This document shows, piece by piece, positions 1-64,000 of a stretch of DNA of 64,000 nt; positions within the stretch are counted from its first letter, which is position 1; the number at the start of each line of letters is the position of its first letter. Made by a program: the position numbers and the translations under genes. The notes below the pieces were generated by a model. The model made no database searches, had not been told where the DNA came from, and saw only the letters and a program-made list of their open reading frames with translations. The DNA is taken from positions 1,302,001-1,366,000 of the forward strand of contig NZ_CP119081.1 in assembly GCF_004524775.2 (NCBI RefSeq), read 5' to 3'. Source of the DNA: Helcococcus ovis. Lineage in GTDB: Bacteria; Bacillota; Clostridia; Tissierellales; Peptoniphilaceae.

Positions 1-1
1 A

Positions 2-1267
2 AAATTTGCAATAGAGATGGGAAAAATCAATTACGATTTTAGTACTTTATACAGCGATCAATACTCATCAAAATATAATTCCGCATCTGATTTATTTGCA
101 GTAACAAGAAAAAAATCTGCTATGTGTATGGCTTTTGGAACAACAGCTTCAAGAGCATTTAATCTTATGGGGATTCCGGCATATGTAGCAACTGCAAAAG
201 TTGAGAGTGGAGGACTTCATATTGTAACAAGAGCTTTCTATGATGGAAAATGGCATACTGTAGATTTAACAAGCAGTAAAAGGGATATAGATATATCAGG
301 TTATTCTGAATATATGTTTTATCGTAGCGAGGATAAATATCAAGAAGTTGATAAAGATTATTCGCCAAAAGAATCATTAGCACATACCTATCTTTTAGCT
401 AACTCACAAGTTATTATTTATAAAAAATATGAAGAATGGGCTCAAAAACAAAAAATTAAAGATTTAGTAGCCGTTAATACAGACGCAATTTATGATTATG
501 CACAAAAAGATTTGACCGCTATGGAAAGAGACCCTGAAAATAAAGTTAAAGAGAGATTAGAAAAAAGAAGAATCGAAAAAGAAAAAGAAGAAGAAAGAAG
601 AAAAATACAAGAAGAAAAAGATAGAAAAGCATGGGCGGAATGGGAATTAGAGAAAGAGCAAAATAAAAAACGTCAACAAGAAGAATTAAGAAAATTACAA
701 GAAAAATTTGAAGAAGAAGAAAGATTAAAAAAACAACCTCAAACACTAAAACAGCCCGCAAAAGATAATAAAATCAAATTAAAAAATAATGATAAAAAAG
801 ATATAAAAAATATTAATAAAGGTTGGAATAAGATTAATAACAAATGGTTTTATAGAAATAATCTTAATAAATTAGCTAAATCTGAATGGGTTTATGATAA
901 AGAATATTCAGCTTGGTACTACCTTTTAGATAACGGCGAAATGGCCACCTCTAAATGGATTAAACATGCCGACTCTAAATGGTACTACCTTTTAGATAAT
1001 GGCGAAATGGCTACCTCTAAATGGATTAAACATACCGACTCTAAATGGTACTACCTTTTAGATAATGGCGAAATGGCCACCTCTAAATGGATTAAACATA
1101 CTGACTCAAAATGGTACTACCTTTTAGATAATGGCGAAATGGCCACCTCTAAATGGATTAAACATACCAACTCTAAATGGTACTACCTTTTAGATAACGG
1201 CGAAATGGCCACCTCTAAATGGATTGATGGATGGTATGTAAATGCTGACGGTGTATGGGTAGAGTAA
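2..1267 (+). CDS. Transglutaminase-like secreted protein with cell-wall-binding repeats (5' end outside window)
   Basis: The reading frame is open to the left edge, so the N-terminus, and any signal peptide, is missing. Counting from the first visible Met (position 17), a transglutaminase/protease-like core is visible: Cys37 (SAMCMAF), His68 (GGLHIV) and Asp83 (HTVDLT) have the spacing of the Cys-His-Asp triad. A Lys/Glu/Arg-rich stretch follows (about residues 165-260, probable coiled coil). The C-terminus carries aromatic repeats of the choline/cell-wall-binding type (WYYLLDNGEMATSKWIKH), ending GWYVNADGVWVE. Family knowledge suggests a surface enzyme that cross-links or cleaves protein or peptide bonds, held on the wall non-covalently by the repeats. 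The last codons are nearly identical in DNA to the end of the surface protein gene at 19791-20915, as part of a longer inverted duplication. Confidence 0.8.
   Translation, partial: KFAIEMGKINYDFSTLYSDQYSSKYNSASDLFAVTRKKSAMCMAFGTTASRAFNLMGIPAYVATAKVESGGLHIVTRAFYDGKWHTVDLTSSKRDIDISGYSEYMFYRSEDKYQEVDKDYSPKESLAHTYLLANSQVIIYKKYEEWAQKQKIKDLVAVNTDAIYDYAQKDLTAMERDPENKVKERLEKRRIEKEKEEERRKIQEEKDRKAWAEWELEKEQNKKRQQEELRKLQEKFEEEERLKKQPQTLKQPAKDNKIKLKNNDKKDIKNINKGWNKINNKWFYRNNLNKLAKSEWVYDKEYSAWYYLLDNGEMATSKWIKHADSKWYYLLDNGEMATSKWIKHTDSKWYYLLDNGEMATSKWIKHTDSKWYYLLDNGEMATSKWIKHTNSKWYYLLDNGEMATSKWIDGWYVNADGVWVE
914..1229 (+). repeat. 66-bp coding tandem repeat in the cell-wall-binding domain
   Basis: A 66-bp unit encoding 22 residues starts at 914, 980, 1046, 1112 and 1178. 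The copies differ by only a few bases, much closer than the divergent repeats of the three related genes at 19.8-24.3 kb, which implies recent expansion or homogenisation and possible variation in copy number. Confidence 0.9.
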
Positions 1268-1294
1268 AAATTATTAGATTATAAAACATATTGA

Positions 1295-1326
1295 GGGATT
1301 AAAAATATAGTTTTTAGTCCCTTTTT
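1295..1326 (+). terminator. Terminator after the transglutaminase-like gene
   Basis: GGGATTAAAAA pairs with TTTTTAGTCCC across a short loop and is followed by a run of T. The same hairpin, inverted, follows the surface protein gene that ends at 19791. Confidence 0.8.
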
Positions 1327-1407
1327 AATGCACATAATATAAAATGTAGATTTTATCTATTATTAAAAAAAATTATGTTTTAACAATTATATAGTATAAG
1401 AGATTAA

Positions 1408-1523
1408 ATGAAAGAGTCATTATTTATAGAAAAAATTACCTATAACTGCAATAAAAAAATTGATTTAATTGAAAAAAGTATTGCAAGATACGCTTTAAGA
1501 TCTATATTTGCAGGAGCTGCCCT
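1408..1523 (+). pseudogene. 5' fragment of a formate/nitrite transporter gene
   Basis: An ATG at 1408 opens a frame giving the first 38 or so residues (MKESLFIEKITYNCNKK...) of the transporter encoded intact at 18854-19651 on the other strand. DNA identity is almost complete and includes the upstream region. Similarity stops abruptly near 1523, where the repeat array starts, and the frame closes soon after. The fragment is a relic of duplication or inversion and cannot encode a transporter, which needs six membrane helices. Confidence 0.9.
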
Positions 1524-1530
1524 TCTTTTT

Positions 1531-2284
1531 TTACCTGTAAATTGCAAAAATATATGAGATACATGAAATTGCGGGGCAAGCATTACCTGTAATATTAAAA
1601 AATAATTGCAGTACATGAATTGCTCAGGGCTGCTGAGCTCACATTACCTGTAAATTGTAAAAATATATGAGATACATGAAATTGTGCGGGTGGCATTACC
1701 TGTAATATTAAAAAATATTTGCAGTACATGAATTTCCAAGTGTTGCGGATCTCAGATTACCTGTAAATTGCAAAAATATATGAGATACATGAAATTGTGA
1801 GGATGGCATTACCTGTAATATTAAAAAATAATAGCAGTACATGAATTTCCGAGTGTTGCGGATCTCAGATTACCTGTAAATTGCAAAAATATATGAGATA
1901 CATGAAATTGTGAGGATGGCATTACCTGTAATATTAAAAAATAATTGCAGTACATGAATTGCCGAGGGCTGCCGAGCTCACATTACCTGTAAATTGCAAA
2001 AATATTTGATATACATGAATTTGTAGGACAGGCATTACCTGTAATATTAAAAAATAATTGCAGTACATGAATTGCCGAGGGCTGCCGAGCTCACATTACC
2101 TGTAAATTGCAAAAATATTTGATATACATGAATTTGTAGGACAGGCATTACCTGTAATATTAAAAAATAATTGCAGTACATGAATTGCCGAGGGCTGCCG
2201 AGCTCACATTACCTGTAAATTGCAAAAATATATGAGATACATGAAATTGCGGGACAGGCATTACCTGTAATATTGAAAAATAAT
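1531..2284 (+). repeat. Array 1: alternating A/B repeats, 113-bp period
   Basis: TTACCTGTAA recurs 14 times. Two unit types alternate: A (TTACCTGTAAATTGC, AT core, GATACATGAAATTG, short GC-rich spacer; 52 bp) and B (TTACCTGTAATATT, AT core, GCAGTACATGAATT, longer GC-rich spacer such as GCCGAGGGCTGCCGAGC; 61 bp). The combined period is 113 bp (A units start at 1531, 1644, 1757 and so on). Each unit has an imperfect inverted repeat, TGTA...TACA, whose outer arms always differ (CCTG on one side, CATG on the other). No coding frame runs through it. Function unknown. Confidence 0.9.
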
Positions 2285-2308
2285 GGAATTGCCGTTTTCG
2301 GCAATTCC
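2285..2308. other. Perfect 10-bp-stem hairpin closing array 1
   Basis: GGAATTGCCG, TTTT, CGGCAATTCC forms a perfect stem. The arm GAATTGCCG is the start of the B-unit spacer, so the last B unit appears to have been cut and folded back on itself. It could also terminate transcription from the array. Confidence 0.8.
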
Positions 2309-2520
2309 GTCTGCTTTTTGAAGCATTGTCGACGAACTTAATCCTAGTTTTACGGACAAATTCGCTATATTCCCATTAACAATCTGCCCCATTACCATAT
2401 GCAGTAATTTATCCACTTCCAAATGATGCATATACCCCACCAAACACACTATTCCGCCAAACCATCCTATTTTCCCCAACTATACTATTCTCACCGCCAG
2501 TCTTTAACTACTGTTTATAT
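2309..2520. other. Unassigned stretch, less AT-rich than surroundings
   Basis: A minus-strand frame of 72 codons (2479 to 2261) runs through this stretch and into the array, but it has no good ribosome binding site and no family I recognise. Base composition differs from neighbours, so it may be a remnant of a foreign gene. No confident gene call. Confidence 0.3.
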
Positions 2521-2576
2521 TAAAAAATCCTTAGATTTATCCAACTTCTGATAGTTCGAATAAAATCTAAGGATTT
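2521..2576 (-). terminator. Terminator of the GNAT gene
   Basis: AAATCCTTAGATTT (2525-2538) pairs perfectly with AAATCTAAGGATTT (2563-2576); on the minus strand the stem is followed by TTTTTT, just past the stop codon at 2582. Confidence 0.85.
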
Positions 2577-2581
2577 GTCTT

Positions 2582-2857
2582 TTATGCTAATAAATCTCTA
2601 TACTCTTCTTTTTTATCAAATTCTGTTTTCACAAAAGAACATATAGGATGTATCTTCACTCCTTCTTTTCTTGCATTTTCAACAAGGCATTCGACTAATT
2701 TTGAACCGATCCCTCTTCCCCCATATTCTTTTTCGACTGCTGTGTGATTTGCAATCCATTGGCCATTTAATTGATTATATGTGCAGACACCCACCAGTTT
2801 ATCTGCATCATATGCTGCTGATCTGTTCTTATCTTTTTCAAATACTATCTTAATCAT
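2582..2857 (-). CDS. Small GNAT-family N-acetyltransferase
   Basis: The product has 91 residues if started at the ATG at 2857, which has AGAGGTG just upstream; the frame extends 21 codons further up without a comparable ribosome binding site. It carries the acetyl-CoA binding signature GGRGIGSKL (R/Q-x-x-G-x-G) after the strand WIANHTAVEKEYGG, as in the short GNAT proteins of the YjdJ type. These transfer an acetyl group from acetyl-CoA to an amine; the substrate cannot be read from the sequence. Monocistronic, with its own terminator. Confidence 0.8.
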   Translation of the reverse strand: MIKIVFEKDKNRSAAYDADKLVGVCTYNQLNGQWIANHTAVEKEYGGRGIGSKLVECLVENARKEGVKIHPICSFVKTEFDKKEEYRDLLA

Positions 2858-3006
2858 AAATGCACCTCTTTTCTGTTTTTTTATATTCATCTTATACCCA
2901 AAAAGTTTAAATATATTCATAACTAATATTTATTTAGAATGGCTTTCACATATGTGTATTGATTTAAGTTAAATTCATTATTAACTAAAAATACATTAAT
3001 ATATGA

Positions 3007-4089
3007 TTATTTTTGAAAAATGGATTCTATGACTTTTAATTTTTTATTGTCAAAATCAATCTCTATTTCACAGCCTAAAGGAATTATACATCTAGGATAT
3101 GAATGTCCGAAGTTTACATTGTATAAGACTGGTGTATCTAGATTTGAAAATACCTTATTATATATTTCCTTGTACTCCTCATAATATGTTTCATCAACGG
3201 GTTTTCCAACTATAACAGCTTTAAGTGCTTGTAAAATCCCTCTGTTTTTAAATTCATTAAGAATGTTTTCTAATTTTTCCGGATGCATTTTTTCACCACT
3301 TGTTTCTATAAACAGAACTTTTTCTTTCCATTCTTCAAGCGTAGGTAAAACTGCATATTTTTCAACTACTTGTGAAACTCCTCTTCCTATAAAGTCTAAC
3401 AGAGCATCTCCAATTGTGTCTAAACAACCACCATATAATTTGCCGGTTACTTTACCTTTAGAGTTATTTAAGACTTCAAATCCATGTGTTTCTTGTCTTC
3501 TTGGTCTTTCAACTTCTAATTGATCCGGTCCGTAGCTATCTCGATCCAGATACCAAATGTCAGCACTTTCTATTTCGAATCCGTCATTTTCTTCAAAATA
3601 TAAATCAAAATATTTTCTTGTATAAGGTAAAATATCATCTTCCAACTCTGCAATGTCTACTAAGTATGCAGGCCCATAAAATGTATTTAAGCCTAATTTT
3701 TGAAACATTAAATGATTCATAGTCGTATCGGAGAAACCTGTAAATAGTTTGGGTTTTTCCTTTACTAATCTAATAAATTCTTCATCTTCTAATAAAAACT
3801 CATATGTCCTATATGTGTCAAGTCCACCTATAGCAGTCATAATGGCTTTAATGGAGTCATCCTTAAATGCAGCCTTTAAGTCTTCAGCTCTAGCTTGTGG
3901 ATTTTCATCCAAATATTTTATTCCCTTTTTAGAATTTGGCATATAAACAACTTCCAAACCATATTGCTCTTCCAATCTTTTTTTAGCCAAATCTCTTTGA
4001 TGCTTTGTAAACTCTTCACCTAAAATTCCTAATGATAGACTTACAATAGCAATTTTATCGCCTCTTTTTAATTTTTTCGGTTTAATCAT
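3007..4089 (-). CDS. S66-family LD-carboxypeptidase (MccF/LdcA-like)
   Basis: A 360-residue cytoplasmic serine peptidase. The nucleophile motif is GFSDTT (Ser120); the other triad members fit Glu near 262 (FIETSGEKM) and His near 329 (FGHSYPR). The N-terminal KLKRGDKIAIVSLS is typical of the family. Members cleave the L,D bond of the murein tetrapeptide during wall recycling (LdcA) or inactivate peptide-nucleotide antibiotics (MccF). The insert around the strand LYGGCLDTIGDALL and the overall length are closer to MccF-like members, but no microcin genes are near. It stands alone. Confidence 0.85.
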   Translation of the reverse strand: MIKPKKLKRGDKIAIVSLSLGILGEEFTKHQRDLAKKRLEEQYGLEVVYMPNSKKGIKYLDENPQARAEDLKAAFKDDSIKAIMTAIGGLDTYRTYEFLLEDEEFIRLVKEKPKLFTGFSDTTMNHLMFQKLGLNTFYGPAYLVDIAELEDDILPYTRKYFDLYFEENDGFEIESADIWYLDRDSYGPDQLEVERPRRQETHGFEVLNNSKGKVTGKLYGGCLDTIGDALLDFIGRGVSQVVEKYAVLPTLEEWKEKVLFIETSGEKMHPEKLENILNEFKNRGILQALKAVIVGKPVDETYYEEYKEIYNKVFSNLDTPVLYNVNFGHSYPRCIIPLGCEIEIDFDNKKLKVIESIFQK

Positions 4090-4208
4090 TATAATTTATC
4101 AGAATTATATTAAATTCTACACTCCTTCTCTAATTAAATTTTTATTTTTAACTATTTAAATCACATTATAATTTGTAATAATAAAAATAAATTAAACATT
4201 TATACACG

Positions 4209-4898
4209 CTATTTTTTTATTCGCTTAAATAAAACAAATGTAATTATAATTTCCACTAAAACAAATATTAAAAATAATATTTGCACAATTAGATGCTGTT
4301 TACTTATACCACTTAAAAGCACATAATCCCAAGTCGCATGATAAATTACAATCAATAATATATTTTTAGTGTATTTATAAACTGTTGCAAAAAATAATCC
4401 TGCAACAAAAGTGGAAATTAATTGTGATAAAACTTGATTAAATGCAAGTCCTCCCAATATATTAACTGCATGCAATAATGAAAAAGCTGATGCTGATATT
4501 ATCAAGGCTTTTGTAAACCCTTTTTCTTTATGTAAATTAGTAAACAGAACTCCCCTATATATAAGTTCTTCACTTATGCCTACAAGTATAGCTCCAATCA
4601 AAGGTACAAAAAATGAAGTTGAAAAACTAAATTTTTTATAAATTGTAAAAATACCTATAGATAGCAACGCAGCAAATAGACCATTAACAATAATACAATT
4701 TGACTTGTCGGTATCAATATCTACTCTATATTTATTATAAATTATTAAAGAAAATATAGTCAAAACAGATAAAAATGGCAATATCATCTTGATAAAGTTT
4801 GGATTACTATATTCTACATGATAAATATGTTTTGATACGAAAATACCAAGTGCCATGATAAATGTATAAATTAATAATATTTTATAAACTTTTTTCAT
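4209..4898 (-). CDS. CPBP-family intramembrane metalloprotease
   Basis: A 229-residue membrane protein with six to eight hydrophobic segments. The family motifs are present: SEELIYRGVLF (paired Glu), FSLLHAVN (His) and HATWDYVL (His). CPBP/Abi proteases cleave within membranes, and in Firmicutes often serve bacteriocin self-immunity or processing. No bacteriocin gene is visible nearby, so the substrate is unknown. It is transcribed away from the nrd operon. Confidence 0.85.
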   Translation of the reverse strand: MKKVYKILLIYTFIMALGIFVSKHIYHVEYSNPNFIKMILPFLSVLTIFSLIIYNKYRVDIDTDKSNCIIVNGLFAALLSIGIFTIYKKFSFSTSFFVPLIGAILVGISEELIYRGVLFTNLHKEKGFTKALIISASAFSLLHAVNILGGLAFNQVLSQLISTFVAGLFFATVYKYTKNILLIVIYHATWDYVLLSGISKQHLIVQILFLIFVLVEIIITFVLFKRIKK

Positions 4899-4992
4899 AA
4901 TTTTATATTAAGGTAATCCTTAACCCTCCTTCTTTTATATTGAATTATACCATATTTTCACCATTTAAGCATATTAAATTATCCTGCTATAT

Positions 4993-5039
4993 AAACTATA
5001 TATCGTGTTTAAATATAAAAATAGTACTATATATTGTAT
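4993..5039. promoter_or_regulatory. Pair of NrdR boxes upstream of nrdI
   Basis: AAACTATATATCGTGT (4993-5008) and GTACTATATATTGTAT (5024-5039) both resemble the NrdR box consensus ACACTATATATAGTGT. They are 31 bp apart, about three helical turns, as is usual for NrdR box pairs. NrdR represses ribonucleotide reductase genes when dATP/ATP is high; its own gene is not in this window. Confidence 0.8.
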
Positions 5040-5046
5040 TTAAATC

Positions 5047-5075
5047 TTGAAATATAACTTTATATAGTATATAAT
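5047..5075 (+). promoter_or_regulatory. Sigma-A type promoter of the nrd operon
   Basis: TTGAAA (5047-5052) and TATAAT (5070-5075) are separated by 17 bp, downstream of the NrdR-like boxes and 25 bp upstream of the nrdI start. Confidence 0.8.
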
Positions 5076-5099
5076 CAGAAATAAATATTTGGAGGATAT

Positions 5100-5474
5100 A
5101 TGTATATAATAGTAGATTCAATCACCGGCAATTCAATAAAATTCGCAATTAAAACAGGATACACATACATGAAAGTCAAGGATAGAAAAAATATAAAAGA
5201 AGGAGATAAGTTTTTACTAATTACAAGATGTCAAAATTTTGGTGAAATTCCGATGAATACACAACTTCTTTTAGATAAATATCACGATCAGTGCATAGGT
5301 GTTGCAGTTTCAGGTAATAGAAATTGGGGAAAACATTTTGGTATATCCGGAGATTTAATCGAAAAGCAATACAATATTAAATGTATATTAAAATTTGAAG
5401 GTACAGGTTATCCTCACGAAGTTGAAATTGTAAAAAAATTTATTGAACAATATGAAAGGGAGCATAATGATTAA
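5100..5474 (+). CDS. nrdI: NrdI, flavodoxin-like activator of class Ib ribonucleotide reductase
   Basis: A 124-residue protein with the NrdI signatures GVAVSGNRNWGKHFG and GDLIEKQYNIKCILKFEGTG. NrdI is a small FMN protein that supplies the oxidant needed to assemble the Mn(III)2-tyrosyl radical cofactor of NrdF. An AGGAG-like site (GGAGGATAT) precedes the start. The stop codon overlaps the nrdE start by 8 bases, which points to translational coupling. Confidence 0.93.
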   Translation: MYIIVDSITGNSIKFAIKTGYTYMKVKDRKNIKEGDKFLLITRCQNFGEIPMNTQLLLDKYHDQCIGVAVSGNRNWGKHFGISGDLIEKQYNIKCILKFEGTGYPHEVEIVKKFIEQYEREHND

Positions 5475-7572
5475 CGAAAATACAAATATTTCACCATGGA
5501 TATTACTTAATAATCAAGTAATTGATGGTGAAGGAAATATAAAAGATTTAAGTAAAGATAAGGAAGCGGCACGTTCTTATTTTTTAAATGAGGTAAACAA
5601 AAAAACAAGGTTTTTTCACTCTTTGGAAGAAAAAATTGAATATCTTACAGAAAATGAATATATTGAAAAAGAATTTTTAGAAAAATATTCAATGGAAGAA
5701 ATTAAGCAAGTTTTTGAATATGCCTATGCTAAAAAATTTAGATTTCCAACGTATATGGGGGCATTTAAATTCTATAATGACTACGCATTAAAATCAAAAG
5801 ATCACGCAGAGATTTTAGAAAGATATGAAGATAGACTTTCATTTATAGCACTTTATCATGCAGATGGAAATATTGAAAAGGCAATGGAATTGATTAAAAG
5901 ATTAATCGCACAAGATTTTACCCCTGCAACACCTACATTGTTAAACACAGCTAAAAAGCATAGAGGCGAATTTGTTTCTTGTTTTTTATTGGAAATAAAT
6001 GATTCTCTAAACGATATAGCAAGAGGTTCTGAATTTGCAATGCAGCTTTCAAAAATTGGTGGAGGAGTTTCTCTGCATCTATCAAATCTAAGAGCAAAGG
6101 GTGAAACTATAAAAGGTCACCCAAATGCTGCAAAGGGTGTAGTAGGAGTAGCAAAATTGCTTGATAATGCTTTTAGATATGCTGACCAAATGGGACAAAG
6201 ACAAGGTGCCGGTGCCGCATATTTAAATATATTTCATGCGGATATTGAAGATTTTATCTATACAAAAAAACTTAATGCTGATGATGATATAAGGCTTAAA
6301 ACTCTTTCACTGGGAGTTGTGATACCTGATAAATTTTTGGAACTTGCTAAAGAAGATAAGGATATGTATCTATTTTATCCAAAAACTGTTTATGATGAAT
6401 ATAAAATACCGTTTGGAGACTTAGCAATTCACATTGATAAATATTATGATGAAATGGTAGAAAATCCAAGAATCAGAAAGAAAAAAGCAAACCCAAGAAA
6501 ATTACTTGAAATGATTGCTCAAGTGCAAGGCGAATCAGGATATCCATATATAATGTATGTTGATAATGTAAATAATTCAAATCCACTAAATAGAGATGTA
6601 AAATTCTCTAATTTATGTACAGAAATATTACAGCCATCAGTAGTTTCAACATATGCCGACTATGATAAGAGAGATTTAGACGAAATCGGTCAAGATATCT
6701 CATGTAATTTAGCAAGTGGGCATATGGCAAATATGATGAACAATAAATCAATAAAAGAAACAGTATTTGCTGCTATGGATATTATGAATTCAGTAAGTGA
6801 AAAAACTAATTTATCATATATTCCAAGTATTGCAAAAGGAAATAATTTAATGAGGTCTGTTGGATTCGGTATCATGGGGCATCATGGATATATAGCTGAA
6901 AAGAAAATATACTTTGGCTCAAAAGAGGACTTAGAGCTAATAGATGTATTCTTTAATATTGTAAATTACTGGTCGTTAGTTCATTCTATGAATAAGGCAA
7001 AAGAAACCGGGTTAAAATTTGATAAATTTGAAGAAAGCGACTATGCTTCAGGAAAATACTTTGAAAACAGAGGTGAAATTTTACCAAATACAGAAAAAGT
7101 AAAAGAATTATTTGAAGGCATTTACATTCCTACTGATGAAGATTGGAAAAATCTAAAAGAAGATGTAATGAAATATGGACTATACAATTCTAACAGACTT
7201 GCAGTAGCTCCAAACGGAAGCTCCGGATATGTAATGAGTGCAACTCCTTCTATTACACCGATAAAGCAGTTAATTGAAGAAAGAACTTACGGAAATTCTA
7301 AATCCTACTTCCCGGCTCCTGCATTGGATAAGTCATTACACTACTATACAACGGCTTATGAAATGAATAAATACAAGATAATAGATGTGATTGCAACAGC
7401 TCAAAAGCATGTAGATCAGGGAATATCGTTTGAATTGTGCATAACAAGTGATTTGACAACAAGAGATTTACAAAGATTTTACCTATATGCTCATTATCAA
7501 GGAATTAAGACACTTTATTACACAAGAACTCAAAAGCTTAAAGTAACTGAATGCGAAGCTTGTTCAATTTAA
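5467..7572 (+). CDS. nrdE: Class Ib ribonucleoside-diphosphate reductase, alpha subunit
   Basis: With the ATG at 5467 (behind AAAGGGAG) the product has 701 residues, the usual NrdE length; an in-frame ATG at 5443 lies inside nrdI and lacks a ribosome binding site. It reduces ribonucleoside diphosphates to deoxy forms in the cytoplasm. Visible features: FVSCFLLEINDSL with the first redox Cys, SKIGGGVSLHLSNLRAKG, the active-site strand NLCTEILQPS, and the C-terminal redox pair in TECEACSI that is re-reduced by a glutaredoxin-like NrdH or thioredoxin. No nrdH gene sits in this operon. Confidence 0.95.
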   Translation: MINENTNISPWILLNNQVIDGEGNIKDLSKDKEAARSYFLNEVNKKTRFFHSLEEKIEYLTENEYIEKEFLEKYSMEEIKQVFEYAYAKKFRFPTYMGAFKFYNDYALKSKDHAEILERYEDRLSFIALYHADGNIEKAMELIKRLIAQDFTPATPTLLNTAKKHRGEFVSCFLLEINDSLNDIARGSEFAMQLSKIGGGVSLHLSNLRAKGETIKGHPNAAKGVVGVAKLLDNAFRYADQMGQRQGAGAAYLNIFHADIEDFIYTKKLNADDDIRLKTLSLGVVIPDKFLELAKEDKDMYLFYPKTVYDEYKIPFGDLAIHIDKYYDEMVENPRIRKKKANPRKLLEMIAQVQGESGYPYIMYVDNVNNSNPLNRDVKFSNLCTEILQPSVVSTYADYDKRDLDEIGQDISCNLASGHMANMMNNKSIKETVFAAMDIMNSVSEKTNLSYIPSIAKGNNLMRSVGFGIMGHHGYIAEKKIYFGSKEDLELIDVFFNIVNYWSLVHSMNKAKETGLKFDKFEESDYASGKYFENRGEILPNTEKVKELFEGIYIPTDEDWKNLKEDVMKYGLYNSNRLAVAPNGSSGYVMSATPSITPIKQLIEERTYGNSKSYFPAPALDKSLHYYTTAYEMNKYKIIDVIATAQKHVDQGISFELCITSDLTTRDLQRFYLYAHYQGIKTLYYTRTQKLKVTECEACSI

Positions 7573-7582
7573 GGAGATAATT

Positions 7583-8620
7583 ATGACACATATTTACACA
7601 GGTGCAAACTGGAATAACAACGACGACGAATTTACACAATTATTTTATCAACAAAATTTATCACAATTTTGGAGACCTGAAGATATTTCTCTACAGTCCG
7701 ACTTAAATGTATGGAATACTCTTCCGGAACATGTAAAAAAAGCTTATGTTAGAAATTTACAGGTTTTGACGTTTTTAGACACTTACCAAGGTGATATAGG
7801 GATGCCTGTAGTTTCACGTTCTTTAGATGATGACCAACATCAAAGAAAAGCGATAATAAACTTCATGGCAGCTATGGAAAATGCTGTGCATGCAAAGTCA
7901 TATTCCAATATTTTTATGACATATCTAAACGGTAGTGAAATAGACGAGTTATTCAAATGGGGTGAAAATAACAAAGAATTACAAGCATTTCTAAATTTAA
8001 TCGTAGGACAATATAAAGATCTTGACAAATTAACTTATGAAAAAAATTACGGATTTAAAAAAGTAGACCCGTTAAAGTTTAAGATTGCTCAATATAAAGC
8101 CTGCGTTGCATCAACATTTTTAGAAACATACTTGTTCTATTCTGGCTTCTACTATCCACTATACTTCTACGGACAAGGCAAACTAATGCAAGCCGGAGAA
8201 ATTATAAACCTAATTTTAAGAGATGAATCCATACATGGAGTTTATATCGGGAAAATAGCAATAGAACTTTATAGAGAATTTGACGAAAAATTACAAAAAA
8301 AATTACACTCTTGGGCAATGGATTTAATGAGTAAACTATATGGTCATCAATTAACGCTAATCGAAAGTATATATGACGAAGTGGGTTTATCTCATGACGT
8401 TAAGGTATTTGTTAGATACAATGCAAATAAAGCACTGATGAATATAGGTTTTGACCCATATTTTGAATATGAAGAGGTAAATCCGGTTATATTAAATGGT
8501 CTAAATACTGAAACAAAAACTATGGACAATTTCTCAATGAAGGGCAATGGATATCAAAAAATGGTTACCGAATCAATAAAAAATGAAGATTTTGAATTTA
8601 AAAAACCTAAAATTAAATAA
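7583..8620 (+). CDS. nrdF: Class Ib ribonucleoside-diphosphate reductase, beta subunit
   Basis: A 345-residue ferritin-like protein that carries the dimetal centre and tyrosyl radical. Metal-ligand segments are visible: the first Glu/His helix in AAMENAVHAKSYSNIF and the second in ILRDESIHGVYIG. An AAGGAGAT site lies between nrdE and its start (10-bp gap). It completes nrdI-nrdE-nrdF and is followed by a very strong hairpin. Confidence 0.95.
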   Translation: MTHIYTGANWNNNDDEFTQLFYQQNLSQFWRPEDISLQSDLNVWNTLPEHVKKAYVRNLQVLTFLDTYQGDIGMPVVSRSLDDDQHQRKAIINFMAAMENAVHAKSYSNIFMTYLNGSEIDELFKWGENNKELQAFLNLIVGQYKDLDKLTYEKNYGFKKVDPLKFKIAQYKACVASTFLETYLFYSGFYYPLYFYGQGKLMQAGEIINLILRDESIHGVYIGKIAIELYREFDEKLQKKLHSWAMDLMSKLYGHQLTLIESIYDEVGLSHDVKVFVRYNANKALMNIGFDPYFEYEEVNPVILNGLNTETKTMDNFSMKGNGYQKMVTESIKNEDFEFKKPKIK

Positions 8621-8627
8621 AAAATAT

Positions 8628-8705
8628 CCCCCCCCGAATTAAGGTGACCTCCTTCAAGTTGGCCCTAAAACCAACTTGAAGGAGGTCACCTTAATTCGGG
8701 GGGGG
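8628..8705. terminator. Perfect 35-bp-stem hairpin after nrdF
   Basis: Positions 8628-8662 pair without a mismatch with 8671-8705 around the loop CCCTAAAA; the stem opens with a run of eight C and closes with eight G. It contains TGACCTCCTT and AAGTTGG, which recur in other intergenic hairpins of this window. It follows the nrd operon and could stop transcription from both sides, though it lacks a classic T run directly after the stem. Confidence 0.7.
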
Positions 8706-8720
8706 TATTATAGTCTTTAT

Positions 8721-9002
8721 TTATTTATTTAAGCTTTTAATTATATTTTTATTTATTTTTTTAGTAAACTCATCAAAATCAGAATTTATCTTCTGAGTTT
8801 TATTAAAAATATCCTGAAACATTTCTCTTAATTCCTCTATTTTATAAATATTTCTTAAATGCTCATTAATCATGGTAACATCAACTTCAAACAATTACAC
8901 CATCTACTTTTGAGTTAGCCAAAATGTCTCATCACTATAAACTACATCAACAGAAACATTCCTATCATCTTCTTGATATAAAATAATTTTGTCTTTTTCC
9001 AT
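8721..9002 (-). pseudogene. Decayed rhuM-family gene
   Basis: An ATG at 9002 behind AAGGAG begins a frame with the RhuM N-terminus (KIILYQEDDRNVSVDVVY, then ETFWLTQK). The frame continues to a stop at 8721 with two in-frame nonsense codons where the family has QMAELF: TAG, ATG, GTG, TAA, TTG, TTT. After these it reads on as EVDVTMINEHLRNIYK. The remaining 94 codons are about a quarter of a full RhuM. A matching promoter (TATAAT, 18-bp spacer, TTACAA) is still visible upstream. RhuM proteins are putative DNA-binding proteins of genomic islands; this copy is dead. Confidence 0.8.
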
Positions 9003-9164
9003 GTTTTTCTCCTTATTATTTATTGGAGCTGTCAAAGATATTATACCATAAAAGAACATATGTTTGTAATAAATGTTTTTTATCAACCTAAACAAGCCTC
9101 CAACTTCCGCCATGATGCTGGAACAGATTCCCCTTTTTCTAACATAACCTTGCAATTAAAGCCC

Positions 9165-9450
9165 TTTTTAACAAGATCTTTTGAATTAATACAAGGGGTT
9201 CCAAAAACAATTTTATCAGATAATATGAAAACAATTATGGATGAACCAAGAACTAAGGATTCTGATGGAAAAATTAATAATAAATTTAATCAATTCTTAA
9301 ATGATTTTAATATAAGCTTAAAACCATGTATGGCTAGAAGGCCACAAACTAAAGGTAAATTAGAAAATAAGTTAGAACAACGAATAAAACATTACACAGG
9401 ATATAGATTATTAATAATTGACGAAATGGGCTATTTACCGCTAAATGATG
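9165..9450 (+). pseudogene. IS21-family remnant: istA fragment fused to istB fragment
   Basis: The frame encodes an IstA-like piece of the DDE integrase domain (GVPKTILSDNMKTIMDEP, then ARRPQTKGKLENK), directly followed by an IstB-like Walker B piece (RLLIIDEMGYLPLN). In complete IS21 elements these belong to two genes separated by more than a kilobase, so an internal deletion joined them. There are no intact ends. Confidence 0.8.
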
Positions 9451-9486
9451 GTCGGTGTGGTCTTAGGACTGCACCGACTTTTTTTG
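9451..9486 (+). terminator. Terminator-like hairpin upstream of the AbiE genes
   Basis: GTCGGTGTGGTC and GACTGCACCGAC pair (two G-U wobbles) around TTAG and are followed by seven T. It insulates the toxin-antitoxin pair from upstream transcription. Confidence 0.8.
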
Positions 9487-9495
9487 CAGCCTTTA

Positions 9496-9524
9496 TTTAC
9501 AAATACTCTTTAATATTGTATAAT
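9496..9524 (+). promoter_or_regulatory. Promoter of the AbiE operon
   Basis: TTTACA (9496-9501) and TATAAT (9519-9524) with a 17-bp spacer, directly upstream of the AGGAGG site of the first gene. Confidence 0.75.
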
Positions 9525-9550
9525 AAAAGCGTAAATGTAGGAGGTGATGT

Positions 9551-10138
9551 ATGATGAATATTTTGGATGAATATTTAAAAGAAAAAGGATTCATTACAAA
9601 TAAAGAAGCTGAAAAGCTCGGCATTAAGAGATATAAGCTTGCTGAACTTGTTCATAAAGGGAAACTTGAGCGAGTAAAAAATGGAGTATACAAGAAAAAA
9701 GATGATATAGACGATGAACTTGTACTAATATCATATAATAATGAAAAAGTTATATTTTCGTTTCACACTGCCTTGTTTTTGTTAGGACTTAGTGATAGAA
9801 TTCCAAATTCTTTTCATATTAGTGTACCTCAAGGCTATAATGTCGGTCATATAAAAAAACGAATGAATAATATTAAGGTACATTATATAAAAAAAGAAAA
9901 CTTTGATATTGGTATTATAACCGTAAAGACAGCATTTGGAAATGAAGTAAAATGCTATGATATGGAAAGAAGCATTTGTGATATTGTTTCCAAAAGAAAT
10001 GTCATGGACAAACAAATATTTGTAGATGCGATCACCGGATACTTTAACAGTAAGGAAAAAAATATGAGAAATCTTATTAAATATAGCCGGATATTAGGAG
10101 TTGAAGATGAAATAAGAAAATATATGGAGGTATTATAA
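9551..10138 (+). CDS. AbiEi-like antitoxin / transcriptional repressor (type IV TA)
   Basis: A 195-residue protein with an N-terminal winged-helix segment (FITNKEAEKLGIKRYKLAEL, VHKGKLERVKNGVY) and the AbiEi antitoxin domain (YDMERSICDIVSKRN, KQIFVDAITGYF). AGGAGG lies at 9539-9544; a second ATG at 9554 could also start it. AbiEi proteins repress their own operon and counteract the nucleotidyltransferase toxin encoded next. The stop is one base before the next start. The pair sits in a patch of dead mobile DNA. Confidence 0.9.
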   Translation: MMNILDEYLKEKGFITNKEAEKLGIKRYKLAELVHKGKLERVKNGVYKKKDDIDDELVLISYNNEKVIFSFHTALFLLGLSDRIPNSFHISVPQGYNVGHIKKRMNNIKVHYIKKENFDIGIITVKTAFGNEVKCYDMERSICDIVSKRNVMDKQIFVDAITGYFNSKEKNMRNLIKYSRILGVEDEIRKYMEVL

Positions 10139-10139
10139 A

Positions 10140-10979
10140 ATGATTAGTCCAGAGAGCTTGAAAGGCAAAGTAAAAAACATCTCAAAAAGTAAAAGATTAA
10201 GTTCACAGGAAGTTTTGCAGATGTTTTTCTTTGAAAGATTTTTAGAAAGATTATCTCATTCCAAATATAAATTTAATTTTGTGATTAAGGGTGGATTGCT
10301 AATCTCATCAATGATTGGCATAGATAACAGGACGACAATGGATATGGATACGACTGTGAAAGGAGTTGTCTTAAAAGAAGATGTCATTAAAAATATAATT
10401 TTAGAAATTTTGGGCATAGAAGTTGGTGATGGAATACAGTTTGAGGTTACTGATATTACTCATATTCGTGAAGAAGATGAGTATGAAAATTTCAGAGTAC
10501 ATCTAACTGCCATATTTGGAAAAATAAGAAATGCTATGAAAATTGATATTACAACAGGAGATGTAATTACACCAAAAGAAATCGAATATGTATATCCCTG
10601 CATGTTTAGGGAAGAAGGGCTTAAAGTTCTTGCATATCCTATTGAAACGATACTTGCAGAAAAATATGAGAGTGTTATAAAAAGAAATATATCTACAACA
10701 AGAATGAGAGATTTTTATGATTTATATAGCTTATATCGTTTAAGAAAAGAGGAAATTGATTTTGGGGTTCTTAAACAGGCTATTCTATCAACGGCAGGAA
10801 AAAGAAATAGTATGTCTTTTATTCAAGAGGCAAATGAAATCATAAATGATATTAAGGGAGATAGTTACTTAAAAAAATTGTGGGAGGTCTATTTGAAAGA
10901 TAATCCATATATAAAAGAACTTGATTTCTTCGATACGGTAGAAGTGGTCAAGATAATAGCTGAAAAAATAGAAATTTAG
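10140..10979 (+). CDS. AbiEii-like nucleotidyltransferase toxin (type IV TA)
   Basis: A 279-residue protein of the AbiEii/AbiGii toxin family (nucleotidyltransferase fold). Motifs: FVIKGGLLISSMIG and TTMDMDTTVKG (the GG/S and DxD-type metal-binding segment), followed by MKIDITTGD and IETILAEKYES with the conserved Glu-Lys. Family members transfer nucleotides to RNA, for example tRNA acceptor ends, and cause abortive phage infection or growth arrest. The reading frame is complete and preceded by TGGAGG inside the antitoxin gene. Confidence 0.9.
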   Translation: MISPESLKGKVKNISKSKRLSSQEVLQMFFFERFLERLSHSKYKFNFVIKGGLLISSMIGIDNRTTMDMDTTVKGVVLKEDVIKNIILEILGIEVGDGIQFEVTDITHIREEDEYENFRVHLTAIFGKIRNAMKIDITTGDVITPKEIEYVYPCMFREEGLKVLAYPIETILAEKYESVIKRNISTTRMRDFYDLYSLYRLRKEEIDFGVLKQAILSTAGKRNSMSFIQEANEIINDIKGDSYLKKLWEVYLKDNPYIKELDFFDTVEVVKIIAEKIEI

Positions 10980-11006
10980 GAGATAGAGAAATCATCTCTC
11001 CATCTC
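10978..11006 (+). terminator. Hairpin after the AbiE operon
   Basis: GGAGATAGAGA pairs imperfectly with TCTCTCCATCTCC immediately after the toxin stop. There is no T run, so it may be only a stabilising 3' hairpin. Confidence 0.45.
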
Positions 11007-11083
11007 CTTACCCATGTAAATTCCATAATTTTTGGTATATTGTAAAGTTCGTCCATAGTAGATTTTGAAGAAGAATACTCTTG

Positions 11084-11469
11084 GAGACTGTAATAAATTT
11101 TGTGTATGAAAATCTTTCTGATTAAGGTGATATAAACTTAATCAGGAGGATTTTTTTATGGGAAGAAAAAGACCAGAAACAGCAAAAAGTAGATTAGCAA
11201 AACAATTAATAGAGTCATATGATATAAAAACTGCTCAAGATATACAAGAGGCATTAAAATACTTGCAGGAGAATGGTTTGATATTAACCATCCAAAAATT
11301 ATAGCAAGTCTATCATTAGAAATTTCTGAAGAAACGCCTATTTTCTCTATACGGTAGTGAGCTTGTCCTGAAATTGAATAATCTGAGCAAAGCTAGTTTA
11401 TAGCATCACAAATAGTTTTTCCCCAACTATCATTTGAGCCACCATAATCAACCAATTTATTACAGTCTC
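11084..11469 (+). mobile_element. Internally deleted IS256-family element (MITE-like, 386 bp)
   Basis: GAGACTGTAATAAATT at 11084-11099 is repeated inverted at 11454-11469, defining two ends. Inside, an ATG at 11158 behind AGGAGG encodes the N-terminus typical of IS256-family transposases (MGRKRPETAKSRLAKQLIES, TAQDIQEALK), then breaks off after about 48 codons. The rest of the transposase is gone, so the element could move only with help from a full copy elsewhere. Confidence 0.8.
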
Positions 11470-11481
11470 AAAAAGAAAATA

Positions 11482-11516
11482 AAAAATTCCGACTTATAAA
11501 TCGGAATTTTTTTATT
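11482..11516 (-). terminator. Terminator of the LPXTG-like surface protein gene
   Basis: AAAAATTCCGA and TCGGAATTTTT pair around CTTATAAA with T runs on both strands, next to the stop codon at 11519. Confidence 0.85.
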
Positions 11517-11518
11517 TA

Positions 11519-13273
11519 TTATTCATCTTTTTTTCTTGTTGCAACTAATGCTGCTCCTGCTGCTAATGCAGTCACTACACTTGTTATTACACCTAAATCT
11601 CCTGTTTCAGGATTTTGTTTATTTTCAGATGGTTTTTGTTGTGGTTGTGGTTTTACTTCCGGCTTATTATTTGAATCTTTATTTTCAACAACTGTTAATG
11701 TTGTCTTTAAGATTGAAGAATAATATTTATCTGTTTCTTTTGATACCACTTCTACTACATATTTTCCTAATGGCAATGTTTCCAAGTAGGAATTTTTCAA
11801 TGTAACCATTGTGCTTCCATCTTTCACTTCGTAATTTGAAGGATCTAATACTTTTCCACCAACTCTAACTTCTACAAATGATGAAATTTCTGCATCTGTC
11901 TTGATTACTACATCTTTCATCGAACCTTTTACATATTTTACTGATTCTTCAGTTAATAGATGTGGTTTTATCTTTGTATTGCCAGGTTTTTGTTGTCTTA
12001 TTTTATCTAATTGAGATTTTCTACCTTCCAAATCTTCTTTCTTCCAAGCATCCGATAGACCTTCTAAATCTTTATTTATTTTAGCTCTCTTTTCTTTTTC
12101 TTTAGCTTCTTTTAGCAGTCTTTCTCTTTCTGCTTGTCTGTGTGCTTTTTCTCTTTCTTTAGCTTCTTTTAGCAGTCTTTCTCTTTCTGCTTGTCTATGT
12201 GCTTTTTCTCTTTCTTTAGCTTCTTTTAGCAGTCTTTGTCTATTTTGTTCTCTTTCGCCTTTTTTGTCTGTTTTAGTCCAAGCATCTGATAGACCTGAAA
12301 GTTCTTCGTTGATACGTTTCTTTTCTGATTCATTTTTTTCTTTTGCAATATCTAATGCAATATCTAAACTGTCATCAGTATCTGAATCTATAAGTACAAC
12401 CTTATAATCATCTTTTTGTTTTTTGCTTAAATATTTTAAGGATTTGATTTTATCAAAAGCTTCCTTATTTTTATTGTTTCTTTCTTCTGCAATTTCAGAA
12501 ACTACTTTGTTGCTTTCCGCATTATCATCAGTAAGTACTGCTTTATAGTCATTTTTCTTTCTTTCACTCAAATATTCCAACTTATCAATTTTATTGTTTA
12601 CTTGATACTTTGTGTTATTTGCTTCAACTATATTATGCATTTCTGATTCAGCTTTTTCTACTTTTTCAGCTATTTTTTTTAACTCTTCATGCTTTTTCTT
12701 TATTTCTCCAGCATCATGACTATTTCTTATATCTCTTTGTTTAGCTTCTACTTCTCTTTCTAAATCCTTTAGCTTTTCTGTTAATTTAGATACTACGTCA
12801 AAATATTCAGCTCCAAATCTTGAACTCATCTTATATGAATCTCTTACTTGTTCAACGTAATCTCTTAATTCTTCTAATTTTTCTTCTACTTTTTTTGATA
12901 ATTCATTTCTTTGAGTGTTTTCTTTTTTAGCTTCTTCAGATATTTTATTTATTTCTTCTTGTAATTTGTCTAATTCTTTTAATTTTAATTCTCTAATTTT
13001 ACCAATATAATTATTTTGTTCTTCTCTAGACAATTCTTTTAATTTTCTAACTTCTTGAATAGCTTTCAATTTTTTCCATGTAACTTTGGGAGCTTGATCT
13101 GGTTCATTCCAAATATCCTGAGCATAAGCTACTGCACCATTAGAAAAATCAGCACCATAGATGTTTGATACGCCAAGTATAGTAAATGCACCTACTACAA
13201 CGGATACTACTCCTATGGATAATTTTCTTATAGAATATCTTAATATTCTATTTTGATTATTTTTTCCTTTCAT
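11519..13273 (-). CDS. YSIRK-signal, sortase-anchored coiled-coil surface protein
   Basis: A 584-residue protein. The N-terminus has a canonical YSIRK/GS signal (RYSIRKLSIGVVSVVVGAF). The middle is highly charged and predicted coiled coil, with three near-identical repeats (RLLKEAKEREKAHRQAERE) and related GLSDAWKK segments. A beta-rich domain follows (about residues 430-530). The C-terminus has the sorting signal NPETG, a hydrophobic helix and the tail RKKDE, so it should be covalently linked to peptidoglycan by sortase; the motif is LPXTG with N in place of L. YSIRK proteins are usually secreted at the septum. Ligand unknown. Confidence 0.85.
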   Translation of the reverse strand: MKGKNNQNRILRYSIRKLSIGVVSVVVGAFTILGVSNIYGADFSNGAVAYAQDIWNEPDQAPKVTWKKLKAIQEVRKLKELSREEQNNYIGKIRELKLKELDKLQEEINKISEEAKKENTQRNELSKKVEEKLEELRDYVEQVRDSYKMSSRFGAEYFDVVSKLTEKLKDLEREVEAKQRDIRNSHDAGEIKKKHEELKKIAEKVEKAESEMHNIVEANNTKYQVNNKIDKLEYLSERKKNDYKAVLTDDNAESNKVVSEIAEERNNKNKEAFDKIKSLKYLSKKQKDDYKVVLIDSDTDDSLDIALDIAKEKNESEKKRINEELSGLSDAWTKTDKKGEREQNRQRLLKEAKEREKAHRQAERERLLKEAKEREKAHRQAERERLLKEAKEKEKRAKINKDLEGLSDAWKKEDLEGRKSQLDKIRQQKPGNTKIKPHLLTEESVKYVKGSMKDVVIKTDAEISSFVEVRVGGKVLDPSNYEVKDGSTMVTLKNSYLETLPLGKYVVEVVSKETDKYYSSILKTTLTVVENKDSNNKPEVKPQPQQKPSENKQNPETGDLGVITSVVTALAAGAALVATRKKDE

Positions 13274-13563
13274 ATTTTCTCCTCCTCAATATTTTCTGCA
13301 ATTCAAATGTATATAATCTTTACGTGTTTAATTATTATATACAACTGTATAATTATTATATATACCAAACAGAATAATTTTTCAATACTATTGAGTTTTT
13401 ATGTATGTAAAAATCTAATTTTATTAATAATTTTTAATAAATGAAAAATAATCAATTTTTTTACTTATTTTGCTTGAGTTTATTTTTATGAAATAGTATA
13501 TATTTTTCTATTTAATAACATATATTTTTAATTAAGTTTATAATGCACATTAAATCCTCACAA

Positions 13564-13592
13564 TTGATTTATATAATACAATGCATTATAAT
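13564..13592 (+). promoter_or_regulatory. Promoter of the DegV gene
   Basis: TTGATT (13564-13569) and TATAAT (13587-13592) separated by exactly 17 bp. It lies in the roughly 340-bp region between the divergent surface-protein and DegV genes; the rest of that region is AT-rich with no gene visible. Confidence 0.75.
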
Positions 13593-13617
13593 ATTTATAA
13601 TGATACAAGGAGGATTA

Positions 13618-14472
13618 ATGAAAAAGATAATTTTAAGTGCTGATTCGACATGTGATTTATCGTCTGATTTGTTAGAAAAATATAAGATTCATACATTGCC
13701 ATTATACATTAATTTGGATGATAAAGAATATAAAGATATGATAAATATCACACCTGATTTTATATATGATTATTATGACAAAAACAAAATTTTACCTAAA
13801 ACTGCTGCTCCAAGCATTGGTGACTATCTAGGTCACTTTGAACAATGGAATAATGGAGACTATGATATTATTCACGTAAGCATAGGCTCAGGTATATCAG
13901 CTTCATATCAAAACGCAACTTTAGCAGCAAATGAGTTGGATAATGTATATGTAATTGATTCAAAGTCTCTTTCAACCGGTTCCGGTGCTTTATTGGTTGA
14001 GGCATATGAAATGATTAATGAAGGAAAGTCGACCGATGAAATAGTTGAAAGATTGAAGGAATTGAGAGAAAAATTAGATGTAAGTTTTATTATTGATTCT
14101 CTAACATATTTAAGAGAAGGCGGTAGATTAACTGCTTTACAAGCTTTCGGTGCTAACTTACTAAATATTAAGCCAAGCATATTTGTTTCATCACAAAAAA
14201 ATGGACAAATGGATGTGGGAAATAAATACAGAGGAAATATAAATAAGGTATTTATAAAATTTTTCAAGGACAAACTCGAAGATAATGATGAAATTGATTT
14301 AAGACGCATATATCTTACACATTCCGGAGCAGATGAAGCCGATATCGAATTAGCTAAAAATACTATTTCATCTCTTAAAAATTTTGAAGAAATAATTGTA
14401 AACAAAGCAAGTTGTACAATATCTTCACATTGTGGTAGAAATACCTTTGGAATAATTTTCTTAAAGAAATAG
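13618..14472 (+). CDS. DegV-family fatty-acid-binding protein
   Basis: A 284-residue protein when started at the ATG at 13618, which has AAGGAGG upstream; earlier in-frame starts have none. It matches the DegV fold: ILSADSTCDLSSDLL at the N-terminus, PKTAAPSIGDYL, the fatty-acid headgroup motif HVSIGSGISASYQNA, and SLTYLREGGRLTALQA. Family members (FakB) bind a fatty acid and present it to FakA kinase for phospholipid synthesis. No fakA is nearby; Firmicutes often carry several fakB paralogs. Confidence 0.88.
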   Translation: MKKIILSADSTCDLSSDLLEKYKIHTLPLYINLDDKEYKDMINITPDFIYDYYDKNKILPKTAAPSIGDYLGHFEQWNNGDYDIIHVSIGSGISASYQNATLAANELDNVYVIDSKSLSTGSGALLVEAYEMINEGKSTDEIVERLKELREKLDVSFIIDSLTYLREGGRLTALQAFGANLLNIKPSIFVSSQKNGQMDVGNKYRGNINKVFIKFFKDKLEDNDEIDLRRIYLTHSGADEADIELAKNTISSLKNFEEIIVNKASCTISSHCGRNTFGIIFLKK

Positions 14473-14565
14473 ATTGCCGAGCTATTGACATTAATAATAT
14501 AAGTAAGATGAAGAGCTGTGAAGGTTCTGACAGGTAAGTAAAATAAAATACTAACAGATAAAAGC

Positions 14566-14599
14566 AAAGAGAGAGAAAATTAAATTTCTCTCTCTTTTT
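14566..14599 (+). terminator. Terminator after the DegV gene
   Basis: AAAGAGAGAGAAA (14566-14578) pairs with TTTCTCTCTCTTT (14585-14597), followed by further T. Confidence 0.85.
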
Positions 14600-14749
14600 G
14601 TAAAATCTTAAAGTTCAATTGAGTAAAAAATAATAGGTATTTATTTATTATCTCATTTTTTAAAATCTTATTTTTTGCGATACCAACTATACCGATTTAT
14701 ATCATATAATCTTGATAAACCCTCTATTATTGTTAATTATAATATAAAA

Positions 14750-14784
14750 AGAACTGCTACAAAATATTTCGCAACAGCTCCTTC
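14750..14784 (-). terminator. Terminator of the xpt operon
   Basis: On the minus strand GAGCTGTTGC pairs imperfectly with GTAGCAGTTC and is followed by TTTTT, just downstream of the xpt stop at 14797. Confidence 0.65.
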
Positions 14785-14796
14785 AATATATATTTA

Positions 14797-15369
14797 CTAT
14801 CTCTCAAAAACTACATTTCCATCTTTGAATTCTTTTATCATTGCTTGACTATAAACTTCATACCCCTTTTCTCTATATAGTCTACCACCTTCTTGAAATG
14901 ATTTTTCTATAGCTATTCCAATTCCCTCAATCTTTGCTCCTGATTGATTACATAAATCTATTAATCCACCTAATGCTTTTCCGTTTGCCAAAAAGTCATC
15001 TATTATCAAAACATTGTCATCTTGTGTCAAATATTTTTTTTCAACTCTTATCTCATATTCTCTATCTTTTGTAAATGAGTAAACTGTACTTTTCCAAGCG
15101 TCATCAACTAATGTTTTTGAAGCTATTTTTTTAGCAAATACCATTGGTACCTTGAAAAAGAATGCTGTTGTAAGTGCTATTCCTATTCCTGAAACCTCAA
15201 GAGTCAAAACTTTTGTAATTTTTTTATCTTTAAACTTTTCGTAAAAATCTTTTCCCATCTTCATAAATAAATTTGGATCTACTTGATGATTTAAAAAACT
15301 ATCAACTTTTAAGATATTTCCTGATAAAACTCTTCCGTGTTTTACAATCATTTCTTCTAACAATTTCAT
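14797..15369 (-). CDS. xpt: Xanthine phosphoribosyltransferase
   Basis: A 190-residue enzyme that converts xanthine and PRPP to XMP in purine salvage. The PRPP-binding loop is VLIIDDFLANGKALGG; the N-terminal KLLEEMIVKHGRVLSGNILKV is typical of Xpt. It lies 2 bp downstream of the permease gene and shares its riboswitch-controlled transcript, so uptake and salvage are co-regulated. Confidence 0.93.
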   Translation of the reverse strand: MKLLEEMIVKHGRVLSGNILKVDSFLNHQVDPNLFMKMGKDFYEKFKDKKITKVLTLEVSGIGIALTTAFFFKVPMVFAKKIASKTLVDDAWKSTVYSFTKDREYEIRVEKKYLTQDDNVLIIDDFLANGKALGGLIDLCNQSGAKIEGIGIAIEKSFQEGGRLYREKGYEVYSQAMIKEFKDGNVVFER

Positions 15370-15371
15370 TA

Positions 15372-16688
15372 TTATGCCTTCTTTCTGTCCTTTAATATAA
15401 TATTTAATATAAGTGCGACAAGTGTACCTGTTGAAATACCTGACGATAAAATCATTTTCAACGCTTCAGGTAGTCCATTTAGAATTTCCGGTTTTACTGT
15501 TACGCCGATTCCCAGTGCGAATGCTACTGAAATTATAAGCAGTTCTCTATCACCAAGTTTTATCGCAGATAATGTCTTTACCCCTTGGGCTGCGACAAGG
15601 CCAAACATTATTATACCTACTCCTCCTAAAACAGGCTGTGGCATTACTGAAATTAATGCACTTAATTTTGGAAATACACCTAATAATGTTAATATGACAC
15701 CTGCAATAATCATAACATATCTACTTGCAACTTTTGTCAACGTGATTAATCCGACATTTTGCGAAAATGACGTATTTGGACCTGCTCCAAACAATCCTGA
15801 AATCATTGAACCTATACCATCTGCTAAAACCCCATTTGCAACCCTGTCACTTGAAAGTTTTACTTTTGAAGCTTCCCCTATTGCCATCATAATACCTGTG
15901 GTTCCAATCGTCGAAACAACAAATGCCGGCACAAATGATAATGTTGATGATAAGTCAAATTTTATTCCGTTTCCTAAAATATTTGGAATTGCTACCCATG
16001 ATGCATCTGCAACCGGCTTTAGGTCTACCATACCTAATGGTAGGCAAATCAAATAACCAAATACCATTCCTATAAACACTGCTGCCGATGACCAAATTCC
16101 TTTTCCATAGTGATTTAAGAATATTGTAAATAGCATAATTACAAATGCTACTCCCAGATTTTGTAATGAACCATAATTTGAAGCTCCCACTCCACCTGCT
16201 GCCCAATCAACACTAACCGGCAATAATGTTATACCGATAAGCGATACAACTGTCCCGGTAATCAATGGTGGGAAAAATTTGATAATTTTCTTTATAAATC
16301 TACTTAAAATAATTTCAACAAATGAACCTGTAATTGTAGCTCCTATAATTCCCGCTATGCCAAATTTAGCTCCAACACTTATAGACGGATTTACAAATGT
16401 AAAGTCTGTACCCATCATGCCCGGCACTCTTGACCCAATTTTCCATACACCTTTTGATTGCAAAATAGTCGTCAATCCTGATGCAAATATTGTCGCTGAT
16501 ACCATAACCGAAGTTGTAGCAACATCAAATTTTAATGCTGAACAAACAACTAATGGCACAGCAATTATCCCCGCAAAAGCTGCTAAAATATGTTGCAATG
16601 CAAGTATAATACTTACTCCCACAGGTGGCTTAGAATCGATAGAATAAATCAACTCATCTTCATTCTTACTATTAAATTGTTCTTTCAT
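15372..16688 (-). CDS. pbuX: Xanthine/uracil permease (NCS2 family)
   Basis: Started at the ATG at 16688 (behind TTGGAGGAATT), the product has 438 residues and 12-14 hydrophobic segments. NCS2 features are visible: QHILAAFAGIIAVPLVV near the start, the GTDFTFVNPSISVG segment, and NTSFSQNVGLITLTKVASR. It is likely a proton symporter for xanthine given its partner xpt and the upstream purine riboswitch. The frame extends 15 codons upstream into the leader without a ribosome binding site. Confidence 0.9.
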   Translation of the reverse strand: MKEQFNSKNEDELIYSIDSKPPVGVSIILALQHILAAFAGIIAVPLVVCSALKFDVATTSVMVSATIFASGLTTILQSKGVWKIGSRVPGMMGTDFTFVNPSISVGAKFGIAGIIGATITGSFVEIILSRFIKKIIKFFPPLITGTVVSLIGITLLPVSVDWAAGGVGASNYGSLQNLGVAFVIMLFTIFLNHYGKGIWSSAAVFIGMVFGYLICLPLGMVDLKPVADASWVAIPNILGNGIKFDLSSTLSFVPAFVVSTIGTTGIMMAIGEASKVKLSSDRVANGVLADGIGSMISGLFGAGPNTSFSQNVGLITLTKVASRYVMIIAGVILTLLGVFPKLSALISVMPQPVLGGVGIIMFGLVAAQGVKTLSAIKLGDRELLIISVAFALGIGVTVKPEILNGLPEALKMILSSGISTGTLVALILNIILKDRKKA

Positions 16689-16728
16689 ATAATTCCTCCA
16701 AAAAATATTTAAAAACAAAAAAGACTTT

Positions 16729-16761
16729 CTCACGTTTTGAGTTAGAAAATCTTTAAAATGT
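16729..16761 (-). terminator. Riboswitch expression platform: intrinsic terminator
   Basis: On the minus strand AAAGATTTTCTAACTC and GTGAGAAAGTCTTT pair around AAAAC and are followed by TTTTTT, between the purine aptamer and the pbuX ribosome binding site. Confidence 0.85.
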
Positions 16762-16765
16762 CAAT

Positions 16766-16836
16766 CCTAACCCATAGACTATAATTTTTGGTTATAGGTA
16801 GATACGCCCCACCATATTAAGGGCTTATATGAGTTT
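16766..16836 (-). promoter_or_regulatory. Purine riboswitch, guanine/xanthine-family aptamer of pbuX-xpt
   Basis: The minus strand reads ACTCATATAAGCCC, AATATGGTGGGGCGTATC, TACCTATAACC, then TATAGTCTATGGGTT. These are the conserved parts of the purine aptamer: P1, J1/2 (TATAA), the ATATGG and GTnTCTACC segments, and the 3' strand GTCTATGGGT. The base at the specificity position is C, which marks guanine-type aptamers. Ligand binding should favour the downstream terminator and shut off the operon. Confidence 0.93.
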
Positions 16837-16859
16837 AATATTCTTTTTTGTAATTATTT

Positions 16860-17200
16860 CTAATATGATAACATAGTAACTTTATCATTTCAATATTTTT
16901 AACTACTTTTTATAAATTTAATTCTTGAACTGTCAAACATATGTGACAAGAAAGCAATCCAACAATATCTTAAAAAGGTCAAAATCGAAACCCACAAACA
17001 ATGCACATTTATATAACAGAGCACAACACAATTTTAATATTATAGCTCTTTTTATCAATTTATTACATCTTTATTTTGGATTATAGTATGTTTAAGATAA
17101 AAATGTATTATTTACAACCGTTTCAAATTTAATAATTTAGTTACAAGAATCGACGAATAAAACCCAACTGACAAATTACAAATTACAAAAGAACATTTGA
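16860..17200. other. Intergenic region without recognisable gene
   Basis: AT-rich DNA between the purine leader and the istB relic. I see the upstream promoter region of pbuX-xpt at most; no frame with a plausible start is present. Confidence 0.5.
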
Positions 17201-17204
17201 AAAA

Positions 17205-17448
17205 TACTATTTAATGATTTTAGATGAACTAGGATATACCTCATTTGATAAAGTTGGTTATGAAATACTATTTAATTTACTATCATCAAGAAATAATAAA
17301 TGCTAAATAATGTTAACAACTAATTTAACATTGTAATTAACAACTAATTTAACATTGTAAAGATGGGAGGAAGTATTTAAGGTTCCTATGCTTACAAGTG
17401 CAATAATTGATAGATTAGCCTATAGATCACATATTATGGATATGTCCG
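17205..17448 (+). pseudogene. IS21-family istB remnant
   Basis: In broken frames it reads YLMILDELGYTSFDKVGYEI and FNLLSSRNN (Walker B and following), LTTNLT, and WEEVFKVPMLTSAIIDRLAY plus RSHIMDM, which is the IstB C-terminal region in the right order. A 24-bp tandem duplication around 17308-17357 doubles the TTNLTL segment. It runs straight into array 2. The missing central parts differ from those in the remnant near 9.4 kb. Confidence 0.75.
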
Positions 17449-18102
17449 CAATTTCATGTATTTCAAATATTTTTGCAATTTACAGGTAATGCCATCCTCA
17501 CAATTTCATGTATCTCATATATTTTTGCAATTTACAGGTAATGTGAGATCGGCTGCCCTTGACAATTCATGTACTGCGATTATTTTTCAATATTACAGGT
17601 AATGACACCCTCACAATTTCATGTATCTCATATATTTTTGCAATTTACAGGTAATGTGAGATCGGCTGCCCTCTGCAATTCATGTACTGCTATTATTTTT
17701 CAATATTACAGGTAATGCCTGTCCCATAAATTCATGTATCTCATATATTTTTAAAATTTACAGGTAATCTGATATCGGCTGCCCTTGACAATTCATGTAC
17801 TGCGATTATTTTTTAATATTACAGGTAATGACACCCTCACAATTTCATGTATCTCATATATTTTTGCAATTTACAGGTAATCTGAGCTCGGCAACACTCG
17901 GCAATTCATGTACTGCGATTATTTTTTAATATTACAGGTAATGACACCCCCACAATTTCATGTATCTCATATATTTTTACAATTTACAGGTAATCTGAGC
18001 CCGGCAACCCTCACAATTTCATCTATCTCATATATTTTTGCAATTTACAGGTAATCTGAGCTCGGTAACACCCCCCACACACAATTTCATGTATCTCAAA
18101 GC
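17449..18102 (-). repeat. Array 2: same repeat family as array 1, inverted
   Basis: Read on the minus strand it has the same units as array 1: TTACCTGTAAATTGC with GATACATGAAATTG (A), and TTACCTGTAATATT with GCAGTACATGAATTG (B). There are seven A and four B units; A and B alternate until the last 200 bp, where A units follow each other. It ends within 10 bp of the stop codon of the YoaK-like gene. Confidence 0.9.
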
Positions 18103-18108
18103 TTCTCA

Positions 18109-18792
18109 TTATTCGTTTATTTCGACGTTCCTTAGATATAGGAAAAAGGCTCCGCACAATATGTACAATAAACCGAAGATTATATATTCATACTCTAAAA
18201 ATTCGGTTATATAGTATCCTAAAAATCCTCCGAGTATAAATGCACATATGGATTTTATATAAAATAGCATATATCTTAATTGTCTTTTATTTCCTTTTAT
18301 ATATTGACCAAAAGAAAATCCGGCGTCAGTTATATATCCTGTAATATGACTTGTCCTTACAGTTACACCTTTATAACTAATAAATAAGCCATTTTGTAAT
18401 CCCATCCAAAATGTTATCAGGTACAATGCTCTAAATCCTATATTGATATATTGTAAAAAAATCAATACTATTCCTCCTGAAATGAGAATCCATGCATATC
18501 TCTTCTTTGGAAGTTTTATTTTTCTATGAAAAATAATGCCTGAAATAGTTGCTCCTAAAAAAAAGAATACTATCAAGACAATAAATCTATAAACGGGGAT
18601 GTTTCCCTGAAAGTTACTAAGTGCAATCCAGCTGCCATTTCCTGTGTGATGTGTAACTGTTGCACCAAAAGTCTTTATAGCATATACATTCATAATTCCT
18701 GAAAGTAATGTAATCCAATATATCCAAAGTTTGAATTTTGTATGTGATTTACTGATTATTTCTCTTTCTAAAGTTGTTTGTTCTTTTTTCAT
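18109..18792 (-). CDS. YoaK/DUF1275-family membrane protein
   Basis: A 227-residue protein with six hydrophobic segments and the family motifs GIMNVYAIKTFGATVTHHTG and SYKGVTVRTSHITGYITD. Function of the family is not settled. GGAG lies upstream of the ATG. Its stop codon abuts array 2, so the array or a rearrangement may have trimmed its 3' end, although the length is normal for the family. Confidence 0.82.
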   Translation of the reverse strand: MKKEQTTLEREIISKSHTKFKLWIYWITLLSGIMNVYAIKTFGATVTHHTGNGSWIALSNFQGNIPVYRFIVLIVFFFLGATISGIIFHRKIKLPKKRYAWILISGGIVLIFLQYINIGFRALYLITFWMGLQNGLFISYKGVTVRTSHITGYITDAGFSFGQYIKGNKRQLRYMLFYIKSICAFILGGFLGYYITEFLEYEYIIFGLLYILCGAFFLYLRNVEINE

Positions 18793-18804
18793 AAATACTC
18801 CAAA

Positions 18805-18832
18805 TAAAAAAGTTAGATTATAGAACCTAACT
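18805..18832 (-). terminator. Hairpin between transporter and YoaK-like genes
   Basis: On the minus strand GAGTTAG and CTAACT pair around TTCTATAAT, followed by TTTTTT. It should limit read-through from the formate/nitrite transporter gene. Confidence 0.7.
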
Positions 18833-18853
18833 CTATTTATTTTATTAAATTAA

Positions 18854-19651
18854 TTAATCTTTGTAAACTACATCTTTGTTATTTAACCATGCGTACCCGA
18901 ATCCTAAGATTAATCCTCCTCCAACAAGATTTCCTAGAAATGCAAATGTCCACTGCCTAATTACATTTACAATGTTTAATCCTATTACATTTTTACCATA
19001 TTGTGAAAAACCTACTAGTGAGAATGATCCAAAGTTTGCAATTACGTGGTCTAATCCTAGATATACAAACATAAATATTGCTGATAAAATAATGCCTACT
19101 TTTGCATTTTCATCTTTTACAAGCATGAATGCAATAATTGCAATATTTACAAATACATTTGCCAATATACCGCCACTCATAATTTCCGAACTACTATGTG
19201 CTAGTTTACACTCAACGATTTTAACAAGCATACTTGTATCTTTTAGCGAATGTAAAACAGATGTGTTGCTTACCAATATCCCAATCGCAGCTGCTCCAAC
19301 TAAATTAAAAAATGTGCAAACTAGTAAAATCTTTACCGCCTTACTAAATTTTATTTTTCTCAAATATGTACCTGCTGTTAAATACATCATGTTTGATGTC
19401 GCTAATTCTGCATTTAAAAATAATATGTAAATAAGTCCCCAAGAAAATAAAAATGCATACATAAATTTTCCAAGGTTTGGGTGAATTGTATTTAAATAAT
19501 CAGCTGCAACTACGCCGGCTAGAGTTGTCATAGCAAGAGCAGCTCCTGCAAATATAGATCTTAAAGCGTATCTTGCAATACTTTTTTCAATCAAATCAAT
19601 TTTTTTATTGCAGTTATAGGTAATTTTTTCTATAAATAATGACTCTTTCAT
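18854..19651 (-). CDS. Formate/nitrite transporter (FNT family)
   Basis: A 265-residue membrane protein with six helices and an FNT layout: RSIFAGAALAMTTLAG, then GLIYILFLNAELATSNMMYL with the conserved NAELxTSN motif, and GFSQYGKNVIGLNIVNVIRQ. It probably exports formate from mixed-acid fermentation or moves nitrite. The first 116 bp and the upstream region are duplicated, inverted, at 1408-1523. Confidence 0.88.
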   Translation of the reverse strand: MKESLFIEKITYNCNKKIDLIEKSIARYALRSIFAGAALAMTTLAGVVAADYLNTIHPNLGKFMYAFLFSWGLIYILFLNAELATSNMMYLTAGTYLRKIKFSKAVKILLVCTFFNLVGAAAIGILVSNTSVLHSLKDTSMLVKIVECKLAHSSSEIMSGGILANVFVNIAIIAFMLVKDENAKVGIILSAIFMFVYLGLDHVIANFGSFSLVGFSQYGKNVIGLNIVNVIRQWTFAFLGNLVGGGLILGFGYAWLNNKDVVYKD

Positions 19652-19822
19652 TTAATCTCCTATACTATATAATAGCTAAAACATAATTTTTTTAATAATA
19701 GATAAAATCTACATTTTATATTATGTGCATTAAAAAGGGACTAAAAACTATATTTTTAATCCCTCAATATGTTTTATAATCTAATAATTTCTACTCTACC
19801 CATACACCGTCAGCATTTACAT
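19536..19822 (-). repeat. Right copy of the inverted duplication
   Basis: Reverse-complement counterpart of 1236-1523: end of a wall-binding gene (encoding GWYVNADGVWVE), terminator, intergenic region and start of the transporter gene. In this copy the transporter gene continues intact. Confidence 0.9.
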
Positions 19823-20915
19823 ACCAACCATTAATTGTTGTTGATTTAGCCATTTTACCGTCTGATAATAAGTAGTACCAGTTATTATCTGTATGTTTTA
19901 CCCATCTATTTTTTGCCATCTTTCCATTTTCTAATAGATAGTACCAGTTTCCATCTTTGTACTCTACCCATTTATTTACAGCCATATCGCCATCTTCATT
20001 TAAATAGTACCATGATGAATAGTCTTCATCATATAACCAATCTGATTTTGCCATCTTTCCATTTCCTAATAGGTAATACCATTTGTTATTTTTGTATTTT
20101 ACCCATTTATTTGCAGCCATATCGCCTTTTTCATTTAAATAGTACCATGATGAATATTCTTCGTCGTATAACCAATATGATTTTGCCATTTTACCATTTC
20201 CTAATAGATAATACCAATCATTATTTTTGTATTTTACCCATTTATTTACAGCCATATCGCCATCTTCATTTAAATAGTACCATGATGAATATTCTTCGTC
20301 ATATATCCAATCTGATTTTACTAGTTCACCCTTATCATTTGTAAAATACCATTTATTATCAGCTTTCTTTTCCCAACCTTTTTTAATTTTAGGTTTTGCT
20401 TGTTCTTGTTGTTTTTTTCTTTCTTCTTCTTTTTGAAGTCTTTTTATTTCTGCTTCTTTTTCTTTTTTTCTTGATTCTTCTAATAGTTCTTTTCTCTTCT
20501 TTTCCCTTTTAGCTTTTTCTTCTGCTTTTTTCTCTTTTTTTCTTGATTCTTCTAATAACTCTTTTTTCTTCTTTTCTATTTCTGCTATTTTTTCTTTTCT
20601 TCTTGATTCTTCTAGTAATTCTTTTTTCTTCTTTTCTATTTCTGCTATTTTTTCTTTTTTTCTAGTTTTTTCTAATAACTCTTTCAATTTGTTATGATCT
20701 TTTCTTTTTGGTTTCTCTAATTTTTTATTAGTTTCTTCTTTTTTAGGCTCTTCCTTCTTTACTTCTTGTTTTGTTTCTTCCCCAGCAAATGAAACACTTT
20801 GTGCTCCAACAGCCCCAAAGAAAATTGAAAATGCTAAAATTCCTGAGCACAATCCTGCACTTAATTTTCTCATACCATATTTAGGCTTTTTTTCGATATT
20901 ATTTCTTTTAAACAT
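19791..20915 (-). CDS. Secreted coiled-coil protein with cell-wall-binding repeats (surface protein 1)
   Basis: A 374-residue protein. The N-terminus is YSIRK-like but altered (KYGMRKLSAGLCSGILAF), with a signal peptide likely cut after QSVSFA. Residues 50-175 are Lys/Glu-rich with repeats of KKKELLEESRKKEK (coiled coil). The C-terminal half holds about nine wall-binding repeats alternating the forms SSWYYLNEDGDMAVNKWVKY and NWYYLLGNGKMAKS. There is no sortase motif, so anchoring should be non-covalent through the repeats. GGAGG lies upstream of the ATG. Confidence 0.82.
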   Translation of the reverse strand: MFKRNNIEKKPKYGMRKLSAGLCSGILAFSIFFGAVGAQSVSFAGEETKQEVKKEEPKKEETNKKLEKPKRKDHNKLKELLEKTRKKEKIAEIEKKKKELLEESRRKEKIAEIEKKKKELLEESRKKEKKAEEKAKREKKRKELLEESRKKEKEAEIKRLQKEEERKKQQEQAKPKIKKGWEKKADNKWYFTNDKGELVKSDWIYDEEYSSWYYLNEDGDMAVNKWVKYKNNDWYYLLGNGKMAKSYWLYDEEYSSWYYLNEKGDMAANKWVKYKNNKWYYLLGNGKMAKSDWLYDEDYSSWYYLNEDGDMAVNKWVEYKDGNWYYLLENGKMAKNRWVKHTDNNWYYLLSDGKMAKSTTINGWYVNADGVWVE

Positions 20916-21069
20916 ATCTAATCCTCCAAAAATATTAATTTATATCTAAACATACAATGCTTATATGCTTACTTACTAAGTATACTAAATATTTTTTTAT
21001 TATGTCAAATATTATATTTATTTTAATCAAATTTTTATATAAAGGCCAACTAAAAATTACATATAGCAA

Positions 21070-21100
21070 AAAAAGGATAAACTTGATTGTCTATCCTTTT
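21070..21100 (-). terminator. Terminator of surface protein 2 gene
   Basis: AAGGATA and TATCCTT pair on the minus strand, followed by TTTTTTT, just after the stop codon at 21115. Confidence 0.75.
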
Positions 21101-21114
21101 AATGTATTTAGTTT

Positions 21115-22524
21115 TTATCTATTTTTCCAAATACCATTAGCATCTACATACCAACCATTAATTGTTGTTGATTTGGCCATTTTACCATCTCCTAATAAAT
21201 AGTACCAGTTATTATCTGTATGTTGTATCCATTTATCTTTAGCCATATCTCCGCCATTGTTGAAGTAATACCATGATACATATTTTTTGTCATATACCCA
21301 CTCTGATTTTGCCATCTTTCCATTTTCCAATAGGTAATACCAGCTATTTGTGTGTTTTACCCATTCTGAAACTGCCATTTTACCATTACCTAATAGATAA
21401 TACCAATTGTTGTCAGTATGTTTTACCCATTTTGAAACTGCCATCTTTCCATTTTCCAATAGATAATACCAGCTACCATCTGAATATTGCACCCATTTAT
21501 TACTTGTCATTTCGCCGTATTCATTTAAGTAATACCATGATGAATATCCTTCGTCGTATATCCAAGAAGATCTAACAAATTTTACACCGTCATTTGTGTA
21601 ATACCATTTTTCAGATACTTTGTTCCAACCTTTTTTATATTTTTGATTTTGGTTATTTCTTCTATCTCTAGCTGTTTCGTCTTCTCTTCTTTCTCTTTCT
21701 TTTCTTCTTCTTATTTCTTCTTCTGTTTCTTCTTCAATATCTTCTCTCTTTGGTTCTTCTTTCTTAGGTGAATCTTTTTTAGGAGTTTCTGTTTTTGGTT
21801 TTTCTTCTTTAGGAGTTTCTGTTTTTGGTTTTTCTTCTTTAGGAGTTTCTGCTTTTGGTTTTTCTTCTTTCTTTTCACTTTCTACCGGTTTATTAAAATC
21901 AGATTTATTAAATGTAGCTACTACATATTCAGGTCCGGTTATTTTAATTGATGAAATATTTTTAATTTTATCAATTCCGGATAAACTTAATGTTTTTGTC
22001 TCAGGTTTATATTCTACATTGATAGCGTTTTGAGGTTCATTATTAAACTTTATAACTTCTTTTAGAGTTGTATCATATTTACCATTACGCTTTATTTTAT
22101 TATCTTTTATTTCAAATTTATCGTTAGTTGCTCCCTTAAATTCTCCATTATTATCATTATAAGTAATATATACTTCAATTGTCCTTCCACTTAAATTTGT
22201 AACTTCTATAGCTTTATTGACAATTTTAGCATGAATTTTAAAAGATTCTAAATATTCCCTATGCTCTTTATCACTCCTAATTATAGCTCTCTCATAGGGT
22301 TTCTTCATCAATTCTCTTTCCATTAAGTTTTCTTTTAATTTTTCTCTAGGGATAGTAGTTAATTTTACATTTTGTGATTTATCTTTTCCATTTACTAAAG
22401 CAGCCTCTGAAATCCCAATAGAATTAAAAAATACACCTATAGCTAACATTCCTGAGCAAATTCCTAATCCTAAGCTTCTTATTCCGGATTTTGAATTTTT
22501 TCTATTTTTTCTTTCATTTATCAT
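21115..22524 (-). CDS. Secreted protein with novel N-terminal domain and cell-wall-binding repeats (surface protein 2)
   Basis: 469 residues from the ATG at 22524 (behind GAGAGG; an earlier in-frame start lacks one). The signal region is a variant YSIRK type (SGIRSLGLGICSGMLAIG). A folded domain of about 110 residues follows (AKIVNKAIEVTNLSGRTIEV to KNISSIKITGPEYVV) and resembles one in the next gene. Then come Pro/Lys/Glu repeats (PKEEKPKTET) and an Arg/Glu stretch, and about eight wall-binding repeats ending STTINGWYVDANGIW. No sorting signal. Confidence 0.8.
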   Translation of the reverse strand: MINERKNRKNSKSGIRSLGLGICSGMLAIGVFFNSIGISEAALVNGKDKSQNVKLTTIPREKLKENLMERELMKKPYERAIIRSDKEHREYLESFKIHAKIVNKAIEVTNLSGRTIEVYITYNDNNGEFKGATNDKFEIKDNKIKRNGKYDTTLKEVIKFNNEPQNAINVEYKPETKTLSLSGIDKIKNISSIKITGPEYVVATFNKSDFNKPVESEKKEEKPKAETPKEEKPKTETPKEEKPKTETPKKDSPKKEEPKREDIEEETEEEIRRRKERERREDETARDRRNNQNQKYKKGWNKVSEKWYYTNDGVKFVRSSWIYDEGYSSWYYLNEYGEMTSNKWVQYSDGSWYYLLENGKMAVSKWVKHTDNNWYYLLGNGKMAVSEWVKHTNSWYYLLENGKMAKSEWVYDKKYVSWYYFNNGGDMAKDKWIQHTDNNWYYLLGDGKMAKSTTINGWYVDANGIWKNR

Positions 22525-22591
22525 AGTATAACCTCTCAATTTTTAAAACAAATCTTTATAATTAAATTGTTATTATAAAATATCTGTGATT

Positions 22592-24328
22592 TTATTTTTC
22601 CCATATACCTTTTGAGTTAACATACCAACCGTTTATACGTGTAGATTTAGCCATTTTACCGTTTCCTAATAAATAGTACCAGTTATTATCTGTATGTTGT
22701 ATCCATTTATTTGCAGCCATATCTCCACTATTGTTGAAATAGTACCATGATACATATTCTTTGTCATATACCCATTCTGATTTTGCCATTTTACCATTTC
22801 CTAATAAATAGTACCAACTATTATTTGTATGTTGTATCCATTTATTTGCAGCCATATCTCCGCCATTGTTGAAATAGTACCATGATGAATATGTCTTGTC
22901 ATATACCCATTCTGATTTTGCCATTTTACCATTTCCTAATAAATAGTACCAATTATTATCTGTGTATTGTATCCACTCATTTGCTACCATATATCCATTA
23001 CTATTTAGGTAATACCATGATTTATATTTTAAATCATATATCCACTTTGAAATGACCTTATTACCTTTTTCATCTCTGTAAGTCCATTTATTACCTATTT
23101 CTTCCCAACCTGTTTTAATTTCTTGTTTTGGTTGTTCTTTCTTTGGCTCTTCTTTCTTTGGTAAGTCCTTCTTTGGCTCTTCTTTCTTTGGTAAGTCCTT
23201 CTTTGGCTCTTCTTTCTTTGGTAAGTCCTTCTTTGGCTCTTCTTTCTTTGGTAAGTCCTTCTTTGGCTCTTCTTTCTTTGGTAAGTCCTTCTTTGGTTCT
23301 TCTTTCTTTGGTAAGTCCTTCTTTGGCTCTTCTTTCTTTGGCAAGTCCTTCTTTGGCTCTTCTTTCTTTGGTGTGTCTTTCTTTGGTTCTTCTTTCTTTG
23401 GTAAGTCCTTCTTTGGTTCTTCTTTCTTTGGTAAGTCCTTCTTTGGTTCTTCTTTTTTTGGTAAATCCTTCTTTGGTTCTTCTTTCTTTGGTAAGTCCTT
23501 CTTTGGTTCTTCTTTCTTTGGTAAGTCCTTCTTTGGCTCTTCTTTCTTTGGCTCTTCTTTCTTTGGCTCTTCTTTCTTTGGCTCTTCTTTCTTTGGCTCT
23601 TCTTTCTTTGGTAAGTCCTTCTTTGGTTCTTCTTTCTTTGGTAAGTCCTTCTTTGGCTCTTCTTTCTTTGGTAAGTCCTTCTTTGGCTCTTCTTTCTTTG
23701 GTAAGTCCTTCTTTGGTTCTTCTTTCTTTGGCTTTTCTTCTTTTGGATTTGTTGGTGCCGGTTCTTTTGGTGTCTTTGGTGATAATTCTATATTTTTAAA
23801 TAATTTTGGATAAAAATTTTCAATAGCTCCACCTGGTAATAATAAAGTAATCTTTTCTAATCCCTTTGATTTATCAGTATTTAATACTAACGTTTTAAAC
23901 TCTTTAGTATATTTTAATTTTATTTTATCATTTGTCTTTTTATTATATACAATTTCGGACATTTTAAAATTACCATTTCGCCCTACTATTTTTCCATCTT
24001 TTATTTCAATACTTCCTAAATTTGAAACATCTCCTCTTTCATTTTTATAGTCTATAATATATTCTACAATATGTCCTTCTTCTAAATTAGATACAACAAT
24101 TACCTTACCGTAATTTTCAGCTTTAACTTTTGCATCTCCTAGAGAATTATTAGATATTGCACCCCCCGCTAACGAATCACTTGCATAAACTGTATTTTGA
24201 GAGTTTGATGTCCTTAAAACTTCCCCATTCATAAACAATCCGAAACCTAATACAACTGAGCATAATCCTAAACTCAATTTTCTCATACCGTATTTAGGTT
24301 TCTTTTCTATTTTATTTCCTTTAATCAT
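22592..24328 (-). CDS. Secreted protein with decapeptide minisatellite and cell-wall-binding repeats (surface protein 3)
   Basis: 578 residues from the ATG at 24328 (behind GGAGG). Signal region KYGMRKLSLGLCSVVLGFG. A domain of about 110 residues (ENYGKVIVVSNLEEGHIVEY to GLEKITLLLPGG) is related to that of surface protein 2. Residues of about 200-400 consist of roughly 20 copies of KKEEPKKDLP or KKEEP, likely an extended wall-spanning stalk. The C-terminus has about eight aromatic wall-binding repeats ending STRINGWYVNSKGIWEK. Its expression is divergent from apbE. Confidence 0.82.
   Translation of the reverse strand: MIKGNKIEKKPKYGMRKLSLGLCSVVLGFGLFMNGEVLRTSNSQNTVYASDSLAGGAISNNSLGDAKVKAENYGKVIVVSNLEEGHIVEYIIDYKNERGDVSNLGSIEIKDGKIVGRNGNFKMSEIVYNKKTNDKIKLKYTKEFKTLVLNTDKSKGLEKITLLLPGGAIENFYPKLFKNIELSPKTPKEPAPTNPKEEKPKKEEPKKDLPKKEEPKKDLPKKEEPKKDLPKKEEPKKDLPKKEEPKKEEPKKEEPKKEEPKKEEPKKDLPKKEEPKKDLPKKEEPKKDLPKKEEPKKDLPKKEEPKKDLPKKEEPKKDTPKKEEPKKDLPKKEEPKKDLPKKEEPKKDLPKKEEPKKDLPKKEEPKKDLPKKEEPKKDLPKKEEPKKDLPKKEEPKKEQPKQEIKTGWEEIGNKWTYRDEKGNKVISKWIYDLKYKSWYYLNSNGYMVANEWIQYTDNNWYYLLGNGKMAKSEWVYDKTYSSWYYFNNGGDMAANKWIQHTNNSWYYLLGNGKMAKSEWVYDKEYVSWYYFNNSGDMAANKWIQHTDNNWYYLLGNGKMAKSTRINGWYVNSKGIWEK
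23137..23733 (-). repeat. 30-bp coding minisatellite
   Basis: About 20 tandem copies of a 30-bp unit (plus-strand form starts GGTAAGTCCTTCTTTGG). Most differ only by a C/T at one site; a block near 23540-23600 is made of 15-bp half units. All variants keep the reading frame, so copy-number change would alter stalk length without inactivating the gene. Confidence 0.93.
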
Positions 24329-24599
24329 AAAACAATCCTCCATATGATTATAAATTTTTATTTTTTATAAATTTACCATACCCTAGATATAGTAAAAACA
24401 TAATAAAAAAATTAATTATTTTTTACAATTATTTTACAAAATATTTACATTTAATAAAATCCGCAAAATTGTTTATTTATCAAGTTTAACAAGTGTTTTT
24501 CTATCAAAATTATTCATTTGAATGAAACCGAAATTTAAGAGTATATATATTTATTATATTTTTAAGATTTTTGTATTATAATAATTATGGAGAAGATAT

Positions 24600-25538
24600 A
24601 TGAAATATAGCGAATTATTTACTTCACTAATGGGAACTAAGATACACATAAAAGTTTTACATGATAGTCCTGGTGAAATATTAAAAAAATGTAACAAATT
24701 ATTAGGCGAATATAATAGAAGATACTCGATATACAACAATGACTCAGAACTGATGTATGTAAACTCAAATGCTCACATTCATCCTATAAAAGTTAATAAT
24801 GATTTATTTGAGTTGATAAAATTAGGTAAAATGCATAGCGTAGACGAAAATAGTAATTTAAATGTTTGCATTGGTCCGATTGTAAAATTATGGAATATCG
24901 GATTTCATAACGCAAAAATTCCTTCAAATAAAGAATTATATGAGAAATTAAATATAATAAATCCTACTGACTTAATTTTAGATGAGGAAAACAAAACTAT
25001 ATTTTTCAACAAAAAGGGCATGGAAATTGATTTAGGGGCTGTAGCTAAGGGATATTTTGCCGATAAAATTTTAGAATATTTAAAATCAGAAAATGTATTA
25101 TCTGCAATTATAAATCTTGGCGGTAACATTCTTACTCATGGATTTAATTTGGAAAGTCCTGATATAAACTGGAAAATCGGGTTACAGGATGCTCAGTTAA
25201 CACGTGGAAATCATATTATGATGTTGGAAATAAATGATTTATCAATAGTTACATCAGGAATATATGAGAGAAAATTAATCATAAATGACAAATCTTATCA
25301 TCATATATTTGATTCAAAAACAGGATACCCGATTGAAACGGATATGACTAGCCTTTCAATCATTTCAAAGAAATCTGTTGATTGTGAAATATGGTCTTCT
25401 AAACTTTTCGGAAAATCCTTTGATGAAATAGAAAAAATCTGTCTATCAGAAAAACACATAGAGGCAATAGCTCAATATAAAAATGGTGAGGTTAAATTTA
25501 CCAAAGGCGTACATAAATACATTTTATGGAGGAAATAA
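24600..25538 (+). CDS. apbE: FAD:protein FMN transferase
   Basis: A 312-residue ApbE-family protein. Motifs: SLMGTKIHIKV at the N-terminus, DLGAVAKGYFADKI, SAIINLGGNILTHG, and SIVTSGIYERK followed by YHHIFDSKTGYPIETD with the metal-binding Asp/Thr region. ApbE attaches FMN covalently to Thr/Ser of flavoproteins such as Rnf/Nqr subunits and secreted reductases. No clear signal peptide or lipobox is visible, so it may act inside the cell. It overlaps by one base with the following FMN reductase gene. Confidence 0.9.
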   Translation: MKYSELFTSLMGTKIHIKVLHDSPGEILKKCNKLLGEYNRRYSIYNNDSELMYVNSNAHIHPIKVNNDLFELIKLGKMHSVDENSNLNVCIGPIVKLWNIGFHNAKIPSNKELYEKLNIINPTDLILDEENKTIFFNKKGMEIDLGAVAKGYFADKILEYLKSENVLSAIINLGGNILTHGFNLESPDINWKIGLQDAQLTRGNHIMMLEINDLSIVTSGIYERKLIINDKSYHHIFDSKTGYPIETDMTSLSIISKKSVDCEIWSSKLFGKSFDEIEKICLSEKHIEAIAQYKNGEVKFTKGVHKYILWRK

Positions 25539-26155
25539 TGATTAAACTTGTAGGAATAGTTGGTACAAATAACCAAAATTCAACAAATAGAAAACTTTTA
25601 GAATATATACAAACTCAATTTTTTTATAAAGTTGATGTAGAATTAATTGAAATTAAGGATGTGCCCCTAATTGGCACCATAAAGGGAGATGAAATCCCCG
25701 AAATAGTTATGAATATTTCAAATAAAATTGAAAAATCTGATGGCGTAATCATTGCAACACCGGAATACGACCATTCTCCAACTGCATCTTTACTAAACCT
25801 ATTGTCATGGCTATCGTATAAAATTCATCCTTTATATAAAAAGCCTGTAATGATAGTCGGCGCTTCTTATGGTGCTTTGGGTTCGTCAAGAGCTCAATAT
25901 ATGCTAAGACAAATATTAAAGTCTCCGGAACTTGAAGCTAATGTTTTAAGTTCTGAATATCTTTTGCCTTATTCAAAAAAGGCATTTGACGAAATGGGAG
26001 ATCTAAGAGGTAGAGATAAAATTCGAGAAATGGAAAATATTTTTGATGAATTTTTAGCATTTGTGGATTTTGTAAATAAGTCGAATGCTGAAAATTTAAT
26101 CAACATCCATGATTTTGATAATTTCAAATGGGATTCAATAAAGGAGGAAGAATAA
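25538..26155 (+). CDS. NADPH-dependent FMN reductase family protein (copy 1)
   Basis: 205 residues from the ATG at 25538 (behind GGAGG). A flavodoxin-like fold is indicated by VGIVGTNNQNSTNRKLL, IIATPEYDHSPTASLLNLL, and PVMIVGASYGALGSSRAQ. Enzymes of this family use NAD(P)H to reduce FMN, quinones or azo/nitro compounds. One-base overlaps with apbE upstream and copy 2 downstream indicate an operon for flavin handling. Confidence 0.85.
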   Translation: MIKLVGIVGTNNQNSTNRKLLEYIQTQFFYKVDVELIEIKDVPLIGTIKGDEIPEIVMNISNKIEKSDGVIIATPEYDHSPTASLLNLLSWLSYKIHPLYKKPVMIVGASYGALGSSRAQYMLRQILKSPELEANVLSSEYLLPYSKKAFDEMGDLRGRDKIREMENIFDEFLAFVDFVNKSNAENLINIHDFDNFKWDSIKEEE

Positions 26156-26808
26156 TGAAATTTGTAGGAATTGCCGGATCAATTTCCGATAAATCGTATA
26201 ATAAAATGCTTTTAGATTATGCAAAATTCATCTTCAATGATGTAGTTGAAATTGAAATTTTAGATATAAATGACATTCCATTATTTAACCAAGATTTAAA
26301 TCAAGACGATTACCCAAAAATCAAAGAATTATCAGATAAAATCGAATCATCTGACGGTGTAATCATTGTAACCCCAGAACATAACTACACAATACCCGCA
26401 GTATTAAAGAGCGTAATCGAGTGGTTTTCGTTCAATGTTCACCCATTAAAAAATAAACCGGTTATGATTTTAGGTGCATCTTATACAGAACAGGGAACTT
26501 CCAGAGCTCAACTACACCTAAGACAAATCCTTGATTCTCCGGGAGTTGATGCATTTGTAATGCCGGGAAATGAATTTCTATTATCAAATGTAAGAGAAAA
26601 ATTTGATAAAGATGGCACACTTATCCACGAACAAACATCTGACTACTTAGAACACTGTCTTTTAAGATTTATGAAATACGCAGAACTAATTAAAAAATTA
26701 GATATAGACAACATTGAAAGCAAATTTACTCTAACACTAAAAGCCGGGGGATATGTAAACATAGATGATCCATATTCAGATGGTACAGCCGGAGCTTCAG
26801 AATATTAA
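26155..26808 (+). CDS. NADPH-dependent FMN reductase family protein (copy 2)
   Basis: 217 residues from the ATG at 26155 (behind GGAGG). Same family as the upstream gene, with FVGIAGSISDKSYNKMLL, IIVTPEHNYTIPAVLKSVIE and PVMILGASYTEQGTSRAQ. It differs in a C-terminal extension (AGGYVNIDDPYSDGTAGAS). The tandem pair probably arose by duplication and may form heterodimers, as this family commonly dimerises. Ends just before a large hairpin. Confidence 0.85.
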   Translation: MKFVGIAGSISDKSYNKMLLDYAKFIFNDVVEIEILDINDIPLFNQDLNQDDYPKIKELSDKIESSDGVIIVTPEHNYTIPAVLKSVIEWFSFNVHPLKNKPVMILGASYTEQGTSRAQLHLRQILDSPGVDAFVMPGNEFLLSNVREKFDKDGTLIHEQTSDYLEHCLLRFMKYAELIKKLDIDNIESKFTLTLKAGGYVNIDDPYSDGTAGASEY

Positions 26809-26810
26809 AA

Positions 26811-26952
26811 TAAAAATAAAGAGATTTCACTTACGGCACTGGTCCTCGGAGCTTGAGCTGACCTCCATAAAATTGATTTTGATTTTTCAACTTTTTAAGG
26901 TCAGTTCAACTATCGCTCCTGTGGAGGTGCCTAAGTGGAACTCTTTATTTTT
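26811..26952. terminator. Large modular hairpin, long form (copy 1)
   Basis: AAATAAAGAG at one end pairs with CTCTTTATTT at the other; inside, GGCAC...TCC...GGAGC pairs with GCTCC...GGA...GTGCC, and an inner hairpin TGACCTCC...AAATTGA / TCAACTTTT...AGGTCA fills the tip. It is nearly the same as the element at 29276-29416. The A and T runs at the two ends suit a two-way terminator. Confidence 0.75.
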
Positions 26953-27043
26953 TTGCGAAAACCATTAGATTATGTTAGAATATAAACAAGGATAACGATA
27001 TCCTGTAGAGATTAAAATGGGATTTTTTAATAAGGAGTAAGAT

Positions 27044-27601
27044 ATGAATAAACAATATGATTTAAAGAAGGATATAAAATTTGAAATAATATTTCTTATT
27101 ACTTCAATAATTTTAACATTGGTAAATTTTAAGTATAAATCAGATTATAGAGATTTAACGCTAATATTTGCAGCCATTTTTGTGGGATTAAAAACAATTA
27201 TTTATTTTCTAAATAACAAAGCTGAAAAAACTAAAAATACTAAATTGCTCAAATCAATAAAAAAATATAATAAAATTATAAACAGAGTTTTTAGTGTTTG
27301 TATGATATTTATTTTAATTGGTGTTATTGTCTCAATTTTTAATAATGTAAATATTAAAGATAAAAAAGATATATCGGCTATTGTAATATCAATAATAATT
27401 ATTGCTTTAGCTATTATATCAGCTCTATTAGCTCGTAAAATTTTAATAAAATATATCTTCAAACAAGAAATACATACAGCGTCTGAAAAATACCCATTTT
27501 TCTTACTATTAAATATTATTATTGGATTTGTGATTTTTGTAATTTTAGGAATGTTAATTTTATTAGCATTACCATATTTAGGCATTAAAATTTTTCAATA
27601 A
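27044..27601 (+). CDS. Unknown membrane protein
   Basis: A 185-residue protein with about five hydrophobic helices (residues 14-28, 40-56, 84-104, 113-130, 150-178) and a basic loop around 60-80. AAGGAG precedes the ATG. I recognise no family. It sits between two members of the modular hairpin family, so it is probably transcribed alone. Confidence 0.65.
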   Translation: MNKQYDLKKDIKFEIIFLITSIILTLVNFKYKSDYRDLTLIFAAIFVGLKTIIYFLNNKAEKTKNTKLLKSIKKYNKIINRVFSVCMIFILIGVIVSIFNNVNIKDKKDISAIVISIIIIALAIISALLARKILIKYIFKQEIHTASEKYPFFLLLNIIIGFVIFVILGMLILLALPYLGIKIFQ

Positions 27602-27607
27602 TTAAAA

Positions 27608-27685
27608 ATAAATGGATCCCACGCAGGCACCTCCGCAGGAGCTTTTGCTCCGAGGACTAGTGCAGCTAGTGGAATTCCTTTATTT
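27608..27685. terminator. Modular hairpin, short form (copy 1)
   Basis: CACGCAGGCACCTCCGCAGG plus AGC, TTTT, then GCTCCGAGGACTAGTGC form the stem, bracketed by AATAAA and TTTATT. It is the reverse complement of the outer part of the long form. Located between convergent genes. Confidence 0.75.
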
Positions 27686-29221
27686 CTTAAATTTATACAC
27701 TTCATCAAACATTCTTAAATATTCTTCATCATTATTATGAGTAACTATTATTATGGTCTTATTAGTTTTCAATAATAATTTCGTCAATTCTATTTCACTA
27801 TTTTTATCAATATTTGCAAAAAATTCATCTAAAATTATTATTGGCTTATAGGAATTTATCGCTCTAGCAATATTCACTCTATCTTTTTCTCCCATACTCA
27901 ATCCATTTATATCTTTAGATTTTAAACTTTCAATGATTTGTAAACTTTCAAAATTAGGTTCATTATTCGGGTTTGAAATTTTAATATTTTCCAAAGCACT
28001 ATCATTTAATACAAATAAATTTGATACATACATTAAAATTTCGTTTGTATTTATGGTATTTATATCAATTCCATCTATAAAAATTTGATTGTCACTATTA
28101 TTAAGTTTTTTAGATAATAGCTTCATTACAGTAGATTTTCCACTACCATTTTCACCGATAATTGCATATTTTTTTCCTTTTGAAAATGTCATATTAATAC
28201 CATTCATACTAAAATCATTGATTGAATAGCTTAAATTTCTCAATTCTATTTTTTCAAAATTGATAATTTTTTCTTTTAGTAAATCTTCATTCTTGTCTTC
28301 AAGATAAAAATCCAGTTTATCGATGATTTTTGAAGATGATTTTATGGTAATAATCAAATAAATCATATCTCTTATAGGAATTGCAACTAAATCAACAAAT
28401 CCAATAAGTGCCATGAATGAGCCTATTTCCATCATTCCCATTGATACGATTACAATACCAAGTATGAATGTAACTATGTTGATAAAATAAAGCGAACCAC
28501 CTGAAAAAATATTTGTAAATGAAATATATTTCACTAAATTATACACACTCATTTCATGTTCAACATTATATTTATCAAATTTTTTCACGAATTCTTCACT
28601 TGTGTTATAGTCAAAAATTTCCTTGCCTTCCATTAAATTTTCAAATATAGATACAAATTCAGCATTTTTATCACTTTCAGCCCTTCTCTTGTCTTTCATC
28701 TTTTCCCCAACGATTTTAGGAATGAAGAATGAAATTGCTGAGCTTATAATAATTGCAATTGTTAAAATCCAACTTAAATAAAACATGTACGCTATGTAAA
28801 CTAAAAATGAAATAATACTAATATATAGGGAAATGTAGCAATAAATGTAATTTTCATAAATTGTTTCAGTATCTCTAATTATTGAATTTATAATATCTCC
28901 AGTAGTTTTTTGATTTAACTTTTTCGCATTCATTTTGGTAATGGATTCAAAAACTTTTCCTTTAATATATATGGAATACTTAGCTCCAAACCATCCAATG
29001 CTTATTTTCTTCTTGTATTCAAAAAGTAAGAATAATAATATTGAAAATATGTACAATGTCCCATATCCAAGCGCTGTTTGTAAATTCAAATTTTTATAAT
29101 TATCAATTACTAATTTAGTGCAAATCGGGATTAAAGAAATAAACAATATACTCAAAAATGTGTACAAAACAATCTTAAATACTGATTTTTTATTATTCGA
29201 TATGTAATTTTTTATATTCAT
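27680..29221 (-). CDS. ABC exporter (fused membrane and ATPase domains)
   Basis: 513 residues. The first 300 hold about six membrane helices of the type I exporter fold; the ATPase domain has Walker A GENGSGKST, signature LSMGEKDRVN (instead of LSGGQ), Walker B PIIILDEFFANID and the switch His in VTHNNDE. It is somewhat shorter than the usual 570-600 residues. Substrate unknown; it should work as a homodimer since no partner gene is adjacent. Confidence 0.85.
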   Translation of the reverse strand: MNIKNYISNNKKSVFKIVLYTFLSILFISLIPICTKLVIDNYKNLNLQTALGYGTLYIFSILLFLLFEYKKKISIGWFGAKYSIYIKGKVFESITKMNAKKLNQKTTGDIINSIIRDTETIYENYIYCYISLYISIISFLVYIAYMFYLSWILTIAIIISSAISFFIPKIVGEKMKDKRRAESDKNAEFVSIFENLMEGKEIFDYNTSEEFVKKFDKYNVEHEMSVYNLVKYISFTNIFSGGSLYFINIVTFILGIVIVSMGMMEIGSFMALIGFVDLVAIPIRDMIYLIITIKSSSKIIDKLDFYLEDKNEDLLKEKIINFEKIELRNLSYSINDFSMNGINMTFSKGKKYAIIGENGSGKSTVMKLLSKKLNNSDNQIFIDGIDINTINTNEILMYVSNLFVLNDSALENIKISNPNNEPNFESLQIIESLKSKDINGLSMGEKDRVNIARAINSYKPIIILDEFFANIDKNSEIELTKLLLKTNKTIIIVTHNNDEEYLRMFDEVYKFKK

Positions 29222-29275
29222 ATTTAATCCTTTTATTGTTATTTTTTCTTTATATATTTTATATTAAAGTTAATT

Positions 29276-29416
29276 AAAAATAAAGAGTTTCCACTTACGG
29301 CACTAGTCCTCGGAGCTTGAAATGACCTCCTTAAAGTTGATTTTGATTTTCAACTTTTCATGGTCAGTTCAACTGTCGCTCCTGCGGAGGTGCCTAAGTG
29401 GAACTCTTTATTTTTT
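29276..29416. terminator. Modular hairpin, long form (copy 2)
   Basis: Same plan as 26811-26952: outer stem AAATAAAGAG / CTCTTTATTT, middle stem with CCTCGGAGC and GCTCCTGCGGAGG, inner stem TGACCTCC...AAAGTTGA / TCAACTTTT...GGTCA. It lies upstream of the ABC exporter rather than after a gene end, so it may also be part of a leader. Confidence 0.75.
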
Positions 29417-29757
29417 ATGTATAGGAGTATGAATTATCTCAATTAAAAGAAAATTCAAAAAGAGATAATAAAATTTTTGCTAAAAATGTCCGCAAAAATT
29501 CGATTTTAAAATAAGCGATAACAAAATTTCAATGTAAAATTATCTCAAAAATTACATTCATAAAATTGAGATAACAAAATTTGTCAAAATATTGAAAAAT
29601 TTCATATTGAAAATAATCTCAAAATAGAAAATTTCTAAAATGCGATAAAAATCAAACCGAAAAAATTACTCACAAAATTAAAATATTAAAATAAGCGATA
29701 ATTTTTCAATAAAAAATAGTACCCACAATAATTAAAAATAAAAAAATGAGATAAAAA
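29417..29757. other. AT-rich stretch with recurring GAGATAA/GCGATAA motifs
   Basis: No gene. The motif RGATAA (GAGATAATAAAATTT, GCGATAACAAAATTT, GAGATAACAAAATTT, GCGATAATTTTT) occurs at least six times on the plus strand and as TTATCTC/AATCTC on the other, in otherwise A/T sequence between two modular hairpins. Confidence 0.5.
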
Positions 29758-29758
29758 A

Positions 29759-29836
29759 ATAAAGCATCCCACGCAGGCACCTCCGCAGGAGCTTTTGCTC
29801 CGAGGACTAGTGCCTTCAGTGGGAATGCTTTATTTT
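29759..29836. terminator. Modular hairpin, short form (copy 2)
   Basis: ATAAAGCATCCCAC and GTGGGAATGCTTTAT close a stem with CACCTCCGCAGGAGC, TTTT, GCTCCGAGGACTAGTGCC inside. The core is identical to that of 27608-27685 and it directly follows the CNNM/CorC gene. Confidence 0.8.
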
Positions 29837-29839
29837 ACT

Positions 29840-31099
29840 TTATTTTATTTTTTTTATAACCACTTTCTCAATCCTATTTCCTTCAATCTCTTTTACAGTA
29901 AATCTAAAGTTTTCAAAAACGAATGAATCTCCGAAGTGTGGCATTTTGTCAAGAATTTCAACTACAAATCCGGCTATTGTATTTGAGTTATATTCTTCTG
30001 CATCAGAAATTTTTAAAAATTCAAAGATTTTATCAAGTGAACATCTGCCACTTACTTCGTAAATTTTATTTCTTTCTAATACTTTTATTTCTGATTCTAT
30101 TTCATCGGATTCGTCCCAAATTTCTCCAACTAATTCTTCAAGGATGTCTTCCATTGTTACAATACCTTCAAGGCCGCCATGTTCGTCTATGATTGCCGCC
30201 ATGTGTTTCTTTTCCTTTTGCATCAATTTTAATAATTCGGATAGTTTAAGCATACCCGGAATGTATAGAATATCTGAAATTATGGAATTTATTGTTAAAT
30301 CCGGTTCTCCTTTTTGTTTTCTTCTTAAATATTTGTGAAAATCTCTTTCTAAAATAATACCTAGGACTTTGTCTACTGTTTCTTCATATACAATAAGTCT
30401 AGAGTACGAATATTCATCAAATATTTTTTCTATTTCTTCATCTGTGTCATTTATCTCCACGCCAATAATGTCAACTCTGGGAATTAATATACTTGAAACG
30501 CTAACATCATCAAATTCAACAGCAGCTTTTACAAGTACGTGTTCATCATCTTCAATGCTTCCTCCAACTTTCGCCTCATCAATATATGTCAAAAGCTCTT
30601 CTTCACTTATTGAATGATCAATATTAACTTTTACAAATTTTCTAATTAATTTTTGCCATTGAGATAATGTCCATATTACGGGTTTTAAAATAATCATCAT
30701 AAAAGAAAGTGGTTTTGTAAATTTTATAGCCAAACTTTCCGGCATGATTTTTGCTATTAACTTCGGTGTAATTTCTCCTAAAATCAATAGCAAAATTGTA
30801 GTTGCTACAGTTGAAACTAATGCTCCATAAACAGGAAATATCTTTACAAAAAATAGTGTTGCAATTGCAGAACTGCCTATATTTACAATATTATTCCCTA
30901 TTAATATCGCTGAAAGTAGGTCATCATATTTTTTATTAATTTCTAATGTTTTCTTTACCTTTTTATCCCCATCTTTTAATCTAGTTTTTAATTTTGCAAC
31001 CCTCAAAGATGTAAATGCTGTCTCTGAAGCTGAAAAAAATGCTGATAGTATAATACAAATAAAAAACAATATCACACTATATATCTGCTCAGAATCCAT
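29840..31099 (-). CDS. CNNM/CorC (HlyC) family membrane protein
   Basis: 419 residues: an N-terminal DUF21/CNNM membrane domain with 3-4 helices (ILSAFFSASETAFTSLRVAK), two CBS domains (about residues 215-330; LIPRVDIIGVEIND, VTMEDILEELVGEIWDESDE) and a C-terminal CorC/HlyC domain (EVSGRCSLDKIFEFL). The family is linked to Mg2+ or Co2+ efflux; older annotations call it hemolysin. Terminates in a modular hairpin. Confidence 0.88.
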   Translation of the reverse strand: MDSEQIYSVILFFICIILSAFFSASETAFTSLRVAKLKTRLKDGDKKVKKTLEINKKYDDLLSAILIGNNIVNIGSSAIATLFFVKIFPVYGALVSTVATTILLLILGEITPKLIAKIMPESLAIKFTKPLSFMMIILKPVIWTLSQWQKLIRKFVKVNIDHSISEEELLTYIDEAKVGGSIEDDEHVLVKAAVEFDDVSVSSILIPRVDIIGVEINDTDEEIEKIFDEYSYSRLIVYEETVDKVLGIILERDFHKYLRRKQKGEPDLTINSIISDILYIPGMLKLSELLKLMQKEKKHMAAIIDEHGGLEGIVTMEDILEELVGEIWDESDEIESEIKVLERNKIYEVSGRCSLDKIFEFLKISDAEEYNSNTIAGFVVEILDKMPHFGDSFVFENFRFTVKEIEGNRIEKVVIKKIK

Positions 31100-31147
31100 T
31101 GATTCATATTCCTCCCTATTTTATTAATCTTGTACAGTATATCATAA

Positions 31148-32086
31148 TTATTTAAATAATTTTTTAAATTTATTTGTAGCTTCTATTAGTTCATGTGTGT
31201 TTTCTTCTTCTATTGAACTGTGACCGGCTATTGTAAATATCAATTCAGAATTATTAAGCTTTTTATCTAATAGATATGCCCCTATCGGTCTACAATCAAC
31301 ATCATATCTTCCATGCACAATTATGGTAGGAATGTTTTTAATACGGTCTACATTATCTAAAATATAATTTTCCGGCATGAAAAAATCATGATAGAAATAG
31401 TGACATTCCATAATTGCTATTGCTAAATCATAGTCTGAAATTTCTTCAGATAATTCTCTAGGATATAATGATACAATCGAACCTTCAAAATCCGCAAATT
31501 GTTTTGCATATTTTTTTTGAATTTCTTTATCATCAGATGTCAATTTTTCATAGTAAGAATTAATTAAATTTTCTTTCTGTTTTTCTGTGAAATTAGCTGT
31601 AAATTTTTCAAATAAATCCGGAAAAAATGAATCACTCCCCTTTTGATACAACCAATCAGAATCTTCTTTTCTCCCTAAAAATACTCCTCTAAGAATTATA
31701 CCCAAAACTCTATCAGGATGATTTATAGCATAATAAAGCGAAAGGGTTGTCCCCCATGAACCGCCAAATAAAACCCATTTGTCTATTTTTAAATGCTCTC
31801 TGATTTTTTCCATATCATCACTTAAATATTTTGTAGTATTATCTTTAAGTTCTAAAAATGGTTTGCTTTTGCCACACCCTCTTTGATCAATAGTAATAAT
31901 TCTATAAAACTCAGGATCAAAAAATCTATTTCCTAAAGTGCCACATCCGCCTCCCGGTCCGCCGTGTACATAAACTATCGGCTTACCATCTTTGTTTCCA
32001 CTTTCAGAATAATAAATTTCGTGAATATCATCTACTTTCAAATACCCTTCATTATATGGTTCTAACTTATTAAATAATTTATACAT
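31148..32086 (-). CDS. pip: Proline iminopeptidase (S33 family)
   Basis: 312 residues from the ATG at 32086, five bases after AGGAG; an in-frame GTG two codons upstream overlaps the ribosome binding site. Alpha/beta hydrolase with oxyanion motif HGGPGGGCG, nucleophile GGSWGTTLS, acid in HGRYDVDCRP and His in AGHSSIE. It releases N-terminal proline from peptides and fits an asaccharolytic, peptide-using lifestyle. Confidence 0.9.
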   Translation of the reverse strand: MYKLFNKLEPYNEGYLKVDDIHEIYYSESGNKDGKPIVYVHGGPGGGCGTLGNRFFDPEFYRIITIDQRGCGKSKPFLELKDNTTKYLSDDMEKIREHLKIDKWVLFGGSWGTTLSLYYAINHPDRVLGIILRGVFLGRKEDSDWLYQKGSDSFFPDLFEKFTANFTEKQKENLINSYYEKLTSDDKEIQKKYAKQFADFEGSIVSLYPRELSEEISDYDLAIAIMECHYFYHDFFMPENYILDNVDRIKNIPTIIVHGRYDVDCRPIGAYLLDKKLNNSELIFTIAGHSSIEEENTHELIEATNKFKKLFK

Positions 32087-32246
32087 TTTCACTCCTAAAA
32101 TCTTTAATAAATATATTATAATCCTTTTTCATAGGTATAATCAACATCTCGCATAATATCATATATTTTTTTTATAAATGATTTTTACCTAGTAGAAAAA
32201 TATGTTAAAATACTTATTAAGATTTAGTTAGATACAAGGAGTAATT

Positions 32247-33080
32247 ATGAATTTAGCAGATAAAAATTTTATTAATTTATGTAAGGATATTTTAGCAAAT
32301 GGCTACTCAACCGAAGGTGAAAAGGTAAGACCAAAATACGCAGATGGCACTCCATCTCATACAATTTTTACAACACAAGTTTTTGAAAAATATGATTTAT
32401 CAAAAAATGAATTCCCTATTTTGACGATTAGACAAATTCCTTGGAAATCGGGGATTAAAGAAATTTTATGGATTTATCAAGATCAAAGCAATGATTTAAG
32501 CATTCTTAAAGAAAAATACAATATTCATTGGTGGGATGAATGGAATATTGGAGATGGGACAATTGGTCAAAGATATGGTGCAACAGTTAAAAGATATAAT
32601 TTAATAAATAATCTATTAAATGGACTTAAAGAAAATCCTTATGGAAGAAGGCATATCATAAATCTTTACCAAGAAAATGACTTAAATGAAACTAAGGGCT
32701 TGCATCCTTGTGCAATGGAAACTCAATGGAGTGTAAGGGGAAAATACCTTGATTTAACTTTAATTCAACGTTCTTCTGACCTTCCGGTTGCAAATTCAAT
32801 TAATAAAATTCAATATGTTGCCTTACAAATGATGATTGCAAGACACGTTGGTCTAGAGCCTGGGATGTTTTGCCATTATGTTAATAATGCTCACATTTAT
32901 GATAGACATTTTGAACAGGTTAATGAGTTAATCTCAAGACCGGGTCAAGAAGACAGTGAAAATATCAGATTAGTATTAAATCCGGAAAAAAATGATTTTT
33001 ACAGCTTCACAATTGAAGATTTTAAGCTTGAAAATTATAATCCAAATAAACCAAATCTAAAATTTGAAATGGCTATTTAA
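32247..33080 (+). CDS. thyA: Thymidylate synthase
   Basis: 277 residues. The catalytic Cys lies in GLHPCAMETQWSV; the dUMP-binding segments RSSDLPVANSINKIQY and NNAHIYDRH are intact. It methylates dUMP to dTMP using methylene-tetrahydrofolate and releases dihydrofolate, which the next gene product recycles. AAGGAG precedes the start. The gap to folA is 9 bp. Confidence 0.95.
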   Translation: MNLADKNFINLCKDILANGYSTEGEKVRPKYADGTPSHTIFTTQVFEKYDLSKNEFPILTIRQIPWKSGIKEILWIYQDQSNDLSILKEKYNIHWWDEWNIGDGTIGQRYGATVKRYNLINNLLNGLKENPYGRRHIINLYQENDLNETKGLHPCAMETQWSVRGKYLDLTLIQRSSDLPVANSINKIQYVALQMMIARHVGLEPGMFCHYVNNAHIYDRHFEQVNELISRPGQEDSENIRLVLNPEKNDFYSFTIEDFKLENYNPNKPNLKFEMAI

Positions 33081-33089
33081 GGAGTTAAA

Positions 33090-33593
33090 ATGTTAAAAAA
33101 TATCTATATGATGGTTGCAATAACTAAAAATACCCACGCAATCGGAAAAGATGGTGATATGATTTATCACCTAAAGGAAGATTTAAAATATTTCAAACAA
33201 ACAACTTCAAATAATGTAATTGTATGCGGGAGAAAAACTTATTTTTCCTTTCAAAAAAGACCTCTTCCAAACCGTAAAAACATTGTGCTTACACGTTCAC
33301 ATGATACTTACGAAGGAGCCATTTCCATGCATTCAAAAGAGGAAGTTTTAGAATATGCAAGAAATAACCCAGATGAGAAAATTTTTATAGTTGGTGGGGA
33401 TAATATATATAAACAATTTATTGATGATGCTTATAAGCTATATATTACAGAAATTGAAGAGCCTATAAATATCGAGGCAGATAGCTTTTTCCCTAAATTT
33501 GATAAAAAAGAATGGAAATTAGAAAGCATTTCTGAAGAAATCGAATCTGATAATTCTCCAAATTATAGGTTTGCGGTTTATAGTAGAAAATAG
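33090..33593 (+). CDS. folA: Dihydrofolate reductase
   Basis: 167 residues with MVAITKNTHAIGKDGDMIYH, DLKYFKQTTSNNVIVCGRKT and IFIVGGDNIYKQFI, the standard NADPH and folate contacts. The active-site acid position reads DMIYHLKEDL, with Asp-Met in place of the usual Leu-Pro-Trp-His context, a mild deviation. Coupled to thyA. Confidence 0.9.
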   Translation: MLKNIYMMVAITKNTHAIGKDGDMIYHLKEDLKYFKQTTSNNVIVCGRKTYFSFQKRPLPNRKNIVLTRSHDTYEGAISMHSKEEVLEYARNNPDEKIFIVGGDNIYKQFIDDAYKLYITEIEEPINIEADSFFPKFDKKEWKLESISEEIESDNSPNYRFAVYSRK

Positions 33594-33628
33594 GAAAATA
33601 TTTTGAATTTTATTAGGAGCTTGAAAAA

Positions 33629-33660
33629 AGAGAATTAGAAATTTTACTCTCTAATTCTCT
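33629..33660 (+). terminator. Hairpin after thyA-folA
   Basis: AGAGAATTAGA pairs with TCTAATTCTCT around AATTTTACTC; no long T run follows. Confidence 0.65.
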
Positions 33661-33804
33661 AAATATGTTAATTTAATTCTTCACCAACACTACTTGTGCC
33701 CTATGGGTATTTGACAAATAACCGTTTTTATTCTCTCTTTAAGTATGTATTTAACAATGAAATCAAAAATTATTTTCTTACTTAACAATCTAATTATATA
33801 TTTT

Positions 33805-34221
33805 TTACATGTAAAAATCTTTTTCATTAAGTTCATAATACCTTTTTTTATTATCTTTTAAGTATTTTGTATTATCAAAAGGAACTTCGTATGAGTGTTC
33901 TTTTTGTAAATAATTAAAACTTATAATTGCTTTATTACCTTTATCATCTGATTTAAAATTTTTAATATCACACCATGAATGATAATTAAATTTAGATTTC
34001 ATTGATGTGCTAATTTCTTTAATATAAATTCCATCAACATTAAAATATAAAATAAAAGTTCTACTAGAACTATAAATTCCCCACAAATTACTTATGAACA
34101 TTTTTAGTAAAGATTTTGATGTTGAATTATATTTTGAAACTATTAAATAGTCTCTATCTGTACTAAAATCATTTTTTACAGCTGTTCTTAATTCTTCATT
34201 TTTATTAAATAATATTCCCAT
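33805..34221 (-). CDS. Unknown small protein, possibly PH-like
   Basis: 138 residues behind AGGAG. The pattern of beta strands (FILYFNVDGIYIKEI, YHSWCDIKNFKSDD, AIISFNYLQKEHSYEV) recalls bacterial PH-like domains, but I cannot name a family. There is no signal peptide; a short hydrophobic part (LLKMFISNLWGIYSS) may touch the membrane. It lies directly downstream of a small bacteriocin-like frame, so an immunity role is conceivable. Confidence 0.55.
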   Translation of the reverse strand: MGILFNKNEELRTAVKNDFSTDRDYLIVSKYNSTSKSLLKMFISNLWGIYSSSRTFILYFNVDGIYIKEISTSMKSKFNYHSWCDIKNFKSDDKGNKAIISFNYLQKEHSYEVPFDNTKYLKDNKKRYYELNEKDFYM

Positions 34222-34273
34222 TTTTTCTCCTGTTAAATATCACAACATTAATTAATTTGATTTTAATAATTAT

Positions 34274-34486
34274 TTATCCCCAAAATGTACATTTTACTCC
34301 TGAGTAAGCTAAACTTGCAATCAATGTACCAATATTAGCTTTTATACCGAATCTTAACATTTGTTTTCCAATTAGTTCTGCTACTTTTCCCCATGCTTTG
34401 CATTGAATGTAAGCCGCAACATCGCCACTTTCTAATAATTGATAAAAGTCCATTCCAGGAATCATTCCTACTAATTCACCTTTCAT
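34274..34486 (-). CDS. Small Gly/Ala-rich frame, possibly a damaged peptide gene
   Basis: 70 residues from the first ATG, ending in a hydrophobic, Gly-containing segment (FGIKANIGTLIASLAYSGVK). The frame stays open about 40 codons further upstream (INKLFAIDSDIYTERYAVKS) but there without any ATG/GTG/TTG start near a ribosome binding site, and ATG at 34486 also lacks one. A single-base change near 34575, where ATGTCAAAAAAA occurs, could have destroyed the original start. Function unknown; the small size and hydrophobic tail recall bacteriocin-like peptides. Confidence 0.4.
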   Translation of the reverse strand: MKGELVGMIPGMDFYQLLESGDVAAYIQCKAWGKVAELIGKQMLRFGIKANIGTLIASLAYSGVKCTFWG

Positions 34487-34838
34487 ACAGTCAATAAAAC
34501 CAGATTTTACCGCATATCTTTCAGTATAAATATCAGAATCAATAGCGAATAATTTATTAATTTTTTTGACATATAATCTACTTTTTATATTTATATTTTT
34601 TTGATAACGTCATCTTAGTTAAAATTATAACGATTAATCTCTTATTTTGCAAGTTAAAAAATTCATTCTTTTCCTTTAAGATATTCTATAATTAAATAGT
34701 GTTGGTGTATATATAAGTCAAGCTTATAACATTTTTTTGATTTATTATATATATTATGATAATATAAACATGTAAACATTTTCTTATTTTAAAAATCATG
34801 ATTGTTATTACTAATAATTCATAAAAGGAGGTTGCAAA
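34487..34838. other. Intergenic region
   Basis: Apart from the open upstream extension of the preceding frame (34487 to about 34600) I see only AT-rich sequence and the AAAGGAGG site of the next gene. Confidence 0.4.
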
Positions 34839-35069
34839 ATGAAAAAAGAAAATAATTTATCATTTTATATTAAAATACTTTTATTCATCTTATTACCAAT
34901 ATTTACCATTGGTATTTCTATGTATATAATTGAATTTTTAAATTTATACGATTGGCAAGAAAAAAGACTTTTGTTTATAGTGTTTATTACATATATAAAT
35001 TTAACGATAGGATTAGGTTTTGTAGTTGTGCGAGACTTAATTAAATATAAAAATAAATGTAATTTATAA
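34839..35069 (+). CDS. Unknown small membrane protein
   Basis: 76 residues with two hydrophobic helices (about 9-31 and 42-62), short basic ends, and a strong ribosome binding site (AAAGGAGG). No family recognised. Followed by its own terminator. Confidence 0.6.
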   Translation: MKKENNLSFYIKILLFILLPIFTIGISMYIIEFLNLYDWQEKRLLFIVFITYINLTIGLGFVVVRDLIKYKNKCNL

Positions 35070-35096
35070 TTTAATTTTAATTTATTTCAACTGATA

Positions 35097-35142
35097 AAAC
35101 CTGCTGCAACACACCCCTTTTGAATTGTTTTGCAGCAGGTTT
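35097..35142. terminator. Terminator between the small membrane protein and esterase genes
   Basis: AAACCTGCTGCAA (35097-35109) pairs with TTGCAGCAGGTTT (35130-35142); it lies between convergent genes. Confidence 0.75.
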
Positions 35143-35179
35143 ACATTTCTAATATAGAATTTTTAATGAAGCTAAATTT

Positions 35180-36163
35180 TTAAAACCCCTTAATCCACTT
35201 TTCAAATTCATCAACATACAAGTCATCTGAAAACCCATGTTTTTCATTTGGTACAAATATTCTTGTAACACTTGTTTTATTTTCTTTAGCCACTCGAATA
35301 TAGTCTTCAACACTATCTTGATTAATTATTTCATCCTTATTTGTGTAGGCTAAAAATTGTGGTATATTAGATGATGAAAAATGATTTTTTATATCTAATT
35401 TGTTTAATAAATTTTCTCTTTTCGATTCATCCATCAACTCATCGTATTTAACCACAGATGTCAACATCGGCATATTATATTCAAAACTTAATGCCGGATA
35501 AATAAATGATGCTGATAAAACTTTATCTGAAATCTCATCTATTTCATCTAAATCATATTCATCTGAAAAATGGTTTTGCCCCATATATTGATTTATAAAG
35601 CTTGAAGCGATATATCCTCCCGATGAAAATCCAATTAAAGATATTTTATCCGGATTAATATTAAATCTTTTCGCATTATATCTAATATATCTAATCGCTC
35701 TTTGTAAATCAAGCATAGGTATTGGAAATTTATAGGGATTTGAACGATAGTGTAATACAAAAACATTTATCCCCCTACTGTTTAACCTTTCTGCGATATT
35801 TTTACCTCCACTGGGACTTCCATCTATCGTTTTATATGCAAATCCACCACCGCAAATTGAAATCACGGTGTGTTCAGCCTTTTCCACTAAATATGGAATT
35901 ATATATGGAATATCATTATAGTTTTGCGACTCGTATCCACCCTTAATTTCATGCATATATGTGAATGTATCCGCCAACCTACTTATATCTTCAAATTGTT
36001 CATTTACTATTTCCCTTGCATATCCAACAGTTACATCAAATCTGTTTGCATCAAAATCAATATTCATATCATCTAATTTACTTTTTGTTGAATATCCATA
36101 CGGATTTACCCATATATCAATTTTATTTTCGTAATTGTGTACTCTTACACTATTTAACGCCAT
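35180..36163 (-). CDS. Alpha/beta hydrolase (esterase/BD-FAE-like)
   Basis: 327 residues from the ATG at 36163 behind AGGAG. Features of the hormone-sensitive-lipase/carboxylesterase group: oxyanion segment ISICGGGFAYKT, nucleophile GFSSGGYIAS, acid region AYTNKDEIINQDSVED and His in NEKHGFSDD. No signal peptide, so cytoplasmic. Substrate unknown; esterases of this type remove acyl groups from sugars or small esters. Confidence 0.8.
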   Translation of the reverse strand: MALNSVRVHNYENKIDIWVNPYGYSTKSKLDDMNIDFDANRFDVTVGYAREIVNEQFEDISRLADTFTYMHEIKGGYESQNYNDIPYIIPYLVEKAEHTVISICGGGFAYKTIDGSPSGGKNIAERLNSRGINVFVLHYRSNPYKFPIPMLDLQRAIRYIRYNAKRFNINPDKISLIGFSSGGYIASSFINQYMGQNHFSDEYDLDEIDEISDKVLSASFIYPALSFEYNMPMLTSVVKYDELMDESKRENLLNKLDIKNHFSSSNIPQFLAYTNKDEIINQDSVEDYIRVAKENKTSVTRIFVPNEKHGFSDDLYVDEFEKWIKGF

Positions 36164-36234
36164 CAATACTCCTAGTAATTAAATTATACTTGAAACAGTA
36201 TAATAAGTTTTATTTTTTATTAAATGTATCTATA

Positions 36235-36262
36235 AAAAAAGACCAGATTACTGGTCTTTTTT
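36235..36262 (-). terminator. Terminator of lacD
   Basis: AAAAGACCAG, ATTA, CTGGTCTTTTTT: a perfect short stem with T/A runs, directly after the stop codon. Confidence 0.85.
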
Positions 36263-37234
36263 CTATTTTTCTAATCTTTTTGTCCATGGTTTGCATGTCT
36301 CTTTAAGAACTTCATTTAATGAAACAATATTTTCTTTACCTTCTGCTCTTAACCATTCTAAACATTGTCCTTCGCCTTTTTCTAATTCAGCAACTCCACC
36401 TTTCCATGTAGCTCTTCCACATAATACTCCGTGGAATTCTGCTCCAGCATTTTTTGCAAATTTCAATGTTTCTTGAAATAGCTCCGCACTAACTCCTGCA
36501 CTCAAGAAAATGTATGGTAAATCTGTTGCTTCTGATTGTTCTTTGAAAAATCTTGCTGCTTCTTCTTTTGTGTAAACAGCTTCTTCACCAAAGCCTTCAA
36601 CAAATTTCATATTTACAGGAACTTCCAATTTCAAAACATCTACCCCATATCTTTCATCAGAGAATATTTTAATCGCTTCATTTACTTTTCTTGGTTTTAA
36701 TTTTGCAAATTCCTTTGAATTACCATCTTTGTATTCATTATCATATGTGATAATTTCTAAAAAGAATGGCATATCTAATGCTTTACATTCAGCACCGATT
36801 CTTTCAATTTGTGCTTTTTTAGGGTCATTGTTTTCATCTGTATCATCAACATTATAATATAAAAGTATCTTTACAGCATCTGCTCCTAATTCTGCAATTC
36901 TTCTAACAGAAAGATTTGGTGTCAATTCTAGTTGTCTATTATCATCTCTATAACCTGTAATTTCATAAGCCATTAAAAGTCCAGCATTTTCATCTATGTC
37001 TTTAATAGCTTCCACTCCATAAATAGGATCCAAAAGTATTGATGATGAATATTTTGTCAATTCCTTTGCTACTAAACTTTTATATTTTTTAATAAATGAA
37101 GTTCTTTCTTCTACTGATAATGACGGAACCATTTTTTCCATAGCTCCCCTTTGATCTATCGCCAAAGCTGCAATTACCTTATCTTCATTTGATAATTTTA
37201 AAAGTCTTTCATATTTTTTTTCTGATATTTTCAT
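36263..37234 (-). CDS. lacD: Tagatose 1,6-diphosphate aldolase (class I)
   Basis: 323 residues of the LacD type: ALAIDQRGAMEKM at the N-terminus, LLDPIYGVEA, and the Schiff-base Lys region DVLKLEVPVNMKFVEG. It splits tagatose-1,6-bisphosphate (and, in related enzymes, fructose-1,6-bisphosphate) into triose phosphates. The other lac/tagatose genes are absent here; a stand-alone lacD may serve as a general ketose-bisphosphate aldolase. Confidence 0.9.
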   Translation of the reverse strand: MKISEKKYERLLKLSNEDKVIAALAIDQRGAMEKMVPSLSVEERTSFIKKYKSLVAKELTKYSSSILLDPIYGVEAIKDIDENAGLLMAYEITGYRDDNRQLELTPNLSVRRIAELGADAVKILLYYNVDDTDENNDPKKAQIERIGAECKALDMPFFLEIITYDNEYKDGNSKEFAKLKPRKVNEAIKIFSDERYGVDVLKLEVPVNMKFVEGFGEEAVYTKEEAARFFKEQSEATDLPYIFLSAGVSAELFQETLKFAKNAGAEFHGVLCGRATWKGGVAELEKGEGQCLEWLRAEGKENIVSLNEVLKETCKPWTKRLEK

Positions 37235-37296
37235 ATAACCTCCATATATTTATTATATATTTATATTTTATCTCTAAAAATTAATGTTTTCAATTA

Positions 37297-38901
37297 TTAT
37301 TGATAAATAGTTTCATATTGTCTTGATATGTTTAATAAATGATCTCTTATTCTCATTAAATATGTGTATAATTTATCGTACATTAATCCCGCTTCTGCGT
37401 TTGAAATTTCTGATTTTAATCTTTGAATAGAATTTTCTCTATTTCTATCTGCTAATTCTGAAATTTTAAATGAAAATTTAGAAATTTTTTTCATATCAAA
37501 TTCATTATCTCTTAAACTTTCATAAACCACATCAAACATTTTTTCTAATTCTGATGTAATTTCAATAATTTCCATTTTAGCTTCATTTGAAAATTTAATT
37601 TGTTTACTATACATTGCGTTTTCCAAATTGCTGATATTATATGCATAATCTCCTAATCTTTCAATATTAGCACAACTCTTTAAGTAATATGAGAGATGTT
37701 TATATTGGTATTTATTCAAATCATTTGTCATAGATTTTACTGTTACTTTTGTAATTTCTCTGTTTAAGTAGTCAATAACTTCCTCATTAAATTCTATTGT
37801 AGCTGCTTTATCATCATCATGTTTCAATAAATTCTTTACTGAAAGTTGAAGATTGCTTTTTGCATAATCAAGCATTCTTAAAGATTCTTGTTTTATCCCC
37901 GCAATAGTAGGAATAGTATCATGATATGCCGCCGGATTTAAATACATAAGACTCAATCCAATATCTCTATGGTCTTTACCTTGAATTATTTTCTTTGATA
38001 TTTCTACTAATACATTTGATAAAGGTAAAATCAATAAAGTTGTCACAATATTAAATGCAGTATGTAAAAACGCAATTTGCTGTGCTACATTTGTTGTCCA
38101 AGACTGTATCCAAGGTATTACAGGAAGCACTAATGCAAATATAGTAAAAATAATCGTGCCGAAAACATTAAACAAAACATGAGATACTGCTACTCTCTTA
38201 GCATTTTTGCTTGTGCCGAAACTTGATAATATGGATGTAATACATGTCCCGATATTAGTACCTAAAACTAAATAAAATGCTGATGAAAATTCAATAATCC
38301 CTGTTGATGCAAATGTTATTAAAATACCTGTTGTAGCTGATGAACTTTGTATAATTGCTGTAAATAATGCACCTTCCAGTATCCCAATCACAGGATTACT
38401 GGATTTTGCCAACAGGGATGTAAAAGCCACATTTTTCGCTAAAGGTTTAACTGCTTCCCCCATTATATTCATGCCCATAAATAAAGTACCAAATCCAAAC
38501 AATATAGTACCTGCGTATTTATATTTCCTCTTCTTTACAAACAACATCATTGCCATACCAACAAAAGTAATAACAGGAGCTACTAATTTAATATCTAAAG
38601 TAAGTAAAAGACCAGTTACCGTAGTACCAATATTTGCCCCCATGATAATATGTATCGCCTGTGTTAGTGACAATATTTTCGAATTTACAAATCCTACAGT
38701 CATAACTGTTGTAGCAGATGAACTCTGTATAATCGCTGTAACGATAGCCCCTATAAGAACACCAACATATTTATTACTTGTTAGTTTTTCAAGTATATCT
38801 TGTAATTTATTGCCGGCAAGAAGCTCCAACCCTTTCCCCATCTCATGCATACCGAATAAGAACAGGGCAAACCCTCCTAAAAGCATAGATATTTGCTGCA
38901 T
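37297..38901 (-). CDS. Na+/phosphate symporter family protein with PhoU-like domain
   Basis: 534 residues. Two inverted Na/Pi-cotransporter repeats carry QSSSATTVMTVGFVNS and QSSSATTGILITFAS; the last 180 residues form a helical PhoU-like domain. Bacterial homologues (NptA/YjbB) move phosphate; YjbB acts mainly in export. No Pst or Pho regulator genes are next to it. The start is MQQISMLLGG behind GGAGG. Confidence 0.88.
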   Translation of the reverse strand: MQQISMLLGGFALFLFGMHEMGKGLELLAGNKLQDILEKLTSNKYVGVLIGAIVTAIIQSSSATTVMTVGFVNSKILSLTQAIHIIMGANIGTTVTGLLLTLDIKLVAPVITFVGMAMMLFVKKRKYKYAGTILFGFGTLFMGMNIMGEAVKPLAKNVAFTSLLAKSSNPVIGILEGALFTAIIQSSSATTGILITFASTGIIEFSSAFYLVLGTNIGTCITSILSSFGTSKNAKRVAVSHVLFNVFGTIIFTIFALVLPVIPWIQSWTTNVAQQIAFLHTAFNIVTTLLILPLSNVLVEISKKIIQGKDHRDIGLSLMYLNPAAYHDTIPTIAGIKQESLRMLDYAKSNLQLSVKNLLKHDDDKAATIEFNEEVIDYLNREITKVTVKSMTNDLNKYQYKHLSYYLKSCANIERLGDYAYNISNLENAMYSKQIKFSNEAKMEIIEITSELEKMFDVVYESLRDNEFDMKKISKFSFKISELADRNRENSIQRLKSEISNAEAGLMYDKLYTYLMRIRDHLLNISRQYETIYQ

Positions 38902-39087
38902 ATATCCTCCAATTTAATTTATTCAATAAAATTATAACATAATAATTATTATTTGTGAGATTTCTTTTAATATCTTATATTCATACTTATATTGATGTAT
39001 TCGAAATTTAGTATGCAGTTTTTTTGATGTTTCAAATAAAAAGCTATTTAGAATAAATCTTAATTTCACTTACAATATATTGACAAT

Positions 39088-40401
39088 TTAATCCCTTGTG
39101 AGTAAGGTTAGAACTTCACTTTCAATAGTATTTACAAATTGGTCTATACCTGTAACTTCCACTAATCTGAATCCGTATTCCTTAAGTAATTTTATATCTC
39201 TAGCTAATGTTGAGGGATTACATGATATATAGATTAGATTATTTATTTTGGATTCTCCAATTTTTTGAATTATATTTTGATCTAAGCCTTTTCTTGGCGG
39301 GTCAAATAGAGCAACCGTATTTTCTCCATTTAATTCGATATTGTCAATTGCTCTTTCTGCCGAAATATCCATCCATTCAATATTTTCAATATTATTCAGT
39401 TTTGCATTTTCTTTTGCATCTTTTACTGCATCTTTGTTAATTTCAACTGAAACGATTTTTTTAGCATATTTAGCAAGTATAATAGATGTTGTTGAAACTC
39501 CACTGTATAAGTCAATAATTACTGTAGGATTCAGTGATTTTATATATTCTTGTGATTGTAAATAAATTTTATATGACATATTTTTATTTACTTGAAAGAA
39601 TGCTTTTGGAGATATATTAAATCTATAATCTCCCAATTGTTCTGTAATCTTCTTTTTACCAAATACATGAACTACATCTTTAATTTTATAATTATTTTTT
39701 TGGGAATTCATACTTACATAGAAACTTGTTAAAATATTTGAGGATTCTAATGCAATATAGAATTTTCTCAGATTATATTCTTTATTCAATACGAATATGC
39801 CCATCGTTTCACCTAAAGATGTTGAACGAATAATTACATTTTTCAATAATCCCTCTCCGGTTAATGAATCATATCCCTTTAAGTTGTGCTTAAATATTAA
39901 ATCTTGTAATTTTTCTATAACATTACTAATTTCTATTGTAGTCATTACACAATTTTCAATATTAATAAGGTCGTAGCTATTTCTATTAAATGAAGATAAT
40001 TTCCCATCTAACGAGACTTTTAACTCTATTTTATTTCTATAGCCATATCTTTTATCAGCTTCTATAAATTTAATATCAGTTAATGACTCTCCTGCAATTC
40101 TATTTATTGTGTTAATAATATTATTCTTTTTCAATTCTACTTGTTTTGAATATTCAATATCATACAAATCATAAACTCCACAAAGTTGATTTTTATTTAT
40201 TTTTGTATTTTCTATGAATGGTGATTTTTCAATAGTTTTAATTTTTTTAGCAATAATAAATGACTTCTTTTCTTTTATTATCGAAGCTTCAATGGTTTCA
40301 CCGTATTTAGCATTTTCTACAAAATATATCATTTTGTCTAATTTAGCGACACCTCTGCCACTATCGTCTATATCAATTATCTCTAATACTATATTTTCCA
40401 T
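39088..40401 (-). CDS. rlmD: TrmA/RlmCD-family 23S rRNA m5U methyltransferase
   Basis: 437 residues with an N-terminal TRAM domain (IVLEIIDIDDSGRGVAKLD), SAM-binding IDLYSGVSTTSIILAKYA, FDPPRKGLD and the nucleophilic Cys in YISCNPSTLARDI. It should methylate C5 of a uridine in 23S rRNA. The iron-sulfur motif usual in this group (C-x5-CGxC near residues 75-85) is degenerate: only one Cys remains (NQLCGVYDLYDIEY), so the cluster is probably lost. Which U is modified cannot be read from sequence; the gene symbol is a best guess. Confidence 0.82.
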   Translation of the reverse strand: MENIVLEIIDIDDSGRGVAKLDKMIYFVENAKYGETIEASIIKEKKSFIIAKKIKTIEKSPFIENTKINKNQLCGVYDLYDIEYSKQVELKKNNIINTINRIAGESLTDIKFIEADKRYGYRNKIELKVSLDGKLSSFNRNSYDLINIENCVMTTIEISNVIEKLQDLIFKHNLKGYDSLTGEGLLKNVIIRSTSLGETMGIFVLNKEYNLRKFYIALESSNILTSFYVSMNSQKNNYKIKDVVHVFGKKKITEQLGDYRFNISPKAFFQVNKNMSYKIYLQSQEYIKSLNPTVIIDLYSGVSTTSIILAKYAKKIVSVEINKDAVKDAKENAKLNNIENIEWMDISAERAIDNIELNGENTVALFDPPRKGLDQNIIQKIGESKINNLIYISCNPSTLARDIKLLKEYGFRLVEVTGIDQFVNTIESEVLTLLTRD

Positions 40402-40560
40402 ATATTATCCTTTAAATTTTATTCATTAATATAATATCATATTTAATTAATAAATGAAATTTAACTTAATCTTAAAAAAAATTAATCTTTAAATTAATTT
40501 TTTTAAAAAACTTTAAAAATAATATTAAATATGTTAACATAAAAATAAAAAGGATTAATC

Positions 40561-40917
40561 ATGAAAGAAAATTTATCAAAATGTCCGATTTGCGATAATG
40601 AATTAATAATCACAAAATACAAATGTAAGCATTGCAATACTGAGATAACAGGAAACTTTACGCAAAACATTTTTTCAAAATTAAGCGACGAACAAAGAAA
40701 CTTTATAGAAATATTTGTACTTAAACGAGGAAGTATAAAAGAAATAGAAAAGGAACTTGGTATATCTTATCCCACCGTAAGAAATAAATTAGATGATGTA
40801 ATTTCTGCATTGGGACACAAAGTAGACACAAATACAAGCAAAATTGAAATATTAAATATGCTTGATAATGGAGAAATTACATCTGAAGAGGCAACAAAAA
40901 TGTTATCAGAACTATAG
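40561..40917 (+). CDS. DUF2089 zinc-ribbon/HTH protein
   Basis: 118 residues: an N-terminal zinc ribbon (CPICDNEL, CKHCNTEI), a sigma-factor-like helix-turn-helix (GSIKEIEKELGISYPTVRNKLDDVI) and a C-terminal SHOCT-like helix pair (LDNGEITSEEATKMLSEL). Typically encoded with a DUF4097 protein, as here, and likely a transcription regulator of that operon. The gap to the next start is 9 bp with AGGAGG in it. Confidence 0.85.
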   Translation: MKENLSKCPICDNELIITKYKCKHCNTEITGNFTQNIFSKLSDEQRNFIEIFVLKRGSIKEIEKELGISYPTVRNKLDDVISALGHKVDTNTSKIEILNMLDNGEITSEEATKMLSEL

Positions 40918-40926
40918 GAGGAATAC

Positions 40927-42099
40927 ATGTCTGAAGAAAAAAAATTAATATTAAAAATGTTAAAGGAAAATAAAATTAGTGAAGATGAGGCATTAAAGCT
41001 TTTAGATGCTATAGGAAGTAATAAAAATACCGAAAAAAATAAAAAGGAAGATAACACGGAATTTTCAACAGGTAATTTTGTTTCTAAGATTATAAACGGG
41101 GTAGAAAAAGCAATAAATATTGCAAGTAAAAAAATTGAAAATATGGATTTTGAACTTATAAATTTTTCTTCTCAAAATTTTAATGCAAAAACAGTAAAAA
41201 ACTATTCTTATGATATAGAAAATGATATAAATCTATTTATTAAAAATAAAAATGGTACAGTAGAAATTATCAATTCATATTCTGATAATTTAGAAATAAA
41301 AGCTAATATTTCTTACGATTCAAACATTTTAGATGAAAAATATGAATTTATTGAATCCAAAATAGAAAACAATGATTACTACTTCGGCCTAAGAAATGAA
41401 TCATCTCAATCAAATTATTCAGTAAATTTTCAAGTTTATATCCCTGAAGATTACACAAATAGTATTAATGTAATCAATTCAAATGCAGGAATTAAAATAA
41501 ATGAAATAAATACTAAAAATATTAACTTAAAAACAAGTAATGCCAAAATATATTTACAGGAAATAAATGCTGATGAAATAATTGCAACGACTTCAAACGC
41601 AACAATATCATTGGAGGAAATTGAGTCAGACACAATTGATGTAACTACTTCTAATGCGAGAATAAATATTTGTGAGTGTAGTGCAGATAAATTAGTCGCT
41701 ACTACTTCTAATGCTAGAATTACTTTAGACGATATAAGTATAGCTGATCTAATCACAAAAACATCAAATGGTTCAATACAAATAAATGATTTAGATTGTG
41801 CTACAATTGATGCTAAATCATCAAATGGCTCAATTTCCATTTCAGATTTTTCGGATAATATAATAAAAATAAAGGCAAAAACCAGCAATGGCTCAATCAG
41901 AATTGAAGATATAAATTTAGAAAGATCAGTAAAAGCCATTATGAGCGGAAAGGATTCAAGTGGGCTATCATCTTTATTTACAAATATAAACAAAAATAAC
42001 AATGAAATAGTTGCAACTACTGAATTATACAACGGTTCGGATAATAATACATTGGATATTGAGGCATTTACATCAAATTCTAAAGTTATAATCCAGTAA
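40927..42099 (+). CDS. DUF4097 beta-repeat protein with SHOCT-like N-terminus
   Basis: 390 residues. It begins with a short helix pair (ILKMLKENKISEDEALKLLD) like that ending the upstream protein, then a linker, then a right-handed beta-repeat region with recurring TSNAxI and TSNGSI (residues 190-320). This resembles YvlB-like proteins of envelope stress operons. It has no signal peptide. The shared helix pair suggests direct contact with the DUF2089 protein. Confidence 0.82.
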   Translation: MSEEKKLILKMLKENKISEDEALKLLDAIGSNKNTEKNKKEDNTEFSTGNFVSKIINGVEKAINIASKKIENMDFELINFSSQNFNAKTVKNYSYDIENDINLFIKNKNGTVEIINSYSDNLEIKANISYDSNILDEKYEFIESKIENNDYYFGLRNESSQSNYSVNFQVYIPEDYTNSINVINSNAGIKINEINTKNINLKTSNAKIYLQEINADEIIATTSNATISLEEIESDTIDVTTSNARINICECSADKLVATTSNARITLDDISIADLITKTSNGSIQINDLDCATIDAKSSNGSISISDFSDNIIKIKAKTSNGSIRIEDINLERSVKAIMSGKDSSGLSSLFTNINKNNNEIVATTELYNGSDNNTLDIEAFTSNSKVIIQ

Positions 42100-42109
42100 T
42101 TTCAATAAG

Positions 42110-42137
42110 TAGAGCTGATAAATCAGCTCTATTTTTA
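42110..42137 (+). terminator. Terminator of the DUF2089-DUF4097 operon
   Basis: TAGAGCTGA, TAAA, TCAGCTCTA followed by TTTTT. Confidence 0.9.
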
Positions 42138-42263
42138 TTTTAAAATAAATATAAATCTATTACTTTTTTGTAATATTTAACAATAAATTACAAATTTATT
42201 ACAAAAAACTTGACAAATTATTACGATAAATATATCATATTAAAAGGTTCCAACGGAGGTATT

Positions 42264-43430
42264 ATGAACTTTTTTAAAAAGAATAAAAAAGCTATACTCA
42301 GTGCATTAACATTAGTAACTGTTATAGGATTAGGAGAAATATCTATTGCTTCCAAACCAAAAAACATAGAGTTAAACATTGATGGTAACAGAAAAACTAT
42401 TACCACTTCTGCAAAGACTGTAGAAGCTGTTCTAAAGGAACAAAATATAGCTACAAAAAACACAGAAATTTTAAATGATTTAAAGTCAGTTATTAATCAA
42501 AAAACTGTTATAACTATAAATAATAAAAAATCTATTTTATTCAAAAACAAAGGAAAAGATTTAACAGTTTCAACATTTAAGAATAATGTGTCAGATTTTC
42601 TAAATGAATATGGTATTAAACCTGATAGTGATGATAATGTAATTCCAAAAGTTACTTCATCAATTAAAAATGGGGATACCGTAACATTTGATGAAGTAGA
42701 AGTATTAAATTACAATAAAAAAGAAAGCATTAAGCACAAAACGGAAACTACATATGATTTCAATAAAAAATATGGCGAAAAAACAATAAGCATCAAAGGA
42801 AATGATGGTATAAAGCAAAACGAATATACAAAAATTACAATAAATGGTAAAGTAGTTTCAAATAATAAAAAATCTGAATCTATAATACTTTCACCTATTA
42901 CAGAAAAGATTATATTAGGTTCAAAAGAAGTATTAAAAGAAAAAGTAAAATTTAAGACAGAAAAAAAAGCAAATAGTGATATGTATGAAGGTTATACAAG
43001 AGTAGTTCAAAAAGGTAAAAATGGACTATCCGAAAACACATACAAACATGAAAATAAAAATAAAACGTTAGTTAGTTCAAAACAGTTAGAAAAACCAACT
43101 AATGAAATTGTTGAATATGGAACCAAAGAAAGACCTTCAGTATCAAGCTCATCCTATCAATACTCATTAGGTCAATTCCAATTTAACGGAGTTATATATT
43201 GGGGCGGATACAAATTCACATATTACTCACAAAGCGTATTGCCTGGCGGCGGATTATACATACCTGGTAGACATATAAATGAAGATGGTTATGTAGCAGA
43301 TGAAGATGGATATATCGTATTAGCAAATGATGCCCCAAAAGGCACTATAATAGATACACCTTTCGGATATAAAGGAAAAGTATATGACCGTGGCACATAC
43401 GGAAATCATATTGATGTTTATATTAGATAA
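42264..43430 (+). CDS. YabE-like secreted wall hydrolase: DUF348, G5 and 3D domains
   Basis: 388 residues from the ATG at 42264 (GGAGG at 42255). A signal peptide or N-terminal anchor (AILSALTLVTVIGLGEISIA), two DUF348-like segments (KTITTSAKTVEAVLKEQNI and a second near 105-150), a G5 domain (KEKVKFKTEKKANSDMYEG) and a C-terminal 3D-type domain (PKGTIIDTPFGYKGKVYDRG, GNHIDVYIR). Family members are lytic transglycosylases (Sps/RpfB type) that remodel peptidoglycan. The catalytic Asp residues are only partly recognisable: the usual VDTGG reads IDTPF. The final 71 bp are duplicated at 46449. Confidence 0.85.
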   Translation: MNFFKKNKKAILSALTLVTVIGLGEISIASKPKNIELNIDGNRKTITTSAKTVEAVLKEQNIATKNTEILNDLKSVINQKTVITINNKKSILFKNKGKDLTVSTFKNNVSDFLNEYGIKPDSDDNVIPKVTSSIKNGDTVTFDEVEVLNYNKKESIKHKTETTYDFNKKYGEKTISIKGNDGIKQNEYTKITINGKVVSNNKKSESIILSPITEKIILGSKEVLKEKVKFKTEKKANSDMYEGYTRVVQKGKNGLSENTYKHENKNKTLVSSKQLEKPTNEIVEYGTKERPSVSSSSYQYSLGQFQFNGVIYWGGYKFTYYSQSVLPGGGLYIPGRHINEDGYVADEDGYIVLANDAPKGTIIDTPFGYKGKVYDRGTYGNHIDVYIR

Positions 43431-43437
43431 TTTTAAA
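43367..43437 (+). repeat. Left 71-bp direct repeat (3' end of the YabE-like gene)
   Basis: Matches 46449-46519 with about one substitution in the same orientation. The two copies flank a three-gene ABC transporter operon and AT-rich DNA. Confidence 0.85.
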
Positions 43438-43444
43438 AAATAAT

Positions 43445-43530
43445 AAAGTTATTACAGATCATTAAGGTGCCCCCAAAAAGTTGTACTTAAAAACCAACTT
43501 TTTGGGGCCGCTTAATTTTGTAATAACTTT
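43445..43530. terminator. Modular hairpin between convergent genes
   Basis: AAAGTTATTACA and TGTAATAACTTT close the outer stem; inside, ATTAAG...CCCCAAAAAGTTG pairs with CAACTTTTTGGGG...CTTAAT. The inner part resembles the hairpin after nrdF (ATTAAGGTG...AAGTTGG). T run on the plus side. Confidence 0.8.
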
Positions 43531-43560
43531 TTTAATTAAACAATATGAGATAAAATTTTG

Positions 43561-44190
43561 CTAAATTTTTTTCATAACTCCATCTTCAAACAAATATTCT
43601 TCATCTGAAATATAATTAACATTATCATTTATATGTGTGCTTAGAATAATTATAGAATCTTTTTTTATATCAGATAAATATTCAAATGTTTTATTTACAC
43701 TTTCAATATCTAAAGAGTTAAAGGGTTCATCTAAAATCAATAGCTCAGGTTCATGAATAAACGCTTGTATCAATAGTAATTTTTGCTTAGTTCCCAAAGA
43801 ACAATTTTTATATTTTGTATTTTTAAATTTTTCTATTTTATAAAATCTAATCCATAAATCTATTTTTTCATCTGTGATTTTTTTTGACATTTTTTTCAGT
43901 AAATTTAGATTTTCTAGAACTGTTAAATGCTCTAAAAAACTTGGAGTTTCAATTATTATCCCTGCGTTTTGAATAAAATTATTTTTATCTCTTATTTTTA
44001 TATTATCCTGTAATATATCTCCTGAATCCAAAACAAAATATCCACATAAGCATTTTAAAAATACGGTTTTCCCCGAACCATTTATCCCTTTAATTAAATA
44101 AAAATTGCCGGTACTAAATTCAACGTTTACATTATCAAATACAACATTTTCAGCAAAAGATTTTTTTGCTGATTTTACTTCAATTTTCAT
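43561..44190 (-). CDS. ABC transporter ATP-binding protein
   Basis: 209 residues with Walker A GINGSGKT, a signature reading CSLGTKQKLLL (degenerate LSGGQ), Walker B LLILDEPFNSLD and switch His in STHIND. It resembles the ATPases of lantibiotic-immunity and bacitracin-type exporters. It overlaps by 4 bp (ATGA) with the upstream permease gene. Confidence 0.85.
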   Translation of the reverse strand: MKIEVKSAKKSFAENVVFDNVNVEFSTGNFYLIKGINGSGKTVFLKCLCGYFVLDSGDILQDNIKIRDKNNFIQNAGIIIETPSFLEHLTVLENLNLLKKMSKKITDEKIDLWIRFYKIEKFKNTKYKNCSLGTKQKLLLIQAFIHEPELLILDEPFNSLDIESVNKTFEYLSDIKKDSIIILSTHINDNVNYISDEEYLFEDGVMKKI

Positions 44191-44822
44191 ATACTTTCTC
44201 CAATCCTGCCCACAAATAAATAAACAAAAATTAATAAAACTAATACCAAACCTAAAATTATAATATTTCCAAAAAATATATTAAATATAAATATTTTAGA
44301 AACAAAAAGTAGTATAGCAGTCAAAGTATTTTTACTATAAATTGTAAAAACGTAACTCAAAAAAACATTAATAAATATAAAAACAATTAAATTAATTACA
44401 TCATTAAAATTATAAAAAGCAACTTTGTTTATAAGTAATACTGAAAAAGCAAATAATATTATCCAATAAATTAATATATTCAATATATATCTCTTAAATA
44501 ACAAAAATAATTTCAATATATAGTTAAATTTATTTTTTGAATGATATTTTATTATTTCCTTAAATCCTTGACTACAATCAGAAATAAATACAATTAAATC
44601 AAATTCTACTAAAATAAATAATGATAAACTGATTAAAAATTTTATAAAATCTAATCTATGATTTCCAAACATATCAAAAGCATATATTGAATTAAATCCA
44701 TAATTTATAAACTCCGACATATTCATTTTCATATTTTCCTGATGAATCAAAATATTAAATAACATATTTAGTAATAAATAAATTAAAATAATTCTAAAAA
44801 TACTATAAAAAATCTTTTTCAC
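44187..44822 (-). CDS. ABC transporter permease (lantibiotic-immunity-like)
   Basis: 211 residues with about six hydrophobic helices and an overall Phe/Ile-rich composition. No conserved motif I can name; assigned from its place between an ATPase and a second permease with overlapping ends. Confidence 0.65.
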   Translation of the reverse strand: MKKIFYSIFRIILIYLLLNMLFNILIHQENMKMNMSEFINYGFNSIYAFDMFGNHRLDFIKFLISLSLFILVEFDLIVFISDCSQGFKEIIKYHSKNKFNYILKLFLLFKRYILNILIYWIILFAFSVLLINKVAFYNFNDVINLIVFIFINVFLSYVFTIYSKNTLTAILLFVSKIFIFNIFFGNIIILGLVLVLLIFVYLFVGRIGESI

Positions 44823-45619
44823 TATTTTACCTCATATTTCTTAAACAAAACAAAATACATTAAGATTAAAATAATTGAAGAATAAGGTAAAATAACTTTT
44901 AAGAATGTAAGTTTTCCATAAGCTGATATCATTATTGTAGACATAGGTACAATGTACTTAGGAAGTATTGGATAAATAATAAGAGATCCAATCCACATAA
45001 CGCCTAAATACAATAAGACTCCATAGATATAATTTGTATAGTCTAATAATGTAAATAAAAACATACTGTTAATAAATACAGCTATCATAATAGTAAATGC
45101 AACAAAAAACAAATATTTATATCCGTCATTAAAAATATTTAATAATATGCTACCTTTATCAAAAACAAATTCATCTAATACCGGAACAGCTCCTCCTAAA
45201 ATCTTCCCTATTAAAATTACAAAAAAGAAAACTGAAAAAATTACAATGGTATTAAATCCCGCTAATTTTAATTTCAAATTTAAAAGTAAATCATTATATT
45301 TATTATTTTTTCCTATATTAAATCTAAGGTTATTGGATCTTATCTTACTGTAATCATAACTTACTATAACTAAAAAAATTGGTATAATAAACGAGGCATA
45401 AAACATAAAATTAAATTTTAAAACAGTTAAATTAATGTTAGATAACATAATCTCTTTTTTCATTTTAAAAAGTGTACTATGAGCAAATTTAGATAAATCC
45501 GGTGAATTCATATCAAAAAATACTAATGTATTAAGAAAATCCTTAAATATTAAAAAAATAAACGCTATCATTAATATAAAAATATATTTCTTTTTTGTTA
45601 ATAAATGTAAAAATTTCAT
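44822..45619 (-). CDS. ABC transporter permease
   Basis: 265 residues with about six helices and a soluble loop near residues 35-60. First gene of the three-gene operon, its stop touching the next start. Together the three probably form an exporter for a peptide or drug. TTTGTAAATTTAAAT and a GGAGAG site precede it. Confidence 0.65.
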   Translation of the reverse strand: MKFLHLLTKKKYIFILMIAFIFLIFKDFLNTLVFFDMNSPDLSKFAHSTLFKMKKEIMLSNINLTVLKFNFMFYASFIIPIFLVIVSYDYSKIRSNNLRFNIGKNNKYNDLLLNLKLKLAGFNTIVIFSVFFFVILIGKILGGAVPVLDEFVFDKGSILLNIFNDGYKYLFFVAFTIMIAVFINSMFLFTLLDYTNYIYGVLLYLGVMWIGSLIIYPILPKYIVPMSTIMISAYGKLTFLKVILPYSSIILILMYFVLFKKYEVK

Positions 45620-46225
45620 AATTTATAAACTCTCCTTTGTAAATTTAAATAGGCTGTAAAATTTATATTATAATCTTAATTATCTCTTCCAGCTATATGC
45701 TACTCTAAAATTTCAAAATTCTACGATATTTCTTACAAAAACATAAGAATTTAATTAAAAATTATAAATATTTTTATCTCAACTTCTCCTCATTTTTTAC
45801 AGCCTAATTAAATTTCTAAAATATTTATTGTTATTTAAATATTTTATTAAAATTATTTTATCATTTAATTTATTTTTTGCAAACTTTTTCTTTTATAAAA
45901 AATAGAATGGTTTTATAAAAAACAAAATGGTTTTATAAATTTTCCGACAACAAATCATACTTTCACTTTAGAATAGTATTAATTACTAAAAAAAAGATTT
46001 AAAAAATTAACAAAATTAAATATTTTCCTCTAATTTATTTAAAATATTTTTATTCTTTAATATCTCATTAACAACTTTACTATTATCATGTTAAAAAATA
46101 TAAATATGAGTTTTAATAAATTTTATTTTAATAATTTTTAATGATAAATTTATAATTTTTTCCCAAAAAATAGAAACAAATTCCCTACAAAAATTAAATT
46201 ATTAATAATAAAAAATTACTAGTAA
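45620..46225. other. AT-rich intergenic DNA
   Basis: Extremely A/T-rich, with short direct repeats such as ATGGTTTTATAAA near 45907-45940, and no frame with plausible start and coding character. It contains the promoter region of the ABC operon. Confidence 0.5.
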
Positions 46226-46430
46226 ATATTTTATGAAAAATCATGTATATTGTATTTTTTAAATTTTACAGGTAAATTTTTAATTATTTTTTAAATTTCA
46301 CCTGTAAATAATCAATACTTTTAATTTACATGTAATCTACATGACTCCCAAAAAGTTTTTACCTGTAAATAGCAAATATTATTAATTTACATGACCTTTC
46401 AAAAACTTTTTTACCTGTAAAAGCCAGCAT
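46226..46430. repeat. Array 3: degenerate TCATGTA / TACAGGTAA repeats
   Basis: Units have the same ends as arrays 1 and 2 (TCATGTA, AT core of about 20-25 bp, TTTACAGGTAA, and the reverse, TTTTTACCTGTAAATAGC ... TTTACATGA), but without the GC-rich spacers and with mixed orientation. The stretch 46336-46402 is almost identical to 52942-53011. Confidence 0.75.
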
Positions 46431-46448
46431 AATAGATACACATTTCTA

Positions 46449-46519
46449 ATATAAAGGAAAGGTATATGACCGTGGCACATACGGAAATCATATTGATGTT
46501 TATATTAGATAATTTTAAA
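46449..46519 (+). repeat. Right 71-bp direct repeat (YabE-like 3' end fragment)
   Basis: Encodes the last residues KGKVYDRGTYGNHIDVYIR and stop of the YabE-like protein with no gene attached; followed at once by a strong terminator. Confidence 0.85.
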
Positions 46520-46528
46520 AAGAATATT

Positions 46529-46560
46529 AAAAAACTCAGATTTTAAAATCTGAGTTTTTT
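46529..46560. terminator. Perfect palindromic terminator
   Basis: AAAAAACTCAGATTTT followed directly by its reverse complement AAAATCTGAGTTTTTT. It is probably the original terminator of the YabE-like gene, now separated from it by the inserted segment; it also serves the convergent lipoprotein gene. Confidence 0.85.
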
Positions 46561-46614
46561 AACTTCTATATTTATTTGATATTTAGATATTTATAGTTTT
46601 TCTGTATAGTTATT

Positions 46615-46860
46615 TTATGTTTTTTTATTATAACTAACTCCTGATAAAATTAAATTTACATTTTCATCTAAATTATAAACACTAACTATTCTTCCAAAAC
46701 CTACATCTTTATGTTGAATATGTTCAAAATCTTTCCAATCTATATTATAAACACCTTTTTCGTCAATAATATTTAATACATATTTTTTGTATATTTTTTT
46801 ATTGCAACCTACAAAAAATATTAATAAGGAAAAAATTAATATAATTATTGATTTTTTCAT
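46615..46860 (-). CDS. Small putative lipoprotein
   Basis: 81 residues: signal peptide KSIIILIFSLLIFFVGC with lipobox FVGC (Cys19), then a short beta-rich domain (KYVLNIIDEKGVYNIDW). No family recognised. The start has no clear Shine-Dalgarno site. Confidence 0.55.
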   Translation of the reverse strand: MKKSIIILIFSLLIFFVGCNKKIYKKYVLNIIDEKGVYNIDWKDFEHIQHKDVGFGRIVSVYNLDENVNLILSGVSYNKKT

Positions 46861-47149
46861 ATTGTGTACCCTATTTCTTCAATACTTTACAAAATAATAA
46901 CCTGCAAAATCATAATAGTTAGAATGAATAATTCCTATTTGTAGTTCTAGAATTAATAATAAGCTTACCTAAAGCGGCTAATTTTGTAACATTTGATGAA
47001 CCGGGTTTATGTTACTAATAGAGCAGAATCTTGTCTGTACCCATGGTAATCATTATTAGGTAAAACTAATGCTACTTTATATTCTACGCAAGTGTGTTAT
47101 CAAATTAATATAAATATTTTTATTACACTATAAATAAAATTTCTTATTA
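46861..47149. other. Intergenic region with possible gene remnant
   Basis: On the minus strand one can read YKVALVLPNNDYHGYRQD and NVTKLAALGKLIINSRT in different frames, in order, without a start codon. This looks like a frameshifted relic of a small gene; I do not recognise the parent. Confidence 0.3.
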
Positions 47150-48199
47150 TCACTTTTTTCTATTAGCTAACTTTTTCACATCAATATTTCTAAGTTCTGC
47201 CCATTCTCTAACGTTATTTATAAGTATAATATCAGTATTTTGAAGTTCTGATATGTTTTTAGCTCCTAAAAGGGTCATAATTGATTTAATTTGATACTTC
47301 CAGTTATTAACTTCTTCTATAGCTGCTTCCATTTCTAATTCGTTTACAAGACTTAAAAATCTACCTGCCATAGCTACAGATTTAGCGCCCAAAGAAAGCG
47401 ATTTTACAATATCCATGCTATTTCTAATTCCTCCAGATGCTATAATATCTGTGTTTTTAACATATTCTTGAGCTTCTAAAAGTGAGACAACTGTTGAATT
47501 TCCATAATTTTCTAAGAAGTTATATTTATAATTTGTTCGTCTTGAATTTTCTATCTTAGCGAAATTTGTTCCGCCTTTTCCGGACACGTCAATTGTCGTT
47601 ACTCCTATTTCTTTAAGACTTTTGATTGCAGATTTTGACATACCGAATCCCACTTCTTTAATTAAAACCGGCAATCCTAATCCATCTACGATTTTAGAAA
47701 TATTATCCAGCCATCCTGAAAATTGTCTTTCTCCCTCAGGCATAACTATTTCTTGACATACATTTACATGAATCTGTATGCCATCAGCATCTATAATTTC
47801 ACAGGCTTTTTTTGCATCTTCTAAAGTTTTATCCGCACCCAGATTAGCAAAAATTATACCATTAGGATTTTCTTTTCTTGCGATTTTAAATGAGTCTTGT
47901 GTGGATTCATCCCTTAAAGCAATTGACAACGAACCCAGTCCCATAAGAGTGTTTGTTTCTCTAGCTAATATAGCCAACTTTTGATTAAACTTTTTAGTTA
48001 ATTCAGAGCCACCGGTCATACCATTAATATGAAATGGATGACTTAAATCATATCCTGCAATATTTGTTTTTAAATCAACACTATCCATATTTATTTCTGA
48101 AAAAACATTATGAATAAAATCAATATTATCAAAATCTGATTGTTTCTCTTCTTTATGAAAATCTAATGCTAGATTTAAGTGTTCGTCTTTTCTATTCAT
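47150..48199 (-). CDS. fni: Isopentenyl-diphosphate delta-isomerase, type 2 (FMN-dependent)
   Basis: 349 residues of the type 2 IDI fold: HPFHINGMTGGSELT, LGLGSLSIALRD-like segment (MGLGSLSIALRD), VLIKEVGFGMS, TIDVSGKGGTNFAKIE and IIASGGIRNSMDIVKSLSLG, all FMN or substrate contacts. It interconverts IPP and DMAPP. Its start overlaps the mvaK2 end by 8 bp, making it the last gene of the mevalonate operon. Confidence 0.93.
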   Translation of the reverse strand: MNRKDEHLNLALDFHKEEKQSDFDNIDFIHNVFSEINMDSVDLKTNIAGYDLSHPFHINGMTGGSELTKKFNQKLAILARETNTLMGLGSLSIALRDESTQDSFKIARKENPNGIIFANLGADKTLEDAKKACEIIDADGIQIHVNVCQEIVMPEGERQFSGWLDNISKIVDGLGLPVLIKEVGFGMSKSAIKSLKEIGVTTIDVSGKGGTNFAKIENSRRTNYKYNFLENYGNSTVVSLLEAQEYVKNTDIIASGGIRNSMDIVKSLSLGAKSVAMAGRFLSLVNELEMEAAIEEVNNWKYQIKSIMTLLGAKNISELQNTDIILINNVREWAELRNIDVKKLANRKK

Positions 48200-49262
48200 C
48201 TAACCCCTCATAAACATTTAAATCTAGCAAATCTATATCTTTCATTTGCCATTCAAACTTTAATTTATTAATATCAAAATTATATTCACAAATTGCCAGT
48301 CCACAGTCTCCTCCTCCTGCTCCTGATGATTTTGAAGCAAGTCCTAAACTCTTTGATATTTCTATTAAACTTGATAGATTGTTTTTTTCAATTTCTATAT
48401 TAAAATTTTCAGCATATAAATTTAATAATTTTCTGTTTTTTTCAATACTTTCCCTAATTTTATTAAAATCGGAATCAATATATGCTTTTTCAAATAATTC
48501 TACACATTCTTCACTTTCAAGTAAGAATGAATTATAAAAATCCATGTGTTTTTTTAAGTTTTTTCTTGAATGTTTGACTAAATTATAACTTGATGCAGGA
48601 GACTTAGTCCAACCAATAATAAATTTAAATTTGTCATTTAACTTAATTTTTTTTATATCTAAAAGTTCCCATTCTGAATTAACTATATTATTTATTTTTT
48701 CATTATTAAGTCTTTCAAAAATAGCTTTTCTATCAAATGATGTATATTTAATTAATCCATTAAATACAACTGCTGCTAAATCTCCACATGATCCACTTAT
48801 ATTTAAACTAAGTGTTGATAAAACAGCTAATTTAAATAATTCTAATTTTGTGTAATTTTCCCCATAAAAATCAAGCAAAGCTTTAATCACAGCTACTACT
48901 ATCGAAGCACTTGAACCAAGTCCATATTTTAGTCCATCTTTAGATTCTAAATCACTCATTACTTCAATATCATAAAAATCAAGCATATAACCTTTCTCAA
49001 GTAAAAATCTTTCAGTTATATTCATTGCTGACAAAATATATTCAAATCTATCATTTTTTTGTTCTACAATAATTTCATCGCCTTCTCTAGACCATATCAT
49101 TTTTATATTTGAATATGATTTAATAGACCCTGAATTATTTGATTTTTTTAATCTGATAGTAATAAATTTATCTACGGACATTACTATCGCTTTATGACCG
49201 GGTGATACAACTGCATATTCTCCTGCAATATACAATTTCCCCGGAACTTTAACTTCTATCAT
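48192..49262 (-). CDS. mvaK2: Phosphomevalonate kinase
   Basis: 356-residue GHMP kinase: N-terminal VPGKLYIAGEYAVVSPGHKA, ATP loop LKYGLGSSASIVVAVIK and C-terminal SSGAGGGDCGLAI. It phosphorylates mevalonate 5-phosphate to the diphosphate. Its ATG overlaps the mvaD stop by one base. Confidence 0.93.
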   Translation of the reverse strand: MIEVKVPGKLYIAGEYAVVSPGHKAIVMSVDKFITIRLKKSNNSGSIKSYSNIKMIWSREGDEIIVEQKNDRFEYILSAMNITERFLLEKGYMLDFYDIEVMSDLESKDGLKYGLGSSASIVVAVIKALLDFYGENYTKLELFKLAVLSTLSLNISGSCGDLAAVVFNGLIKYTSFDRKAIFERLNNEKINNIVNSEWELLDIKKIKLNDKFKFIIGWTKSPASSYNLVKHSRKNLKKHMDFYNSFLLESEECVELFEKAYIDSDFNKIRESIEKNRKLLNLYAENFNIEIEKNNLSSLIEISKSLGLASKSSGAGGGDCGLAICEYNFDINKLKFEWQMKDIDLLDLNVYEGLDE

Positions 49263-50230
49263 TATATCTCCCTTACATTCGCATCATTTCCAACTTTAGA
49301 AATAATAATTTGTTTTGAATCGAAATCTTTTTTCAATTTTTTAACTATATTTTCAATTTGAGAATCTCTACAAAGTATCTTTACATTTGGTCCTGCATCC
49401 ATTGTATAATAAACCTCAAATCCATCTTTTCTTAGTTGTTTTATTTTTTCAATTGCTCTTATACTATCCGGTTTAAAATACATAATAGGAGGATTAGATG
49501 AAAGCATAGTTGCATGCATCTTCATAGCATTGTGTTCTGCTATTTCTCCCATTTTCTTAAAATCTTTGTTTTTTATAGCTTCTTTTATATTTTTAATATC
49601 TTCTGCTGAACTTTCTGTAAATCCCCTATATAAAGGTGAAGTTTCAATAGTCTTTTTCATAGCTTCTCGTGATGAAATATCTTTTTTGCTGTCATTTAAA
49701 ACCAAAATTATCATTGCAATATCCCAATCAGCGTCATCTATTTTTTTCGCATGAGATGTGTAATCATCATAGCCTTTTTCCCATTCAACAAATCCACCAA
49801 AAATACTTCTAGAAGCAGAACCTGAACCTTTTCTCGCATATCTTGTTAGCTCTGTTTTATCTAAATTTAATCTAAATAATTTATTCAATGCTACTGCTAA
49901 CGCTGAAAATCCGGAGGCTGATGATGCCAGTCCAGCTGCAGTAGGCACATGATTATAGCTCTTAACTAAAACTCTATCATGGTTATTTGATTTTTTTCTA
50001 AATAAATCAATAAATTTTGAAATCTTTAATGTATGTTTTTCATCTTGTAATTCATCATCAAGATAAAATATATCATCTTTACTATCTATAAACTCTACCT
50101 CTGTTTCTGTATACAAAGCATCCAGTGTAAGTGAAAGTGAATTATTTTTAGGAATTATCAATTCTTCATCTTCTTTTCCCCAATACTTTATTAAAGCTAT
50201 GTTAGCATGTGCTTTTGATTTAAATTTCAT
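49262..50230 (-). CDS. mvaD: Diphosphomevalonate decarboxylase
   Basis: 322-residue GHMP-family enzyme: KAHANIALIKYWGKED, the loop VPTAAGLASSASGFSALA, and SGSASRSIFGGFVEW, all diagnostic. It makes isopentenyl diphosphate with ATP-driven decarboxylation. Two bases separate it from mvaK1. Confidence 0.95.
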   Translation of the reverse strand: MKFKSKAHANIALIKYWGKEDEELIIPKNNSLSLTLDALYTETEVEFIDSKDDIFYLDDELQDEKHTLKISKFIDLFRKKSNNHDRVLVKSYNHVPTAAGLASSASGFSALAVALNKLFRLNLDKTELTRYARKGSGSASRSIFGGFVEWEKGYDDYTSHAKKIDDADWDIAMIILVLNDSKKDISSREAMKKTIETSPLYRGFTESSAEDIKNIKEAIKNKDFKKMGEIAEHNAMKMHATMLSSNPPIMYFKPDSIRAIEKIKQLRKDGFEVYYTMDAGPNVKILCRDSQIENIVKKLKKDFDSKQIIISKVGNDANVREI

Positions 50231-50232
50231 TT

Positions 50233-51159
50233 TTATTCCTCATTTTTCAAACTGGAAATCCAAACATTTTTCTTAATTTTTTCTAAATTATACTTGATTT
50301 TATTAGCAATTTCTATATTTTCAGCAAGAGCAATCATACAGCCACCTCTTCCTCCACCTGTAAGTTTAGCTCCCAAAGCACCATTTGCCCTTGAAATATC
50401 TATCATTTTATCTAATTCCTCATCAGAAACAGACAACTTTGATAATAATTGATGTGCTTTATTCATTACTTTTCCCAATTCTTTAGGATTATTATTTTCA
50501 ATTAAACCTTTAGCTTTTTCTGATAAAACTCCCAGTCTTGCAATATATTTTTCATAAACTTTATCAGATTCAACTAATTTTCTAACATCGGATAAAGCTT
50601 CTTTAGTTTTTCCCTTTATGCCTGTGTCAGCAATAATTAAATACGCATCTAAATTAATTGGAAATAACCGAATCTCTTGGTCTTTAATATAATAAATACT
50701 TTTATCATGTAAAACTACATTTACATCTATTCCGCTTGGATTTCCGTGTATAATTTTTTCTGAAACATTCGCCCAATACATTATATCACTATTGTTGTGA
50801 TTTATTTCAAAATATTTAAATAAAGCTCTTGCAACACCTACAGAAGATGCCGCACTTGAGCCCATCCCTCTTTCATTTGGAATGTTCGAATCTATTTTAA
50901 CACATATTTTTTCTTTAATTTTGTAAAAACTTAAAAACTTTTCAATTAATGTTTTAACTCCGAACAAATCTTCTGAGGTTTCATCTAAATTTCCATCAAA
51001 AAATTTACAAGTTAAATGATTTTTTTTACATTTTTTAATAGAAACTTCAAGGCTTGTCCCATGAAATGGAATTGCTATGGCAGGTTTGCCATAAATAACT
51101 GAATGTTCTCCTATTAAAATAATTTTACTAAAAATTTTTGATAATATTCTATTTTCCAT
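50233..51159 (-). CDS. mvaK1: Mevalonate kinase
   Basis: 308-residue GHMP kinase with KIILIGEHSVIYGKPAIAIP, ERGMGSSAASSVGVARALF and LTGGGRGGCMIAL. First gene of mvaK1-mvaD-mvaK2-fni. The ribosome binding site is weak (AGGA). HMG-CoA synthase and reductase, needed to make mevalonate, are not in this window. Confidence 0.95.
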   Translation of the reverse strand: MENRILSKIFSKIILIGEHSVIYGKPAIAIPFHGTSLEVSIKKCKKNHLTCKFFDGNLDETSEDLFGVKTLIEKFLSFYKIKEKICVKIDSNIPNERGMGSSAASSVGVARALFKYFEINHNNSDIMYWANVSEKIIHGNPSGIDVNVVLHDKSIYYIKDQEIRLFPINLDAYLIIADTGIKGKTKEALSDVRKLVESDKVYEKYIARLGVLSEKAKGLIENNNPKELGKVMNKAHQLLSKLSVSDEELDKMIDISRANGALGAKLTGGGRGGCMIALAENIEIANKIKYNLEKIKKNVWISSLKNEE

Positions 51160-51182
51160 ATATTTGTCCTACAATATAAACC

Positions 51183-51271
51183 ATTAGCCGCAGTGCTGCA
51201 CAAATTAATTTAAAAACTTTTAGGTGAAAATTAAATTCAAAATTAGCTATTAGCCGCAGTGCTGCACAAAT
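51183..51271. repeat. Two GC-richer 23-bp direct repeats upstream of the mevalonate operon
   Basis: The sequence starting ATTAGCCGCAGTGCTGC occurs at 51183-51205 and again at 51249-51271, 66 bp apart. Each holds GCAG-TG-CTGC. They stand out in A/T-rich DNA between divergent mvaK1 and asnA, and could be operator sites or remnants of a mobile repeat. Confidence 0.6.
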
Positions 51272-51510
51272 CTACATAAATCTTAACTCATAGTTATATC
51301 TTATACATATTTAATATTGTCTATTTAATATAAATAACGGTTTATTCCTTAAATTTTATATGTATATATTAACATATCCTTTATTGTTTTACAATAAATT
51401 TTTATGCTATCATACTAAAAATCTGTGAATTTCCTATATTTTTAAAAATTTGATAGAATTAATTAATTTGATATGTTAAAATAATAAAATCAAGAGAAAC
51501 GGAGATAATT

Positions 51511-52524
51511 ATGACAAAAATTTATATACCAAAAGATTATAAATCAAGCCTAAACTTGGCTCAAACACAATATTTTATTAAAGAAATTAAGGATTTTTTC
51601 CAACAAACCTTAGCAAAAAATCTTGATTTACTTAGAGTATCAGCTCCATTATTTGTCAGATCAGCAACTGGTGTAAATGATAATTTATCCGGACATGAAT
51701 CACCTGTATCATTTAATATTAAAGAAAATGGTGGTGAAACTAAATTAGAAATAGTACACTCTTTAGCTAAATGGAAAAGGGCTGCTTTAGCAAGATACAA
51801 AATTCCTATGCACAAAGGTATCTATGCAGATATGAATGCTATCAGATCATTTGAAGAATTTGATAATACACATTCTATTTATGTTGATCAATGGGATTGG
51901 GAAAAAGTAATAAATAGTTCAGATAGAACTTTTGAATATTTACAAGAAACAGTCAATACAATATTCCAAACGATGAAAGATTTAGAAAGTTATCTTCAAT
52001 TAAAAATTGACGGATATAAAAAGCTATTACCCGAAAAAATTACATTCATCAAATCTCAAGATTTAGAAGACCTATATCCATCACTAACTCCGGAAAATAG
52101 AGAAAAAGAATTTGCTAAAAAACATGGAGCAATCTTTGTTATGCAAATTGGGGGATTATTAAAATCCGGTGTAAAACATGGAGATAGATCTCCTGATTAT
52201 GATGACTGGGAATTAAATGGCGATCTAATTGTCTGGAATCCAATTTTAGAAAACGCCTTAGAACTAAGCAGCATGGGAATTAGAGTAACACCAAAATCCC
52301 TAAAATCCCAATTAGAAAAAACTAATACATTAGATAGATTAAATAAGGAATACCACAAAAATCTTATAGAAGGAAAACTACCTCTTACAATTGGTGGTGG
52401 TATCGGCCAATCAAGAATCTGTATGTTTTTCTTACAAAAAGCACATATCGGAGAAGTACAAGTTTCCATATGGCCGGAAGAAGTTATAAAAGAATGTGAA
52501 GAAAATGATGTAATATTGTTATAG
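51511..52524 (+). CDS. asnA: Aspartate--ammonia ligase (asparagine synthetase A)
   Basis: 337 residues, class II tRNA-synthetase-like fold: LFVRSATGVNDNLSGHESPV, VHSLAKWKRAALARYKIP, SIYVDQWDWEKVI and the C-terminal GGGIGQSRICMFFL. It makes asparagine from aspartate, ammonia and ATP. GGAG precedes the start; monocistronic. Confidence 0.95.
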   Translation: MTKIYIPKDYKSSLNLAQTQYFIKEIKDFFQQTLAKNLDLLRVSAPLFVRSATGVNDNLSGHESPVSFNIKENGGETKLEIVHSLAKWKRAALARYKIPMHKGIYADMNAIRSFEEFDNTHSIYVDQWDWEKVINSSDRTFEYLQETVNTIFQTMKDLESYLQLKIDGYKKLLPEKITFIKSQDLEDLYPSLTPENREKEFAKKHGAIFVMQIGGLLKSGVKHGDRSPDYDDWELNGDLIVWNPILENALELSSMGIRVTPKSLKSQLEKTNTLDRLNKEYHKNLIEGKLPLTIGGGIGQSRICMFFLQKAHIGEVQVSIWPEEVIKECEENDVILL

Positions 52525-52585
52525 TAAAACAAATCTACCATTAACGCCACTAATCCAGACTTCTAAAGAAATTCACAAAAAATAT

Positions 52586-52656
52586 AAATCCTTGCAACCC
52601 GATTGCTCTACAACTTTTACGAACTTTATGTAGATAGCTTGCAAGGATTTTTTATT
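52586..52656 (+). terminator. Terminator of asnA
   Basis: AAATCCTTGCAA (52586-52597) pairs with TTGCAAGGATTT (52639-52650), followed by T; the long loop can fold further. Confidence 0.8.
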
Positions 52657-52697
52657 TTATTTAATGTAATTAATACTACACAGGTTAATCTTTTTTA

Positions 52698-53011
52698 ATA
52701 ATCATGTATTATGGAATTTTTTTTATATTACAGGTAAATTCTTTTGAAAATCATGTATTACAATGATTTTTTTATATTACAGGTAAAAAAGATTAAAAAT
52801 TATCATGTATTACAAATATTTTAATAATTTACATGAAAAATTTTACAAATCACTGTTTTGAATACATGTAATTCTTACATTATTAAAATTTACAGGTAGT
52901 TGTCCTAAAAAATTTACCTGTAAATATCGAATACTTTTAATTTACATGTAATATACTTGACTCCCAAAAAGTTTTTACCTGTAAATAGCAAATATTATTA
53001 ATTTACATGAC
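52698..53011. repeat. Array 4: degenerate TCATGTA / TACAGGTAA repeats
   Basis: Repeating TCATGTATTA, AT core, ATATTACAGGTAAA units, then mixed-orientation units ending with a segment shared with array 3 (from TTTTTACCTGTAAATAGC to TTTACATGACC). The IS3-family element begins 11 bp after it. Confidence 0.75.
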
Positions 53012-53265
53012 CTTTCAAAATTAAACTACTACCTATAAGCTGGACACATAAAATTACATTTTGACAGTATATATTAAAATAAACTTAAACTACTACCTAT
53101 AAGCTGGTCACATAAAATTACATTTTGACAATATATATTAAATGGCCATACCAAAAATTATACAGTCATATGTAATAAATTTTATAAGAAATTATTGGTA
53201 ATACCTTTTTATAGACTAATTAATTCTCTAGTGATATATTAAATTTATAGGAAAGGAAAATTATC

Positions 53266-53442
53266 ATGTCAAAGAGAAGATATTATACCGATGAAGAGAA
53301 AGCTGAATTACTGAGTAATCCATATACTTTTAGAGTTACAAATATAACTGTAAAGTTCACTTTGGATTTCAAGAAATTTTTTATTAAAGAATTAGAGTCA
53401 GCAAAATTAAGTTATCCCAAAATATTTGCTAAGGCTGGATAA
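53266..53442 (+). pseudogene. Truncated orfA of the IS3-family element
   Basis: 58 residues from ATG at 53266 behind GGAAAGG. It begins like IS3-group OrfA (KRRYYTDEEKAELLSNPYTF) and ends SYPKIFAKAG where the helix-turn-helix should continue. Confidence 0.75.
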
Positions 53443-53898
53443 TGTATTAAGTGAAAACCAAGAAGTTGACTTTGTTCTTGAAACAGTAGAAAACTTAATC
53501 AAAAATCATGAGATTGAGATAAATTCAAAAGCAATGATACACAGTAATCAAGGAAGTCACTACACTAGCACATCTTTTAGAGAATTATTAAACAGTTATG
53601 AACTTAGACAATCAATGTCTAGAAGAGGAAATTGTTGGGATAATGCTCCTCAAGAAAGCTTTTTTGGACATTTGAAACAAGAATTGGCTCCTTATGCACA
53701 ACAGTGGACATGTTTTGAAGAAATTAAATCAAGAATTGATGATTGGATAGATTATTACAACAACGATAGATTTCAAATGGGGCTAGAAAAGCTACCCCCA
53801 AAAAGAATTCTATACTTATTCAAAAACCGGAATAAATCCTGGAGAATTAAATTAACTGTCAAAAATGACATAATGTCCTTGACATGGGTAGTAGTTTA
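53443..53898 (+). pseudogene. 3' part of orfB (DDE transposase) of the IS3-family element
   Basis: Only the C-terminal half of the rve integrase domain is left: IHSNQGSHYTSTSFRELL (second Asp replaced in the usual HSDxG, here HSNQG), SMSRRGNCWDNAPQESFFGH (catalytic Glu) and DWIDYYNNDRFQMGLEKLPP. The first catalytic Asp region is missing. Confidence 0.85.
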
Positions 53899-53972
53899 AA
53901 AAGACTCAAAACATCGTCCAAAAACCGAAACTTTCTTTTTCATTATCTTACTAAACTTTTACATAAACTTAC

Positions 53973-54043
53973 AAAAATAAAGTACAAACTTGAACAATCC
54001 GCAGGACTTCGTCCGAGGACGTGAAAGTTTGTACTTTATTTTT
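53973..54043. terminator. Hairpin upstream of the YitT-like gene
   Basis: AAAAATAAAGTACAAACTT (53973-53991) pairs perfectly with AAGTTTGTACTTTATTTTT (54025-54043); the tip has GGAC/GTCC and CCGAGGAC as in the other modular hairpins. It ends the IS region and may shield yitT from read-through. Confidence 0.8.
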
Positions 54044-54092
54044 GTTTAGTGGTATAATCAAAATGTTATTACATATACTAGGAGCAATTATA

Positions 54093-54986
54093 ATGAAAAA
54101 AATATCTCTTCGACCAAAATTAGGTCAAGAACATAAACCAATGTCTAAAACAAAAGAATTTGTTTTATTAAACATAGGGGTTATACTTACAGCAATCGGT
54201 GTTTATTATTTTAAATTTCCAAATCATTTTGCAATAGGCGGCGTGTCTGGTATATCTGTTATTTTACATGCTGTTTTTCCAAATATGAATGCGGCTACAT
54301 TCAATCTTATATTTAATATGATTTTATTATTAATAGGTATATTTTTCTTCGGTAAAAATTTCGGTATTAAAACAGCATACGCAACAATAGTAATTTCATT
54401 GTTAGTTCAGTTTTTCTCAATTTGTTACCCTATAACTAAACCATTTACAAATCAACCTCTTTTAGAGCTAATTTATGCAGTTCTATTGCCGGGAGTTGGT
54501 GGTGGTTTATTGTTTAATTGCAAAGCTTCATCAGGTGGTACTGATATAGTTGCAATGATATTAAAAAAGTATACATCATTGGATATAGGTAGAGCATTAC
54601 TTGTAAGTGATATTTTGATTACCGCTTTATCATTTAAGATATTTGGGGCATTAACAGGATTGCTTGCAATGTTAGGTTTGATTGCAAAAGCATTTTTAAT
54701 TGACATTACTATAGAAAACATAAATAGAGTAAAATTATTTTCAATAGTTACAGAATATCCTGATGAAATCATAGAATTTATAAAAAATGATTTACATAGA
54801 GGCGGTACTCGTTTTAATGGTGTTGGAATTTACATGAATAAGGAAAAAACAATGATAAATGTTGCAGTAAGTAATTATGAAGGAGTTTTATTAAGAGACT
54901 TTGCAAGAAAACATGACCCTAATTGCTTTATTACAATATTAAATACTAGTCAAATAGTTGGTAAAGGATTCCATTTTGTAAGTTAA
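54093..54986 (+). CDS. YitT-family membrane protein (DUF161/DUF2179)
   Basis: 297 residues from the ATG at 54093 (AGGAG upstream; earlier in-frame starts overlap the hairpin). Five to six membrane helices with FKFPNHFAIGGVSGISVIL and CKASSGGTDIVAMILKKYTS, and a C-terminal cytoplasmic DUF2179 domain (HRGGTRFNGVGIYMNKEKTM). Function unsettled. Confidence 0.85.
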   Translation: MKKISLRPKLGQEHKPMSKTKEFVLLNIGVILTAIGVYYFKFPNHFAIGGVSGISVILHAVFPNMNAATFNLIFNMILLLIGIFFFGKNFGIKTAYATIVISLLVQFFSICYPITKPFTNQPLLELIYAVLLPGVGGGLLFNCKASSGGTDIVAMILKKYTSLDIGRALLVSDILITALSFKIFGALTGLLAMLGLIAKAFLIDITIENINRVKLFSIVTEYPDEIIEFIKNDLHRGGTRFNGVGIYMNKEKTMINVAVSNYEGVLLRDFARKHDPNCFITILNTSQIVGKGFHFVS

Positions 54987-54992
54987 AAAAAT

Positions 54993-55037
54993 TTGCTTAG
55001 ATTTTCAAATTTTACTTTGATTATCTAAGCAAGTTTT
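54993..55037. terminator. Two-way terminator between yitT and an ABC operon
   Basis: TTGCTTAGAT (54993-55002) pairs with ATCTAAGCAA (55023-55032) followed by GTTTTTT; a very similar element lies at 58720-58765. Confidence 0.8.
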
Positions 55038-55045
55038 TTATTATA

Positions 55046-55726
55046 TTATTCTTTCAAAAATATCTTTCCATCTATAATTTCATATATCTTATCAGTTTTT
55101 TTAGCTACATTAATATCATGTGTTACCACAATTATTGAAATATTTTCAGAAATTAAACTCCTAAACAATTTCATAATTTCTTCTGATGTTGCTTCATCCA
55201 AAGCTCCCGTAGGCTCATCTGCTAAAATTAATTTTGGAGAACTCACTAAAGCCCTGGCAATACTTACTCTTTGTTTTTGTCCACCACTTAATTTCGATAC
55301 TTTTTTATTATAATAATCTTTACCAAATCCGACTTTTTTTAATGCTGAATGAGCCATTTTATTAATTTCTTTTAATGAAATTTTGTTATTAAAATATAAT
55401 GGAGTTTTTACATTTTCAATAACCGTATCTTCTTCAATTAACATATAATCTTGAAAAACATAACTTATCTTTTTTCCTCTAATATCTTCAATTTCTTTTA
55501 ATTTTAATTTAGATACATCCCTTCCATTAAATAGATAACTCCCACTTTGAAAAGTTTCTAAACAGCCGATTATGTTTAATAATGTAGATTTTCCTACTCC
55601 ACTAGTTCCCATTATAGATACATATTCATTTAATCCAAGTTCAAAATCTAAATCTTTTAAAACATGTAATTCGTTTTCCTTACCTTTGTTATAATACTTA
55701 TTTATTTTTTTTATCTCAATCATCAT
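55046..55726 (-). CDS. ABC transporter ATPase (MacB/LolD type)
   Basis: 226 residues: Walker A GTSGVGKST, signature KLSGGQKQRVSIARAL, Walker B LILADEPTGALD and switch His in VTHDIN. This is the MacB-like class that works with FtsX-type permeases. The start ATG overlaps the permease stop. It matches the ATPases found next to lactococcin-972-like bacteriocins in general design. Confidence 0.9.
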   Translation of the reverse strand: MMIEIKKINKYYNKGKENELHVLKDLDFELGLNEYVSIMGTSGVGKSTLLNIIGCLETFQSGSYLFNGRDVSKLKLKEIEDIRGKKISYVFQDYMLIEEDTVIENVKTPLYFNNKISLKEINKMAHSALKKVGFGKDYYNKKVSKLSGGQKQRVSIARALVSSPKLILADEPTGALDEATSEEIMKLFRSLISENISIIVVTHDINVAKKTDKIYEIIDGKIFLKE

Positions 55727-56808
55727 ACATTCTCCTTATAAATTTCTATAACTGATTTATTAAAGTATTTTCTAATTGCAAAATATGTAAATATAACTAA
55801 AAGAATTAAAAACAACACAAATATAAATATTATAAATTCTATCTTTAATGAATATCTATATAAATTAAAAATGTTTTTTAATATTATACTATCAATACAT
55901 ACAAATATTAAGCATGCTGCAATAAATGATAAAATATAAATTATAACAACTTCTGATAAAAGCATTTTATAAAACTGTCTCTTTTTAATACCTAAAAAAT
56001 TATATATAAAATATCTTCTCTTTCTATTGTTTAAAATATTCCAATAAACAAATAATATATTAAATATTGATAAAAATAACAATATAGTGATTATAGGATA
56101 CATTCTGGGAATACTTTCCATCATACCACCTGATGTATCAATATCTATAAAAACATTTTCGCCCATCAAATTATTTATTTCATTATAAATTTTAATTCTT
56201 TCTTCTTTTGATATATCATCTTTCAACTTTATTTCTGCTTCTACTGCTTTCATATTTAATTTTTTTGCAGTATTTAATGAAATAACAAACGCATTATTTC
56301 CTCCTGTATAATCTGTCATTCCAATTACTTTAAGATCCGTTCCATTAATATCAATATGATCCCCTATTTTCACTTCATTATTTAATGAATATGTAAGAGG
56401 AATAGATATTTCTAAATCATCCGATTTAAAATCCGGAATTTTCCCGGAATATATTTGAAATTTATTATTCATCTTAAACATTGTATAAAAAAATCTGTTA
56501 ATACGAAATTCTCCCCTTTTATTCATTTCAATATTAAAGTTTTGAGGAAATTTATATTTTATATCAAATATATGTATATCTTTGTATTTATTTAATATTT
56601 CTACTGCATCCTTATATACAGATTTATATGAATCAGTAAATTGATATGTAGCTGTAATATTTTTATCTGTTAATGACCTTCTATTTTCTATCCTTACTTG
56701 ATTTGATGATAGAATTTGAAAACAAAAAACTGTAGATAAAACTAATACAGTTATATATAAGTACATTTGTCTAATGTTTCTAAATATTTCTTTTAATATA
56801 AATCTCAT
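55723..56808 (-). CDS. FtsX-like ABC permease
   Basis: 361 residues: one N-terminal helix (YITVLVLSTVFCFQILSS), an extracellular domain of about 200 residues (MacB_PCD-like), then three helices at the C-terminus. It overlaps the upstream permease by 4 bp. Confidence 0.8.
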   Translation of the reverse strand: MRFILKEIFRNIRQMYLYITVLVLSTVFCFQILSSNQVRIENRRSLTDKNITATYQFTDSYKSVYKDAVEILNKYKDIHIFDIKYKFPQNFNIEMNKRGEFRINRFFYTMFKMNNKFQIYSGKIPDFKSDDLEISIPLTYSLNNEVKIGDHIDINGTDLKVIGMTDYTGGNNAFVISLNTAKKLNMKAVEAEIKLKDDISKEERIKIYNEINNLMGENVFIDIDTSGGMMESIPRMYPIITILLFLSIFNILFVYWNILNNRKRRYFIYNFLGIKKRQFYKMLLSEVVIIYILSFIAACLIFVCIDSIILKNIFNLYRYSLKIEFIIFIFVLFLILLVIFTYFAIRKYFNKSVIEIYKENV

Positions 56809-58055
56809 ATTTTACCTCTATTTTTTAATTGCTTTTTTATTTCTAATACCGGTAAAAGCGAAATAGCCGTACTTAATAAAATTGCAACGATAATTACAAT
56901 AAAAAACGTTACTGTATTAAAACTTATAATAGATGAATTACCTATAGCATCAAATCCTCTTAAAATTGAAAAACCAGTCCAATAATATGCACCTACAATC
57001 TTATAAAAAATAATATAAAGTAATATGCTCATACTTAAAATTATAAAATAATTATAAAAAGTTATTAAATACAAATCTTTTTTGGAAGCACCATTGAAAA
57101 TATAAATCTTAAATCTATTTTTTAATAAATCCTTATTAATATATGCCATTCCAACTATTGTAAGTATTAATATTCCGACAAAAGATATCATTATATCCAA
57201 ATATCTTTGCATCATATTTAAAAACAACTTATATTGTTCTGATATTAAATCTTTTGTAAATTGATAGTATCCCAAATTATTTTCTTTTATATATTTTTCA
57301 AATTCATTAATTTTTTCTTTTTCTAAATTATCCTTAAAATATATTATATTATTTTCAATATATGATTCCCCTATAGTCTCAAATATTTTATACAAATTTT
57401 CATCATATTCAAGTATAAATATAGGTGCACCATTTGCCGTTCTAGAAAATAGTTCTGAAACAGGAAATGATTTATTTGTTATCATTTGCAATGAAGGTAG
57501 TTTTATATCTTTATCATAATATCCTTTAATTTTAATTTTAATATCTTTTTTATCATCTAAATAAATGATATCTCCGATTTTATATTCATTTGAATATTTG
57601 TTTTGAACTAAAGCCGGCACCAAACCTTCAAATTTTTTCAAATTTATCTTATTATCAAAATGTCTACTTAAAATATTTAATGTAGTTTTATCATACATCA
57701 TTACATTTTTTTTAGTGTTTGAAAAATAAAAATTTATTTTTTCTCTAGTAAAATCCTTAAAATCATCTGTATGAGTTTCTATATATTCTTTTATTAAACT
57801 ATAATTTCTTTTTATATCTTCAATATTTGATTTAGAATTATTTTCTTCCCTCTCGTTGTAAATCGGTTTATTCATATAAAATAATCCATTATTTAAAGAA
57901 CTATTTTTAAGATAATTATATTCTGATATAGCCTCACTCATTTCGTTGATATTTTTAACAGAAAAAAATAGCATAATAAATATTTGACATATGATAACAA
58001 AATTTATAAATTTATTTTTTTTCAAAAGCTTTATACTAATCATTAAATTTTTCAT
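56805..58055 (-). CDS. ABC permease, FtsX-like, second subunit
   Basis: 416 residues with the same layout: N-terminal helix (FINFVIICQIFIMLFFS), a large external domain, then helices around 285-305, 330-350 and 375-400. With the neighbouring permease it may make a heterodimer, equivalent to the single long bacteriocin-associated membrane protein seen in related loci. Confidence 0.75.
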   Translation of the reverse strand: MKNLMISIKLLKKNKFINFVIICQIFIMLFFSVKNINEMSEAISEYNYLKNSSLNNGLFYMNKPIYNEREENNSKSNIEDIKRNYSLIKEYIETHTDDFKDFTREKINFYFSNTKKNVMMYDKTTLNILSRHFDNKINLKKFEGLVPALVQNKYSNEYKIGDIIYLDDKKDIKIKIKGYYDKDIKLPSLQMITNKSFPVSELFSRTANGAPIFILEYDENLYKIFETIGESYIENNIIYFKDNLEKEKINEFEKYIKENNLGYYQFTKDLISEQYKLFLNMMQRYLDIMISFVGILILTIVGMAYINKDLLKNRFKIYIFNGASKKDLYLITFYNYFIILSMSILLYIIFYKIVGAYYWTGFSILRGFDAIGNSSIISFNTVTFFIVIIVAILLSTAISLLPVLEIKKQLKNRGKI

Positions 58056-58122
58056 AAAATTATCCTTATTTTTTTATTTAATTTTTCATAACAATAAAGA
58101 AGAGAATATATTTAATTATTTA

Positions 58123-58518
58123 TTATTTAATAACATTTAAATCTTGTGTTATATCTCCTTCATTATATGCATAAGAATCTGCATCCAAATAATCATATCC
58201 GGAAGTATAATTTACATATGCAGCATCGTCATCATTAGTAGTCATCTTTTTTCTCTTAAAAGTACTTAATCCAGAATCACTATAATATATGGAAACATAA
58301 TTTGTTTTACTTCCTTTACAATACGAATATATCCTTGCATCGTCAAAAGGAACTAATGTCCCATAGTCATAAAAAGCTTCTTGCTTAACACCATTTTTAT
58401 TATATACTAAATGCTTTTTAGAATTTCTATGTACATAAACCGATTCTGCTTCAACACTATAATTAGTTAATAAAATTATTAAAGCTAAAATAGCAAATAA
58501 AATATTTTTTTTCTTCAT
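58123..58518 (-). CDS. Small secreted protein, possibly bacteriocin-like
   Basis: 131 residues from the ATG at 58518 behind AGGAG. Signal peptide KKKNILFAILALIILLTNYS, cut near VEA-ES, leaving a Tyr/Asp/Ser-rich mature part (SVYVHRNSKKHLVYNKNGVK, NYVSIYYSDSGL). It heads the operon with a MacB-like transporter, the arrangement of lactococcin-972-type loci, but I do not see clear sequence similarity to lactococcin 972. It might instead be the transporter's sensor or substrate. Confidence 0.6.
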   Translation of the reverse strand: MKKKNILFAILALIILLTNYSVEAESVYVHRNSKKHLVYNKNGVKQEAFYDYGTLVPFDDARIYSYCKGSKTNYVSIYYSDSGLSTFKRKKMTTNDDDAAYVNYTSGYDYLDADSYAYNEGDITQDLNVIK

Positions 58519-58719
58519 TATTTTTTGCTCCTTTTTATATGTATATTTATATTCTCTTCTTTTTAAAAAAATTATACAAAAAAAAGAAATCGTTGTCAAA
58601 AAAATATTAAATAATAAGCGAATTTCATAAATATAATGGTTTTACAACAAATAATGTTAATGGATAAATTCAACTTCACTACTTGTGCCAATGGGTATTT
58701 GACAAAAAACCTAAAAAAC

Positions 58720-58766
58720 TTGCTTAAATTTTCAAATTTTAGTTTGATTATCTAAGCAAGTTTTTG
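58720..58766. terminator. Two-way hairpin terminator
   Basis: AACTTGCTTA and TCTAAGCAAGTT pair with T runs on both strands; near copy of 54993-55037. Confidence 0.7.
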
Positions 58767-58890
58767 TTTTATACATAACAAAAGTCTTAAATAAATACTC
58801 TATCTTTATAAATACTTCTGTAATTTTTTTAAAGCAGACAACATCTTACCTTTTCTTAATTTCATCCGTAATTTTTCAGGATTTTATTCG

Positions 58891-58917
58891 AAAAAAGCAG
58901 ATGAAATACGCTTTTTT
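58891..58917 (-). terminator. Terminator of deoD
   Basis: AAAAAAGC and GCTTTTTT on either side of an 11-base loop, 43 bases after the deoD stop codon. Confidence 0.65.
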
Positions 58918-58959
58918 ACAATTTTTGTCCGTAATTACTTTTATCAAAACATATAATTT

Positions 58960-59664
58960 TTATGCTATCTCCAATGCCATTTCCATCATTTCTGTATAAG
59001 CTCTTTCTCTAACTTCCGCTGAATCTTCCCCTTCGCTATTGTCAGATACTGTACAAATACATAATGCTTGTTTCCCATTTTCCAATGCCGACATGTATAG
59101 TCCTGCTGCTTCCATTTCAATGCCTAATGTTTGATATTTAATCAAGTTTTCAATCACTCCATTTTCCCATTTTCTGTAAAATTCATCACTTGATAAAACT
59201 GTTCCAAAATATGCATTTAAGTTGTTATTTTTTGCATATTCATGAGCTTTTAACACTAAGTCAAATGTTGCTGTTGGTGAAAATTGAATTTCTCCAAATT
59301 TTCCTCTAACAACTGATGCCGGTGTATTTGCTGCAGTAGCTACAATAATATCTCTAACTTTAAGATTTGGTTGTAATCCTCCTGCTGTACCTACCCTTAT
59401 TATTGTCTTCACATCATAAAATACAAATAACTCGTGATAATAAATCATTGCTGATGGAATTCCCATTCCTGAACCCATTACAGAAACTCTTTTTCCTTTA
59501 TATGTCCCTGTAAATCCTAACATTCCTCTAACATCGTTAAATTGTTCTACATTTTCTAAAAATGTATCTGCTATAAATTTGGCTCTCTTTGGATCTCCTG
59601 GCATTAAAACTGTATCTGCGATTTGATCCTTGCTTGTCGCTCCTATATGTGGTGTTGGTATCAT
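58960..59664 (-). CDS. deoD: Purine-nucleoside phosphorylase (DeoD type)
   Basis: 234 residues: TPHIGATSKDQIADTVLMPG at the start, MGSGMGIPSAMIYYHEL, IRVGTAGGLQ, GIEMEAAGLYM and the catalytic Asp in TVSDNSEGED. It splits purine (deoxy)nucleosides with phosphate and feeds bases to salvage enzymes such as Xpt. GGAGG precedes the ATG. Confidence 0.95.
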   Translation of the reverse strand: MIPTPHIGATSKDQIADTVLMPGDPKRAKFIADTFLENVEQFNDVRGMLGFTGTYKGKRVSVMGSGMGIPSAMIYYHELFVFYDVKTIIRVGTAGGLQPNLKVRDIIVATAANTPASVVRGKFGEIQFSPTATFDLVLKAHEYAKNNNLNAYFGTVLSSDEFYRKWENGVIENLIKYQTLGIEMEAAGLYMSALENGKQALCICTVSDNSEGEDSAEVRERAYTEMMEMALEIA

Positions 59665-59761
59665 TTCTCCTCCTATTTTTTATAATTTTTAATAGATTAG
59701 ATAAATTATCTTCATCTTATATTTTACCATCTAATATTATTATACGATATTTTCATAATAA

Positions 59762-61045
59762 TTATTTTGATTCATAAAACGCCTTCATTAACTTAATCAT
59801 CAATAATTGATCTTTTGTTCCTGCCATTTCATTTATAGAATGCATTGCTAACATTGGATTTCCGATATCAATATTTCTAATTCCTGTATTTGTTTCAATA
59901 ATTGATCCAATCGTCGAACCACCTCTTAAATCAGATCTATTGTGAAAGATTTGCAGTTTAATATCGTTGTCCTTTGCTATATCAAGTAATACAGCTTTAC
60001 CAAATGCATCTGTAGCATATGATTTTCTTGCTGAATCTTTAATAACCGGTCCCTCATTTAATTTTGGTTTATTTGTCGGGTCAGCCTTTGATATATAATT
60101 TGGATGAATTGCATGTGCCTGATCTGCAGAAATCATATATGATTTATAAATTTGATTTATAAAATCTTGTTCATCATTTCCTTGAGATAAAGATATTTTT
60201 TTCAAAACATCCTTAAACATAGCACTTGCTGCACCTTGTTGAGTTGATGAACCGATTTCTTCATTGTCAAATCCTACAAATATTTGAGTGCTGTCTGTAG
60301 CCTGAGCATTAATAATTGAAACTAAGCCGGCGTGAATCATCCCCAAATTATCAATTTTTCCTGATTGGAAAAATTCTCCATTAACTCCCAATATTTTAGC
60401 TTTTTCCCTACTACACAAGAATAAATCATGGCTTAAAATTTCATCCTTAGTAATATCTAATTCTTTTGCTATTAATTCATCTAAATCAAATTCTTCACCT
60501 AATCCAACTATTGGAAGTGCTTGTGTCTGTGCATTTGGAACTTTTCCTCTTTCTTCGACAGATGTCATATGTATCGCTAGTGAAGGTATCGTTACTAAAT
60601 CTTTATCTATATTTAACAACCTAACTTCAGGAGTATATGAAGTCTTGCCTTTAACAAAAACTCTACCGGCAATCGAAAGAGGTCTATCAAACCAACTTTG
60701 CAAAATAGGTCCTCCGTATACTTCTGTATTTAATTGTAAATATCCGGATTGTTTAATAATCGGATTTGACTTAATCTTAAACCCTGGAGAATCAGTATGG
60801 GCTCCGACAATTTTAAAACCTGATTTTTCATTATTTCCCACAACAAATCCTATTACAGTTGAGTTATTTACTACTAAGTAATATTTTCCTTGTTTTTTTA
60901 GTTTCCATCTTTCGGTTAATTCTAATTTTTCAAATCCGTTTTTTTTTAACATTTCAACAGAATTTAATGTTGAATGATACATAGAAACTGACTTATCTAA
61001 AAATTTTAGTAAATCATCCATTATCTCTTTATCATTTAATTTCAT
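59762..61045 (-). CDS. M18-family aminopeptidase
   Basis: 427 residues from the ATG at 61045 behind AGGAGG. Two-zinc peptidase with GAHTDSPGFKIKSNP (His-x-Asp), FVGFDNEEIGSSTQQGA (catalytic and ligand Glu) and SADQAHAIHPNY. Family members remove N-terminal residues, often acidic or hydrophobic. A peptide-degrading role fits with the prolyl aminopeptidase at 31-32 kb. Confidence 0.92.
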   Translation of the reverse strand: MKLNDKEIMDDLLKFLDKSVSMYHSTLNSVEMLKKNGFEKLELTERWKLKKQGKYYLVVNNSTVIGFVVGNNEKSGFKIVGAHTDSPGFKIKSNPIIKQSGYLQLNTEVYGGPILQSWFDRPLSIAGRVFVKGKTSYTPEVRLLNIDKDLVTIPSLAIHMTSVEERGKVPNAQTQALPIVGLGEEFDLDELIAKELDITKDEILSHDLFLCSREKAKILGVNGEFFQSGKIDNLGMIHAGLVSIINAQATDSTQIFVGFDNEEIGSSTQQGAASAMFKDVLKKISLSQGNDEQDFINQIYKSYMISADQAHAIHPNYISKADPTNKPKLNEGPVIKDSARKSYATDAFGKAVLLDIAKDNDIKLQIFHNRSDLRGGSTIGSIIETNTGIRNIDIGNPMLAMHSINEMAGTKDQLLMIKLMKAFYESK

Positions 61046-61054
61046 ATTTCCTCC

Positions 61055-61085
61055 TAAAAAATATAGGTGACAGAAAATCACCTAT
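61055..61085 (-). terminator. Terminator of the secreted repeat protein gene
   Basis: ATAGGTGA and TCACCTAT pair around seven bases; the minus-strand T run comes directly before the AGGAGG of the aminopeptidase gene. Confidence 0.8.
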
Positions 61086-61101
61086 CACCTAATATTATAT
61101 C

Positions 61102-62811
61102 CTATTTTGGGTTAATCCACATACCTAAATTATTTTTTTCTCTAGAAATGTTTACCATGCCTGAATTTGTTTTATAAATGAAATATTCTCCAGGTTGCAA
61201 GGTATTTACTTTATTAATTTTTAATAAAGCATCTTCAGCCCTAACATATCCATCTGTTTCTTTATCTAAAACAAACTTTTCATCTTTTTTAAATTTTGAA
61301 TCCACAGTTGTTTTTTCTTCATCTAAAATATTTTCTTTAGGTTCAGTTATTTTTATATTTGAAACATCTATTTCAATATTTTTTTCTGATTTTTCCTTAA
61401 AATCTGATTTGTTTTCAATATTGTCAGTCTTATCCGATTTTTTATTTTTTTCTGATTTATTTGTACTGAAAATATTATCTTTTAGTGATACTTCATCCTT
61501 GAAATCATTAATTTGCGAATTACTATTTGTTGCAATTTCTTGTTTTACTTCTGATGAAATTTTCTTTTGACTCTCATGTGTTTCTTTAGCTTTATCAGAT
61601 TTATCATGTTCTAAAATAACTTTCACACCATCTTTAGGCTTAGTAACCTTAACAACTTCTTCTTTTTTTTCAGATAAAAGTTTTTCCTTTGTCTTTTCTA
61701 AAATATTATCATAATCAAAACCTAAATCTTTAATTTCTTCTTTAGATACACCATTTTTAATATATTTATCGACAACATCTTCAACCTTATTATTTGAAGA
61801 TTTTACAGATTCATGTATGAAATTAGAAACTTTTACTTTATTTATATTTTCATTTGGATTAATCCACAGCCCAGAATTTTTATAGTTTTTTGATAGATTA
61901 ATCATACCATTAGAAGATTCTAAAACATAGTATCTTCCTTTTGGAAGAGTTTTTACAGAATTACCTTGTTTTTTAGCTTCATTCAAAGAATCATACCCTT
62001 TGGTGTCTTCTCTTAAAGTATAATCTCCTACTGGATTTTTTTTCGTTTCATATTTAATTTTTTCAGATTTTACAGTAGTTTTAGAATGTTTTTTTTCTAT
62101 TTTTATATTTTCGGGATTTATCCATGCTCCCGGCTCACCTTTTGTCATAGTGATATTTACCATACCATTATAACTTCGATAAACGTGATATACACCAGGT
62201 TCAACAATAGTAACTCCATTTATAGAGTTTTTAGCATCGTCCGAGCTCATATATCCGTCTAATGATGATTCTATTTTTACCAAATCAATAGATTCACTTA
62301 AATTATCTATATTTATATTATCTTTTGGATTTATCCATGTTCCAGGTTGATCTTTATCTAAAGTTAAATTAATCATACCTTTTGATTTATTAAAAATATA
62401 ATACTCTCCTGATAAAACACTATTTACAGAATTTTTTTCTAAAAGTGCATCATCTGAATTAATATATCCTGAAACATCTTCTAATAATACATACCTATCC
62501 CCAATATTTGATTTATCATAAAGGTTATTAATATTTAGTTCTATATTATCTTTTGGATTTATCCATAACCCTTCTACATTTTCCTCTTTAGAAATATTCA
62601 ACATTCCATAAGTTTTCTTGAAAATATAATATTTACCTTTCGGATAAGTTTTTACACTATTTATTCTATTTTTAGCATTTAATGCTTCACTATAAACCTG
62701 AACACTATTATTTAGCTTATATTCTTCAGCAAATACTGTTGCTTGAGAAAATAATACTGCTGCTGACAGTGTAACTAAACTCCCCTTTTTTATATAATCT
62801 CTTGTATCCAT
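61102..62811 (-). CDS. Secreted protein with five SH3-like/wall-associated repeats
   Basis: 569 residues with a signal peptide (GSLVTLSAAVLFSQATVFA). Five repeats of about 50 residues share the pattern A(K/L)xxINSVxTxPKGxYYIFKxxxGMxNIS...GxWINPKDN (about residues 40-90, 115-165, 190-240, 275-325, 520-569). The same repeat type occurs in the C-termini of clostridial lysozymes and amidases, where it is thought to bind the wall. A Lys/Ser/Glu-rich low-complexity region (340-510) separates repeats four and five. No catalytic domain is present. Confidence 0.75.
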   Translation of the reverse strand: MDTRDYIKKGSLVTLSAAVLFSQATVFAEEYKLNNSVQVYSEALNAKNRINSVKTYPKGKYYIFKKTYGMLNISKEENVEGLWINPKDNIELNINNLYDKSNIGDRYVLLEDVSGYINSDDALLEKNSVNSVLSGEYYIFNKSKGMINLTLDKDQPGTWINPKDNINIDNLSESIDLVKIESSLDGYMSSDDAKNSINGVTIVEPGVYHVYRSYNGMVNITMTKGEPGAWINPENIKIEKKHSKTTVKSEKIKYETKKNPVGDYTLREDTKGYDSLNEAKKQGNSVKTLPKGRYYVLESSNGMINLSKNYKNSGLWINPNENINKVKVSNFIHESVKSSNNKVEDVVDKYIKNGVSKEEIKDLGFDYDNILEKTKEKLLSEKKEEVVKVTKPKDGVKVILEHDKSDKAKETHESQKKISSEVKQEIATNSNSQINDFKDEVSLKDNIFSTNKSEKNKKSDKTDNIENKSDFKEKSEKNIEIDVSNIKITEPKENILDEEKTTVDSKFKKDEKFVLDKETDGYVRAEDALLKINKVNTLQPGEYFIYKTNSGMVNISREKNNLGMWINPK

Positions 62812-62881
62812 TCTAAACTCCTATAAATTAAACAATTATACTTATTTATAGTATATAATAATATTTTTAAATATGCAAAAT

Positions 62882-63284
62882 TTATTTAAACTTTAATAGT
62901 CTTAAACCATTTAATATTACAAGAATCGTTGAACTTTCATGGAAAATTACTCCTGTCGGTAAATCTAAAATTCCAAATAAATTTAATCCAATAAGTATGA
63001 TTATTACAGAAATTGAAAAAATCATATTTTGTTTAATAATCTTACTTAATTTTTTACTCAATTTAAAACTGTGATATAGTTCCATCTACATTAAGTTTTT
63101 TATCTTAAACAGAACCTAAGAAGGTATTTTTAATAGCATAATATCCCCAAAAAATCATAGCAATGTAAAAGAAATATTTAGATATATCAACCTTCATAAA
63201 TTCTAATATAAAGCCTATTACTGTAAATAAAATTCCCAGCAATAAAAATCTCCCTTGTTTTTCCTTAAATAAATAATTCAACAT
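62882..63284 (-). pseudogene. Wreck of a P1B-type (Zn/Cd/Co) metal-exporting ATPase gene
   Basis: From ATG 63284 (behind GGGAG) the first 59 codons give the two N-terminal helices and YYAIKNTFLGSV, then a stop; the frame continues DKKLNVD, the start of the conserved KxxNVD motif of these ATPases. Right after it, in another frame, comes the C-terminus (SFKLSKKLSKIIKQN, GVIFHESSTILVILNGLRLL). The central part (phosphorylation and ATP domains, over 450 residues) is deleted. Gene lost function, but its metal-sensing leader remains. Confidence 0.85.
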
Positions 63285-63322
63285 ATTTTCGTCTCCCTTA
63301 AAAAATATTTTTACAGTTATAT

Positions 63323-63432
63323 AAAAAAATCGCACTGTAGAACGATCGTGCCGTCCCACAGTGCGTTTAATTACACTCTGTTGTCATTACTTCAATGACC
63401 GGGCTAATATACAAATATTAGCTTGCTCAAAT
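63323..63432 (-). promoter_or_regulatory. NiCo (czcD) riboswitch with terminator
   Basis: The minus strand has TGAGCAAGC, a stem (TAATAT/ATATTA), GCCCGG, a stem (GTCATT/AATGAC), then AACAGAGTG...CGCACTGTGGGAC. These segments follow the layout of the NiCo aptamer as I recall it (GAGCAGGC, GCCGGG, AACAGAUG...CGCACAUCUGUGGGAC). CGCACTGT can pair either with ACAGAGTG (aptamer P4) or with ACAGTGCG to form a terminator followed by seven T. Co2+ or Ni2+ binding should block the terminator. P1 pairing is poor, and the gene downstream is wrecked. Confidence 0.78.
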
Positions 63433-63448
63433 TTATTTATTTAAATCT

Positions 63449-63477
63449 ATTATACAACAAAAATATAAAAAATCAAA
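63449..63477 (-). promoter_or_regulatory. Promoter of the NiCo riboswitch transcript
   Basis: On the minus strand TTGATT and TATAAT (63449-63454) are separated by 16 bp, about 20 bp upstream of the aptamer. Confidence 0.65.
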
Positions 63478-63510
63478 TTTTATCAAATTAATTATTAATT
63501 TCAATCAATA

Positions 63511-63942
63511 TTATTGTGCTTTCTTATCATCATGGTCGTGATGATCGTCACCTTTATATTCTTTAACTTTTATATTTGGAAACATAGATGTAAGATCTTC
63601 ATGAGTTATAAATTCGCTTCCATCTTTTGTTTTAATATGATAATGATCTCCATGTTTTTCAATTGACTTAATATCTTCTTCTTTTAATTCTGTTGGCATA
63701 TCCTTATGATCATGTTTCTTGTCATCTTTGTGATCATGTTTATGATCATCTTTTTTGTCATCTTTATGATCATGTTTCTTGTCATCTTTGTGATCATGTT
63801 TATGATCATCTTTTTTGTCATCTTTATGATCATGTTTTTCAGTCACTGTTTCTTTAATTGTTTCTTTTGGCTTATTAGCTTGACATCCTGCAAAAACAAC
63901 TGATATAGCTAAAACTAAACTTAATAATTTTAATTTTTTCAT
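63511..63942 (-). CDS. His-rich metal-binding lipoprotein
   Basis: 143 residues: signal peptide with lipobox VFAGC (Cys20), a run of HDHKDDKK repeats (residues 37-80) and a domain with HGDHYHIKTKDG, the histidine-triad motif HxxHxH of streptococcal Pht proteins. It should bind Zn2+ or similar ions at the outer face of the membrane and perhaps pass them to a transporter. AGGAG precedes the ATG. A Fur/PerR-like operator lies upstream. The repeats are 33-bp-type tandem DNA repeats on a small scale. Confidence 0.85.
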   Translation of the reverse strand: MKKLKLLSLVLAISVVFAGCQANKPKETIKETVTEKHDHKDDKKDDHKHDHKDDKKHDHKDDKKDDHKHDHKDDKKHDHKDMPTELKEEDIKSIEKHGDHYHIKTKDGSEFITHEDLTSMFPNIKVKEYKGDDHHDHDDKKAQ

Positions 63943-63963
63943 ACTAACTCCTTTTTAAAATGA

Positions 63964-63978
63964 TAATGATTCTCATTA
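63964..63978. promoter_or_regulatory. Fur/PerR/Zur-like operator
   Basis: TAATGA-TTC-TCATTA, a perfect 6-3-6 inverted repeat inside TGATAATGATTCTCATTAC, close to Fur-family boxes. It sits about 25 bp upstream of the lipoprotein start, next to a TATACT-like -10 element on the minus strand. Which family member binds cannot be told. Confidence 0.7.
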
Positions 63979-64000
63979 CTACTATAGTATATATCAAACA

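Follow-up and report, generated by a model that had tools for sequence, protein, structure and literature searches.

The described systems closest to the repeats reported here are REP sequences and REPINs with their RAYT enzymes. Each RAYT is adjoined by its own flavour of repeat, many gene-less copies of which lie elsewhere, and tandem REP arrays with two alternating spacings are on record (PMC3116915); the GTAG/CGTC end tag of REP units is the subject of PMC3733652. The tandem arrays that we found in the genome of Helcococcus ovis resemble REP/REPIN-RAYT systems in that the repeats are extragenic, imperfectly palindromic, high-copy and species-restricted, that a different flavour stands beside each paralogous enzyme and that gene-less copies occur. 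They differ in that the enzyme is a putative PD-(D/E)XK-type nuclease and not an HUH/Y1 transposase, that the repeats come as long, helically phased tandem arrays and not as singlets or REPIN doublets and have weak hairpin potential, and that the GTAG/CGTC tag is absent, the ends of the core being TTACCTGTAA and TACATGAA. Membership of the REPIN-RAYT class was rejected because the only Y1_Tnp match in the genome (1242729-1243088) has no arm sequences within the surrounding 5 kb and the linked enzyme is unrelated.

TIGR-Tas systems, the hallmark of which is 36-nt processed tigRNAs, and CRISPR arrays were compared in the same way. As in TIGR-Tas (PMC12045711), a single nuclease-type gene has an array up- or downstream of it and the repeat is locus-specific, whereas the units here are longer and palindromic, their interiors are repeated rather than guide-like and arrays are also found distant from the gene. 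TIGR-Tas was ruled out by the missing Nop domain (PF01798), which is absent from the genome and was detected in control genomes. With CRISPR arrays the repeats share their regular alternation with spacers and a repeat length of 37 bp, but the spacers are themselves repeated, in two classes, and the linked nuclease does not belong to an identified Cas family; a CRISPR array was ruled out because the spacers are not unique, and no Cas protein was found among the array neighbours scanned with Pfam. Since every known family tested fails a defining feature, we rate the nuclease-repeat system as new, and no description of such a pairing was found in the open-access literature or libraries searched.

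Arrays in the window and in the genome

The window, that is the whole stretch of DNA analysed, comprises 64,000 bp (1302001-1366000 of a single 1,773,424-bp contig) and its features are collected in Table 1. Tandem Repeats Finder (TRF) reported array 1 as a repeat with a period of 113 bp, 6.7 copies and 93% matches. Within each period an A unit of 52 bp is followed by a B unit of 61 bp, and the units carry a 37-bp core, TTACCTGTAA-N19-TACATGAA, with inverted arms about 28 bp apart. The core matches array 1 exactly 13 times, and 100 shuffled versions of the window with its dinucleotide composition preserved gave 0 matches. Two kinds of interior and two kinds of spacer take turns along the array, each present 6-7 times with minor variation.

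Table 1. Features of the window, numbered from its first nucleotide.
Feature	Position	Strand	Description
Formate/nitrite transporter gene, 5' fragment	1408-1558	+	cut off at array 1
Array 1	1531-2284	+	13 complete 37-bp cores and a truncated 14th; 52/61-bp steps alternate
Hairpin-like GGAATTGCC-GTTTTC-GGCAATTCC, T-rich stretch after it	2285-2325	+	end of array 1
Array 2	17453-18098	-	11 cores (10 exact, 1 with mismatch), half unit at 5' end, mostly 52/61 alternation
Intact formate/nitrite transporter gene	18854-19651	-	PF01226; paralogous reference for the truncation
Diverged array	46240-46395		3 cores, divergent orientation (- + +)
Diverged array	52701-53011		6 cores, divergent (- - - - + +); adjoins IS3-type rve fragment

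A preliminary description of array 1 had counted seven A and seven B units. The seven A units were recovered, but only six B units are complete and the seventh is truncated (2261-2284), lacking TACATGAA and passing into the hairpin-like sequence. The same description was accurate on the exact 113-bp period made of alternating 52- and 61-bp steps, on the constant asymmetry of the core arms (CCTG on one, CATG on the other, in the same sense in 13/13 complete units) and on the GC-rich spacers (57% GC; cores 23%, window 27%), which differ between A and B units and form two classes. It had also stated that no coding frame explains the array, and a 113-bp period indeed cannot be a coding repeat, except that the first ~28 bp of the array overlap the 3' end of the truncated transporter frame. 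In RNA folding a three-period stretch performed no better than its shuffles on either strand. No Rfam family matched the array, the sole Rfam match being a purine riboswitch elsewhere (RF00167; 16755-16852, minus strand), upstream of the gene at 15372-16733.

The truncated transporter gene at the border of array 1 belongs to a segmental duplication (1108-1524 on the plus strand, about 19535-19950 on the minus strand; 89% identity over 419 bp) which spans the last part of a choline-binding gene and the first part of the transporter gene. Homology to the intact transporter copy stops at about 1524, which leaves 6 bp to the first core, and about 40 codons remain of the copy beside the array. Either a deletion accompanied the arrival of the array or one extended into an existing array. 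The choline-binding-repeat surface proteins themselves form a cluster (1-1267, plus strand; 19791-24343, minus strand) with near-identical 66-bp internal repeats; the two proteins that were scanned matched PF19127, PF01473 and PF19085, and one of the cluster has a YSIRK-type signal.

Array 2 and the two diverged arrays had been omitted from the preliminary description. Array 2 is located downstream of a DUF1275 gene. In the whole genome 72 exact cores were found at 7 places (about 110, 1231, 1249, 1251, 1278, 1304 and 1319 kb), and 132 cores when up to 3 mismatches were allowed vs 6 for a reversed control; the diverged arrays obtained with 3 mismatches are at about 224, 789, 1348, 1355 and 1676 kb, and the genome has about 12 arrays of the core. 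The arms were exactly 19 bp apart in all 72 exact cores even though 10-30 bp were permitted in the search; the interior between these conserved arms drifts. By eye on open reading frame maps the arrays are intergenic. Recent arrays are unidirectional and most of the old ones are divergent, with minus units to the left, plus units to the right and the TTACCTG ends face to face. Given that several arrays have the same A/B order and the same spacer sequences, multi-unit blocks were probably copied, and not single units. The alternation of A and B needs no selection since steps of 50, 51, 52 and 61 bp run in other orders in sister arrays; higher-order (dimer) amplification accounts for it.

Dispersal of the core is restricted to the species. 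It was absent, even in a looser form, from 129 other genomes of the family, and a search of 85,000 species genomes returned seven single core matches, which is about the chance expectation. Viral contigs likewise gave only single scattered matches at about chance level and blastn of the array against plasmids and phages gave none; a viral, plasmid or phage origin was rejected on these results. No published repeat class in the literature searched matched the units, and the cores sit in arrays, both in line with the structured array system that had first been proposed.

The linked nuclease-like gene and its arrays in other genomes

An intact 272-codon gene outside the window (G000:C1:1249773-1250588) has arrays of the same core on both sides, at 1248.7-1249.7 kb and 1250.7-1251.1 kb. 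The outermost units face away from the gene on either side (- gene +) and several gene-less diverged arrays retain a <<< >>> arrangement, which recalls transposon ends and MITEs; unlike these, other loci are one-sided or have units in the same direction and there is no known transposase. The 272-aa protein had no convincing match in Pfam, NCBIfam or PDB sequences. In its C-terminal half (RSKSEKILAD...YKYE.PL...PDFTF...IYWEHFGMMD) the residues E167, P196-D197-F198 and W211-E212-H213 are invariant in 25 homologs. The PADLOC profile HEAT_CxxC_PDDEXK matched 22 of the 25 members (best 1.6e-9) and the PHROG Holliday junction resolvase profile matched 13 (best 2.1e-6). We assign to this half a PD-(D/E)XK-type nuclease domain of putative fold, and we take the N-terminal half to resemble a small sheet-plus-helix DNA-binding domain of the integrase arm-binding type.

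The same genome carries two more intact paralogs (1663 and 1692 kb), each with its own different repeats, and three that are broken by stop codons (about 714, 957 and 1646 kb; L153, L156 and L152). The nuclease domain was also observed within large proteins of distant bacteria, some of them RecD-like helicases (L112, L133-L146), where it matches the PADLOC candidate PDC-S68; these larger proteins have the nuclease domain alone in common with the 272-aa protein and no arrays nearby. No relative of the nuclease was found in viral contigs, and a 4-kb fecal 'phage' contig contained one partial relative and no array.

Homologs were found in 16/130 genomes of the same family and 58/150 of a second family, counts that include some matches to the nuclease domain only in larger proteins, with up to about 8 per genome. 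To measure the association we analysed 80 homolog loci, each within a stretch of at most 16 kb, sampling one genome per species. A tandem array was defined by a TRF score of at least 80, a period of 38-90 and a location within 600 bp of the homolog, and the background was measured in the same way in 600-bp bins 2-8 kb away. With these counts, which depend on the TRF threshold, an array was present at 59/80 homolog loci (74%) vs 44/1506 background bins (2.9%), upstream of the homolog at 43 loci, downstream at 24 and on both sides at 8. By TRF about a quarter of the loci lack an array; several of these 21 have exact inverted-repeat arrays that TRF missed (e.g. L201) or a contig end near the gene, and at L231 an array lies a little beyond the 600-bp limit. 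A strict scan for exact 8-mer inverted repeats was too insensitive to be used for the counts. Arrays beside the same uncharacterised nuclease-like gene in so many relatives suggest an as yet undescribed, selfish pairing of nuclease and repeat.

The arms vary by lineage, for example GACCGTGCCTTT..AAAGGCACGGTC, TTACGGGTCA..TGACCCGTAA, CTAGGTA..TACCTAG and TGATGCTTT..AAAGCATCA. The unit consensus was more palindromic than its own shuffles in 26/50 cases at p<0.05 (Fisher combined p 1e-19), and the direction of the units is nearly always constant inside an array. All 14 homolog pairs that are at least 70% identical have array sequence in common and almost none of the pairs below 60% do; homolog identity and array sharing were correlated (Mantel r 0.64, 0/2000 permutations). 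Judged from these comparisons, the site sequence turns over together with the protein lineage, paralogs in one genome having different sites. Part of the sharing between close homologs is plain inheritance, and it could be simple inheritance.

At 49 independent loci the array periods fall into clusters of 42-45, 51-55, 61-64, 72-75 and 83-85 bp. In a scan from 7 to 16 bp the best common divisor was 10.5 bp (R 0.68, phase +0.3 bp), a value reached by 0/5000 smoothed resamples, and distant tandem repeats without inverted arms showed no 10.5-bp fit (n=16, p 0.12). Since the periods cluster at whole helical turns, the units tend toward one face of the DNA, and if the nuclease-repeat reading is right the quantisation would directly predict the way in which the protein assembles on DNA. 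The steps of the species' own core fit 10.5 bp less well and only roughly, 52 bp being 4.95 turns, 61 bp 5.81 and 50-51 bp 4.8.

A second genome, G091, provides a comparable case with 48 exact palindromic CCCATGTTA..TAACATGGG units spread over about 11 loci, with a nuclease gene beside just one of them. The units were absent from 8 other genomes, including 4 congeners. When sites were anchored on one arm, 69/85 carried the other arm at 26-27 bp, with an interior that is almost information-free. Most of the gene-less arrays sit between convergent genes. One array follows a gene which in three congeners is followed directly by another gene; the neighbourhood is rearranged and does not form a clean empty site.

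Interpretation of the arrays

We interpret array 1 as a daughter array, without a gene of its own, in a nuclease-repeat system that expands and disperses its own repeats, and we put the probability of this reading at roughly 0.6. The arms of the 37-bp core would most likely be a dimer binding site of the 272-aa nuclease-family protein, which would occupy the tandem sites on roughly the same helix face. Nicking or cutting at the sites, or at joints formed there, would lead to recombinational repair, and the repair could both expand an array, giving rise to the dimeric A/B higher-order repeats, and copy multi-unit blocks to other intergenic sites. What the data show directly is the anatomy of the arrays, their dispersal within one species, their association with the nuclease across genomes, arms that are distinct for each nuclease lineage and conserved around a drifting interior, and helically quantised periods. 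We infer binding, cleavage, mobilisation and the causing of expansion and dispersal by the nuclease from sequence comparisons. The nuclease activity must be restrained, since free cutting at the sites would damage the chromosome; one option is that the protein acts on unusual structures, at which the weak similarity to Holliday junction resolvases hints. The pair would then be an element, selfish or domesticated, that maintains a repeat population of its own in the manner of REPIN-RAYT, with a different enzyme.

In the preliminary description the constant asymmetry of the arms had been seen as a sign of selected site structure, with recombinase core sites or protein-binding arrays as examples. 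Its view of a structured, site-like array system rather than simple slippage is retained, because the arms are kept while interiors and spacers drift and because the architecture recurs with other arms beside nuclease homologs. Recombinase core sites or integron attC sites received no support, as no tyrosine or serine recombinase was found among the linked genes scanned and the linked gene appears to encode a PD-(D/E)XK-type nuclease.

The same features can be read without a mobilising nuclease. If the arrays were operator or structural sites to which the nuclease-family protein or another one binds, serving autoregulation, insulation, termination or nucleoid organisation, with ordinary recombination as the cause of dispersal, one would expect periods of whole helical turns for phased protein binding, and the more frequent upstream position, the constant orientation of units inside an array and the location of the gene-less G091 arrays would also fit. 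We nevertheless regard this as unlikely given the many gene-less arrays far from the nuclease and the different arms of each nuclease lineage; degraded paralogs and species-restricted repeats look like turnover of a mobile element and not like fixed regulation. Neutral satellite DNA, formed by slippage, unequal crossing-over and chance copying with the nuclease hitch-hiking, would be compatible with the dimeric higher-order repeats and the near-identical adjacent 113-bp units, which are typical of unequal exchange, and with the rearrangement-like truncated gene at array 1. That every array preserves the arms and the 19 bp between them while interiors change, that the periods are quantised and that the arrays are associated with one protein family so far above background makes this quite improbable. 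Transcribed guide-RNA arrays of CRISPR or TIGR type, in which the 19-bp interior or the spacers would serve as guides, appear highly improbable. Constant palindromic arms, variable interiors, locus-specific repeats and a nuclease up- or downstream give the loci a superficially TIGR-Tas-like appearance (PMC12045711), but two interior and two spacer types, each present 6-7 times, would make a useless guide repertoire, and the missing Nop domain and the folding and Rfam results also speak against guides.

Returning to the self-dispersing nuclease-repeat system, we tentatively propose, at somewhat less than even odds, that it represents a new kind of mobile system in which a small PD-(D/E)XK-type nuclease would assemble on tandem inverted-repeat sites in register with the helix and copy blocks of them in trans, each lineage evolving its own site and several independent pairs coexisting in a genome. 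If mobilisation is confirmed, some would class the system as a variant of the REPIN-RAYT way of life. If the proposal is true, a recurrent unnamed nuclease family would gain a partner and a testable role, and bacteria would have a second route to a private repeat population, parallel to REPIN-RAYT and based on an unrelated enzyme. Studies of how nuclease site preference evolves could then draw on dozens of naturally occurring enzyme-site pairs that differ in specificity, and there would be an explanation for VNTR-like arrays specific to a species and for local rearrangements of the kind seen in the truncated transporter gene.

Other short repeats were observed next to some of the arrays. Two 52-bp inverted-repeat units (AAGCCGTGC..GCACGGCTT) directly follow an array at about 1251.15-1251.30 kb of the genome (7650-7795 of L011) and may represent a terminator or a further small repeat family. 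Two 64-bp tandem copies (53017-53142 of the window) lie between a diverged array and the IS3-type rve gene fragment, and the array at 224 kb (L089) also adjoins a similar transposase fragment. Short tandem GTAGTGGTTTTA repeats stand directly before the array at 1230.6-1230.7 kb (4100-4203 of L010), downstream of a MATE-like transporter gene.

Follow-up and report, generated by a model that had tools for sequence, protein, structure and literature searches.

In REPtrons, a TnpAREP/RAYT gene is associated with its REP/BIME repeats, and repeat and enzyme covary (PMC8266576). TIGR-Tas systems comprise repeats of 8–12 nt, variable spacers of 9 nt, and a Nop-domain protein (PMC12045711). CRISPR-Cas arrays consist of identical repeats with unique spacers and are accompanied by cas genes.

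We analyzed a window of 64,000 nucleotides corresponding to positions 1302001–1366000 of the chromosome of Helcococcus ovis (single contig, 1.77 Mb). Two tandem arrays in this window, arrays 1 and 2, are best read as following a REPtron-like logic with a different enzyme, not as a REPtron. The likeness consists of a nuclease-type gene located within its own repeats, gene-less copies of these repeats in intergenic places of H. ovis (dispersal being seen in Levyella as well, but not in three Lachnospiraceae genomes), and covariation between repeat and enzyme. Whereas TnpAREP belongs to the HuH tyrosine enzymes and acts on single-stranded hairpins next to GTAG, the enzyme is here predicted to be of the PD-(D/E)XK type, the units are tandem and mostly 52–64 bp long, hairpin folding is not general, and several divergent nuclease copies are present per genome in some lineages. 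GTAG is absent from the H. ovis unit consensus. No HuH (Y1) or other transposase matched L019 at E ≤ 1, and none was among the families listed (25 of 31) for the 62 family members. As in TIGR-Tas, one effector gene adjoins long arrays in which units alternate, and the unit sequence is constant in a given locus but varies from one locus to another (PMC12045711). The loci differ from TIGR-Tas by half-units of 50–61 bp, by recurring linkers, and by the lack of a visible Nop domain (no match for L019, and none among the families listed, 25 of 31, for the 62 members). No cas genes were found among the shared gene neighbors of the nuclease, which were read by eye. A literature search with little coverage of subscription papers and preprints returned no description of the nuclease-array pair.

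Arrays 1 and 2 are inverted copies of a dimeric repeat

Tandem Repeats Finder (TRF) reported a period of 113 bp in arrays 1 and 2, with 6.7 copies (93%) and 5.3 copies (88%), respectively, and the longest inverted pair that they form (1582–2184 and 17453–18055) has arms of 603 nt that are 87% complementary. The first-pass annotation, which had assigned the two arrays to one family in opposite orientation, was thus borne out by the common period and the inverted arms. Two half-units, A (52 bp) and B (61 bp), make up the 113-bp repeat. Each half-unit consists of a left arm, TTACCTGTAA, a center of approximately 18 bp, a right arm, ATACATGAA, and a linker (12 or 21 bp) with a higher G+C content. 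The motif TACCTGTAA is present 14 times in array 1 and, as 11 exact copies, at 17480–18045 in array 2. Mean column conservation in 93 half-units from six H. ovis arrays was 0.734 for the center, 0.897 for the right arm, 0.70–0.96 for the linkers, and 0.977 for the left arm, the latter value being partly favored by the anchoring of the alignment on this arm. Anchoring on the right arm (109 stretches) gave 0.72–0.89 for the left arm and 0.43–0.93 for the center.

Table 1. Positions of the arrays, their relatives, and associated features.
Feature	Window (nt)	Chromosome (kb)	Strand	Description
Array 1	1531–2288	1303.5	plus	Solo array; A (52) and B (61) half-units strictly alternating, ABABABABABABA
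Array 2	17446–18102	1319.5	minus	Solo array; half-units AABABABABA and truncated outer units
Long array		1230.7	plus	
Long array		1248.6	minus	
Long array		1250.7	plus	
Long array		1277.4	minus	
Region adjoining array 1	1229–1524		plus	Inverted copy (about 296 bp, 98%) of region outside array 2
Intact counterpart of 1229–1524	19535–19830		minus	5' end of formate transporter gene (18854–19651) and stretch upstream
Segment between arrays 1 and 2	2290–17445			S66 peptidase (3007–4089) and DegV (13543–14472), orientation as in congener G001
Small degenerate relative	46240–46430		both	A single minus unit followed by plus units (inverted center); intergenic
Small dispersed relative	52690–53010		both	Minus units, inverted center, plus units
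Small degenerate relatives		110, 224, 789, 1354, 1593, 1686		
Nuclease-array loci behind rpsI				L046, L052, L055, L062, L064, L081, L083, L095, L104, L111, L112, L114, L115, L117

The proximity of such arrays to a nuclease gene, described below, could also be accounted for if they encoded guide RNAs, and 6 of 12 two-unit stretches did fold better than shuffled sequences (z < –2). We rejected this candidate, which we regard as very improbable, because the linkers recur in many units of the H. ovis arrays instead of being unique spacers and because RNA folding is not general: the H. ovis arrays folded no better than shuffles (z of 0.47 and 0.28). The arrays had no match in Rfam, no Nop domain was seen among the families listed for the nuclease, and its matches to Cas9 and Cas12a were weak and limited to single members (E of 0.005–0.03).

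The bracketed segment has the orientation found in congeners

The arms of arrays 1 and 2 are separated by 15,268 nt. The inverted arrays therefore do bracket a segment, as previously annotated, but its size is about 15.2 kb rather than 16 kb. Pfam agreed with the earlier assignment of ribonucleotide reductase (nrd), AbiEi/AbiEii, and YSIRK-signal proteins to this segment, and the Pribosyltran score of an xpt-like ORF was just under the Pfam cut-off (24.8 versus 26.3 bits). At least two stretches of the segment (about 9164–9452 and 11083–11273) are 94–98% identical to copies elsewhere in the chromosome.

The first-pass annotation had proposed that recombination between the arrays would invert the segment, with comparison of gene order among relatives as a check. 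The region extending from 1222 to 1361 kb in H. ovis is collinear with positions 10.7–47.9 kb of contig C14 in congener G001: 29 of 43 ORFs were matched, and 28 of these agreed in order and orientation; the one that did not is a nuclease paralogue. Among the 28 are both matched genes of the segment itself, those for the S66 peptidase and DegV, as well as the DUF1622 and formate transporter genes, which lie beyond its limits. In congener G002 (contig C6), 11 of 27 ORFs were matched, all in the same orientation, including the S66 peptidase gene; the first nine were in the same order and two weak matches (30–36% identity) were out of order. Thus, the 15-kb segment has the orientation of the congeners, although their gene order is also compatible with an even number of flips or with flipping within a culture. 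No flip was seen in G001 or G002, and what stands of the proposal is that the arrays may, judging from their sequence, serve as recombination substrates.

A second inverted repeat lies just outside the arrays. The copy adjoining array 1 comprises the end of a choline-binding gene, an intergenic stretch, and about 39 codons from the start of the formate transporter gene, and is broken off exactly at the start of array 1, indicating that one or more rearrangements had an array as their end point. This trace of a past rearrangement and the length and similarity of the array arms are the features that would fit an inversion switch controlling the orientation of the segment. We nonetheless abandoned this idea as highly implausible, since gene order and orientation are unchanged with respect to both congeners and a switch would leave the association of arrays with nuclease genes in other species in need of another explanation. 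Arrays 1 and 2 are more than incidental inverted repeats: they belong to a family that has members throughout the genome and is linked to a nuclease gene.

Solo arrays are dispersed in the H. ovis chromosome

The family has 57 matches in the H. ovis genome, including six long arrays within 90 kb (1230.7–1320.1 kb) that alternate in orientation. All 17 places examined were intergenic, barring spurious short ORFs over the arrays. Among 60 genomes searched (H. ovis counted), the family was present in two, H. ovis and a genome with a single weak match, and it was absent from both other species of the genus.

The zone containing the six long arrays is expanded. The distance between the genes for the MATE protein and the formate transporter is 4.7 kb in G001 and about 90 kb in H. 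ovis, the intervals increasing from 38 bp to 50.8 kb (MATE-DUF1622), from 1.5 to 23.4 kb (DUF1622-S66), from 0.8 to 9.5 kb (S66-DegV), and from 49 bp to 4.4 kb (DegV-focA). Chromosome positions 1230–1320 kb, including window positions 1–18100, appear as an expansion of the 4.7-kb G001 block by accessory DNA. The arrays may attract insertions, or arrays and insertions may merely tolerate each other. The location of all six long arrays in this zone would be in keeping with unrelated, neutral satellites accumulating by chance in a hot spot for accessory DNA, but the conserved arms and, in other species, the association and covariation of arrays with the nuclease make such an origin most unlikely.

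Nuclease-linked families are also dispersed elsewhere. A second H. ovis nuclease gene (1662.9 kb) is accompanied by arrays with a period of 64/129, whose family recurs at six places (185.7, 568.7, 692.3, 1219.7, 1528.1, and 1671.0 kb), and the array family of the Levyella nuclease recurs at about seven other places. No nuclease match was located at any H. ovis solo array, and the H. ovis nuclease fragments at 714 and 957 kb have no array beside them. In three Lachnospiraceae genomes (AC2012, Faecalicatena contorta, and Butyrivibrio LB2008), the array was found only beside the gene, except for one weak extra match in AC2012. Spreading is therefore not general.

The cognate gene encodes a predicted PD-(D/E)XK nuclease

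The cognate gene (1,249,773–1,250,588; 272 codons for amino acids), 52 kb to the left of the window, is the single ORF between the inverted arrays at 1248.6 and 1250.7 kb. The protein had no Pfam match of note and no NCBIfam name, and searches of NCBIfam, Pfam, and PDB sequences gave nothing convincing. The AlphaFold2 model (pLDDT of 92) consists of an N-terminal helix, a three-stranded sheet (33–37, 44–51, and 56–62), and a helix, followed by a C-terminal domain. Based on its acidic residues, the core fold of the model, and PADLOC profiles, this domain is predicted to be of the PD-(D/E)XK type. Residues E164, D195, and E210 are invariant in 62 of 62 family members. The PADLOC candidate defense profiles PDC-S68 and HEAT_CxxC_PDDEXK matched 18 and 15 of 18 members, respectively, although the likeness is restricted to the C-terminal domain and PDC-S68 profiles have about 1200 positions. 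Structural alignment of the domain placed TnsA of Tn7 (Z of 7.7, 3.6 Å, 115 residues) in a tie with Bax1 (7.4, 2.9 Å, 96 residues), a score that common arrangements can also reach, ahead of Vsr (6.4, 4.3 Å, 105 residues) and VRR_NUC (6.0, 3.7 Å, 89 residues). Unlike TnsA, the nuclease has an N-terminal sheet module and tandem arrays, and neither TnsB nor another conserved transposase partner was found among 275 neighbor proteins.

Foldseek searches of the PDB at E ≤ 0.001 returned no match for the whole model or for the N-terminal part. The latter was rejected as a known DNA-binding fold after being modeled alone (pLDDT of 89.9) with the same outcome; its best VIA-align rows were prefoldin-like coiled coils (Z of 7.4).

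Relatives of the nuclease were present in 11 of the 100 genomes nearest to H. ovis (G000 counted), often several per genome, and in 19 of 291 genomes class-wide (E ≤ 1e-20), with up to seven matches each, several of which contained stop codons. A named scan of one genome collection retrieved at least 554 relatives of this unnamed family; the 79 loci among the matches listed are mostly from Lachnospiraceae and Peptoniphilaceae. Viral spread was dismissed, as viral contigs contained no relative (30 pattern matches, none confirmed).

Fourteen nuclease-array loci, from Lachnospiraceae or related bacteria, are located behind rpsI, and eight neighbor proteins are RNA-methyltransferase-like. Recurrent insertion behind rpsI was considered and rejected: on a tree of 80 rows, 13 of them rpsI rows and many of the 'other' rows coming from contigs that end early upstream, the label required 11 changes, compared to 12.4 when labels were shuffled (68 of the 500 shuffles reached a value as low), and hence neither a single origin nor clustering behind rpsI is shown. 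Downstream of the nuclease gene, no neighbor cluster was common to many loci, the largest comprising five methyltransferase-like proteins among the 275 neighbors.

Arrays adjoin the nuclease gene in many gut and oral bacteria

An array was scored where tandem periodicity in the 600 bp preceding the nuclease gene surpassed the 99.9% level of shuffled sequences. Upstream DNA was too short in 16 of the 79 loci, which left 63 testable. An array was detected directly upstream in 51 of them, at a lag of 52–54 bp in 42 cases, and was not detected by periodicity in the remaining 12. Bins located 1–5 kb upstream were periodic in 1/56, 5/54, 2/52, and 1/51 loci. Periodicity was found just downstream of the gene in 13 of 78 loci and in 4/76, 3/72, 3/69, and 1/63 of the bins further downstream. 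Other ORFs of the same loci had an upstream array in 12 of 305 cases (Fisher p of 3.7e-39 versus the nuclease, a value that is only a guide due to near-duplicate loci such as L097 and L109). Of 41 genes in a second, more distant set, 17 had a detectable array upstream, as did 6 of 40 downstream (control bins: 1/41, 1/40, 1/40, and 2/36); by the same measure, 24 of the 41 showed none upstream and 21 none on either side. Repeat sequences vary from locus to locus, and inverted arms were significant (p < 0.05) in 22 of 53 units and not significant in 31. Together, these results indicate that an array adjoins the nuclease gene across many gut and oral bacteria. Separately, in Blautia locus L046 (4460–7235), a 135-bp direct repeat (99%) flanks the nuclease gene, with an array of 53-bp lag beyond.

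The strong bias toward the upstream side, where the last unit often ends 16–50 bp from the start codon, is also the pattern that favors an operator array, in which the repeats would be sites for self-regulation by the nuclease, or by its N-terminal part, and solo arrays would be functionless stray copies. The confinement of the array to the gene in the three Lachnospiraceae genomes, one weak match aside, points in the same direction. We consider this explanation unlikely, while giving it some weight, because many solo arrays are present in two Peptoniphilaceae genomes, with conserved arms in H. ovis, because H. ovis also has an array downstream of the gene, in inverted orientation, and because usual operators are shorter than the 9–22 half-units found here.

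Array sequence covaries with the N-terminal sheet of the nuclease

Shared repeated 7-mers tracked nuclease identity in 59 loci (1711 pairs; Mantel r of 0.40, p of 0.0005), sharing increasing from 0.027 for nucleases less than 40% identical to 0.396 for those more than 80% identical. The trend was alike in pairs located downstream of rpsI and in pairs at different loci. A scan along the nuclease gave the highest partial correlation, 0.233, at residues 31–60, which form the three strands of the sheet in the AlphaFold2 model; values were 0.173 at residues 46–75, 0.105 at residues 16–45, and at most 0.065 elsewhere. The correlation was 0.282 for the N-terminal part given the C-terminal part (permutation p of 0.0005) and 0.034 in the reverse case. 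Dropping pairs more than 80% identical weakened the sheet signal (0.156 for N given C versus 0.063 for C given N). The array sequence thus covaries with the nuclease, most strongly with the sheet.

The arrays as probable cognate sites of the nuclease

In the reading that we favor, with a probability of roughly 0.6, the arrays consist of cognate binding sites for the stand-alone nuclease, maintained and spread by cutting and repair, and arrays 1 and 2 are gene-less solo copies. Its basis is the association of array and gene, the covariation with the sheet, the conserved arms, and the dispersal of solo arrays in two genomes. Binding by the nuclease, cleavage, and spread by repair are steps that we infer. 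In each unit of its own array, the N-terminal sheet would recognize the pair of inverted arms, with a nuclease dimer on each unit of roughly 53 bp. Cutting at the array followed by recombinational repair would lengthen, shorten, and homogenize it. From time to time, a copy would reach a new intergenic site and remain there as a solo array. Inverted pairs, arrays 1 and 2 among them, would be by-products, which may recombine.

We extend this reading more tentatively, at somewhat less than even odds, to a selfish or domesticated satellite system of Clostridia. A sheet of 30 residues would set the specificity of each nuclease, cutting and repair would keep, edit, and spread its own array, array and sheet would change together, and each paralogue would have a private satellite. 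An unnamed nuclease family that comes with matched tandem arrays would then be a second, independent case, beside REPtrons, of a nuclease keeping a private repeat population. The prediction is a small recognition module whose DNA target is readable from the array adjoining the gene, which would make the specificity of hundreds of uncharacterized nucleases directly testable.

Short relatives and other repeats in the window

The two small relatives in the window and loci L014, L015, L017, and L018 are short, AT-rich members of the array family with an inverted center, reminiscent of MITEs. Some of these adjoin a repeated stretch resembling the end of an insertion sequence. The dispersed relative at 52690–53010 contains stretches that recur in chromosomal copies at 224.6, 789.5, and 1686.5 kb. 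At 63700–63854, the window also contains a GATCAT-rich tandem repeat with a period of 24/60, which may encode the tail of a His/Asp-rich protein.

Follow-up and report, generated by a model that had tools for sequence, protein, structure and literature searches.

The closest published counterparts of the hairpins described here are short interspersed repeats, foremost the SPRITE elements of Streptococcus pneumoniae, with BOX and REP elements next in rank. SPRITEs occur in about 30 copies, are nearly confined to S. pneumoniae and its closest relative, lie near gene 3' ends and combine a long stem and U-rich tract with AAAA/TTTT ends (PMC3049150). As that account describes them, their driver is unknown, and they are seen as parasites by origin that may have been recruited as terminators (PMC3049150). 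Likened by description, the family that we report from Helcococcus ovis (hereafter the core family) shares with SPRITEs a number of about 30 copies, restriction to one species, terminator-like form and location at gene 3' ends, with dispersed short copies in one species (29) and none in 129 genomes of its taxonomic family. It differs in design, since the SPRITE is described as a simple 18-bp duplex whereas the core family has constant loops between two variable stems, keeps one orientation and can contain nested IS3-type hairpins. BOX elements of S. pneumoniae and the core family are both modular, structured and species-biased, but BOX joins its boxA-boxB(n)-boxC modules in series whereas the core family nests a loop within a stem (PMC3049150). 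REPs and the core family are both intergenic palindromes near 3' gene ends, and some REP dimers sit inside longer palindromes; as reviewed, REPs are 20–40 bp long and carry a GTAG or CGTC tag, which the core family lacks, and the main text of the review does not contain the word Firmicutes (PMC3733652). CGTC occurs in the core family inside one variant (B) only, and by eye no constant tag stands at the outer ends. Integron attC sites carry RYYYAAC / GTTRRRY boxes at the hairpin base; here the base of the outer stem is AAATAAA / TTTATTT-like and variable (by eye). Among the literature matches listed, neither the core printed as a repeat nor such a repeat for this lineage was found. What is new is a terminator-like interspersed repeat of unusual constant-loop and variable-stem design, the kind itself being already known from other bacteria.

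The window, a stretch of 64,000 nucleotides analysed as a whole, contains five copies of the core family (Table 1). All seven hairpins examined in it fold far better than dinucleotide shuffles (z from -4.3 to -12.9; 0 of 200 shuffles equal in each case), so that the hairpins noticed by the sequence-only reading at 26811-29836 and elsewhere are real, with positions agreeing within a few bases. Its description of a modular hairpin family with nesting was also borne out: the short forms (27607-27682 and 29757-29833) have the same core as the long forms (26817-26950 and 29281-29413) in the opposite orientation, the long forms hold an inner hairpin in the P4 loop, and the reappearance at 53973-54041 is a variant of the core. 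Each copy spans about 75 bp and comprises a variable stem P1, a constant irregular core and a variable stem P4. On the strand of our first search model (R1), of which the sense strand is the reverse complement, the order is P1, small loop, P2, C / CTA, P3, GCA / GA, P4 and apical loop. P1, the outer stem, has about 13–21 pairs with feet like AAATAAA / TTTATTT, P2 is mostly GNCAC/GTGNC, P3 is TCC/GGA, and the internal loops of the core are UCC-GCA / GA-GGA and C / CUA. The constant part reads CACCTCCGCA...GAGGACTAGTG; the variant B subtype (53973, L016a, L016b) differs by a shorter P2 and reads CACGTCC...TGCGGATTG on the sense strand. Few matches to the core half-motifs are expected in the window by chance, 0.10 and 0.22, against five and four observed. 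Rfam 15 gave no match at gathering score for the hairpins (window; six loci). Elsewhere the window carries a purine riboswitch on the minus strand at 16755-16852 (Rfam RF00167, 65 bits).

Table 1. Core-family hairpins, IS3-type hairpins and a half copy in the window (z, fold against dinucleotide shuffles; bits, score with model R1)
Feature	Position	Strand	Scores	Context
Core-family hairpin, long form	26817..26950	+ (sense; model strand -)	66.3 bits, E 4.9e-15; z -9.2	Reads out of upstream gene 26128-26808; IS3-type module in P4 loop
IS3-type terminal-repeat hairpin (module 2)	26854..26908			Inside 26817 copy
Core-family hairpin, short form (L024)	27607..27682	- (sense -)	72.9 bits; z -4.3	Gene 27680-29221 ends there; gene 27044-27601 ends at opposite side
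Core-family hairpin, long form (L023)	29281..29413	+	73.4 bits; z -10.0	No adjacent gene end; IS3-type module in P4 loop
IS3-type terminal-repeat hairpin (module 2)	29318..29371			Inside 29281 copy
Core-family hairpin, short form (L022)	29757..29833	- (sense -)	73.8 bits; z -9.1	Gene 29840-31099 ends there
Core-family hairpin, variant B	53973..54041	-	58.3 bits; z -8.4	Decayed IS3 transposase fragment nearby
Probable remnant of core 5' half (ACCATTAACGCCACTAATCC)	52537..52556	+		In sense, just downstream of gene 51511-52524
Stand-alone module-2-related hairpin	8628..8705		Only 18.7 bits; z -12.9	Not core; 35-bp perfect stem at end of gene 7583-8620
Stand-alone module-2-related hairpin	43445..43530		z -8.1	Not core; at end of gene 42210-43430

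The 1.77-Mb genome contains 29 copies of the core family, a lower bound made up of 24 places found with R1, two found by pattern (L016a, L016b) and three found with a second model, R2 (L194, L195, L201). R1 was built from 12 copies and applied at E<=1 (weakest copy L041, E 0.0011); of the 3110 first-look candidates in its genome search, 150 were scored, and L016a and L016b were absent from its list. R2 was built from 27 rows and gave 27 hits in the own genome. Half copies exist too, a 3' half just after L036 (by eye) and the 5' half listed in Table 1. Covariance searching, proposed along with the sequence-only reading, thus extended the family within its own genome (24 copies with the first model, 27 with the second) but recovered none in relatives. 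R1 detected no copy in 59 relatives and, with laxer filters and E<=10, none in two same-genus genomes; R2 with strict filters detected none in 129 other genomes of the family Peptoniphilaceae, with 37 candidates scored per genome, among the genomes listed. The exact core pattern was absent from genome contigs of 85k species and from the 129 family genomes, a scan that would miss diverged copies because a near-identical pattern recovers only 8 of the 29 own copies. The own genome served as positive control in the R1, R2 and pattern searches of relatives. One exact-pattern match in each of two viral scans was taken as chance (~70% GC, no fold into the motif), and BLAST of plasmids and phages gave weak matches only, at E 0.8 or worse among the matches listed. 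As far as tested, the core family looks restricted to one species. A search with MetK gave 80 loci, none recognisable as belonging to the own genus; those with names include the Tissierellia Anaerosphaera, Peptoniphilus and Anaerococcus, 58-63% identical.

The inner TGACCTCC...AAGTTG module, which had been read as a part of the family, is a separate IS3-type terminal-repeat hairpin (module 2) inside core copies. Head-to-head repeats TGAACTGACC...AAAGTTG occupy the P4 loop of five of the 29 copies (L023, L029, L031, L038, L040). Ends of this type (TGAACTGACCCC..AAAGTTG) bound 1.45-kb OrfA/OrfB elements in the viral contigs L093 and L099, and the proteins encoded between them match the IS3 transposase family (NF033516, E 1.1e-97 and 1.4e-103); module 2 thus has the terminal repeats of that family. 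IS3 elements duplicate 3 bp of their target. The P4 loop lacks module 2 in L027 and is filled by it in L031, with the 3-bp near-duplication CCT/CCG at the insertion borders; by eye, the border triplets of module 2 are CCT/CCG, TCT/CCT and GCT/ACT, with one mismatch each, and none in L040. Nesting thus reflects a MITE-like element inserted in another repeat's loop and is no property of one modular family. Likeness to an IS3-family MITE concerns the inner module only and lies in its terminal ends, the difference being that no IS3 copy with such ends was found in the own genome, only two decayed IS3 fragments in other surroundings. The hairpins at 8628-8705 and 43445-43530 are, as had been supposed, relatives of the inner module, but they are not members of the core family; the latter has the 18-mer TGCCCCCAAAAAGTTGTA in common with L031 (by eye), and a stand-alone module-2 hairpin is also present in the same-genus genome G001 (L077 2310-2360). 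At 8611-8722, a stem built round an IS3-type terminal repeat pair has eight G/C pairs at its foot.

In 20 of the 29 core copies a gene read in the sense direction ends upstream, no more than 14 nt from the sense 5' side of the match (gaps -5 to 14), with genes called as longest ORFs and the distance cut-off picked after data inspection. These are 17 of the 24 R1 copies together with L194, L195 and L198 (=L016a), and at four of them (L024, L026, L030, L037) a convergent gene also ends within 25 nt on the other side. L201 is the sole copy with only an antisense gene ending at it. Eight copies have no adjacent gene end (L018, L020, L023, L032, L034, L039, L041, L016b), though an antisense gene ends 27 nt from L041. 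The orientation, 20 against one, corresponds to about 1e-5 in a sign test. Most ordinary terminator-like hairpins found in the window begin some -1 to 16 nt past the stop codon, so the core copies occupy a terminator's place; these distances are a rough guide only, as the scan was crude, gave no hairpin for most genes, even those known here to end at hairpins, and left a few distant or weak hairpins (gaps 37-94) uncounted. The earlier view of the hairpins as terminator modules agrees with this position and with their structure, a stable stem with a U-rich tract just past the gene as in intrinsic terminators, and each core copy, mostly at a gene end, probably acts as the intrinsic terminator of that gene. 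T content at the two feet is 12.2 and 13.0 per 20 nt (28 of 29 copies), which amounts to equal U/A tracts, and such a terminator would therefore be bidirectional. Because of this equality, termination alone fails to explain the orientation. In the same-genus genomes G001 and G002, short, plain hairpins with T-runs follow the orthologue of gene 26128-26808, and in G002 the CorC-like gene as well. DNA of these genomes is mostly only 64-76% identical in the compared regions, too diverged for an empty site to be readable.

Changes in the stems are paired. Alignment A2 (27 rows, 25 distinct) is biased towards the model to which it was fitted; in it 87.6% of cells are paired, and both partners have changed in 18 of 25 pairs (a count reached by 9 of 500 shuffles). 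Its covariation score of 0.456 compares with 0.151 after shuffling (0 of 500) and with no more than 0.128 when partners are slid. A MAFFT alignment of 12 copies (A1) agrees (15 of 27 pairs changed on both sides; 0.293 against 0.127). P3 is almost invariant over the 25 distinct sequences, and P1 and P4 vary. The claim that compensatory changes keep the structure is thus supported by the paired changes, but selection on RNA is not required for them. An RNA acting from one strand should show a preference for G-U on that strand. Among 726 ungapped stem positions of 26 copies, counted under a scheme that scores G-U the same as A-C and sets gaps aside, 668 are Watson-Crick, 19 G-U, 12 A-C and 27 other; the excess of G-U over A-C is not significant (one-sided P 0.14). 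Since the two mismatches are about equal, covariation alone is no proof of an RNA, and the paired changes fit selection on both-strand stems or template-switch repair. Template switching in replication is a published route to paired changes in RNA hairpins (PMC8794818). That the asymmetric core loops were not 'corrected' away points to selection on the loops. That the outer stem always pairs is too strong a statement for the whole genome: L039 joins arms of two subfamilies, and L016b has a broken outer stem.

L039, with a broken outer stem, is a hybrid: its 5' arm belongs to the GAGATTTCACTTA subfamily, and its 3' arm resembles the one in the neighbouring copy L036. L018 and L021 have a 3' flank in common and inverted orientation, and L016a and L016b form a tandem duplication. 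These cases show exchange or duplication at core elements. Close inverted core pairs are found in the window (26817/27607 and 29281/29757) and in the genome (43519/43681). The suggestion that the modules are mobile or convertible gains from the dispersal, the arm-swapped L039 and the 3-bp near-duplication at the IS3-type insertion; against it, no empty site and no target duplication of the core were found. Nor does the core family resemble a classical MITE, as P1 varies between copies and a duplication was not seen by eye. Three candidate drivers were considered and rejected: a Y1 transposase, for which the genome has a single IS200-like gene without the core beside it, IS21, whose three near-identical copies lack the core at their ends, and the decayed IS3 fragments, whose ends likewise lack it. 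The IS200-like Y1 gene is embedded among small pilin-like genes arranged in tandem (L017, G000:C1:1241229-1244588), whose spacers carry repeated AGCCTTGCC...GCTCTTGCGGGGTT. At G000 1195376-1200211, a 4.7-kb segment containing an IstB-like fragment is bounded by the inverted copies L018 and L021, whose inner flanks are homologous.

We think it reasonably likely that the core family is a small interspersed repeat family of about 75 bp and at least 29 copies, restricted to one species as tested and serving as a putative bidirectional intrinsic terminator. Its spread would be recent and due to transposition or recombination. Its role in transcription termination is predicted from position and form, and the paired stem changes may reflect both repair by template switching and selection that keeps the terminator stable. 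A protein might recognise the constant irregular core, as RNA or as single-stranded DNA, which would keep the core while P1 and P4 drift; from its constancy and polarity we infer that the core is the recognition unit. The IS3-type MITE would have come later, with the P4 loop as a harmless landing place. A pure termination role is opposed by the fixed orientation and constant loops, which would then be needless. A rival reading is a structured RNA, a 3' UTR element in sense orientation that acts in trans or in cis, binds a protein or the ribosome through its internal loops and is kept in its copies by selection; in its favour, orientation to the upstream gene is fixed (20 against 1 of 29) despite equally T-rich feet, and P3 hardly changes over 25 distinct sequences while P1 and P4 do. 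We consider this unlikely, however, because the pairs are nearly all Watson-Crick (668, with 19 G-U and 12 A-C) with no clear wobble bias on the sense strand, an Rfam match is absent, and the genes adjoining core copies have by eye no evident common function.

A REP-like DNA element, moved as a single-stranded hairpin by a tyrosine (Y1/RAYT-type) or other recombinase and owing its polarity to insertion, would share the intergenic gene-end position, some close inverted pairs, species restriction and conserved hairpin irregularity reported for REPs (PMC3733652). With only one Y1 transposase gene, which the core does not flank, no GTAG- or CGTC-tagged unit of 20–40 bp and a variable outer stem that has no counterpart in most REPs, such an origin is quite unlikely. 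Very unlikely, in our judgement, is that these are ordinary terminators made alike only by segmental duplication and gene conversion, with no element and no special core. The common flanks of L018/L021, the tandem L016a/L016b and the L036 arm in the L039 hybrid fit that account, but flanks are mostly unrelated, and a constant core with differing stems is the reverse of the pattern left by whole-region duplication. The favoured repeat family with terminator function can be carried further, at a correspondingly low probability, to a structure-read mobile terminator private to one species: a protein would bind the two asymmetric loops, in single-stranded DNA or 3' UTR RNA, leaving the stems free to change as long as they pair, and a mobilisation or regulatory system would set or keep the orientation after stop codons. 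If the core is read by a protein, the family would offer a clean system for following the spread of structure-recognised elements and their use as gene-end signals, and for telling whether paired stem changes arise through selection on RNA or through template switching during replication.

Two other intergenic or terminator-like repeats were noticed in the window. Between the core copies ending at 29413 and starting at 29757 lies an AT-rich repeat of ~300-330 bp (29432-29756) in which G[AC]GATAA motifs recur mostly every 53 bases, with one gap of 74. It has five further long copies in the genome (L101, L102, L103, L104, L107; 61-78% identity) plus fragments. A larger composite element of core and AT-rich repeat was considered and rejected, the ~330-bp repeat being an independent family; the core is absent within 200 bases of four other copies (L101, L103, L104, L107). 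The hairpins at 54986-55039 and 58714-58765 are very similar to each other (TTGCTTA...TAAGCAAGTTTT) and constitute another repeated terminator-like pair.
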